30,843 bases of DNA from a virus: the IMG/VR virus record IMGVR_UViG_3300045303_000314, positions 1 to 30,843 of that record; one strand, given 5' to 3'. Below the pieces are notes generated by a model, which was not told the DNA's origin, did no database searches, and was given only the letters and a program-made list of their open reading frames with translations. Made by a program: the position numbers and the translations under genes. This document shows, piece by piece, positions 1 through 30,843 of the stretch (the stretch's first letter is position 1; every line of letters starts with the position of its first letter).

Positions 1-720
1 AACGAGGACGTCGGTCGCCGCGGCTGCACCGTCGCCATGCCCGGCGATCGCGAGGGCAGTGCGGAGCAGTCCGGTCGCTCCGCTCGCATTGTCGCCGTGA
101 CTGGCGAGACTGGCAGCAAGGTTGAGTGAATCGGTATCCGCGGTCGCCGCTGTGCCTTGCCCGGACAGGTAGGCGGCGAGGACGAGCGTGTTCGTGTCGG
201 CGGTGGCAGCATCGCCGTGACCGGCGATGAGGGCGGTGATGACCAGTTGGTTGGTGTCGGCACACGCCGCGTCACCGTGACCGGTGAGCGCAACCGCGCT
301 GCCGCCCTGGGAAGTGACGGTGAGGTCGGCCCGTCCCCCGGACGCCTGATCACCGTGTCCGGCAGCGGCGGCGGTGAGAATGAGCAGGTCGGTGGTCGCA
401 CTAGCAACATCGCCATGACCGCGGAGGTCGGTGGTGATAACCAGCAGGTCGGTATCGGCGGTAGCGGCAGTGCCCTGGCCGCGAAGGTCAGCCGCCAGCT
501 TGAGCAGGTTGGTATCGGCCGCGGCCGCGTCGCCGTGACCGGCGAGCAGAGCGGTGATGACGAGGAGATCGGTGTCAGCGGTTGACGCATCACCGTGGCC
601 GGCGAGAGCGGTAGCAAGGTTGAGTGAGTTGGTGTCGGCGGACGCGGCGTCGCCATGACCGCGGAGGTCGGTGGTAAGACGCAACAGATTGGTGTCCGCG
701 CTGGCGGCAGTGCCCTGGCC
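1..720 (-). repeat. 60-bp tandem repeat array coding for GHGD units
   Basis: In-frame direct repeats with a 60-base period (20 codons), about 11 complete copies plus a partial one at the left edge. Copies are diverged at third positions, so this is an old array under protein-level constraint rather than a fresh duplication. Some adjacent copies alternate between a GHGDAA and a GQGTAA opening. The array continues beyond the window. Confidence 0.85.
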
Positions 721-1488
721 GACGAGCGCGACCGCGGCGCCGACACGCGCTGGCGTGAGAATCTGTATCGGGAGGAGTCGAGGTGTCGGCGGTTGGAGAA
801 CAGTTCGTTGCACCGCGTCCGAGAGCACCGGGACCGCGGAGACTTCCCAGGCGATGCCCCCCAAGTTCGTGCCACCGCCGCCGCCTACGACCGCGGTCGG
901 GTTCGCGTCCGCGGAGGCGATCCATTCGACCTCGGTGCCAATGTTCGGGAGTGTTTGCGCGACGTCGAAGAGTTCGGTCCACCCGGTCTTCGGAGTGGTA
1001 TTCGTCGCACCACCCGACGCCCAGACCGCGAACGAGGCGTTAGCCGGTGACGCGAACGGTTGCAACTGGATGCTGGCCGCCTGCGTGGAGGCGCTGGTTT
1101 GGGTGCCGTACTGGACGATGCCCGGATAGGTGGTTCCCGACGGGAACACCCCGGTCAGTTCGAGGATGCTGCCGTAACACCCGGTCGGGGTCCCCGGAAG
1201 GTTGACAGTCACCGCCCCGGCCGTGGCGGTGGTCGTCGCGACCCACAACTCGACCTTCATCGTCGGGGTCGCGACGCTGTTGAACCCGACGGTCAGAACC
1301 TTGGTGACGTTGGTCAACGAGGTCGCAGTGATCGACGTGGCGTCCCCGACCGGGCCGACCGCCTGGCTGTGGTTGACAACGATGTACGCCACCGCACCGA
1401 CATTGGTGGGGGTGTACGTCCCCGATACATAGCTGCTGAGATCAGCGTTCGACGACCACAAGTTGGTGCTCTGGGCAATACCGATCAT
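1..1488 (-). CDS. tail-fibre/surface protein with 20-residue tandem repeats (3' end off window)
   Basis: The frame is open for 496 codons from the ATG at 1488 to the left edge, so the C-terminus is missing. Residues 1 to about 250 form a beta-rich, Gly/Thr/Val-rich domain resembling the 250-residue protein at 4117-4869 (both end in a 'WEVS/LVELS'-type strand). From about residue 257 the protein becomes a tandem array of units of the type GHGDAASADTNLLxLxxxLA. Twelve starts of a unit are visible, most exactly 20 residues long, one 26, and some reading GQGTAA instead of GHGDAA. No stop interrupts the frame. It lies 8 bases after the previous gene in a structural operon. I infer a virion surface fibre or decoration protein. 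The repeat period and its sharing with the gene at 2335 are observed; the adhesive role is inferred. Confidence 0.72.
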   Translation of the reverse strand, partial: MIGIAQSTNLWSSNADLSSYVSGTYTPTNVGAVAYIVVNHSQAVGPVGDATSITATSLTNVTKVLTVGFNSVATPTMKVELWVATTTATAGAVTVNLPGTPTGCYGSILELTGVFPSGTTYPGIVQYGTQTSASTQAASIQLQPFASPANASFAVWASGGATNTTPKTGWTELFDVAQTLPNIGTEVEWIASADANPTAVVGGGGGTNLGGIAWEVSAVPVLSDAVQRTVLQPPTPRLLPIQILTPARVGAAVALVGQGTAASADTNLLRLTTDLRGHGDAASADTNSLNLATALAGHGDASTADTDLLVITALLAGHGDAAAADTNLLKLAADLRGQGTAATADTDLLVITTDLRGHGDVASATTDLLILTAAAAGHGDQASGGRADLTVTSQGGSAVALTGHGDAACADTNQLVITALIAGHGDAATADTNTLVLAAYLSGQGTAATADTDSLNLAASLASHGDNASGATGLLRTALAIAGHGDGAAAATDVLV

Positions 1489-1496
1489 CTAGCTGG

Positions 1497-1976
1497 TTAC
1501 ACCCACTGCAGCACTTCGAACGTGTACTGCAGGTCGGTGGCAGTGGCGAACACGGCGGGGGCACCGAGAGCGATCACGTTGAGGAACAGGTTCGCTGAGC
1601 TCGTACACAGATAGGGAAGCCACAGGTTGCCGGTGTAGGAGACACTGTTCAACGCTGACGTGACCGGCGCCGCGACCTGGACACCAACAACTTGGAGTCG
1701 GGAGTTGGCGTCGGACCAGGAGTTCGCCGCATTGTCCGCCGCCGGCGACGACGCGGCCGAGAAGAGGCGGATGTCGAGGGCGCCGGTCGTGGACGCGGTG
1801 TTCGAGTTCTGCACCGTGATCGCGGTGACGACGCCGCGTCCACCGGTGGTGGCGGCCATACCGGTCGCGGTGGCTTCGGCGCCGAGCATGTCACCCGCGG
1901 TGTACGCGGTGATCGAGGTTGTCAGTCCTGACGAGGCCACTGCGACAGTTGCCGGCTGGAGAGTTGACAGTGCCAT
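1497..1976 (-). CDS. small virion structural protein, 159 aa
   Basis: Starts at ATG 1976 with an AAAGGA ribosome binding site that overlaps the stop region of the upstream gene. The protein is Ala/Thr/Val/Ser-rich with alternating hydrophobic patterning, no TM segment and no signal peptide, as expected of a beta-sandwich phage decoration or head/tail accessory protein. The sequence around residues 35-120 ('GRGVVTAITVQNSN', 'NLFLNVIALGAP') matches the style of small structural proteins common in actinophage structural operons, but I cannot name a family with certainty. Its place between fibre-like genes supports a virion role. Confidence 0.6.
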   Translation of the reverse strand: MALSTLQPATVAVASSGLTTSITAYTAGDMLGAEATATGMAATTGGRGVVTAITVQNSNTASTTGALDIRLFSAASSPAADNAANSWSDANSRLQVVGVQVAAPVTSALNSVSYTGNLWLPYLCTSSANLFLNVIALGAPAVFATATDLQYTFEVLQWV

Positions 1977-1987
1977 CGTTCAATCCT

Positions 1988-2338
1988 TTAGTAACCGGCG
2001 AGAGCTGATTGGCGTTCCACGAACCAGTCTTTCTGGGCTCCGGTGACCGACGGGTTGTGCGGGTCGAACACACAGTGGCCGTCGAGGGTGAAGTGTTCGC
2101 GGAGCTCGTGGTCGACGAGGTATTGGAGGTTGCAGAACAACCGCTCGAGGACCTGCTGTTCGGTCCAGTCCGGGTTGACGACGAACTGGTCGGCGAGCCC
2201 GACGAACTCTGCATCGGGGATGCGGGAGTCTTCCGGGGTTTCGATGACCCGCAGATGGACAGTCCGGTTGACAGTCCAGAAGTTCCAGCCGGGGAAGTTG
2301 ACCCGCCCGACGAGGTCGTCGAGCTCGCTCGGGATCAT
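1988..2338 (-). CDS. hypothetical protein, 116 aa, structural operon
   Basis: Begins at ATG 2338, overlapping the stop of the 592-residue gene (ATGA), which indicates translational coupling. It is acidic and Trp-rich, with 'FPGWNFWTVNRTVHLRVIE' near residues 15-33 and a His-rich stretch 'DHELREHFTLDGHCVFDPH' near residues 76-94. No TM segment or known motif is recognised. Its frame is clean and its base usage matches its neighbours. Position suggests a small virion or assembly protein; the function is unknown. Confidence 0.55.
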   Translation of the reverse strand: MIPSELDDLVGRVNFPGWNFWTVNRTVHLRVIETPEDSRIPDAEFVGLADQFVVNPDWTEQQVLERLFCNLQYLVDHELREHFTLDGHCVFDPHNPSVTGAQKDWFVERQSALAGY

Positions 2339-4113
2339 TGGCTGTCCACCAGGGTGTCGGTGTGTCCGCGGTCCCAGATGGTGTCCATGTGTCCGCTGTC
2401 GCGTATGGTGAGCGTGAACGCGTCGGGGTCCTGTACTGCCCCGAACAGTGTCGTCGTCGCACTGGCAGCGGCGGCACCGCGGCCGGTGAGGGCGAGAGTG
2501 AGAACGACGAGGCTGGTGACCGCCGAGGCGGCGGTACCGGTACCGGCGAGGGCGGCGGTGAGACGCAGCGCCGCGGTCCCCATGACGGCCGCGTCACCGT
2601 GGCCGGTGAGATCGACTTGGGGACGGACGATGAGGTCGAACGTGCCAGTGTTCGAGTTGTCGCCATGACCGATGAGTTGGGCGATCTGGATCCCGACGCC
2701 GGTCGTGGCGGCATCGCCGTGACCAGCGAGCGCAGCGGCGAGGACCACCCGGGTAGTACCAGTGGCACTGGCGGTGCCTTGGCCGGTGAGGTCAACGATG
2801 CCTTGGGTGTTGATGGCGATCGCCGATGAGGTCGCCGCGTCACCATGTCCGGACAGGTAGGCGCCGAGAACGACTTGGTTGGTGTCGGCGCTGGCCGCAT
2901 CACCGTGACCATCAATGAAAACGAGGTGTTGGGGGACGACGGTGAGATCAACCGTCGCGCTGTCACTGGCATCACCATGACCAGCGAGGAGTGATGCGCC
3001 CCGGAGCAGCCATTTGGTGATCAGGTACGACTCGACCGCGGTGACTTGGTCTGGGCTGAGTGCCTGGTCGTAGATGAGGATCTCGCCGACGAGACCGGTC
3101 GCGGTGGCGGCGACATCGGGTGGGAATGGGATACCACCGATCCCGATGTCGGTGGCGTTGAAGTTGGTGTCGACCGTGAGATTGCCCGGTAACGCGACAC
3201 CGTCGATGTTGGCAGCCCAGAAACCGCCGTCGCGGAGAATGTCGTAGACGAACGCGATGGTCCCGAACCCGGCGTCGGCACCGGTGACCTGCGTACCGTT
3301 GTAGTACGAACCCCCGTCGGCGAGATCGATGACGGACAGACCGGCGGTGTTGTCCCAGTCGGACTGGACCCCGTCGGTAAGAGCGAGGAGCCGGTTGCCG
3401 CCGGTCGCCTGGGCAGCGACGAAGACGGTTATCACCGAATCGTGGAGGGTCAGACCGACACCGGTCAGACCCCGGCCGCTGAGATCGTCGAACGAGATGG
3501 TGTTCTGGTGGCAGATCGTCCGCAACCCGGTCGAGGGCTGCTTAAAGCCGGTGGGTTGGGTGACGTTGTACCCGTTCCCCGACTTGTCGTTCCATTGGAC
3601 GACGCTCGAACCGGTACTCGTGATGATGGTCGAGAGGTCGGTCGCGTCATACCAGGCGAGATAACCGAAGATGGGTGGCCCGACCACCAGCGGTACGCTG
3701 CCGCCCGTCGTGCTGTCGCCGTGGCCGGTGATCGGGAGCGTCAATGGCAGATCGCCTCGACCGCCCGCGGCGGCATCGCCGTGACCGGAGAGGTCGATGT
3801 GCCCGCCGGTGATTCCCAACGGGGGTCGAACCCCGGCGCTCGCAGCACCGGTCCCAACGAGCCGGGCCGTTTCAATGAGAAGGCCAGTGCCACCACTGGT
3901 GGCAGCCCCGTTCCCGTCGACTCGGGCGACAAGGTTCAGCGCCACCGTCGGACTCGAGGCGGCGGCGTTGCCCTGACCGACCGGGCTGATCGCGATGAGC
4001 AGGCTGGTGCCGGTCGCGGCGGCGGTGCCGGTACCGGTAGTCACGATTGGTAGCGAGGTGATGTTGTCGGAGTAGAGGACGTTGGTGGGTTGGGACCGTC
4101 CGAGGCGGGCCAT
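2335..4113 (-). CDS. tail-fibre-like protein: GHGD-type repeats flanking a lectin-like domain
   Basis: 592 residues from ATG 4113, four bases after the previous stop. Residues about 26-148 contain degenerate Gly/Ala repeats (GTGTAAATG, GQGNAAASS, GHGDAAAGG). Residues about 150-372 form an independent domain opening with 'YLAWYDATDL' and 'VVQWNDKSGNGYN', the hallmark of laminin-G/concanavalin-like modules in phage and secreted proteins. Residues about 378-545 return to repeats of 18-24 residues, including GHGDAASADTN, identical to units in the gene at 1-1488. The C-terminus ends in a short charged tail with 'DSGHMDTIWDRGHTDT'. The lectin-like module suggests glycan binding, hence host-surface recognition (inference). 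The repeat-lectin-repeat architecture looks like a domain inserted into a repeat stalk. Confidence 0.7.
   Translation of the reverse strand: MARLGRSQPTNVLYSDNITSLPIVTTGTGTAAATGTSLLIAISPVGQGNAAASSPTVALNLVARVDGNGAATSGGTGLLIETARLVGTGAASAGVRPPLGITGGHIDLSGHGDAAAGGRGDLPLTLPITGHGDSTTGGSVPLVVGPPIFGYLAWYDATDLSTIITSTGSSVVQWNDKSGNGYNVTQPTGFKQPSTGLRTICHQNTISFDDLSGRGLTGVGLTLHDSVITVFVAAQATGGNRLLALTDGVQSDWDNTAGLSVIDLADGGSYYNGTQVTGADAGFGTIAFVYDILRDGGFWAANIDGVALPGNLTVDTNFNATDIGIGGIPFPPDVAATATGLVGEILIYDQALSPDQVTAVESYLITKWLLRGASLLAGHGDASDSATVDLTVVPQHLVFIDGHGDAASADTNQVVLGAYLSGHGDAATSSAIAINTQGIVDLTGQGTASATGTTRVVLAAALAGHGDAATTGVGIQIAQLIGHGDNSNTGTFDLIVRPQVDLTGHGDAAVMGTAALRLTAALAGTGTAASAVTSLVVLTLALTGRGAAAASATTTLFGAVQDPDAFTLTIRDSGHMDTIWDRGHTDTLVDSQ
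2479..2982 (-). repeat. C-terminal GHGD-type repeat block of the 592-aa protein
   Basis: Eight coding repeats of 18-24 residues that open with GHGD, GQGT or GTGT. They are less regular than the block at 1-720, but some units share the same peptide. Confidence 0.75.
3670..4038 (-). repeat. N-terminal Gly/Ala repeat block of the 592-aa protein
   Basis: About six degenerate units opening with GTGT, GQGN, DGNG, GTGA or GHGD, spaced roughly 20 residues apart. They sit upstream of the lectin-like insert in translation order. Confidence 0.6.
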
Positions 4114-4116
4114 CGT

Positions 4117-4869
4117 CTACCAGTTCGAGGCGCGGAACATTGCCGTTGGGGAAATGATCGGCGACGGCGCTGGCGGCGGCGGGACCGTGTCAGACAGTTC
4201 GACCAACATGCACGCACATCTGGCCGCGCCGCTCCATGTCGTCGTGAAGCTCAACCCGCTTGGTGTCAGGTTGTACTGCTGGTCGAGACAGAGCGCGTTC
4301 GCGGTCGTGTTTGCCCGGCCACCACCCAGTTCGGTATATCCGGTGGCCACGGTGTTGATGCCGTTCTGTGATTGTTGGGCCGGGAATCCGACCATCGCGT
4401 TCGTCGCGATCGAGAGCGGATTCGGGAGCGTTGTCGTGAACGCCGCCCCAGTCTGGAGGGTGTCCGAGTTGTTGGTCTGCACCTGGGCCGCACCACCAGT
4501 CCCGACCGTGGTATCGACGCCGGTGTACACGCCGATGTTCCACACACACGAGGTCTGGCTGGCACCCCAGGTGATCGTGATCGCGCCGGCGGAACCAGTC
4601 CCTTGCGCCGCGTACACGACCATCCGTTCGTTCGGGGTAGCGATCACATCCCAGGACACATGCGTGGTGCCCTGCAGGTTCGAAATACATGCCCCCGTAA
4701 TCGTCGGGCTCGCCTCGGACTCGGCTGTACCCACTGTCGTCGCCGATCCGACCACAGCGATGAGCACAAGACTGCCCAACGGTGGGGTGATCGACGCGGT
4801 CGTGAACACGGTCCCGTTGGTGGTGCTTCCACCGAGGGTCGACTGGGCGGAGACAACCGCGATGGTCAT
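4117..4869 (-). CDS. beta-rich structural protein, 250 aa (paralogue of N-domain of the repeat fibre)
   Basis: The start chosen is ATG 4869, which overlaps the stop of the 766-residue gene (ATGA). The longer upstream frame would bury most of that gene's end. The protein has alternating small and hydrophobic residues throughout ('LVLIAVVGSATTVG', 'AGAITITWGAS', 'WNIGVYTGVDTTV') and ends with 'MLVELSD', a Pro-rich stretch and 'PTAMFRASNW'. This layout parallels residues 1-250 of the gene at 1-1488, so the two are probable paralogues. Proteins of this style occur in actinophage structural operons. The virion location is inferred from neighbours. Confidence 0.62.
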   Translation of the reverse strand: MTIAVVSAQSTLGGSTTNGTVFTTASITPPLGSLVLIAVVGSATTVGTAESEASPTITGACISNLQGTTHVSWDVIATPNERMVVYAAQGTGSAGAITITWGASQTSCVWNIGVYTGVDTTVGTGGAAQVQTNNSDTLQTGAAFTTTLPNPLSIATNAMVGFPAQQSQNGINTVATGYTELGGGRANTTANALCLDQQYNLTPSGLSFTTTWSGAARCACMLVELSDTVPPPPAPSPIISPTAMFRASNW

Positions 4870-7166
4870 ACGAGTGCCACTCGGCGAGAGGTTCGCTGCC
4901 CAACAGTCGAGTACACGTCGAGGGTGACGTACAGTCCGGCGGTACCGTTGGCGACCACCGCGGTGCAGTCCATGTACTGGTTCGGGATCCCCGCAGTGCG
5001 GGTCCCACCGTTGAGGTTCATGACCATCTTCGATTCGCCCTGACCGGCGATCGTTGTCCCGTTCGCGGCGAACAACGTCCAGTGGACATGAGCGATACCG
5101 AACGGGTGTTGCGCGGTGAACGTCAACGTGACGGTGTTGAACGCCCGTGATTGTGCGATCGTGCCGACCACGATCGACGAGTTGTCCTGCGGGGTGGTGG
5201 AAGTCGCCGCGAGCATGCCGGCCTGTCGACCGGTCGGGAATGTGTATGGGCTCTGCCCGAACCACTTCGAATGCTGCCCACCGGGGTTACGGGTGACGTT
5301 TTCGGCATCGCCGGGTTGACCGGCCGGCGAGAACTCGTGGCGACGACCACCCATCGACCACTGTCGGGCGAGCTCAAGCTGGCTGTTGTAGTCCGCGACG
5401 CTGAGTTCGGAATCGAAGTAGAACGGGGTCGGATCGCACGACGACCAGGTATAGAGCCGGTAGTCGATGAGTGACATCCAATGGTCCCGCGACGCGTCCG
5501 GGAGTGTCTGGGAGAACTCGGCGAGCATCCCCTGCGTGGACCATTTGATCGCGGTTTGCATCGACGCGCCGGTCCCGCCGGTGTCGACCCGGTAGCCGAG
5601 GTGATGGTCGAGGTATGCGAAACGGCCGGTGTTGTTGAGCTGCGCCCCGGCGCGCATCAGCCCGTAGACGTAACACATCTCGCGGAGCGTCAGGTTCGAG
5701 ACACCGTTCGGCGGGTTGTAGATGTTCGTGTCGTAGAACGTCCGCCCCGGAACCGGGTGGTAGATGAGAATGTTGCAGTCCAGGAAGTTGGTGTAAATCT
5801 GGATGCCCATCTGGTAGCCGCGTAGTTCGAGTTGGGTGCGAACCTGGGCTTCGGTTTTCCCGGCCGGTGGTGCCTGCGCGGTTGGGTCCCACGTCGGGTT
5901 CTCGGTATCGAAATAGAGGCCTTTGCAGTTCAGGAACGCGGCGCCGGCCGCTCGGGTCGCCCACTTGGCGTTCAGCGCGGTCCACGTCGGGTCGTCGAAC
6001 AGAGTGCTCATGTCCGCGGCGAGGCCCCACACCAGGTAGTTCTCGAGCGTCGGGTCAGCCGCGAACGCTTTTTTCAGACCGAGGTTCACTGGGGTTCCGT
6101 ACGCTTGCCCGTTGATCGTCGGGACCCCGAACCCTTCGTAGGCTTGTTGCCAGTCGTAGTTGGAGTTCTGTCCCACTGCGGTCGACCCGAGCATCAACTG
6201 GGTGCCTTGGACACCGACCCCGCCGAGTGTGCCGCCGTAGCCGGCGAATCCCATCGTCGACTTCCACGTCCCGATTTGCGACACGAACAGGGTCGCCGGT
6301 TTGAAGCTGTCGAGGGCGATCATCTTCGAAGCGGGGACCGCGGCGGTGATGTCCGGCAACAAGACGGGGACACCGGTCCCGGTGAATGGTGTCGCCACCA
6401 CCGGCGACGACGGTGCGCCTTCCCCGACCGCGTTGACCGCGGCGACGGTGTACGAGTAGGCGACGTTGTTCGCCACCGCGTTGTCGGTGTACACCGTGGC
6501 AGTCGTTGTCGTATCCGGCGGGTTGAGGATGACACCGTCGCGGCGTAACCGGTAGCTGGTAATCGCCGACCCGTTGTTCGCCGGGACGTTCCATGACAGG
6601 GCGACGGTCCCGTTCCCGGGCACCGCGTTCAGCACCGGCGCGGACGGTGCTCCGGGGGGTGCGACACCGACCGAGATGGTCTCGACCAGATGGTTATTGG
6701 TGCGGTCCGTTTCAGAGAACCGGATGTTGCTGTTCACGTACGCGTCGACCTGATAGGTACCCGCGGTCGCCGTCCAATAGTTCACCCCGACGGTGTTGCT
6801 GCCGTTAGCGACCATCGTGACCGACACACCCGCAGCGATCGCCGCGGTCTGGTTGTCCTCCCAGGTTGTGGTGACCTGCGTGCCGCCCTGGCTGATGGTG
6901 AAGAGGCAGTCGACGATGGTCCCGTCGGGAGTGGGCCCGGCGCCGATGTTCTGCACCACCGCGGAGAACACCACCTGATCGCCGGGGACGGGGGTTGTTG
7001 GTGCCCAAGTGATATCGGTGACGGTCATGTCCGGGAGAGCAGCGAACGTGAGACTCGAGCCTGCTGATGCGCTGCCGTTCCCGTCGATCACGACCGGGCC
7101 CGGCACGAATCCGGTCGGGACGTTGGCGAGGCGGGCGCCTTGTGCCCCCTGCCGAGAGAACGGCAC
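4866..7166 (-). CDS. multidomain tail fibre: CARDB-like, fibronectin III and glycosidase-like region
   Basis: 766 residues from a GTG start at 7166, four bases past the previous stop. Residues about 45-168 look like a CARDB/Ig-like domain ('DITWAPTTPVPGDQVVFSAV', 'ETDRTNNHLVETISV'). Residues about 172-262 are a clear fibronectin type III domain ('PSAPVLNAVPGNGTVALSW', 'ITSYRLRRDG', 'YSYTVAAVNAVGEGAPS'). Residues about 275-640 form a large aromatic-rich globular region ('GLYFDTENPTWDP', 'GIQIYTNFLDCNILIYHP', 'FAYLDHHLGYRVD') with the look of a TIM-barrel glycoside-hydrolase-like fold. The last 100 residues are again Ig-like. I infer a receptor-binding fibre that may bind or cut surface glycan. 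Catalytic residues cannot be assigned by eye, so enzyme activity is a hypothesis. Confidence 0.7.
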   Translation of the reverse strand: MPFSRQGAQGARLANVPTGFVPGPVVIDGNGSASAGSSLTFAALPDMTVTDITWAPTTPVPGDQVVFSAVVQNIGAGPTPDGTIVDCLFTISQGGTQVTTTWEDNQTAAIAAGVSVTMVANGSNTVGVNYWTATAGTYQVDAYVNSNIRFSETDRTNNHLVETISVGVAPPGAPSAPVLNAVPGNGTVALSWNVPANNGSAITSYRLRRDGVILNPPDTTTTATVYTDNAVANNVAYSYTVAAVNAVGEGAPSSPVVATPFTGTGVPVLLPDITAAVPASKMIALDSFKPATLFVSQIGTWKSTMGFAGYGGTLGGVGVQGTQLMLGSTAVGQNSNYDWQQAYEGFGVPTINGQAYGTPVNLGLKKAFAADPTLENYLVWGLAADMSTLFDDPTWTALNAKWATRAAGAAFLNCKGLYFDTENPTWDPTAQAPPAGKTEAQVRTQLELRGYQMGIQIYTNFLDCNILIYHPVPGRTFYDTNIYNPPNGVSNLTLREMCYVYGLMRAGAQLNNTGRFAYLDHHLGYRVDTGGTGASMQTAIKWSTQGMLAEFSQTLPDASRDHWMSLIDYRLYTWSSCDPTPFYFDSELSVADYNSQLELARQWSMGGRRHEFSPAGQPGDAENVTRNPGGQHSKWFGQSPYTFPTGRQAGMLAATSTTPQDNSSIVVGTIAQSRAFNTVTLTFTAQHPFGIAHVHWTLFAANGTTIAGQGESKMVMNLNGGTRTAGIPNQYMDCTAVVANGTAGLYVTLDVYSTVGQRTSRRVALV

Positions 7167-7170
7167 CGGT

Positions 7171-7647
7171 CTAGCAGCGCGAGATGGTCAGGGTTGCCCG
7201 CACGTTGACCGTCGCGGGTGCGGTGCAACGAACCACGAACCCTTCCCCGAGCGCACAGTCCGGTTCGGTACCCAGCGGGTAGTCATAGACGATCACCCCA
7301 CCGTTCGGGGTGAGGAGTTTCTCCTCGAGCACCGAGATGACCGTCGGTTCGTTGCCCGCGGTCCACGTCTTCCCCGCGGTTGCACCGACAGTCAAGACCC
7401 GCCCGACAACTTGGACGGGTGTCACTGATGTCGAGTTCGTTCCCGGTCCGTTCGTTGCCCAGGTGCAGTAGCCGATTTCGACGAGGACCGGGACCGCCGA
7501 GCTCGTGACGCCGTCGAACGCGACTTCGTACTTGCAGAGCACGAGCCCTGAGTTGGCATGCGCCTTCCAGCCCAGGATCGTGCGTGCAGTCGCGGCCGTG
7601 AGCGCGATGGCACCGCCGGTGATCGCCGTGTACCGGGGAGCCGGCAT
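7171..7647 (-). CDS. structural protein, 158 aa
   Basis: Starts at ATG 7647 inside a TGATG junction with the upstream gene; the longer frame upstream is not supported. The N-terminal half carries 'ITGGAIALTAATARTILGWKA', typical of small phage surface or decoration proteins, followed by a beta-rich region with 'VLVEIGYCTWATNGPGTNST' and a C-terminal strand pair ending 'RATLTISRC'. There is no TM segment. It is one of a series of small beta-rich proteins between portal and fibres. A virion component is likely but the exact role is unknown. Confidence 0.6.
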   Translation of the reverse strand: MPAPRYTAITGGAIALTAATARTILGWKAHANSGLVLCKYEVAFDGVTSSAVPVLVEIGYCTWATNGPGTNSTSVTPVQVVGRVLTVGATAGKTWTAGNEPTVISVLEEKLLTPNGGVIVYDYPLGTEPDCALGEGFVVRCTAPATVNVRATLTISRC

Positions 7648-8075
7648 CAATAAACATCCGGGGGATCGCCGAGCTTGATCAGCAGGGTGTTCGCCGCGAA
7701 CGACGCGGTGTCGTTCGTCTGGATCGCTTTCGCGTTCGTGAGCGTCCCCCAGAACCGGACCAGACCGGTCGCCAGGGTGGCGACGGAGAAGAGACCGAAG
7801 TAGGAGACGGTGCCCCATCCGCCGGTCGCCTGGTTGAAGGTGATCGCACCCCCATACGACGTTGAGCTCGGGTCACCACCGCTAGCGGCGGTCCATGTCG
7901 CCGGGGTCAACGTCACCCGCGCATACGCACCCGCGGACGGTTCGGAGAAGTTCCCGGCCGCCTCTGTCGGCAACGTCGTACTGAGCGCGACATACCACGT
8001 GGGGACGGTGTACGCCGTCTTCCCGGTGTAATGGTCGAGCATCTTCATTTCTTCGCTATCGACGAACCCACCCAT
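7647..8075 (-). CDS. phage structural protein, 142 aa ('YVALSTTxPTE' type)
   Basis: Starts at ATG 8075 in a TGATG overlap. The stretches 'TWYVALSTTLPTEAAGN' (about residues 26-42) and 'EPSAGAYARVTLTPATW' belong to a pattern widespread in phage structural regions, usually annotated as tail-fibre-associated or hypothetical structural protein. The remainder ('GGAITFNQATGGWGTVSYFG') fits a beta-sandwich. Neighbours on both sides are virion genes. Confident as a real gene and probably structural; the exact location in the virion is not known. Confidence 0.65.
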   Translation of the reverse strand: MGGFVDSEEMKMLDHYTGKTAYTVPTWYVALSTTLPTEAAGNFSEPSAGAYARVTLTPATWTAASGGDPSSTSYGGAITFNQATGGWGTVSYFGLFSVATLATGLVRFWGTLTNAKAIQTNDTASFAANTLLIKLGDPPDVY

Positions 8076-8812
8076 CAGGTGATCCTTTCGACGTGAGACT
8101 CACTGGAGGTGAGTTCGGTGGTTTTCACATGCCCCGACTCGAGGCGCGTATCGACGAAGATCGGGTAACCGAGTTTGCGGGCCTCGAGGCAGAACCAGAT
8201 GTCCTCACCGGCGACGATGTCGGGGGCGACTTCGTCTTCCCGGAACCAGCGGTACGGATGGGAGGACTGGATTTTCTCGAAGACGTCGCGGTGGACGAGG
8301 AGGCAGTGGCAGCCGGTCGCATCGACCTCGTTCAACCCGAGGACGTAGCTGGTGACTTCGCGGTAGCCGGCCCACTCACCGTCGTCACCCCACTCGATCT
8401 TGTACATCGTCGGGAGAACTTCGATCTGTTGGCGGCCGAACTCGTCGAACACCGGATCGTCGTGCTCGTCTTTCTTGCCGCGCCGTTGATGAGCGAGCGC
8501 GCCGACAATCGGACGCTCGTCCGGGTCGGCGTCGTCGAGGAGCAGGTCGAGCATGTTCGGGGGGAACGTCGCATCACTGTCGAGGATCAACAACCACTCA
8601 GCACGCTCCTGTTCGAGCATGTCGTGAACCATCTGATTTCGCGCCTTGCACAGGTTCGCCCCCGAGAACTGGGGCGCGAAGTTCAGGATGCGTTGCGATC
8701 GCCAGGTGTCGTGGATGAACAGGCCGAACAGGCAGTGGTGGAACTGCTGGGTGATCGTGTCGGGGTGCAGGTAGCCGACGATCACGTTCTGGGTGTTAGC
8801 CATTCCCGACAT
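8075..8812 (-). CDS. glycosyltransferase-like protein (GT-A fold)
   Basis: 245 residues from ATG 8812; ATG 8803 is an alternative. Either start overlaps the end of the portal gene. 'NLCKARNQMVHDMLEQ' near residues 53-68 and 'WLLILDSDATFPPNMLDLLL' near residues 73-92 give the arrangement of GT-A glycosyltransferases, with a DSD (DxD-type) nucleotide-sugar and metal motif. 'DATGCHCLLVHRDVFEKI' and 'EDIWFCLEARKLGYPIFVDT' match the later acceptor-side motifs (the E-D-x-x-F signature) of GT2-like enzymes. No TM segment. Placed between portal and structural genes, it may glycosylate virion proteins such as the Thr/Asp-rich repeats nearby (inference). Another GT-A nucleotidyl-sugar role cannot be excluded. 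Confidence 0.72.
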   Translation of the reverse strand: MSGMANTQNVIVGYLHPDTITQQFHHCLFGLFIHDTWRSQRILNFAPQFSGANLCKARNQMVHDMLEQERAEWLLILDSDATFPPNMLDLLLDDADPDERPIVGALAHQRRGKKDEHDDPVFDEFGRQQIEVLPTMYKIEWGDDGEWAGYREVTSYVLGLNEVDATGCHCLLVHRDVFEKIQSSHPYRWFREDEVAPDIVAGEDIWFCLEARKLGYPIFVDTRLESGHVKTTELTSSESHVERIT

Positions 8813-10136
8813 TCACCGGTGGCTTCTTCGCCCCGTTCGGGGCAGGTGCCGGGAGCGCGGGTGTGGCCTTGGTTTTGTTCGGGGTCTCGTCACCGGGGAC
8901 ACCGGCCGGGGTCTCGCCCGGTTGCGTGTACGCCTGCGCGCCGGGGTAGTAGACCTCGCCGGTGTGGGGAAGGCTGCCGAGCCCTTCACCGGTTTCGACG
9001 ACTTTCGCGACCGCAGCGCCTTCATACCCGGCGCGGACGAGGTTCACGATCGCGGTGGACTTGTCAAGCATGATCTTCGCCGCATCGGCATTGCTATCGC
9101 CGAGGGCGGCGATGCCTTTGGAGTCGTACCAGAGCTCGCAGCCGGCGGGGACGGTCAACAGATGTTCGAGCGTCGCGACTGCGCTACGCCACTGGGGGCG
9201 GGCCCACAGGTCCGCGAAACGGCGCATCGCCTGCTGATAGTTGCTGTACGTGGCGGCCTGCAGGCCTTCTTTGAGCCCGACGACGATGCCAGGGACGCCG
9301 CCGGCGGTGGCGATCCGGTTTTCTCCCGCGGCTTGGATGACATCGAAGTTGATGGCCTGCATGTTCGACCCGATGACCGTCGCGTCCGCCCCATCCTCCA
9401 ACAACATGGAGCGGTAGGCGTTGTCGAGGCCTTCGTGACGGGCTTGGAGCTCGTCCCGCATCCTCGCCCGTGATTCGGGGTCCAACTTCTTGTCGACCTT
9501 GATGAGCAGGTTCGGGGTCGCGGCCCGTTCGAAAAACATCTGCTTATGCCGCGTCATGGCGACGTCGGACTGGATTTCCATCAGGATCGGCGTGAGCCAG
9601 GACATGCCCCGGAAGTTGGCGTACGGGTCAGGGATCGGCGCCCAGTGCGCGACTTCCTCGGCAAGAGCGAACTTGGCGTTCTTGCTTCCCGGACCGTCCG
9701 GCTCGTAGAGATACCCGGCGACGCCGTACCGGTCGGAGACGATCGTCACCCGGTCGGGTCGCCACTGCTGCAGCTCGGTCGGTGACGCCTTGTACGTGTA
9801 GCTGTTCCCACCGAGCGAGGCGTGTTGTTCCATCCGGTTGAGGAGATCACCGAGACGACCATCGACCCACGGGTTCTGCAACAGGTCGAGGGCATGGTTC
9901 GTGAAGATCGCCTTCGTGGCCTTGTTCCGCCACGCCAGCTCGACCTCGGAGAATAGCGACATCCGCGCCAGGATCGTCGCGAACACCACCGAGTTGCCCT
10001 TGTAGCCCGAGCTCACATAGGAGCGGAAGTCGTCTTCGATCTTCTCTTTGGGGCGGGCACCCTGCCACGACTCGAACATATCGACGAGCCCCGACCGTTC
10101 CACCATGGTCGGCGGGCGTTTGAAGATCAGGCTCAT
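8796..10136 (-). CDS. portal protein (HK97-type)
   Basis: 446 residues. The ATG at 10136 is chosen because it overlaps the upstream stop (TGATG) and starts 'MSLIFKRPP', a standard portal beginning; an extra 18 residues upstream in frame are unlikely. Portal-family features include 'FATILARMSLFSEVELAW', 'LLNRMEQHASLGGNSYTYK', 'SWLTPILMEIQSDVAMTRHK' and 'VPGIVVGLKEGLQAATYSNY'. The last 60 residues are Pro/Gly/Ala-rich and disordered. The portal forms the dodecameric ring at the capsid vertex through which the terminase pumps DNA. The terminase lies two small genes upstream, as usual. No maturation protease or major capsid gene follows within the window, which is unusual. Confidence 0.92.
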   Translation of the reverse strand: MSLIFKRPPTMVERSGLVDMFESWQGARPKEKIEDDFRSYVSSGYKGNSVVFATILARMSLFSEVELAWRNKATKAIFTNHALDLLQNPWVDGRLGDLLNRMEQHASLGGNSYTYKASPTELQQWRPDRVTIVSDRYGVAGYLYEPDGPGSKNAKFALAEEVAHWAPIPDPYANFRGMSWLTPILMEIQSDVAMTRHKQMFFERAATPNLLIKVDKKLDPESRARMRDELQARHEGLDNAYRSMLLEDGADATVIGSNMQAINFDVIQAAGENRIATAGGVPGIVVGLKEGLQAATYSNYQQAMRRFADLWARPQWRSAVATLEHLLTVPAGCELWYDSKGIAALGDSNADAAKIMLDKSTAIVNLVRAGYEGAAVAKVVETGEGLGSLPHTGEVYYPGAQAYTQPGETPAGVPGDETPNKTKATPALPAPAPNGAKKPPVNVGNG

Positions 10137-10306
10137 CAGTCCCGCCACCAACACAAGCGCCGCCACCACGGCTCTGGTCCTTCGAACCACACCACGATCT
10201 CGGGGTCAGGTTCGGGGACATATGGCGGGTACGGCTTGGACCGTTCATCCGGAATACCAGGGTCCGGGCCACTGAGCGCGGGATGCGGTCGATCTTCAGG
10301 ATTCAT
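10136..10306 (-). CDS. small acidic Pro/Trp-rich protein, 56 aa
   Basis: From ATG 10306, overlapping the previous stop by ATGA and ending in a TGATG overlap with the portal start, so it is tightly coupled on both sides. The composition is Pro/Glu/Asp-rich with a C-terminal Trp/Arg cluster ('PEPWWRRLCWWRD'). No family is recognised. The double coupling between terminase and portal argues for a real gene, perhaps a head-assembly accessory. Confidence 0.6.
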   Translation of the reverse strand: MNPEDRPHPALSGPDPGIPDERSKPYPPYVPEPDPEIVVWFEGPEPWWRRLCWWRD

Positions 10307-10458
10307 TCGGACCTCGCGTCGACAGTGAGCGCCCCGACGATCAAGAACAGGCCGGCGACGACCACTGCGGCCTGCCAGTAGATGAACGCCGTACCAGCGA
10401 TGACGAACAGGGCGCCGGCGAGGAGACCGAACGCGGTGACGTTCTCGTCCTGGGTCAT
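10303..10458 (-). CDS. small two-TM membrane protein, 51 aa
   Basis: From ATG 10458, in a TGATG overlap with the end of the large terminase gene. Starts 'MTQDENVTAFGLLAGALF' and contains two closely spaced hydrophobic segments (about residues 9-27 and 29-46) separated by 'YWQ', ending in an acidic tail. No family recognised. Membrane insertion is predicted from composition only. Confidence 0.6.
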   Translation of the reverse strand: MTQDENVTAFGLLAGALFVIAGTAFIYWQAAVVVAGLFLIVGALTVDARSE

Positions 10459-11951
10459 CAGAAGAAGCTGATGGCGGGCGCCCACGACTCTTCGGGCCGG
10501 GCCGCTTCGAACAGGGCGAGGACCATGGCGACCGCGGCGTCGATCCGGTCTTTCGACCGTGACTTGGCGAGGGTGAACCCGCGTTCGTTGTACCGGGCGA
10601 CCGCGTTCAACACCTGGGTCTCGAGGACCGGATCACCGTCGTGGGAAATCTCGTGCCGTTTCACCATCTCGTACGCCAACCCCGCCGCCGGGGTCATCCG
10701 TTCGAGCGATTGGGGGACTTCGAGCATGGCGAGCCCCTCATCCACGAGCTGCTGGGCCGGAAGGTCGAAATATCTCGGGTCGTAGGCGATGCCGGCGACG
10801 TCGTACATGGCGTCGAGCTCCCGGATGAACCGCATCGCATCCGACACATCCAACCGGCCATCCGGCACCGGCAACCAAACCTTCGCCTTCACGTGGTACT
10901 TGCCGTTCGGACGCTGCTGGATCCACACGACGGCCGTCGAGTCGTGTTTCAGGCCGATATCGACCCCCACCCACGTCTTCGCCGACGGGACCATCTCGTA
11001 CGGATCCTCGAGCGCCCGCCACAACGCCCGCCCATCCGTCCCCAACCACGATTCGACCCCATCGACCCACTGACCGAGACGGAAAATCCGGAAATGCGCC
11101 TCCGGCGACAGGGCGACGGCCGTGCGGAGGGCATCGATGTTCATGTAGCCCTCGGCGAGAGCCGGGTTCGCCTCGAACCACATCTCCTCGTCATAGATCG
11201 AGCAGTTCTCCGGCGCCGCATACTCGGTGAACAAAAACCCCGGCAGCCGGTCACCCGAGAGCTCCCGGGTCCGCAAATGCCACAGCGCCGAGTGACGGTC
11301 GAAACCGGGGGTACCGATCCCGATCACCAACGAATGTGGCCGCTTCCCGCTCGCCAGGAGCAGCGACGACCAGGATTCGATCGGCATGAACCCGACCTCG
11401 TCGCAAATAGCGATCGACGGGTCCAAACCCTGCAGACCATCCGGGTCGTTCGACTGAGGGAACATCTCGCCACCGTTGTGCGGCGTCCGGACCTTCGTCC
11501 CACCGATCGCCGAATAGATCAACGCCCGCTTCTCGAGCTCCTCACACTCCGAGATCGCGGCCAACGCCACCCCATAGGTGGTCCGGATCGCCTGGTTGAT
11601 CGTCGTCGCCACGATCGGAACCTGCGGAGCACCCGACTCGTCCTCATCGAACAACGCATGCGCGGCGACCGCAGCGAGAAACGTGCTCTTGCCGTTCCCA
11701 CGCGGCAACTCCATCGCCGCCGACATCACACCCGGCGAATACACATCCTCGAGCCATTCCTTCTGAAATTTCGCCAATTTCAGCGGTTTCCCGGCCCCAT
11801 AGCCCTTCGGAGGCACAAAAAACGTCTGAATCCAGCGAATCGCCCGCAAATGACGCTGCTTCACCCGCCACGACGACCACGGCGGAGGAAACCGTTTCGG
11901 ATCCCCCCACGGCGCCCGCTTCGCCGCATTCCCATCAGCCCTGCTCGCCAT
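10458..11951 (-). CDS. terL: terminase large subunit
   Basis: 497 residues from ATG 11951, with a GGAGG ribosome binding site 5 bases upstream. This is the ATP-driven packaging motor and headful/cos nuclease. Walker A is 'PRGNGKST' at residues 83-90 and Walker B is 'IAICDE' at 180-185. An Asn/Thr-rich sensor region follows ('GIGTPGFD', about 211-218). The RNase-H-like nuclease domain starts with 'VGVDIGLKHDS' at about 328-338, continues with 'AYDPRYFD' (about 389-396) and ends with 'DRIDAAVAM' (about 468-476), giving the acidic residues of the active site. Length and order fit the Terminase_1 family. An HNH nuclease lies upstream and the portal downstream. No small terminase gene is seen next to it. 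Confidence 0.96.
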   Translation of the reverse strand: MASRADGNAAKRAPWGDPKRFPPPWSSWRVKQRHLRAIRWIQTFFVPPKGYGAGKPLKLAKFQKEWLEDVYSPGVMSAAMELPRGNGKSTFLAAVAAHALFDEDESGAPQVPIVATTINQAIRTTYGVALAAISECEELEKRALIYSAIGGTKVRTPHNGGEMFPQSNDPDGLQGLDPSIAICDEVGFMPIESWSSLLLASGKRPHSLVIGIGTPGFDRHSALWHLRTRELSGDRLPGFLFTEYAAPENCSIYDEEMWFEANPALAEGYMNIDALRTAVALSPEAHFRIFRLGQWVDGVESWLGTDGRALWRALEDPYEMVPSAKTWVGVDIGLKHDSTAVVWIQQRPNGKYHVKAKVWLPVPDGRLDVSDAMRFIRELDAMYDVAGIAYDPRYFDLPAQQLVDEGLAMLEVPQSLERMTPAAGLAYEMVKRHEISHDGDPVLETQVLNAVARYNERGFTLAKSRSKDRIDAAVAMVLALFEAARPEESWAPAISFF

Positions 11952-12149
11952 AGAGCCTCCAGGGCCGGTCTCAAAGCGTTCTACACGGCCGACCGAAACA
12001 CCCCAACGGTTTTCTAACCGTTCGGAGCGGAGACGTCATCGGTTCACCACCCCCCGCGTTTCGCGATCGCGCTGGGGTGCAGGAGTCCCTGTGGCACTCC
12101 TGTGTGCCCTCGTGCCAGGCCGCCCGCCCTCGCCCTTGTTGTTGTTGTG
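11952..12149. other. non-coding gap with small hairpin between HNH gene and terminase
   Basis: About 200 bases with no convincing gene; frames here are low complexity and lack ribosome binding sites. It holds a perfect 7-bp inverted repeat with a 4-base loop at 12005-12022 (AACGGTT-TTCT-AACCGTT). A packaging (cos or pac) site often lies near the terminase genes, so this is a candidate place, without direct evidence. Confidence 0.4.
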
Positions 12150-12446
12150 TTAGGACAGCAAGGGAGGGGGTGGTGTCCCCTTGGCTTTGAGGAGGTTGCA
12201 TGGGTGGCACAGGACTTGTGTCCCACCGGTGGTGGTACCGGGTATGACGTGGTCGAGCTCGAGGTTGTCTCGGCTACCACACCATGTGCACCATGGCTGT
12301 GCTGCTCGTGCCCGCTTGCTGTGTGCCTGGTGTGCACGCCCGTACATCAGGGTTCTGCAGGATCTGCAGCGTGAGTCCTTGTACAGGAGGGCGGGGCAGT
12401 GGTTGTTGTTGTACCCGAGGCATCGGTGTAGGGGGCGGCCTGCCAT
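12150..12446 (-). CDS. HNH endonuclease, 98 aa
   Basis: ATG 12446 is chosen because it overlaps the stop of the small upstream gene (TGATG); a start 36 bases further up is possible. The protein has a Cys/His zinc framework ('RCRSC' near residues 26-30, 'WCTWCGS' near 52-58) and the HNH core 'LELDHVIPGTTTGG' followed by 'VLCHPCNLLKAKG'. HNH nucleases beside terminase genes are frequent in siphoviruses and in some phages are needed for terminase cleavage. It could also act as a homing-type nuclease. The central Asn of the classical motif is not obvious. A ~200-base gap separates it from the terminase. Confidence 0.88.
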   Translation of the reverse strand: MAGRPLHRCLGYNNNHCPALLYKDSRCRSCRTLMYGRAHQAHSKRARAAQPWCTWCGSRDNLELDHVIPGTTTGGTQVLCHPCNLLKAKGTPPPPLLS

Positions 12447-12592
12447 CAGGTCATGCCCCAATGGTCGATGATGCACAACCATGCCCGGTCAATCGCTTCC
12501 TGATCCATGACCCTGAACATGCGCTCCGGTACGCCATAGGCCTGGGCGAGGGCTGAGATCATGGCGTCGCGGGAGATGAGGATGTCGAGCAC
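12446..12592 (-). CDS. hypothetical small protein, 48 aa
   Basis: GTG start at 12592 preceded by GAGGTGAG at ideal spacing. The stop overlaps the HNH start (TGATG). Sequence begins 'MLDILISRDAMISALAQAYG' and continues with amphipathic helices ('PERMFRVMDQEAIDRAWLC'). Coupling to the HNH gene and a good ribosome binding site make it a credible gene. No family recognised. Confidence 0.55.
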   Translation of the reverse strand: MLDILISRDAMISALAQAYGVPERMFRVMDQEAIDRAWLCIIDHWGMT

Positions 12593-12611
12593 ATTCTCAC
12601 CTCGGTCTGGG

Positions 12612-12725
12612 TCAGTGGCGCTGCCATGGTCTAGTGGGGCTGGTGCTCGGCCACGCGTGGGCCAGTGCCCATCCGCAGGTAAGACCGCCGAGTAGTGCTG
12701 CAGCGAACTGCATCAGCCAGATCAT
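12612..12725 (-). CDS. small single-TM protein, 37 aa
   Basis: ATG 12725 with GAAGGGG about 5 bases upstream. Residues 2-24 ('IWLMQFAAALLGGLTCGWAL') form one hydrophobic segment, followed by a polar Pro/Arg tail. It is the first ORF after the hairpin at 12737-12765 and so may open the late transcript. The ORF is short; support comes from the ribosome binding site and the following gene 20 bases downstream. Confidence 0.42.
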   Translation of the reverse strand: MIWLMQFAAALLGGLTCGWALAHAWPSTSPTRPWQRH

Positions 12726-12736
12726 GTGCCCCTTCA

Positions 12737-12765
12737 GACTTAGGGCGCGGAGCGCCAGCTAAGTC
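12737..12765. promoter_or_regulatory. strong hairpin between early and late minus-strand genes
   Basis: An inverted repeat with a 7-bp outer stem (GACTTAG/CTAAGTC) and a 5-bp inner stem (GGCGC/GCGCC), a 2-base bulge and a 3-base loop. No T-tract follows on either strand, so it is not a classical intrinsic terminator. On the minus strand a TTGACT lies in the left arm with a weak -10-like CCTAAG 17 bases on, so an operator over a late promoter is possible. It sits exactly between the early genes and the terminase group. Confidence 0.5.
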
Positions 12766-12795
12766 AAGATGTGAGTCACCGTACACCTATTCGGC

Positions 12796-13172
12796 CTATT
12801 GCAACGGGACCACCCATGCGGGCTGCCCATCCGCAGTCCCATTCAACACCACCCGTGAGACACCCAAATAGTCGCCGGTCGGTACCACCACCACCCTGGT
12901 CGCCGTCGCGAGGGCAGTGGCGCCCCGTTTCCTGAGGCTCACTACGGTCTGGCCGAGCACATCTGCACCAGCGCCGAGAGAGTTCAACAGGTGATGACCC
13001 GGACGATCACGAGATCGGTGTCTGACCAACGGCGAACCGAACCGCTCCCGTTGGCGGTAGCGATGGACGGTTCGATGATTTCATTGCGGGTCCACCAGTC
13101 GAGCTGTCTGTATGTGCAGCCGGCTTCTTCGGCGATCTGGTGGGACGTCCTGGCGGCGGGCGTCTCGAGCAT
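12796..13172 (-). pseudogene. MerR-like HTH DNA-binding protein, frameshifted
   Basis: The ATG at 13172 follows a GGGAGC site. The first frame gives a winged-helix N-terminus ('TSHQIAEEAGCTYRQLDWWT', then 'GSVRRWSDTDLVIVRVI') that stops at 12984. Continuing in another frame from about 12995 gives 'HLLNSLGAGADVLGQTVVSL' and runs to 12796, ending 'GQPAWVVPLQ'. Joined, they make a MerR-like protein of about 125 residues, a common actinophage gene. The switch corresponds to a -1 shift near 12990-12996; no heptameric slippery sequence is obvious. It is therefore a decayed gene, a sequencing error, or less likely recoding. Confidence 0.68.
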
Positions 13173-13231
13173 GATGGATAGCTCCCGGGGTCTGGGGGGA
13201 GGAAAACGTATGTTCGGATTTTACCGTCGGC

Positions 13232-13429
13232 TCATTGGTTGCTCTCCTCGGTAGAGAGAAACCGGCCCGCGTCGTCCCATTTCACGCTGCGAACCTTCGT
13301 GCTCGGTGGTGGGAGCAGCAACGGTGCCCGATGCGGCCCCCGATGGCCCGCCCGTTCGTTACACCATGCCTTGTGCAGATTGATCGACGGGCATCCACCA
13401 TCGGACACGTACTCGTCATGCGCGTTCAT
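13232..13429 (-). CDS. array gene 8: small Cys/His protein, 65 aa, STEESNQ tail
   Basis: From ATG 13429, overlapping the previous stop by ATGA. Contains 'GGCPSINLHKAWCNERAGHR' followed by GPH, a Cys...Cys...GHxGPH pattern that is probably zinc-binding and recurs in two other proteins here (14095-14241 and 16484-17233). Ends in S-T-E-E-S-N-Q. The last cassette of the array: the next start codon opens only MSRR and stops, so the gene that once followed appears lost. Confidence 0.65.
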   Translation of the reverse strand: MNAHDEYVSDGGCPSINLHKAWCNERAGHRGPHRAPLLLPPPSTKVRSVKWDDAGRFLSTEESNQ

Positions 13430-13563
13430 TCGTTGCTCTCTTCAGAAGAATGGCCCGTTCCGTCACAGTGCGGGCATTGGGGGAGCTTCCACGCCTCGCC
13501 TCGGGCCGCGTTGCCGACTCGTCCCGTCCCGTCGCAGTGCTCGCATTTCTTGTCGTTGCTCAT
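13426..13563 (-). CDS. array gene 7: DnaJ-type zinc-binding mini-protein, 45 aa
   Basis: From ATG 13563. Two copies of the DnaJ central-domain motif CxxCxGxG are visible: 'CEHCDGTGR' near residues 7-15 and 'CPHCDGTGH' near residues 30-38. Together they can form one zinc site as in DnaJ, but without the J-domain or substrate-binding parts. The tail is S-S-E-E-S-N-E. Such free zinc-knuckle proteins in phages have no established function. Both ends overlap neighbours by ATGA. Confidence 0.68.
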   Translation of the reverse strand: MSNDKKCEHCDGTGRVGNAARGEAWKLPQCPHCDGTGHSSEESNE

Positions 13564-13868
13564 TCGTTGCTCTCCTCAGAAACGACGCGGGCGACACCAT
13601 GCAGCGAGCGGATGCGTTCGACCTCGTAATGCGTCACGGTCACATGAAACGCCGCGTTCTCGATCTCATCGAGAGCTTTCACTGCGCGGGCTCGTTCCGC
13701 TTCGGCCTCGTCGGCCCGCACCTGATGGTCGCAACGCTCGTTCACTGCATCCACAAACGCATCGAGCAGCACCTGCAACAGCCTGACGCCGTTCAGGTCG
13801 GTGCGTTCTTCGGTGGTCAGCCAGTGCTGCACTGTCTCGATGAGATCAGTCTCCTGTCTGCGGTTCAT
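13560..13868 (-). CDS. array gene 6: helical hypothetical protein, 102 aa
   Basis: From ATG 13868 in an ATGA overlap. Residues 1-45 are a mixed helical region ('LIETVQHWLTTEERTDLNG'), followed by a coiled-coil stretch with 'RADEAEAERARAVKALDEIE', related to the heptads in neighbouring cassettes. Ends V-S-E-E-S-N-E. No catalytic motif seen. Confidence 0.62.
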   Translation of the reverse strand: MNRRQETDLIETVQHWLTTEERTDLNGVRLLQVLLDAFVDAVNERCDHQVRADEAEAERARAVKALDEIENAAFHVTVTHYEVERIRSLHGVARVVSEESNE

Positions 13869-14098
13869 TCGTTGCTCTCCTCGGTAGAGAGAGGGTCATA
13901 CGTGTATCCCTGTCGGTCGGCCTCGGCTACCAATTCAGCCCTGAGACGGTCTCGTTCCGCTTCGCACACATCAAGAGCGGAACGTAGACGGTCGCGTTCA
14001 GCCTCGGCCTCTACGGCCCGGTCGCGCCATTCGATGATCTGAGCGTGCAATGTCATGCCCCGCCACCGTTCGATCTCTATTTCGCGGTCCGCGCTCAT
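13865..14098 (-). CDS. array gene 5: coiled-coil protein, 77 aa
   Basis: From ATG 14098, ATGA overlap. Almost entirely coiled coil from residue 18 on. It contains two copies of an E-A-E-R-D-R-L-R heptad segment ('EAEAERDRLRSALDVCEAER'). The DNA for the second copy is identical over 29 bases to a segment of the gene at 14572-14823. Ends L-S-T-E-E-S-N-E. Confidence 0.65.
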   Translation of the reverse strand: MSADREIEIERWRGMTLHAQIIEWRDRAVEAEAERDRLRSALDVCEAERDRLRAELVAEADRQGYTYDPLSTEESNE

Positions 14099-14241
14099 TC
14101 GTTGCTCTCCTCGAACCTAACCATGATCTCGTCGTCGGGCGTGAAGACGTGCGGACCGTCATGGCGGTCGTCCAACATGCACGTCGAACCGACATCACGT
14201 TCATCGCGAGGTCCGTCTTCCCAGCAGCTCACCCTGTTCAT
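14095..14241 (-). CDS. array gene 4: small Cys/His protein, 48 aa
   Basis: From ATG 14241, ATGA overlap. Acidic, with 'SCWEDGPRDERDVGSTC' and then 'DRHDGPHVF', a Cys-Cys-His-GPH pattern similar to the cassette at 13232-13429. Ends F-E-E-S-N-E, the most divergent tail of the array because its junction diverges upstream of the GAGGAG core. Role unknown; probably binds a metal. Confidence 0.6.
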   Translation of the reverse strand: MNRVSCWEDGPRDERDVGSTCMLDDRHDGPHVFTPDDEIMVRFEESNE

Positions 14242-14363
14242 TCGTTGCTCTCCTCGGTAGAGACACCGCAGATTCCCGCGCAGTGCTTCTGGCAGTCGCG
14301 TTCGCAGTCACCAGCCATGAACCGACCCGTTACCGGATGACGCAATCGTTCCGCCGCGTTCAT
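14238..14363 (-). CDS. array gene 3: Cys-rich mini-protein, 41 aa
   Basis: From ATG 14363, ATGA overlap. The N-terminus 'LRHPVTGRFMAGD' resembles short phage peptides of the 'xxxxGRF' type. It is followed by five cysteines and a histidine in 'CERDCQKHCAGIC', which may hold zinc or disulfides. Ends V-S-T-E-E-S-N-E. No known family. Confidence 0.58.
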   Translation of the reverse strand: MNAAERLRHPVTGRFMAGDCERDCQKHCAGICGVSTEESNE

Positions 14364-14575
14364 TCGTTGCTCTCCTCGGTAGAGAGAGAAGCCGCCAGGA
14401 ACGACCCAACACGCGCAGTCAACGGATCGAGTTCCTTACCCTCAGTGCCGCCGCCGCCAGCGAAGTACACGACGCTGAGCAGTTCCACCGCACGGTCTCG
14501 TTCCGCTTCGGCCCGTTCGGCGCGGGCTAGAAGCTCTCTTGCCATCTGGGCATCGAGTCCCCACGTATCAGTCAT
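14360..14575 (-). CDS. array gene 2: helical hypothetical protein, 71 aa
   Basis: From ATG 14575, ATGA overlap with the previous gene; longer frames upstream run into that gene and are rejected. Residues 9-33 are a coiled coil ('MARELLARAERAEAERDRAV'), followed by a Gly-rich turn and 'LDPLTARVGSFLAASL'. Ends S-T-E-E-S-N-E. Shares the A-E-A-E-R-D-R-A-V-E segment with other cassettes. Confidence 0.62.
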   Translation of the reverse strand: MTDTWGLDAQMARELLARAERAEAERDRAVELLSVVYFAGGGGTEGKELDPLTARVGSFLAASLSTEESNE

Positions 14576-14823
14576 TCGTTGCTCTCCTCGGTAGACCGGG
14601 CCACAACCTCGCGAACCCACGTTTCATGGATCGTGCTCTGCAAGTCGTTCTGGATGAGCAGCAACGCTTCCACCGCGCGGTCTCGTTCCGCTTCGCACAC
14701 ATCAAGGGCAGCCAGAAGGTCAAGAACCTCGGTCGCCTTGATGCCGGGGTACGTCCAGCCCTTCTCTGCTCGGGCTCGGATCTCTGCTCGTTCCTCCGCG
14801 TCCACAACGCCTCCCGCGCTCAT
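14572..14823 (-). CDS. array gene 1: helical hypothetical protein, 83 aa
   Basis: From ATG 14823, ATGA overlap with the end of the methyltransferase gene. 'ERAEIRARAEKGWTYPGIKA' and 'VLDLLAALDVCEAERDRAVE' follow a pattern frequent in actinophage small proteins (an IRARAE helix, a Trp/Pro turn, then a heptad coiled coil). Ends R-S-T-E-E-S-N-E. It heads the eight-gene array and is joined to the methyltransferase by the second type of junction box. Confidence 0.65.
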   Translation of the reverse strand: MSAGGVVDAEERAEIRARAEKGWTYPGIKATEVLDLLAALDVCEAERDRAVEALLLIQNDLQSTIHETWVREVVARSTEESNE

Positions 14824-15494
14824 TGGTTGTTCCCGGTACGGGACGAACTGAAGTCGAGAACCTCTTGCGCCAACCGCTTCGCCGCGACCTCGCAATAACG
14901 CTCCTCAATCTCAATACCGATCGCTTTGCGGCCGAGATTCTTCGCGGCGCGGAGGGTGGTGCCGGAGCCCATGAACGGATCGACGATGCAACCCTGCGTG
15001 ATGTCCACAAGCCATGTCATCAGGTCGAGCGGCTTCGTGTGCGGGTGACCGGTCTCGCTAACAGTTCCCGCCTGGCCGCATCGGCTGTGTAGGACACTGC
15101 TGCGTTCCACGGTGCGCGTGAGCCAATCACCGACCAGGAAAATGGGTTCGGCGTCGCGGCGGAATCCCGTCACTGAGCCAACCAACCCCGAGTCCGGAGG
15201 TTTGTGCCACACCAAGACCTGTTTCGTGTTGATCGGATAGGGCGCGTAGAAGGAGCCGAACACGACTGCCGGACGCGGCGAGATAACGCAGAGAGCCTCG
15301 TCGCGTGCTGCCGTGTCGTGATCGTTCTGAATGCCGTCATGGGCCCTACTTGCCCGTGCGTGGTTGGCGCCCCGCTTCCACGCGATGCCATACGGCGGGT
15401 CGGTCACAGCGACGTCAAAATCAACCGACGGCAGCAACTCGCGGCAGTCTCCGTGGTAGATGACACACGTCCCGTCGTCGTAGTAGGGCTCCAT
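14820..15494 (-). CDS. DNA methyltransferase (N4/N6, beta-class order)
   Basis: 224 residues from ATG 15494. The catalytic motif IV 'TDPPYG' is near residues 31-36 and the S-adenosylmethionine motif I 'DPFMGSGTT' near residues 172-180, with motif order IV before I as in beta-class N6-adenine or N4-cytosine enzymes. 'HPHTKPLDLMTWLV' precedes motif I as is usual, and 'GIEIEERYCEVAAKRL' follows it. It acts on phage DNA, probably to evade host restriction. No cognate nuclease lies beside it, so it is an orphan enzyme. Its C-terminal S-R-T-G-N-N-Q is encoded by the second type of junction box, and it couples to the small-gene array by an ATGA overlap. Confidence 0.93.
   Translation of the reverse strand: MEPYYDDGTCVIYHGDCRELLPSVDFDVAVTDPPYGIAWKRGANHARASRAHDGIQNDHDTAARDEALCVISPRPAVVFGSFYAPYPINTKQVLVWHKPPDSGLVGSVTGFRRDAEPIFLVGDWLTRTVERSSVLHSRCGQAGTVSETGHPHTKPLDLMTWLVDITQGCIVDPFMGSGTTLRAAKNLGRKAIGIEIEERYCEVAAKRLAQEVLDFSSSRTGNNQ
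14821..14850 (-). repeat. type-2 junction box, copy 1
   Basis: Minus-strand GTTCGTCCCGTACCGGGAAC then AACCAATGAGC. A near-identical copy lies at 16450-16479 (one or two differences in about 30 bases). It contains the end of the methyltransferase gene and the ATG of the next gene, and shares the CAAC-AATGA core with the eight-copy module. Confidence 0.85.
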
Positions 15495-15546
15495 CAGGCG
15501 TTGCTATCTCTGACGCACCCATAACTGTCACACCCCCATGAGAAAA

Positions 15547-15813
15547 TCAGGTCATGAACGCGGCGCTTCCGTCCTCCGAACCCTCGTCGTCGGTGCTGAC
15601 TTCGACCAGCCGGTAGATCGGGACTCCGCCCTCCCGCGCCGGGCCTGGGTACGCGACCCAACCTTCGTCCACGATGGTCGAGGGGTACGCCGCACCCTTG
15701 ACCCGTTCGAGCCGGAACGTGGTCTCGTCGCTCTCGGCCGCGATCGGCTGCGCCAGTCTCCTCATGGCTTCCTCGAACGGCAGGTCGATCTTCACGGGCA
15801 TGTCGCGGTCCAT
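15547..15813 (-). CDS. hypothetical protein, 88 aa
   Basis: ATG 15813 with a GAGGAGCC ribosome binding site that overlaps the previous stop. 'MPVKIDLPFEEAMRRLAQPI' opens the protein; then 'VKGAAYPSTIVDEGWVAYPG' and an acidic end. No TM segment or known motif; probably a small globular alpha/beta protein. About 50 bases without a gene separate it from the methyltransferase. Confidence 0.55.
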   Translation of the reverse strand: MDRDMPVKIDLPFEEAMRRLAQPIAAESDETTFRLERVKGAAYPSTIVDEGWVAYPGPAREGGVPIYRLVEVSTDDEGSEDGSAAFMT

Positions 15814-15819
15814 GGCTCC

Positions 15820-16053
15820 TCATTCTGTCACGGCCCCCGCACGAACGAGAGCCTCCGCCGCGGTCGCCCGCTGGTACCAGTTGTCGCAAGCGACCCTGAG
15901 TGCCGCTATCTCAGCCCGATATCCGACGACCGCTTCACGGAGTGCTGCCAGTTCGTCCTGGTCCGTCTCCAACTCGGCAATACGGGCGTCCAGTTCGTCG
16001 GCGCGGTTCTTCTGGAACGCCGCAGCGACCTCCATACGCGTGAAGTCGGTCAC
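15820..16053 (-). CDS. coiled-coil hypothetical protein, 77 aa
   Basis: GTG start at 16053 in a GTGA overlap. Residues 15-70 are a continuous heptad helix ('ADELDARIAELETDQDELAA', 'EIAALRVACDNWYQRATAAE'). It resembles the small coiled-coil proteins abundant in actinophage early regions; function unknown. Confidence 0.6.
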   Translation of the reverse strand: MTDFTRMEVAAAFQKNRADELDARIAELETDQDELAALREAVVGYRAEIAALRVACDNWYQRATAAEALVRAGAVTE

Positions 16054-16205
16054 GATTCCGCCCGCGGGTGGAATCGCTCCATGGACTGCACGTCACCCAA
16101 CTCCGTGAGCCGGTCGCGCATCCACTCGACCGCATCGCAGAGCGCGAGCACGGTCGGCGTCCGGTCGGCTTCACGGATCGCTGACAGGTCTGCGTACTCG
16201 TTCAT
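16050..16205 (-). CDS. hypothetical protein, 51 aa
   Basis: ATG 16205 in a TGATG overlap with the zinc-ribbon gene; the end overlaps the next GTG start. Helical and acidic ('MNEYADLSAIREADRTPTVL', 'DAVEWMRDRLTELGDV'). No family recognised; the coupling on both sides supports it being real. Confidence 0.55.
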   Translation of the reverse strand: MNEYADLSAIREADRTPTVLALCDAVEWMRDRLTELGDVQSMERFHPRAES

Positions 16206-16396
16206 CAGTCCTCCATCAGTTCACGCAACGGCACGCACATGCCGCCACCAAGATCGACCCAGCTCTCGTCGAGGTCGGCGGTGTCTTCTTCCGTGTAGTC
16301 GTCCGAGCAGACGGCACACGCGCGCCATGCCTGTGAGTCGCCGTCGCGCCAGTCGGGGTGTTGGCGCGTTCCATTGCACGCCGTGCATACGCTCAC
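16205..16396 (-). CDS. zinc-ribbon protein, 63 aa
   Basis: GTG start at 16396 with a strong AAAGGAGG site lying inside the preceding 19-codon ORF. Two CxxC knuckles ('VCTACNGTRQH' at residues 3-13 and 'ACAVCSDDY' near 27-35) form a likely zinc site, followed by an acidic region and 'GGGMCVPLRELMED'. Probably a small nucleic-acid- or protein-binding factor; function unknown. Confidence 0.62.
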   Translation of the reverse strand: MSVCTACNGTRQHPDWRDGDSQAWRACAVCSDDYTEEDTADLDESWVDLGGGMCVPLRELMED

Positions 16397-16452
16397 GATT
16401 CCTCCTTTGGGTGCGTCACAGGTAGCAGCGCCATCTCAAAGAGTCGGCTCAT
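16393..16452 (-). CDS. possible 19-codon leader peptide
   Basis: ATG 16452 at the second copy of the type-2 junction box, ending in a GTGA overlap with the zinc-ribbon gene. Reads MSRLFEMALLPVTHPKEES; its last codons contain the strong AAGGAGG site of the next gene. It may be a coupling leader or the remnant of a longer cassette; its first residues match the MSRR remnant at the other end of the array. Confidence 0.38.
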   Translation of the reverse strand: MSRLFEMALLPVTHPKEES

Positions 16453-16479
16453 TGGTTGTTCCCGGTACGAGACGAACCG
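16450..16479 (-). repeat. type-2 junction box, copy 2
   Basis: Near-identical to the box at 14821-14850. Here it lies in the gap after the 249-residue gene, so it does not encode that protein's tail, although it still supplies the start region of the next ORF. Confidence 0.85.
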
Positions 16480-16483
16480 AACA

Positions 16484-17233
16484 TCAGACCGACACCGGAA
16501 ACTCGACTGACGCCCCATCGAGCACCGCCCGACACCCCGGCCCATGACCCACCGGACGCACACATCGATAATCCGCGCCGAGGTGCGTGTAGATGTTCGG
16601 GCAACGTGGCAGCTCATCCGGTTCGGTGAGTTTCTCCTCGAGCCGACGTTGCTCCACCACCACCGCGAGCGCACGGAACACCGGATCCCGCGCCAACCAC
16701 TGACCCCCCGCCGTCGGCCCCGAACTATGACGCAAATCAATCGCCTCCCTGGGTGGGAGTTGCCCGTAATGGACCTGGACGTCACGACACCACTTACACA
16801 ACCGGAACGACGGACGACGCTCATCAACCTTCTCGAAATGGCCGAACCTCGCGCACGACACACACCCCGGCAGAGGACCATCAGCCGGCAACTTCGACTC
16901 ATGCACCACCTCAGCCTGACGGTTCACGATCCGCTCGAGCGTGTGCGCCGCCGACTTCACCACGCCAACGAGCCGGCCGAGCTCGTGATAGTCGAGTTCA
17001 GCCTGACGGCATACGGCGTCGCGTTCTTTGCGTTCATCCGCCTCCGACGGAGTCGAACTACCACCCCGATCACCATCGCGAGGAAGACGGCCACCCGCAC
17101 GATCCTCAGCCCGGCTCAATGCCAGGTCGATGCGGGTTGTGTGGCCCGGGTCGGCTTGGGTACCCGTCGACGTTCTCGCTACGACACGAGCAATGACGTC
17201 GCAGGCCTCGTTCAGATCCGCCGACGGTTTCAA
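16484..17233 (-). CDS. zinc-finger hypothetical protein, 249 aa
   Basis: ATG 17233 in an ATGA overlap. The N-terminal half is charged and helical ('RIDLALSRAEDRAGG', 'ERKERDAVCRQAELDYHELG'). A zinc ribbon follows: 'GCVSCARFGHFEKVD' near residue 126 pairs with 'LCKWCRDVQVHYGQLPP' near residue 146, a pattern seen in actinophage early proteins of unknown role. A second Cys/His cluster, 'RCVRPVGHGPGC', lies near the C-terminus and resembles the GHxGPH motif of two array proteins. It lies next to the replication genes; function unknown. Confidence 0.65.
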   Translation of the reverse strand: MKPSADLNEACDVIARVVARTSTGTQADPGHTTRIDLALSRAEDRAGGRLPRDGDRGGSSTPSEADERKERDAVCRQAELDYHELGRLVGVVKSAAHTLERIVNRQAEVVHESKLPADGPLPGCVSCARFGHFEKVDERRPSFRLCKWCRDVQVHYGQLPPREAIDLRHSSGPTAGGQWLARDPVFRALAVVVEQRRLEEKLTEPDELPRCPNIYTHLGADYRCVRPVGHGPGCRAVLDGASVEFPVSV

Positions 17234-17718
17234 GTTTCGTTTTCCCTCATCCAGGTCTCGAGGTCAGTGCGGTCGATCAGGGCTGGCTTGATGAGCCCTC
17301 CCGCTACCGCTTCGTCATACGAGAGCATTGGCGTCGTAGCGTCGAAATGTTCTTTGAGTGGTTGCGGGTACTCGGGACGGTTCAGCACCCGTTGCATCAA
17401 CGCGGCTTCGCGTTGCTCTGCCCGGATCACCTCGTACTGCCCGTTTCCGTATCGGCACGGCTCCGGCGGGCCCTCGATCGCGATCTGTTCCGAGATGGAT
17501 GGCCGTTCATCAACGTCGTACCGTTCTCGGAACTGTGCCCACGACGGTGGGAAGTCTTCGTGGTCGCGTAGCCAACGGAACGTCGTGAACGCAGACTTGG
17601 CGTCGAGGAGTCCCACAAGGTCTTCGAGCCAGAGCCGGTCAGCAACTTCGTCCTGAGCGAAGTTGGGCCACGAGCCCCGCATCAGGGCGAGGAGTTCGGC
17701 TGCCTCACGAGGTTCCAT
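17230..17718 (-). CDS. replicative helicase loader-like protein, 162 aa
   Basis: ATG 17718 lies within the last codons of the upstream replication gene (14-base overlap in another frame). The first 70 residues ('AAELLALMRGSWPNFAQDEV', 'FTTFRWLRDHEDFPPSWAQF', then RERYD) match the loader family of SPP1 gp39 type (loader and inhibitor of phage G40P): a helical domain ending in a PP-W/T-x-x-x-F/L motif. The rest is charged and flexible, as in loaders that use a disordered C-terminus to contact the helicase. With the DnaD-like partner it probably recruits a replicative helicase; none is coded in this window, so the host DnaB is the likely partner. Confidence 0.68.
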   Translation of the reverse strand: MEPREAAELLALMRGSWPNFAQDEVADRLWLEDLVGLLDAKSAFTTFRWLRDHEDFPPSWAQFRERYDVDERPSISEQIAIEGPPEPCRYGNGQYEVIRAEQREAALMQRVLNRPEYPQPLKEHFDATTPMLSYDEAVAGGLIKPALIDRTDLETWMRENET

Positions 17719-18523
17719 TGGGATTCTCCATGCGGGCGAGGTTGCGAGCGGTCATGTCCGAGCCCTTGGGCATTCGTGGCGCTGGTGGGTCCTCGCCCCG
17801 GTACCGGTCGCGGAAGCGTTCGATGTGTTCGGAGTCGCGCAGAACGAGCGTGATGTCGTCGTACCGGGTGCCGTTCGTCTCGCCTCGGTTGTGGGGAAAC
17901 AACACGACGCCCTGGCAAGCCGCGATGAGGTCACCGGGGGGGTATCGCTTCAGTGCCTTGCGGATGCACTGCCGGCGTTTCTCGTCGAGAACGGCTCTGG
18001 TGTGTCCCGTGGCTTGCTGCCATGCGAAGAACACCGCGTCGAGCGGATCGAGGATGCGGTCGGGCGCGGCGAGCACCAGCTCGCCTCCCTCTCCAACTCC
18101 CTCTCCAACTACAACTCCTACTCCCTCTCCAGGGAACGTTTTGGAATCGTCCTCATGAGGCGTACGTTCCTCCTCATGAGACGTACAGTCCGGTGCCGGT
18201 AGGACGCTGTCCTTCGCGTGCTGCGGCTTCTGGTAGTCATGCCACCGCGTGACGACGAGATACCTTCTCCCGTCGACGACGTACCGGTGGATCAACCCGA
18301 GCCGATCGAGCTCCTGGAGCCACGAATCCACGACCCTCGCCGGCAATGGCGGCTCCGCGATCGGGAACATCTCCGACCGGAGAAACCGGACGTCATCTTC
18401 GGCGCGACCCTCGTCGTCACAGTGGGGGAGTAGACGCCAATAGCAGCGTTCCGCTTCAGCCGATGCCGACTGCAGCTTCTCGCTTTTGCACGCGTCATAG
18501 TGAATCGACCGGATGCGAGGCAT
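17705..18523 (-). CDS. DnaD-like replication initiation protein, 272 aa
   Basis: The start chosen is ATG 18523 ('MPRIRSIHYDACKSEKLQSA'), the standard opening of phage replisome-organizer proteins; an upstream GTG would add 28 unlikely residues. Residues 1-110 form a winged-helix domain ('LPHCDDEGRAEDDVRFLRSE', 'RYVVDGRRYLVVTRWHDYQK'). A low-complexity Gly/Val/Glu linker follows (about 130-150). A C-terminal helical domain then appears ('DAVFFAWQQATGHTRAVLDE', 'RRQCIRKALKRYPP') that resembles DnaD C-domains. The role is origin binding and replisome assembly (family knowledge). Its partner is the loader-like gene that overlaps its end. A -10-like GATAAT lies just before the ATG. Confidence 0.75.
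   Translation of the reverse strand: MPRIRSIHYDACKSEKLQSASAEAERCYWRLLPHCDDEGRAEDDVRFLRSEMFPIAEPPLPARVVDSWLQELDRLGLIHRYVVDGRRYLVVTRWHDYQKPQHAKDSVLPAPDCTSHEEERTPHEDDSKTFPGEGVGVVVGEGVGEGGELVLAAPDRILDPLDAVFFAWQQATGHTRAVLDEKRRQCIRKALKRYPPGDLIAACQGVVLFPHNRGETNGTRYDDITLVLRDSEHIERFRDRYRGEDPPAPRMPKGSDMTARNLARMENPNGTS
18085..18143 (-). repeat. short direct repeats coding the replication-protein linker
   Basis: Plus-strand CTCCCTCTCCAA-type units occur about three to four times with variation, giving a Gly-Val/Gly-Glu linker in the DnaD-like protein. Such simple repeats are prone to slippage, so linker length may vary among relatives. Confidence 0.7.
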
Positions 18524-18529
18524 ATCCCG

Positions 18530-18535
18530 ATTATC
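18530..18535 (-). promoter_or_regulatory. candidate -10 box for a leaderless replication transcript
   Basis: GATAAT on the minus strand (5 of 6 to consensus), 6 bases before the ATG of the replication gene, so transcription would begin at or near the start codon. It follows a ~90-base gene-free gap (18524-18613). No good -35 is seen 17 bases upstream. Confidence 0.35.
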
Positions 18536-18613
18536 CGACGTCGCTGTGTGCAGTGATAGAGGCACAAGGTTGTGGTCGACGTGGGGAGAACTGCTTCGTG
18601 GTTCCACAAGGTG

Positions 18614-18871
18614 TCATTCGGCTTCCCATCGCTTCCCCCAGACCTCGATGGGGTGGAATCCGAGCTCGACAGCTACACCGTCGGCGTCATCGAATGGGAT
18701 GCCCTGCTGCGCCCAGCGGTCGACGGTCCGCCGGCTCACGCCCACGAGCTCGGCGAGCAGCTTGTGGGGCGCCAGTTGTTCAACCGGCCGGCACGAGCAC
18801 ATATGGATGACGACCGCGTGGTCGAGCCCCGATCGGTGGAGGAGTGGTTCGAGCGGCAGCCGCCGCTTCAT
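18614..18871 (-). CDS. HTH DNA-binding protein, 85 aa
   Basis: ATG 18871, 5 bases after the upstream stop. 'LLAELVGVSRRTVDRWAQQG' near residues 43-62 is a helix-turn-helix of the type in small phage regulators and excisionase-like proteins, followed by 'VAVELGFHPIEVWGKRW', in which the pattern 'HPxEVW' is typical of phage HTH proteins. The N-terminus holds 'HMCSCRP'. Probably a regulator or a replication-origin binding protein. The ~90-base gap after it may be its target region. Confidence 0.72.
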   Translation of the reverse strand: MKRRLPLEPLLHRSGLDHAVVIHMCSCRPVEQLAPHKLLAELVGVSRRTVDRWAQQGIPFDDADGVAVELGFHPIEVWGKRWEAE

Positions 18872-18876
18872 GGTCG

Positions 18877-19020
18877 TCACGACTTTGGCCGCATCCGGTG
18901 CTTCGAGATCCGCCCGCCGGCCACGATCGCCCGGTTCCCGCAATGCCCACACTTGATCCGGGCATGACAATCCGACTCGGCGATCGACCGACCACTGAAC
19001 GGGCACCACGGCAGGCTCAT
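18877..19020 (-). CDS. zinc-binding mini-protein, 47 aa
   Basis: ATG 19020 in an ATGA overlap. 'CPFSGRSIAESDCHARIKCG' followed by HCG provides four to five cysteines for a zinc site (C...C...CxxC), then a basic tail ('KHRMRPKS'). A zinc knuckle plus a basic tail suggests nucleic-acid binding. Support is the double-sided compact context and clean motif. Confidence 0.6.
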   Translation of the reverse strand: MSLPWCPFSGRSIAESDCHARIKCGHCGNRAIVAGGRISKHRMRPKS

Positions 19021-19511
19021 GCGGCACCCCCGAACTCCTCAACGAGAGCGAACGCCACCGCGTACAGATCCGCTTTGCCGTGGATCACGAAGTACGGCTC
19101 GCCATCACCATCCGCCGCGAACGCAGCAACAAACGGCCGGTTATCACCGACTGCCTTCGCTGCATCCGACTGCGCTCGACTGTTGCGATACGCGGTCTGC
19201 ACGGTCTTCGCTTTGGCGCCAGCCTTCGTCTCCTGACGCACTGGCCCGCCACGATGTTCCTCATGCCTTGTGTTCGCACCCGAAGCGAGGAGCGCCTTCG
19301 CTACGCCACGTTCCCGCCTATCGCCTTTGCTGCGATTCCGACGTCCACGAGCCGCCGAATCATCACAACCGCGGACACGTTCACGGCCATCACGGAACGA
19401 CCGAGCCATCGGTGTGCCATAGATCGGGCACGACTCCCCGCTACACGACTCGCGGTCACCGTCACACTCGATCTTCCGGGGACCCGGCAGGGGGAGTTGG
19501 AACTGGCTCAT
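19017..19511 (-). CDS. putative nuclease-like protein, 164 aa
   Basis: ATG 19511, ATGA overlap. The Cys-containing N-terminus ('CDGDRESCSGESCPIYG') precedes 'RGRRNRSKGDRRERGVAKAL' near residues 55-74 and 'HEEHRGGPVRQETKAGAKAK' near residues 83-102, where an E-x-K-A-G element resembles the D/E-x-K core of PD-(D/E)XK nucleases. 'DNRPFVAAFAADGDGEPYFV' follows. Proteins with this RGRRNR-KGDRxER...HEExxGG pattern are common in actinophage recombination regions. With the adjacent ERF-like gene it may work in recombination as a resolvase or exonuclease (inference). Confidence 0.58.
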   Translation of the reverse strand: MSQFQLPLPGPRKIECDGDRESCSGESCPIYGTPMARSFRDGRERVRGCDDSAARGRRNRSKGDRRERGVAKALLASGANTRHEEHRGGPVRQETKAGAKAKTVQTAYRNSRAQSDAAKAVGDNRPFVAAFAADGDGEPYFVIHGKADLYAVAFALVEEFGGAA

Positions 19512-19837
19512 GGCGAGACCAGGGCGCGGAGGTTGGCTGCGATCGACCGCAACGCCTCGAGCTGAGTTCGCGCATTACGACCCGCCTCGGCTGCCGACTT
19601 GAACCTTGCCTCGGCGATCCGATGATCTCGGTACGCGCCTTGCGTCGCGATGGCTGCGTGCGCTTCCCGTTCAGGAACCGTGCCCTCAGCGACGAGATAC
19701 GCCTTCGCGTACTCCACCTTGAACGCAGCGTCAGCCTCCGCCGCTGCTATCGCCCGCTTCGCGAGTTGCAACGTCACCTGCTCGCAACGTTCGGAGAGCC
19801 GCATGATCTCCGACTCCACGTCTTCCTGCGCGAGCAT
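19508..19837 (-). CDS. coiled-coil protein beside recombination gene, 109 aa
   Basis: ATG 19837 in a TGATG overlap with the ERF-like gene. Helical over its whole length: 'EIMRLSERCEQVTLQLAKRA', 'EREAHAAIATQGAYRDHRIA', 'LEALRSIAANLRALVSP'. A small helical gene of this type is often found next to ERF-like genes in actinophages, which suggests an accessory role in single-strand annealing, but its function is not established. Confidence 0.62.
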   Translation of the reverse strand: MLAQEDVESEIMRLSERCEQVTLQLAKRAIAAAEADAAFKVEYAKAYLVAEGTVPEREAHAAIATQGAYRDHRIAEARFKSAAEAGRNARTQLEALRSIAANLRALVSP

Positions 19838-20631
19838 CAGAAAGGTGACCCGTCGTACTCACTGAGGTCCGGCAGGTCAGCCAGTCCGTTGTCAGTGAGG
19901 GTTGGAGCCGGTGAATCCGGTGCTGCCGAGAGTGACTCTGCGGAACCATCGTCGGCACCCGGGTGGTCGGGCTGACCGGATCCACCGGCACGCAATGTCG
20001 CCACCCTGATGTTCGGTGGCGGGTCAGGGAGCTTCTTCAAGATGGTCAGGGCCTGGGATGCGTCCCGGAACGTCAGGTCGTCCTCGAGGGGCCACACCAG
20101 CCCGTCCGGGGGCCCGTGGACCTCGATCAACTGGTTCAGGGCGAACCGTTGCTTCGGGGTCGCGGGACGAGGCCCAGAGGAGGTCGTCTGGGCCCCATCA
20201 ACCGCCGGGCCCGAGTTCGCTGGAGTCCGGGCCACATTTTTCGAGGGGGTGGAAGGCATAGTTCCCGGCTCTGCACCCCCACCCCCACGAGCCTGTAGTT
20301 CCTCGGTGCTCGCGACCTTCTTCGTGTCCGCCGCGAGCGCGGCCACGATGGCCCTGCCCCACGCGGAGGTTTCCGCCACCATGACCTCGCTGTCGCGGGT
20401 GTACGGCGTCTTGCCGGGGAACGGTTCCCATGCGACGCCCACACCGGGCCGCAAGTCATCAGGTGTCCGGTAGGCGGCGGCCGCGTAGACAACGAACACC
20501 CGGTCGCCGATGGTCTCGATCGTGAACGGTCGGGTCGGGTCGACCGGTTGGAGCGACCCCTCAGGATGCTTCGCCCGGAAAATGCCGATGCGTTCCGCGA
20601 CGTCGACGTAACCGTCGAGGTCGAAGCTCAT
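19837..20631 (-). CDS. ERF-like single-strand annealing / ssDNA-binding protein, 264 aa
   Basis: ATG 20631 is chosen because it overlaps the previous stop (ATGA) and starts 'MSFDLDGYVDVAERIGIF'; the longer frame is not supported. Residues 1-115 carry the actinophage pattern 'FRAKHPEGSLQP...', 'VYAAAAYRTPDDLRPGVG' and 'TPYTRDSEVMVAETSAWGRA', in which E-T-S-A-W-G-R-A matches the conserved block of ERF-like annealing proteins. Residues about 135-190 are a Pro/Ser/Gly-rich linker. Residues 190-225 form a helical segment ('RFALNQLIEVHGPP'). The last 60 residues are acidic with a terminal 'DLSEYDGSPF', resembling SSB-type tails. The role is homologous recombination; the exact family assignment is inferred. 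Confidence 0.68.
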   Translation of the reverse strand: MSFDLDGYVDVAERIGIFRAKHPEGSLQPVDPTRPFTIETIGDRVFVVYAAAAYRTPDDLRPGVGVAWEPFPGKTPYTRDSEVMVAETSAWGRAIVAALAADTKKVASTEELQARGGGGAEPGTMPSTPSKNVARTPANSGPAVDGAQTTSSGPRPATPKQRFALNQLIEVHGPPDGLVWPLEDDLTFRDASQALTILKKLPDPPPNIRVATLRAGGSGQPDHPGADDGSAESLSAAPDSPAPTLTDNGLADLPDLSEYDGSPF

Positions 20632-20816
20632 GAGTCCCACCGCTTCCGGTCCATCCGCCGATACCGCTTCCGAAACGCGACTATGAGGGGATCGTCCCAG
20701 TCGTCGAGAGGTTCGACCTCGGCACACACCTGACCGTCATCGAGGAGCGCCAGGCTGTCCGCAAAGTCAGGCGGGTCGAGCTCGTGCTCGTCATGGTGAG
20801 TGCGGTCGCGGTTCAT
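20628..20816 (-). CDS. hypothetical protein, 62 aa
   Basis: ATG 20816 in an ATGA overlap with the upstream membrane-protein gene and in an ATGA overlap with the ERF-like gene downstream. It has a His/Asp-rich acidic N-terminus ('RTHHDEHELDPPDFADSL') and a basic C-terminus ('FRKRYRRMDRKRWDS'). No family recognised. Confidence 0.58.
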   Translation of the reverse strand: MNRDRTHHDEHELDPPDFADSLALLDDGQVCAEVEPLDDWDDPLIVAFRKRYRRMDRKRWDS

Positions 20817-21010
20817 GGCTTGTACCCCAGCAGCCAGACGAAGTACGCGACGAACTCGACGCCAAGCGCGATACCGACCGCCGTCATCCCCCCGAGCCAG
20901 GCGAAGAACACCAGTTGGCCGAGCACGAACACCATCGACGCGACACATGCGGCGACGAGCCAGAGGACACCCCCCGCGTTGCGGCGCAGTTCGTCCGTCG
21001 ACCAGCTCAT
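20813..21010 (-). CDS. small two-TM membrane protein, 65 aa
   Basis: ATG 21010 in an ATGA overlap. A polar start 'MSWSTDELRRNAG' is followed by two hydrophobic segments (about residues 14-37 and 41-61: 'VLWLVAACVASMVFVLGQLV' and 'TAVGIALGVEFVAYFVWLL'). No lysis partner is nearby; this is an early-region membrane protein of unknown role, such as an exclusion factor or small membrane effector. Confidence 0.62.
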   Translation of the reverse strand: MSWSTDELRRNAGGVLWLVAACVASMVFVLGQLVFFAWLGGMTAVGIALGVEFVAYFVWLLGYKP

Positions 21011-21150
21011 CGGCCGTCCACCAGCTCCCGGGACGACTCGACGATCTGGATCACCAGCCCCTTCTGGGGCTTCAACGAAGCCTGCAGCCAGGCGTCAGCG
21101 ACCTTGTCGTCGTCGGCCAACACACAGATCGAGGCGCGGACGACGATCAT
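21007..21150 (-). CDS. hypothetical protein, 47 aa
   Basis: ATG 21150; both ends overlap neighbours by ATGA. 'MIVVRASICVLADDDKVADA' then 'GLVIQIVESSRELVDGR' suggests a small alpha/beta fold. Too short for assignment; supported by coupling on both sides. Confidence 0.5.
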   Translation of the reverse strand: MIVVRASICVLADDDKVADAWLQASLKPQKGLVIQIVESSRELVDGR

Positions 21151-21332
21151 CGGTGCCACCAGAAGAACAAGTCCTTCGCCGACTCGACCACCGACGAGGG
21201 GACACGATCACGGGCACGCAGATCGCAGAGAAGCCGGTCCGCGCACGTCCAGTGCGAATGTCGCCACTCGTTGTCGACCACCTCGAGCAGGTCGTGGCGG
21301 TTGGTGTGCCCGCAGTACTTGCACTGTCGCAT
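21147..21332 (-). CDS. zinc-binding protein, 61 aa
   Basis: ATG 21332 with a CAGGAG site 8 bases upstream. 'CKYCGHTNRHDLLEVVDNEW' and then 'RHSHWTCADRLLCDLRARDR' give a CxxC plus His/Cys zinc site. Ends 'SAKDLFFWWHR'. It opens a run of coupled genes after a 65-base gap that contains a hairpin. Confidence 0.62.
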   Translation of the reverse strand: MRQCKYCGHTNRHDLLEVVDNEWRHSHWTCADRLLCDLRARDRVPSSVVESAKDLFFWWHR

Positions 21333-21355
21333 CGCGATACGCTCCTGTCATCGGT

Positions 21356-21393
21356 GACGCCGGTCCGCTCTTGCCCAAGGGAAGGCCGGCGTC
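21356..21393. promoter_or_regulatory. inverted repeat in the 65-base gap between small genes
   Basis: An 8-bp perfect stem (GACGCCGG/CCGGCGTC) with a 22-base loop. No T-tract follows on the minus strand, so it is not an intrinsic terminator. It lies just upstream of the ribosome binding site of the zinc protein and may affect read-through or message stability. Confidence 0.35.
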
Positions 21394-21397
21394 GCTG

Positions 21398-21652
21398 CTA
21401 CTTCAAACGCAACGCTCCGCCGGTCAGGAACAGGCGGGCGGTGCGCTCCGACCACTTCGAGAAGTGGCGGCCGACATGACGCCGACGCGGGACGCGGGCA
21501 GGACAACGCGGTCCCGCGCCGGCGGCTGGGCTCACACCCGTGGAGGCTCTGGTTCTCGCGGGCGGGCCCGAGCCCTCAAGCTTGTCGATCGCATGCAACG
21601 CGATGAACGTGAGTGCGAGACCGACGACGAGGGCAAGCATCGGGCCGGTCAT
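21398..21652 (-). CDS. single-TM protein with basic tail, 84 aa
   Basis: ATG 21652 in an ATGA overlap with the 31-residue gene. Residues 4-22 ('PMLALVVGLALTFIALHAI') are one TM segment; the rest is Arg/Pro/Gly-rich and ends 'LFLTGGALRLK'. The basic tail would lie in the cytoplasm. Compositional bias makes the C-terminal part less certain; function unknown. Confidence 0.5.
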   Translation of the reverse strand: MTGPMLALVVGLALTFIALHAIDKLEGSGPPARTRASTGVSPAAGAGPRCPARVPRRRHVGRHFSKWSERTARLFLTGGALRLK

Positions 21653-21744
21653 CCCATCACCAGCCGGGTGATGATGAATGCGACGCCGAACGCGATGCCG
21701 GCGATGACGACGACGGTCACGATCTCGAGCAGCAGCGGGTTCAC
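21649..21744 (-). CDS. 31-residue TM peptide
   Basis: GTG start at 21744 overlapping the stop of the GIY-YIG gene (GTGA), ending in an ATGA overlap. Nearly all of 'LLLEIVTVVVIAGIAFGVAF' is hydrophobic, so it would be a single membrane helix. Coupling on both sides argues it is expressed. Confidence 0.5.
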   Translation of the reverse strand: MNPLLLEIVTVVVIAGIAFGVAFIITRLVMG

Positions 21745-22550
21745 GACGCCGCCGCCATGAGGCGCTCACGGATGGGCGCCGGGATGTCGGCGACGAGGGG
21801 CCAGTCCTTTTCGATGGCTTCGCGGTAGAGGCGACCAAGCCGCGAGCTGTCCCATACGAAGCGACGGTTTGGGGGTGCCTCGGCGTCGGCTCGGCCACCA
21901 CGAACGCTCGGGCACAGACGCCAAGCGTCGTACCGGCCACCGATATTGAGCGCGAGACGAAGCGCCCCAGAGACCGGGAGGTGCTCGTCGCAGAGGGGAT
22001 AGGTGATACCGACGGCGCGGCGAAAGGCGGCACCGCAGACGCGACACTCATGCGTCTGTGAGCGAATGAGCGCGTCCTTCTCGACCGCGTTGCGCGTTCG
22101 CGTCCGTGCCGCGTGGAGTTGGCGTGTGAGCGAGATCAACCACTTCGGGTTGTCGCGGGCAATCCATTGTCGGACGCGCTCACGCGTCACCCCATAGTCG
22201 TGGCTGATCTCTTCGAGCGTCTCCCCGTCACGCCACCGCTCATAGACGCCGGGATGTTCGACACGCGGCCGACCACAGGGCTTCTCCGGCTTCTCCGGCG
22301 TAGACCGGCGAGCGTTGTAGCGTGCCCCTTCGCTGTCGATGGCCTCGCGCTCAGTCGCTAGCGCCTCGGCCTTCGTGTCGAAGTGCTCGACCATCGTGAG
22401 TGAGACCTCAGACCACCAGGGTCGGTAGAGGCGGTGGTGGTGGAGGCGCTGCGACAGGTTCCCCGTACAGCCGACATAGAGCAGCCGGCCATCCGCATCG
22501 AACAGCCGGTAGACCGTGTAATGGGTCGGAGTCCCGGCGTATCGACTCAT
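21741..22550 (-). CDS. GIY-YIG nuclease with HTH and zinc finger, 269 aa
   Basis: ATG 22550, ATGA overlap with the excisionase-like gene. The N-terminal GIY-YIG domain spans residues 10-85: 'YTVYRLFDADGRLLYVGCTG', then Arg near 35, Glu in 'ATEREAI' near 68 and Asn in 'RYNAR' near 79, the expected catalytic set. Residues about 105-130 ('GETLEEISHDYGVTRERVRQ') form a helix-turn-helix. 'CRVCGAAFRRAV...LCDEH' near residues 169-190 is a zinc finger. This is the layout of homing-type or site-specific GIY-YIG nucleases: cutting domain followed by DNA-binding modules. It is translationally coupled within the early operon rather than free-standing in an intron, so it may be a phage effector against host or rival DNA. 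Confidence 0.85.
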   Translation of the reverse strand: MSRYAGTPTHYTVYRLFDADGRLLYVGCTGNLSQRLHHHRLYRPWWSEVSLTMVEHFDTKAEALATEREAIDSEGARYNARRSTPEKPEKPCGRPRVEHPGVYERWRDGETLEEISHDYGVTRERVRQWIARDNPKWLISLTRQLHAARTRTRNAVEKDALIRSQTHECRVCGAAFRRAVGITYPLCDEHLPVSGALRLALNIGGRYDAWRLCPSVRGGRADAEAPPNRRFVWDSSRLGRLYREAIEKDWPLVADIPAPIRERLMAAAS

Positions 22551-22744
22551 GCCGCGCTCTCAGATTCGGGAGACGGCTTGGGGAACAGCATCGCTTCGAC
22601 GTCGTCGCGACGGAAGCGGTAGCGGCGCCCACCAGGCGTGAGGACCGCTTGGAGCTTGTTGTCGCGGACCCAGCCGGTGACCGTCTGCGGGTCGACTCGG
22701 AAGAGGTCGGCGACCTCCTGGGTGGTGAGAAGTACGTCTGCCAT
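22547..22744 (-). CDS. excisionase-like HTH protein (HTH_17/BldC-type), 65 aa
   Basis: ATG 22744. 'LLTTQEVADLFRVDPQTVTG' at residues 5-24, then 'WVRDNKLQAVLTPGGRRYRF' followed by RRDDVEAML, is the complete winged-helix signature of excisionase/MerR-like HTH_17 proteins. It is the first gene of the minus early operon, behind a consensus-like promoter and facing a C1-type repressor. It may be a Cro-like switch or excisionase; no integrase is visible. There is no ribosome binding site and only 9 bases lie between the -10 and the ATG, so the message is probably leaderless. Confidence 0.85.
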   Translation of the reverse strand: MADVLLTTQEVADLFRVDPQTVTGWVRDNKLQAVLTPGGRRYRFRRDDVEAMLFPKPSPESESAA

Positions 22745-22753
22745 GCGCTAGCC

Positions 22754-22783
22754 ATCATGGCATATGGCAGTTTGGCTTGTCAA
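22754..22783 (-). promoter_or_regulatory. promoter for the minus-strand early operon
   Basis: -35 TTGACA (perfect; plus positions 22778-22783), 18-base spacer, -10 CATGAT (22754-22759). The start codon of the excisionase-like gene lies 9 bases beyond the -10. The -10 overlaps the inverted repeat GCCAT-C-ATGGC (22751-22761), a candidate operator. Confidence 0.68.
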
Positions 22784-22802
22784 TCCAAAGTTTCTGACAT
22801 GG

Positions 22803-22832
22803 TTGTGGATTTTCCTGTGGACAAGATAGGTT
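22803..22832 (+). promoter_or_regulatory. candidate promoter for the repressor gene
   Basis: TTGTGG, 18-base spacer, TAGGTT on the plus strand. The -10 ends 10 bases before the ATG at 22843, so the transcript would have almost no leader. CATGATGG at 22842-22849 is the reverse complement of CCATCATG at 22752-22759, which sits over the divergent promoter, so one protein could bind both sites. Confidence 0.45.
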
Positions 22833-22842
22833 TAGCTATGGC

Positions 22843-23271
22843 ATGATGGGTTATCGGACAGAAGGGATAGAGGAAGTGGCGGAGGAAGCGGTGGAACCTC
22901 AACCCCCGGCATGGCCGGAATGGACGCTCGGGGATCGGATGCGCAAGGCCCGCGACCACGCGGGTCTCTCACAGGACGAGATGGGGCAGAAGCTCACGCC
23001 GATCTCAGGTCAGCCGGTGAAGCACACGACAATCGCCACGTGGGAACGTGACGTTCACCAGCCGCGGAACCTCATGGCGGTCCTCGAGCTCTGGGCCGAG
23101 GTCACGAACGTGGACCTCCACTGGCTCGTCTTTGGGGGGGTGACCGAAGGTGCCGATAATCCTCGTTGTGTCGATCTAACGCTTGTGCCACATCAAGGGC
23201 AAATGGCGCTGCCTTATGACAGCATGTCATGGAGACCGGAGTTCGTCAACGACCTCGTCGGCGCGACATGA
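22843..23271 (+). CDS. Cro/C1-type HTH repressor, 142 aa
   Basis: ATG 22843. GTG 22891, preceded by GGAGGAA, is an in-frame alternative that starts 'MEPQPPAWPEWTLG'. Residues about 28-97 form an HTH_3/XRE domain: 'DRMRKARDHAGLSQDEMGQK' and 'HTTIATWERDVHQPRNLMAV', then 'ELWAEVTNVDLHWLVFGG'. The short C-terminus has no LexA-type Ser/Lys protease. It is one of the few plus-strand genes and divergent from the early operon, as expected for the immunity repressor of a temperate phage. Confidence 0.85.
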   Translation: MMGYRTEGIEEVAEEAVEPQPPAWPEWTLGDRMRKARDHAGLSQDEMGQKLTPISGQPVKHTTIATWERDVHQPRNLMAVLELWAEVTNVDLHWLVFGGVTEGADNPRCVDLTLVPHQGQMALPYDSMSWRPEFVNDLVGAT

Positions 23272-23423
23272 GCCGCGTCGAAGAACTCGAACGGGCCCTC
23301 GAACGACTCATCGCCGCGACCAACTTCGCGCTCGCACCCGATGCCCCAGCAGATGCGTGGGTGTTTGTCGCCGGCGCGACCGTTGTCGCCCGTCAAGTGC
23401 TCGAGGGGGAGAGGGTGTCATGA
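23268..23423 (+). CDS. small helical protein, 51 aa
   Basis: ATG 23268 in an ATGA overlap with the repressor gene. 'MSRVEELERALERLIAATNF' is an amphipathic helix, followed by 'DAWVFVAGATVVARQVLEGE'. Coupled to the repressor and presumably co-transcribed. No family recognised. Confidence 0.6.
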   Translation: MSRVEELERALERLIAATNFALAPDAPADAWVFVAGATVVARQVLEGERVS

Positions 23424-23464
23424 CCAAAGGAGACGTCCTCTGCCGCGCCCTTTCCCCTTCGTAA
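23420..23464 (+). CDS. possible 14-residue ORF after the repressor operon
   Basis: ATGA overlap with the previous gene, reading MTKGDVLCRALSPS and stopping at TAA. It may be only a coupling or termination device. Confidence 0.2.
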   Translation: MTKGDVLCRALSPS

Positions 23465-23467
23465 CAC

Positions 23468-23497
23468 AAAAAATCCCCCCACCCAACCGGGTAGGGG
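23468..23497 (-). terminator. intrinsic terminator of the minus-strand lysis operon
   Basis: On the minus strand a GC-rich stem (CCCC-ACCC / GGGT-GGGG with one mismatch, loop GGTT at plus 23485-23488) is followed by a run of six T's (plus A's at 23468-23473). This is a textbook Rho-independent terminator. It lies ~280 bases beyond the last minus gene, so the message runs antisense over the plus-strand gene at 23577. Confidence 0.78.
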
Positions 23498-23503
23498 ACA
23501 ATC

Positions 23504-23557
23504 GTGGCGGGAGGTGCCCCCTCCGCCCAATACGCGAGGTCTCCCGCCTCCCGCCAC
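23504..23557. promoter_or_regulatory. 11-bp perfect inverted repeat upstream of a plus-strand gene
   Basis: GTGGCGGGAGG at 23504-23514 pairs with CCTCCCGCCAC at 23547-23557, with a 32-base loop. It ends 20 bases before the ATG at 23577, just ahead of its AAAGGGAG site. A 5' leader structure or a second bidirectional terminator; no T-run follows on the plus strand. Confidence 0.55.
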
Positions 23558-23576
23558 GGCTTAAAGGGAGAACACC

Positions 23577-23777
23577 ATGACCATCGTCATCGTCATCGCC
23601 ATCTTCGTCATCGTCGGGATGTGGGCCCTCAGCTCGCTCTCCCGCTCGGCGTACAAGGCCAAGGGCCAAGCGAAGTGCGTCTACTGCGGGAAGCGGCTCA
23701 AGAAAGTCATGGGCGGCTACGCACAGACGTGCGCCCACTGCACCCGCGCTCAACCGTGGGCGAAGAACGCCGTCTAG
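23577..23777 (+). CDS. membrane-anchored zinc-ribbon protein, 66 aa
   Basis: ATG 23577 with AAAGGGAG upstream. Residues 2-22 ('TIVIVIAIFVIVGMWALSSL') are an N-terminal TM helix. Then 'CVYCGKRLKKVMGGYAQTC' and AHC form a CxxC...CxxC zinc ribbon facing the cytoplasm. Its stop overlaps that of the convergent minus gene in a shared CTAG. Its isolation on the plus strand next to the repressor group suggests expression from the prophage; function unknown. Confidence 0.68.
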   Translation: MTIVIVIAIFVIVGMWALSSLSRSAYKAKGQAKCVYCGKRLKKVMGGYAQTCAHCTRAQPWAKNAV

Positions 23778-24724
23778 TTGACGAGACGGACTGCGGTCGC
23801 GACTTTCGCCAGTTCGGCCGCGGTCCAGTTCGGATCCAACAACACCTGGATGTCGGCGGAGTCGACGGCAGGGTCGGCCCAGAGGTAGCCGGCTTGAGTG
23901 CCGTCGGCGACGTCGATGACGAACGCCCCGTAGTCGACCATCGCCCGCCAGACCATCTTCCCCGGCGTGCTGGTCACCGTCACCGGAGTCGTGGCCGGGA
24001 TCGCGAGCCGGGCGCCTTCTTTGATGGGGCCGTTGCTGCCGTCGGAGTTGATGGCTTCCCCGGTCGGCCCACCCGCGAGGTCGCGGCGGACGGCGACGGC
24101 GAGGGCATGGTTGATCCCCGTCTTCAACTCGCCGGGGACGATGAGACCGGCGAGGAGCGCACTACCGGTGGCGTGGATCCCGGCAGCGAGGAACGGGCTG
24201 GCCTGGCCCCACCCGCTGCCGTTGACGAGATCGGCTTTCGCCCACGCCGCCGGGTTCGCCGTGTTCCCGTTGCGGTTGAACTGCCAGAAGTCGTAGGACG
24301 TGCCACCGTCGATGATGACGATGCTGCCGTCCGTGCCGGTCGCTCCTGCCGCGCTGGCGGGGAGGTGGAACGACAGTTTGGTCGCCGGCCATCCCCACGA
24401 CCCCGGCGCATTCACCGTCACCACCGGGCTCGAGCTATCCGTGTGAACGACCGGGACGCCGTAGGCGCCGGCGTTGATCCACCAGCCGCCCTGATGTAAC
24501 CCGGCCACGTCCGCGAACGTCGGACTCTTCAGCTTCGTGTTCCAGCTCGAGGACGCCGCGTAGAACTGGCCCACCACCGGCACGGGCGGCGGGTCCGGGA
24601 CTGGGATCGGGACTGGTGTCGTACCCTCAAGGGCTTTGAGGCGGGCATCGAGGGCACTGTCGACGGCGGCGAGTTCGGCGACGATCTGGTCGACGTCGGC
24701 TTGCGTGTAGATGCTTTGGGGCAC
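23774..24724 (-). CDS. unclassified surface or secreted-type protein, 316 aa
   Basis: GTG 24724, preceded by AGAGGA. Residues 1-35 are an amphipathic helix ('VDQIVAELAAVDSALDARLK'), residues 40-52 a Pro/Val linker, and the rest a beta-rich domain: 'SSSWNTKLKSPTFADVAGLH', 'GSIVIIDGGTSYDFWQF', 'HATGSALLAGLIVPGELKTG' then 'INHALAVAV'. The block with Y-D-F-W-Q and 'INHAL' is shared with a family of secreted actinobacterial proteins of unknown activity (recognised by pattern, not checked). It follows the lysis genes. It could be a tail-associated or cell-wall-acting protein. Confidence 0.6.
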   Translation of the reverse strand: MPQSIYTQADVDQIVAELAAVDSALDARLKALEGTTPVPIPVPDPPPVPVVGQFYAASSSWNTKLKSPTFADVAGLHQGGWWINAGAYGVPVVHTDSSSPVVTVNAPGSWGWPATKLSFHLPASAAGATGTDGSIVIIDGGTSYDFWQFNRNGNTANPAAWAKADLVNGSGWGQASPFLAAGIHATGSALLAGLIVPGELKTGINHALAVAVRRDLAGGPTGEAINSDGSNGPIKEGARLAIPATTPVTVTSTPGKMVWRAMVDYGAFVIDVADGTQAGYLWADPAVDSADIQVLLDPNWTAAELAKVATAVRLVN

Positions 24725-24756
24725 TAGTCGTCCTCTTTTCCTCGAGTCGTTCCGGG

Positions 24757-25398
24757 TCAGACGGCGACCGTTGTGACATCGCCCTGCTCCTGGAGCAGCC
24801 GGTCGAGATCATCCCAACTGAACGTGAAGTAGCCGCCGTCGCCGTAACCGAGCCCCCAGCTGTTGCAGGCCCGTACCGTCTTCGCTTCGACGTCGATGGC
24901 CACGAGTTCGAACTCGTGGCCGCCTCGCACCTCACCGGAAATCGAGACGTTGCCGTACGGGTCGGGGTGGTCGAACCCCTGATACCAATTCACGCCAACG
25001 ATGACCGGCTGGAGGACGAGCGCTTCGAGGGCATGTTGGAGCCCGAACGCATGGCCGTAGGACTTGATGTACTGGTAATGCTGTGCCGCCTTCGCGGCGG
25101 CGAGCCCACTCGAGCCGGTGTCATCCGGCGGGTACTGGCCCGGTTCACTGTCGACGGTGGTCGCGTACTTGTAGAGCTTCACCGCGGTTGCTTCGGTGAG
25201 GCGGCGACCCCGATGCCAGTACGGGTCGGTCATCAGGAGGCCGGCCATCGCGTTGCCGGTACAGGATCCCAACTGGCCCTGATCGAACGGCTTGCCGTGA
25301 CGGGTGTGGGCAACGGAGCGCAACACGACCGCACGGAGCGCCTGGTAGGCAAGCGACCGGGGATCATGTTCAACGAGTCGACCGAGGGGATTGGGCAT
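24757..25398 (-). CDS. papain-like (C1) cysteine peptidase, 213 aa
   Basis: ATG 25398 in a TGATG overlap with a tiny membrane-peptide gene. Catalytic layout of the C1 family: oxyanion Gln and nucleophile in 'QGQLGSCTGNA' (Gln about 40, Cys about 46), His in 'GGHEFELVAI' (about 161), Asn in 'NSWGLGYGDGGYF' (about 179). Length equals a mature papain-type catalytic domain without propeptide or signal sequence. It stands in the lysis block, so it may cleave peptide bonds in the cell wall or a phage or host protein. Papain-like genes are known in some actinophages, but their substrates are not established. Confidence 0.88.
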   Translation of the reverse strand: MPNPLGRLVEHDPRSLAYQALRAVVLRSVAHTRHGKPFDQGQLGSCTGNAMAGLLMTDPYWHRGRRLTEATAVKLYKYATTVDSEPGQYPPDDTGSSGLAAAKAAQHYQYIKSYGHAFGLQHALEALVLQPVIVGVNWYQGFDHPDPYGNVSISGEVRGGHEFELVAIDVEAKTVRACNSWGLGYGDGGYFTFSWDDLDRLLQEQGDVTTVAV

Positions 25399-25469
25399 CA
25401 GTGCCGCACGATGAACACGAGCAACGCGATCACAAGCAGCACTGCAATGATGATGATCAGGAGTCCCAT
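25398..25469 (-). CDS. 23-residue TM peptide
   Basis: ATG 25469 preceded by AAAGG; the stop overlaps the start of the peptidase gene (TGATG). Sequence is an unbroken hydrophobic helix ('LLIIIIAVLLVIALLVFIV') with a C-terminal Arg-His. Short single-span peptides in lysis cassettes can act as holin modulators. The ribosome site and coupling support expression. Confidence 0.5.
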   Translation of the reverse strand: MGLLIIIIAVLLVIALLVFIVRH

Positions 25470-25479
25470 CAGGAACCTT

Positions 25480-25986
25480 TCATCTGGTGACCGCGACCAC
25501 GATGGCCGCGATGATCCCGGCGGCACCGATGAGCCACCCGATGTATTGGGTGAGCCCTTCAGCCCGACCGGTGCCCTGATTGACTCGCTTCTCGAGGGCA
25601 GAAATCTTCTCGTTCTGCCCGTCGAACACGACTGTCGCTTCCGAGCGGGGCATCAACGTCGCGGCCTGGTCGGCGAGCTGGGCGCGGAACTCGTTCACCG
25701 CATCGAACCGTTTCTCCGCCGCGGTCTCCGCCTTGCTCACAGCTTCCTGGGCGGCGAGCAGCGCAGCCGACACGGCTTTCTCCTGGGCGAGAAGCGCGTC
25801 ACGCAGAGCGAGCTGCTGGGCATCGAACCGTTGTTGGTCGCGGACGTCTTTCTCGGACATCTGTTGGCTAACCGCTCGGAACTTCTCCATGTACCGCCGG
25901 TCGGCCGCGTCCATGAGGGCACCGAGATGGATGAGGACCGTGTCGTTCGTCCACGCCGAGATGTTGCGTTCAGTTTCGCCGGACAC
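25480..25986 (-). CDS. coiled-coil protein with C-terminal TM helix, 168 aa
   Basis: GTG 25986 after a GAGGG site. Residues 10-140 are a long coiled coil ('RRYMEKFRAVSQQMSEKDVR', 'QQLALRDALLAQEKAVSAAL', 'EKRFDAVNEFRAQLADQAAT'), and residues about 146-166 ('YIGWLIGAAGIIAAIVVAV') are a single TM span. This matches a phage family (DUF7201-like, by appearance) commonly located by holins and lysins. Likely a lysis-accessory or spanin-like protein; no lipobox or SAR signal is seen. Confidence 0.68.
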   Translation of the reverse strand: MSGETERNISAWTNDTVLIHLGALMDAADRRYMEKFRAVSQQMSEKDVRDQQRFDAQQLALRDALLAQEKAVSAALLAAQEAVSKAETAAEKRFDAVNEFRAQLADQAATLMPRSEATVVFDGQNEKISALEKRVNQGTGRAEGLTQYIGWLIGAAGIIAAIVVAVTR

Positions 25987-26001
25987 CTGCCCTCACCGTC
26001 C

Positions 26002-26808
26002 TCATGCCGGTGTCGCAGTACCCGCCAACTCCACATGCAATGCCCCGCCCGGAGCCGGTTGTGCTGCTTGGACCGCGTTGATGTCGGGGATCGAGTTCCA
26101 CCAGTCATCCGCGATCGGTACGAGTTTCTGGCCGACGAACTGGGCGAACGCCCACTCCTCCGCATTCACATACCGTCGCGTCTGGCTGTCGGTGACCCAC
26201 ACCCCGACGCTCGTGTCGCTGGCCTTCGTGATGTAGAGCGGCATGTCGTCATCCTTCTGCGCTGGGGGCGCTGGGTGGCCGACCGTGTAATCGGCATGCA
26301 CGATGTTCAAGTCGGTATCCGCGATCGGTGACGGGGTCACCAACTGGCTGATCAACGTCCCTTGACCCCAGGTGATCGGCACCCACGACCCGAGACACAA
26401 CCCGTGCGCACCCCGGGTGAAGCTCTCGCAGATCGGGACGGCCCCGTACGCGAAGAACGGGAGCGTCGCCACACTCGCCCAGCCGCGCCCGTATTCCGAC
26501 GCATCCCAGTTGTCCGCCGCGTTCCCATCGCTCACGACCACCGCGATGGAGCCGGTGTGGCCTTGGTGTTTGGTTCGAGACTCGGCGAACTGGCAGTCGA
26601 ACACCCCGGCCTGAAATCCTTGCTGCGACCGGGTCGAGACGGTCTCCATGATGTAGGTGACAGTGATCCCCCGGGACCGCAGACCGTCGATGTAGCTCTG
26701 GTCGGGGAGGGCGTTGCCGCAATAGACGAGCACCTCATTGATGCCGACACCGAGGATCGTGTCCGCGCTCGGCCGGGCGTAACTGAAGTCGAGGGCGTTA
26801 CGGGTCAC
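26002..26808 (-). CDS. endolysin, DUF1906 glycoside-hydrolase-like, 268 aa
   Basis: GTG 26808 is chosen because it overlaps the holin-like stop (GTGA) and begins directly at the domain ('VTRNALDFSYARPSADTILG'). Residues 1-195 match the DUF1906/Rv2525c-like TIM-barrel lysin domain: 'VLVYCGNALPDQSYIDGLRS', 'TVTYIMETVSTRSQQGFQAG', 'PFFAYGAVPICESF', 'DLNIVHADY'. After a Pro-rich linker, residues about 213-250 ('MPLYITKASDTSVGVWVTDS') resemble the C-terminal module of actinophage lysins. Role: degradation of peptidoglycan at the end of infection (inferred from family and context). Confidence 0.85.
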   Translation of the reverse strand: MTRNALDFSYARPSADTILGVGINEVLVYCGNALPDQSYIDGLRSRGITVTYIMETVSTRSQQGFQAGVFDCQFAESRTKHQGHTGSIAVVVSDGNAADNWDASEYGRGWASVATLPFFAYGAVPICESFTRGAHGLCLGSWVPITWGQGTLISQLVTPSPIADTDLNIVHADYTVGHPAPPAQKDDDMPLYITKASDTSVGVWVTDSQTRRYVNAEEWAFAQFVGQKLVPIADDWWNSIPDINAVQAAQPAPGGALHVELAGTATPA

Positions 26809-27029
26809 TTCGCGACCGGAGGCTGCACGTTCCCGCCGGGAAGGGGATCGTTGGCGCGTGTCGAGACGAGCAGAGACGCGAGAGCACCAACTGTCGTACC
26901 GATCAACGTCCACACCACCTCCGGTACCGTCCGATTGTCGAGCAACAACGCGAACGCCCCCGCGATCAACACGAGGGCGATGAGGCCGAGGAAGATGAGC
27001 ACGAGACTGATGGTCTTCTGACTCGTCAT
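26805..27029 (-). CDS. putative holin, two TM segments, 74 aa
   Basis: ATG 27029 with an AGGAGC site. Segments at about residues 8-30 ('SLVLIFLGLIALVLIAGAFA') and 39-56 ('VWTLIGTTVGALASLLV'), with a polar tail 'STRANDPLPGGNVQPPVAK'. Size, topology and the GTGA overlap with the lysin gene are typical of a class II holin. Function is inferred. Confidence 0.75.
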   Translation of the reverse strand: MTSQKTISLVLIFLGLIALVLIAGAFALLLDNRTVPEVVWTLIGTTVGALASLLVSTRANDPLPGGNVQPPVAK

Positions 27030-27040
27030 GATGCTCCTAG

Positions 27041-27589
27041 CTAGGTCCGTACCCAGTACACGAACACTTCGGGGGAGTAGTTCCCAAGCCCGCCAGCGAA
27101 CGACGAGATGAGGTTCAACCCGCCACCGGAATCCTGGTAGACGTACAACTCGAGATAGTCCGCCGCGGCCAACTGGTAGAAGCTGCAGATGATCCCTTCC
27201 GACGAATGCGTCGCCGACGGTTGCTGAGTCGAGATCGCGATCATCGTCGTGGCATTGACCTCAACACGTCCCTGTCTGGTAGCACCGGCGGCGGAGACCG
27301 CCCATGACCACGACGCACCGAACAGGTACTTGCCGGCACCACCGGTCGGGACCGTCATCCGCGAGTTGTTCGACGACGTGCTGTGCACCGCGGCGTTGTC
27401 GAACCGTTCGAGATCGAGCGCGACAGGGGTGACGGTGACGTTCGTGATGCCGAGGTTGACGCTCGTGTAGGCCCGGCAGCAGGGGCTATCGGTGGACACC
27501 CAGCTTGTGTTGTCGCGGACGTAGGTGTTCAGGAACGCGGCGGTGAGGATCGTGCCCGCGGTCGAGGTCGCCGGAGTTGTGAACGGCAT
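27041..27589 (-). CDS. C1q-like tail protein (knob), 182 aa
   Basis: ATG 27589 in a TGATG overlap. 'TAAFLNTYVRDNTSW' near residues 15-30 is the recurring N-terminal motif of phage tail appendage proteins. Residues 45-182 have a jelly-roll pattern of the C1q/TNF type ('GGAGKYLFGASWSW', 'GRVEVNATTMIAI', 'ADYLELYVYQDSGG', ending 'FVYWVRT'). It is probably trimeric and at the tail tip; host-receptor binding is inferred. Confidence 0.7.
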   Translation of the reverse strand: MPFTTPATSTAGTILTAAFLNTYVRDNTSWVSTDSPCCRAYTSVNLGITNVTVTPVALDLERFDNAAVHSTSSNNSRMTVPTGGAGKYLFGASWSWAVSAAGATRQGRVEVNATTMIAISTQQPSATHSSEGIICSFYQLAAADYLELYVYQDSGGGLNLISSFAGGLGNYSPEVFVYWVRT

Positions 27590-28143
27590 CAACGCACCTC
27601 GATGTACTTGGCGAGAGCTTCAGGAACATCAAGACCGACCGGGACCACGAGCCCGTTCTTCTCCACCGACGGTTCGTTCAACAACCAGCGGTTGTCGCGT
27701 TCGAGCTCCTCGAGCGTTTCGCCTTTGTGGGCATCCCAGTTCTGGTTCACGATGGGACGCACGGCCAAGAAGCGGATGGCGGCGGCGAGTAGGAACGGTG
27801 ACGGGTGCCGGACCTTGAACAGGAGTCCGCAGTCGAGGCAACACCCGAGCGGGTTCCGGTTCCAGACGAACGCCCCACTGTTACAGGTGCAGTCGGCGAG
27901 GTACCGGCCCCGGTTGATGTAGGCGTCCCGTTCGGTCATCGGGTCCGTTGTCCACGGCACGAGTCCCTTGTGTTCGAGGGTGTCGAGCCAGAACATCTCG
28001 ATCTCGTCGACCGTGTCGCACTGGTAGGCGTGGCGTTGGTCGGCGATAACATCGGGGTAACCGTCATCCGGGTGTTGTGGCGGGTTCGCCAGGTCCGGTG
28101 GGCCGGCCCAGATTCGAGTCGGGCCGCCCGCATCGACGTACAT
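27589..28143 (-). CDS. zinc-ribbon protein in the tail operon, 184 aa
   Basis: ATG 28143 in a TGATG overlap with the minor tail gene; the longer frame lies inside that gene. 'HAYQCDTVDEIEMFWLDTLE' and then 'DCTCNSGAF' and 'GCCLDCGLLF' (about residues 90-116) give a Cys-rich zinc ribbon. 'LLAAAIRFLAVRPIVN' follows, and an acidic helix near the C-terminus. No known family; a tail-assembly or minor tail role is suggested only by position. Confidence 0.6.
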   Translation of the reverse strand: MYVDAGGPTRIWAGPPDLANPPQHPDDGYPDVIADQRHAYQCDTVDEIEMFWLDTLEHKGLVPWTTDPMTERDAYINRGRYLADCTCNSGAFVWNRNPLGCCLDCGLLFKVRHPSPFLLAAAIRFLAVRPIVNQNWDAHKGETLEELERDNRWLLNEPSVEKNGLVVPVGLDVPEALAKYIEVR

Positions 28144-30104
28144 CAATACGCCAAAATGTTCGTATCCAAGAGGCCGTGGGCGGCGTCGTCGAGGATCAGG
28201 TAGTTCCCGACGTTCGGGTCGACGGTCGCCCCCCGAAACACCGTCGTCCATACCGGCCCGACCCCGAAGCTGTGTTCGACTCCTTCGATGATGAAGTCCA
28301 GGGAGATTTCGGAGTTCAACCCGAGCGGTGTCCGTTTCACCGTGATCCGATCACCAATCAACCGGCCCAACACCTGGGGCCACAGCACCGTCGGGTCGGT
28401 GCGGGGGAGCAGGGTCATGGACGCGAGCCTGGTGCCGAGTTCTTTGAACCGGGCGACCAGCCAAGTGGCCCGGTCGTACATCGTCGCATCCAACGAGTCT
28501 TCCGAGACGGGTGCAGCCCAGTTCCGGGCCCCGTACTTCCCGGTCCCCGATGTCGTCGACGTGTTCTGCACCGACACCGTGATCCCATCACGACGAGCCG
28601 CCGACACGGGGTTACGGATCAGCGCCGTATCGCGGAGCAGGTCGACGAACTGGTAGCGGGGTGACGCATTGTCGGAGAACGTGGTCTGGCTGACTTTGGA
28701 GCTCGTGTCGAGCAGCGGTGAATGCCGACTCCGAAAGGTGACCTTGTTGTCGGCCGACATGAACAGGAGCCCGAGTTCGGTGTCCGCCCAGTTCTGCATC
28801 ACCGACATAGCGGTCGCTCCCGCTGACCAGTTCGCGGGCGCCAGGACTGACACGCCGGTCTGGAGGTCACGGTTCGCGGCGGGCCAGGCGATCGCGTCGA
28901 GGAACCGACCGAGCCGGGTACCGACCGTGTCATTCGCCCAACCAGTGAACGCGGCCGCCTGTTTCGACTGGGTCGTCGCACTGATCGCCGAGCTGTACAC
29001 CGCGACTTCGTCGATCGTGCCCCGCTTCAAGATCGAGACCGGGGTTGTCGAGGTGTTGTTGGCCCCGAACCCGAAGTCGCCGTAGCCGGTGTCGAGGAGG
29101 TTCCCGACGCTGTAACCGTTGGCGCAGGTCCCGAACCATGCAGGATGACCGGCGGTGGTCACCTGGGTGACGTCCACCCCGTCGGCGTACATGCTGAACG
29201 ACGACGAGTTCGTACAGACGACGGAGACAAGGTGGGGTTTGTCGTCGTCGACCCGGTTGGTGGACATCACCCGACGGATGTTCGTCCCGTCGTACACAAG
29301 GCAGCGGAGCAGTCCGGGAGTCGTGTTGTCGGCGGTGTAGGAGAGCCGGAAATAGATTTGTGGTGATGTGACCGTCTGGCCGGTTTGGAACCCGGCGAAG
29401 ATGAACTTGGCGCCCGCCGGGTCACCACCGCTGCACTGGATCGCCGCCGAGATCGTGAACGGATACCCGGCGATGAGTGACGGGTTCTGGATGATGACCC
29501 GTTCCTCGTTCGAATGGGCGAACGTACACGCCCCATCCGAGTCGTTCACCACGAGGCTGGGTTGGCCTTGCTGACAGTTGTCATAGAGGCCGTAGTTACC
29601 GTTCGGTGACGTGTCCGACACCCGAGCGGTCTGCGTTTCCCCGAGCCGCAACCAACACGACGGGCCATCGTTCTGGACTTGTAACGCCCACGCCGACGAC
29701 GGCAACTGGATCTGGTCGAACCGTTCGAACGCATCCTTCGCCGTGATCGTCGTCACGAACATCTTGTCGTCCGGTTGGGTGTGCCCCCAATCGGTGATGT
29801 ACCCCTGGAACACCGAATAGGTGGTCGAGCTCCAGTTGGAGGTGACACGGATCTGGCGCATCGGGGTGATGTTCGGGTAATAGGTCGACGCCGTGTTCTC
29901 CGGATCGAACAACCTCGTGGCGGTGCGAAGCTCGAGGGTCATGGTCCCGGCGGTGAACCGGTCAATCTCGTACTGGCGACCCCGCGTCGTCTTCCCCGAC
30001 GTCACGTACTGGGAGATGTCATCCCACACCGCCGTCGCATCAGGCCCGGTGGTGGGGGACCATTCAACGATGACGTTCGGGAAATCCGCAGTCGCTGTCG
30101 TCAC
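28143..30104 (-). CDS. minor tail protein with lectin-like insert, 653 aa
   Basis: ATG 30104 overlapping the tape-measure stop (ATGA), the usual place of distal-tail proteins. Residues 1-140 resemble the N-terminal ring-forming domain ('DISQYVTSGKTTRGRQYEID', 'FQGYITDWGHT'). Residues about 150-390 are a laminin-G/concanavalin-like domain ('CWLRLGETQTARVSDTSPNG', 'PFTISAAIQCSG', 'HLVSVVCTNSSSFSMYADG', 'GTIDEVAVYSSAI'). The C-terminal 260 residues are again a phage-type beta domain ('AWPAANRDLQTG', 'GLLFMSADNKVTFRSRHSP', 'DRITVKRTPLG'). It is a tail-tip protein joining tube and fibres, and the lectin domain may bind glycans. Confidence 0.8.
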   Translation of the reverse strand: MTTATADFPNVIVEWSPTTGPDATAVWDDISQYVTSGKTTRGRQYEIDRFTAGTMTLELRTATRLFDPENTASTYYPNITPMRQIRVTSNWSSTTYSVFQGYITDWGHTQPDDKMFVTTITAKDAFERFDQIQLPSSAWALQVQNDGPSCWLRLGETQTARVSDTSPNGNYGLYDNCQQGQPSLVVNDSDGACTFAHSNEERVIIQNPSLIAGYPFTISAAIQCSGGDPAGAKFIFAGFQTGQTVTSPQIYFRLSYTADNTTPGLLRCLVYDGTNIRRVMSTNRVDDDKPHLVSVVCTNSSSFSMYADGVDVTQVTTAGHPAWFGTCANGYSVGNLLDTGYGDFGFGANNTSTTPVSILKRGTIDEVAVYSSAISATTQSKQAAAFTGWANDTVGTRLGRFLDAIAWPAANRDLQTGVSVLAPANWSAGATAMSVMQNWADTELGLLFMSADNKVTFRSRHSPLLDTSSKVSQTTFSDNASPRYQFVDLLRDTALIRNPVSAARRDGITVSVQNTSTTSGTGKYGARNWAAPVSEDSLDATMYDRATWLVARFKELGTRLASMTLLPRTDPTVLWPQVLGRLIGDRITVKRTPLGLNSEISLDFIIEGVEHSFGVGPVWTTVFRGATVDPNVGNYLILDDAAHGLLDTNILAY

Positions 30105-30843
30105 ACGATCGCCCGAGACGAGATTTTCGGGCCACCCGTCCGGTTCAACGTGGAGGCGACGACCTCGGTGATGATCTTCCCATCCAGGACAAGTTGCACG
30201 ACAATCGGACCTCCGCCACCGGCGTTACTCGCAGGCGAAGAAGACCCTGAGGCACTAGCCCGCATCATGCTCTTCGAGACGACGAACTCGCCGGGGGTCA
30301 GCATCGCCGGCACCGAATCCGAGTTCCCGGTACCCGGCACCAGTCCACCTTCGGAGAAGCCGAGCGCCCCACCTACCCCCTGAAGGATGCCGCCAAGATT
30401 GTGCGGAATGGAACCGATCGCATCCGCCACAGCGTGTGCCGTTCCGATGATGTCGTTCAACATACCGAGGATCGGTGACAGCGCTCCCGATATTGCACCC
30501 GCTACCGCGCCCGCGACGGCTACGACCCCGTTCCAGATCGCGGACCACGCTGCCGCGAAGAACGAGAGCGTCGAGATCACCCCGGCAAGTCCACCTTTGA
30601 TGTAGTCGAACGCACCCGAGATGAACGACGCGGCGTTCGCCGCGTACATCTGCACCGCGTTCCAGATGTTCTGCCAGTTGGTGGCGAACACATACGCCGC
30701 GGCAGCCAGCACCGCGATCACTGCGACAATCACAAGAATCGGCCAGGTCGCGGCGATGGTCGCGACGGCCGCGGTGATCATCGCGGCGACGTAGGCGGCG
30801 ACTGCGGTGACGAGAAACACCCCGAGGGCGACACCGAGGATAA
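30101..30843 (-). CDS. tape measure protein, C-terminal part (5' end off window)
   Basis: Frame open from the right edge (about 247 codons). Several Ala/Val/Ile-rich hydrophobic stretches ('ILVIVAVIAVLAAAAYVF') are followed by 'NIWNAVQMYAANAASFISGA', typical of tape measures. The conserved C-terminal motif 'GGLVPGTGNSDSVPAMLTPG' then EFVVSKS, near the end, is diagnostic. The tape measure sets tail length and passes with the DNA through the host membrane. The start codon and most of the protein are outside the window. Confidence 0.88.
   Translation of the reverse strand, partial: ILGVALGVFLVTAVAAYVAAMITAAVATIAATWPILVIVAVIAVLAAAAYVFATNWQNIWNAVQMYAANAASFISGAFDYIKGGLAGVISTLSFFAAAWSAIWNGVVAVAGAVAGAISGALSPILGMLNDIIGTAHAVADAIGSIPHNLGGILQGVGGALGFSEGGLVPGTGNSDSVPAMLTPGEFVVSKSMMRASASGSSSPASNAGGGGPIVVQLVLDGKIITEVVASTLNRTGGPKISSRAIV

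Follow-up and report, generated by a model that had tools for sequence, protein, structure and literature searches.

A modular fibre-type gene near the portal of a probable actinobacteriophage, with a central domain that may act on glycans

Does the long protein encoded near the portal gene of this virus carry a new carbohydrate-active domain, or is it a phage fibre of an ordinary kind? The question was raised by the original prediction for the locus, which described a fibre with a large glycosidase-like region and proposed that it could be a new type of capsule or cell-wall depolymerase. The window analysed here is the whole 30,843-base stretch of the IMG/VR record IMGVR_UViG_3300045303_000314, which is classed as linear by IMG/VR, with no end repeats found, a class that often denotes a fragment.

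Gene order and the fibre-type cassette

The genes of the window lie on the minus strand in the order of a siphovirus fragment, from a tape-measure-type end through tail-type proteins and DNA metabolism to TerL, the portal and the fibre region (Table 1). A related portal was found in 217 phage records, mostly from phages of Mycobacterium (159) and Gordonia (43), and among the matches listed the closest portals (41.5-42.5% identity) came from Gordonia phages. Related portals also occurred on 18 genome contigs, of which 17 were actinobacterial by title and one was a Gemmatimonadetes MAG. The host is likely to be an actinobacterium.

Table 1. Features of the window, with positions, strand and the evidence for each
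Feature	Position	Strand	Evidence
Tape-measure-type end	30101-30841	-	Tail-type proteins below, then DNA-metabolism genes
TerL	10458-11951	-	Family searches of the record
Portal protein	8796-10190	-	Pfam PF04860, E 1.4e-30
GT2-like protein	8075-8812	-	phrog_34859 glycosyltransferase, E 1.3e-11; Pfam below cut-off; homologues in relatives
gp80-family protein (podophage GP4 fiber I)	7647-8075	-	Pfam PF23140, E 6.6e-27; PDB 8jou_a, E 1.7e-16
Small gene upstream of the fibre (start at 7650 inferred from frame)	7171-7650	-	37% identity over ~144 residues to a gene of L060 and L062
Fibre ORF, 766 aa, GTG start, stop in GTATGA	4866-7166	-	Open frame over 766 codons, GC3
N-terminal piece, residues 1-44, probable anchor (inferred)	7035-7166	-	Residues 4-36 match an ORF of L002
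CARDB, residues 45-160	6687-7034	-	Pfam PF07705, 23.9 bits against a cut-off of 22.7, E 5.1e-5
Fibronectin type III, residues 181-258	6393-6626	-	Pfam PF00041, 26.7 bits against a cut-off of 25
Central aromatic-rich region, residues 265-665, candidate (beta/alpha)8 hydrolase	5172-6374	-	Composition, reading by eye
D420-T-E422 in KGLYFDTENP, candidate acidic site	5901-5909	-	Read from the sequence; function inferred only
C-terminal beta-sandwich, residues 655-766, Ig/FN3-like	4869-5204	-	Structure model, Foldseek, weak Big_7
Next gene, ATG overlapping the fibre stop, no family in Pfam or PHROGs	4117-4869	-	ORF reading
Virion structural protein with ~20-residue GHGDA-type repeats	2335-4113	-	phrog_10356, E 4.2e-15

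The fibre ORF is a real gene, tightly packed in an operon, since its frame is open throughout, its third-position GC is like that of its neighbours and the gene spacing is tight. Four bases separate the stop of the upstream gene from the fibre start, and at the other end the fibre stop shares bases with the ATG of the gene that follows. The third-position GC of the central region was 0.83, against 0.74-0.84 for the neighbouring genes and the rest of the ORF, and the true frame of this region is free of stops.

The gene had been described as next to the portal; it is indeed near it, but the description is loose, as three genes (GT2-like, gp80 family and 7171-7650) lie between them. The gp80-family gene, the second after the portal, belongs to a family (PF23140) whose name in Pfam derives from podophage GP4 and its 'fiber I' protein. 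A profile of five gp80 homologues matched the PDB chain 8jou_a ('virion-associated phage protein'), which we take to come from the GP4 particle, whereas the single gp80 sequence or three near-identical ones gave no match to this chain. The family was found in 9 phage records, and five of these regions were opened: in four of them the gp80 gene adjoins, or lies no more than three genes from, genes annotated as tail fibre, tail protein, tail tube or baseplate, and in the fifth the gp80 gene itself carries the annotation head protein and has a virion structural protein as its neighbour. The product of 2335-4113, on the other side of the fibre gene, looked LamG-like by eye only and had no match in Pfam. 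As judged from these sequence matches, the gp80-family and phrog_10356 proteins support a fibre-type cassette around the gene.

The same gene order bears on whether the product could instead decorate the capsid, its Ig-like domains sticking the head to surfaces, rather than form a receptor-binding fibre. The gene follows the portal and, to judge from the gene order of the relative L003 (labels assigned by eye), precedes protease- and capsid-type genes, which is a position in the head module, and the tape-measure and tail-type genes lie elsewhere in the record. The gp80-family neighbour is nevertheless of fibre type and keeps the company of fibre, tail or baseplate genes in most of the opened regions, and we consider capsid decoration improbable.

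Flanking domains and the central region

The CARDB-like and fibronectin III domains of the original prediction were both recovered above the Pfam cut-offs, and residues 170-257 of the fibre matched fn3-type chains of the PDB. Ig-like ends had been proposed as well, and one such end was partly confirmed: residues 655-766, modelled without an alignment, gave a seven-strand beta-sandwich with a pLDDT of 63.5 and a pTM of 0.58 (moderate confidence). A Foldseek search with this model returned a range of beta-sandwiches that included Ig- and FN3-type chains, all weak and none at E ≤ 0.001, and the Pfam match of this end to Big_7 was below threshold (E 0.1).

The N-terminal piece was compared with the relative L002, whose TerL is 91% identical and whose contig ends shortly into an ORF that has its first residues in common with the fibre. 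Residues 4-36 have 45.7% identity to this ORF, found at the same place, a match that is weak by E-value and stronger by position. The E-value in tblastn on 86 loci went from 0.65 with the full query to 0.077 with an N-terminal query; when a query of 45 residues was searched on 102 loci, the match reached E 0.003. A GHGDA-type repeat suspected by eye at the fibre N terminus was rejected, the best places of the repeat profile being elsewhere and 532 of 1000 shuffles scoring as high; on the N-terminal piece of L002, 28 of 1000 shuffles scored as high.

The CARDB, FN3 and Ig-like domains, together with the gp80-family and phrog_10356 neighbours, support the fibre reading. The product is likely to be a modular virion appendage, whose place on the virion is judged from gene order only.

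The central region is rich in aromatic residues, as had been stated: F, W and Y made up 48 of the 403 residues from 263 to 665 (11.9%), whereas the four remaining segments of the ORF had 6.2-7.9%. No family was reported at E ≤ 10 when residues 265-665 were searched against Pfam, NCBIfam and PHROGs, or when four overlapping pieces of them were searched against Pfam, with the HMMER filters discarding most matches above about E 0.1. No beta-helix, esterase or described hydrolase family was found in the fibre with Pfam and PHROGs, or in the central region with NCBIfam. Searches of the PDB with the central region returned hepatocyte growth factor chains only (E 1.1 and 1.6), and tblastn in phages and plasmids returned nothing.

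Several other searches for relatives gave similar results. Exact-peptide scans, which detect close relatives only, returned two stretches from viral contigs and ten from genome contigs, none of them a relative. Scanning the viral contigs three times with degenerate motifs gave 0, 73 and 63 stretches, with no relative on checking; most of the 73 stretches were one recurring protein on contigs of about 4 kb. When the fibre was searched with tblastn and phmmer on the 86 relative loci, the N-terminal match to L002 was the only one, and the central region was found in none of 40 viral and phage records. Among bacterial genomes, a search of 11 gave matches at E ≤ 1 in three (four matches, E 0.1 to 0.4). 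With residues 372-665 only, four matches at E ≤ 0.01 were obtained in 394 genomes of the class of G007 and three in 298 genomes of the phylum of G003; these were short, several had stops or antisense-looking frames, and on reading no recognisable relative was among them. The same residues gave no match at E ≤ 0.001 in 396 genomes of the phylum of G004. These bulk sets covered Actinomycetota and Gemmatimonadota, with some genomes drawn more than once, and it is possible that relatives of the central region occur in other phyla.

A further set, 395 genomes of the class of G004, gave four matches at E ≤ 0.01, and all four fell on residues 343-360 (YEGFGVPTINGQAYGTPV), a stretch that resembles the GT4 motif. 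Such matches would be expected if the central region were a fragment of a glycosyltransferase. The GT4 motif is E-x7-E, however, and its second glutamate is an asparagine in the fibre; the matching part is shorter than 100 residues and no Pfam glycosyltransferase was found at E ≤ 10. We therefore rejected the GT4 identity, which is very improbable. The central domain is the only new part of the fibre, which is otherwise ordinary in kind.

To the original prediction this region looked like a TIM-barrel hydrolase, and structure prediction was proposed as a check. No family, PDB structure or relative was matched that would place the fold, and AlphaFold2 run on the single sequence gave a pLDDT of 29.7 and no fold, because there were no relatives for an alignment; a pLDDT of about 30 obtained in this way neither shows nor refutes a TIM barrel. 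With neither a match nor a fold model, the barrel reading rests on the reading of the sequence. By eye, strand-like stretches (CKGLYFDTE, CNILIYHP, RFAYLDHH and MSLIDYRLY) alternate with helix-like ones, and a crude Chou-Fasman pass agreed only in part with these strands. The acidic residues of the region include D420, E422, D520, D568, D585, E587 and E611, whose relation to strand ends depends on a fold. The alternation of strands and helices and a D-T-E at a strand-like end would suit a barrel glycosidase, and we treat this as a lead.

One described family was compared directly. A GH26 profile, built from 25 of 30 fetched GH26-family loci, scored -3.7 bits on the central region, with 667 of 1000 shuffles as high, and hhalign gave an E-value of 0.54; GH26 was rejected for this region.

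That no catalytic family was matched in the searches is what a non-enzymatic fibre would give, in which the central domain binds a receptor or a glycan, possibly with a barrel ancestry, and has no catalysis. CARDB, FN3 and Ig-like domains usually have an adhesive or spacer role, which fits such a fibre too. A length of about 400 residues, the many aromatics and the D-T-E motif would nevertheless be more typical of a carbohydrate-active enzyme, and we regard the non-enzymatic fibre as a serious possibility that falls short of being probable.

Comparison with relatives

The relative L003 has a portal that is 75% identical and a TerL that is only 35% identical. It keeps the order portal, GT and gp80 while the next genes differ, which indicates a variable slot of the sort that fibres occupy. 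Its protease- and capsid-type genes come after these differing genes, and in Gordonia phage Eyre the protease comes directly after the portal. The fibre thus appears, by comparison and from a record that ends before the protease and capsid genes, to be part of a variable cassette placed within the head module.

ORFs of at least 330 amino acids within 9 kb downstream of the portal were collected from the relatives, which gave 73 after removal of portal-, TerL-, capsid- and protease-like ORFs and of eight duplicate loci. We scanned 17 of the 73 and three ORFs from outside this list with Pfam, 20 in all, as a sample rather than a census. LamG domains were found in L069 and L098; L042 had a CBM_4_9 and L043 a fibre repeat; the proteins of L071 and L101 were beta-helix or pectate-lyase-like; L012 and L053 gave glycosyltransferase matches and L026 a Filamin match below threshold. 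The other eleven had no Pfam match at the limits used. The ORFs of L042 and L071 come directly after a tape-measure-like ORF (by eye) and that of L101 lies upstream of the portal, so these three are not in the slot of the fibre.

The more distant relative L060 (portal 47% identical) has a homologue of gene 7171-7650 and, about 1.4 kb past it, encodes a 651-aa protein at 15078-17030. The terminal domain of this protein scored 20.1 bits with the GH26 profile, with none of 1000 shuffles as high, and ranked first of 365 ORFs; hhalign gave an E-value of 2e-4 and a probability of 46.5. The domain has no name in Pfam, and searches of the PDB, of phages and plasmids and of 148 genomes gave no match to it. 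The L060 cassette is, like that of the fibre, of virion type, and it lies downstream of a capsid-type gene with the 7171-7650 homologue near. Because of this GH26-like domain close to the homologue, the comparison suggests that cassettes of the fibre's type may carry glycosidase-type domains.

The L060 domain is GH26-like, whereas the central domain of the fibre has no GH26 match, and we do not count a link between the two. Their similarity had an E-value of 8e-4 at first; the domain was then the best of 365 ORFs, at E 0.17, with 3 of 5000 shuffles as high, but the similarity proved unreliable in the reverse control, at 140 of 5000 shuffles with composition adjustment and 152 and 2 of 5000 in two other settings (without composition adjustment, 2 of 5000). 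The two compared by hhalign gave an E-value of 0.36.

Proposed reading and known systems

We give a probability of roughly 0.4 to a modular fibre of the neck or head in which CARDB and FN3 spacers precede a central domain that acts on or binds glycans and an Ig-like cap, the likeliest identity of the central domain being a (beta/alpha)8 glycoside hydrolase of a new family. The short N-terminal piece would dock this fibre on the virion, the CARDB and FN3 domains would space it out, the central domain of about 400 residues would cut or bind a host surface polysaccharide, with D420 and E422 as candidate acidic residues if it is a hydrolase, and the C-terminal Ig-like domain would cap the fibre. 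A glycan-directed central domain is plausible, and the (beta/alpha)8 hydrolase, whose barrel fold, catalysis and substrate we infer, is the leading single candidate for it, as yet unproven. A bolder claim, which we think unlikely, is that the central 400 or so residues represent a glycoside hydrolase family seen here for the first time and borne by a fibre of the head or neck, in a portal-capsid cassette where actinobacterial phages swap unrelated glycan-active domains, such as the GH26-like one of L060.

To our knowledge, few phage depolymerases are known for actinobacterial envelope glycans. Hydrolase activity of the central domain would, if real, mean a further enzyme family directed at these glycans, with the enzyme on the neck or head and not at the tail tip. 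At present, the protein is an ordinary phage fibre with one domain that matches no family searched, and fibres with unassigned domains are common.

Like depolymerase tail fibres and spikes, the protein has adhesive domains around a large domain, here possibly a carbohydrate-active one; unlike them, it matched no beta-helix, esterase or described hydrolase family. Relatives of the fibre protein were not found in phage records by sequence, and the comparison with other fibres is one of architecture and gene order. Cyanophage A-1(L) is described as having five neck fibres on a pentadecameric ring, which anchors bead-chain fibres with a larger bead at the end, and its account reports that no binding of the distal carbohydrate-binding module to the host was seen (PMC10966104). 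In a preprint on phage DEV, the N-terminal domains of the fibres are described as forming a collar of 15 subunits, 'like in the podophage GP4' (PMC10925440). The window shares with the GP4 fibres a homologue of fiber I, the gp80-family protein, which is encoded second after the portal and is followed downstream by long modular proteins.

Repeat proteins and a GH26-like domain

Repeats of about 20 residues, of the type LAGHGDAASADTNLLxL, occur in runs in two regions of the window and in one of the relative locus L003. In a motif count over all three regions the spacing between matches was mostly 20, and a Pfam scan of these proteins returned no family. The C-terminal domain of a 651-aa protein of L060, a more distant phage locus, was matched by a GH26 profile built in this analysis and was not reported by a Pfam search of that protein.

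Features of the window and of two relative loci
Feature	Location	Strand	Remarks
Repeat run	window 1-1488	-	10 motif matches
Repeat run	window 2335-4113	-	12 motif matches
Repeat run	L003 5605-7842	+	22 motif matches
651-aa phage protein	L060 15078-17030	+	N-terminal repeats (by eye); GH26-like C-terminal domain (by profile)
GT4-like stretch YEGFGVPTINGQAYGTPV	window 6087-6140	-	fibre residues 343-360
GT2-like gene	window 8075-8812	-	homologues in relative loci

Glycosyltransferase-like sequences

The fibre stretch YEGFGVPTINGQAYGTPV closely resembles a GT4 glycosyltransferase motif, probably by chance. Homologues of the GT2-like gene were found (E <= 0.01) in 38 of the 102 relative loci, some of which overlap or duplicate each other; most of these homologues lie downstream of the portal gene, at a distance of a few kb.
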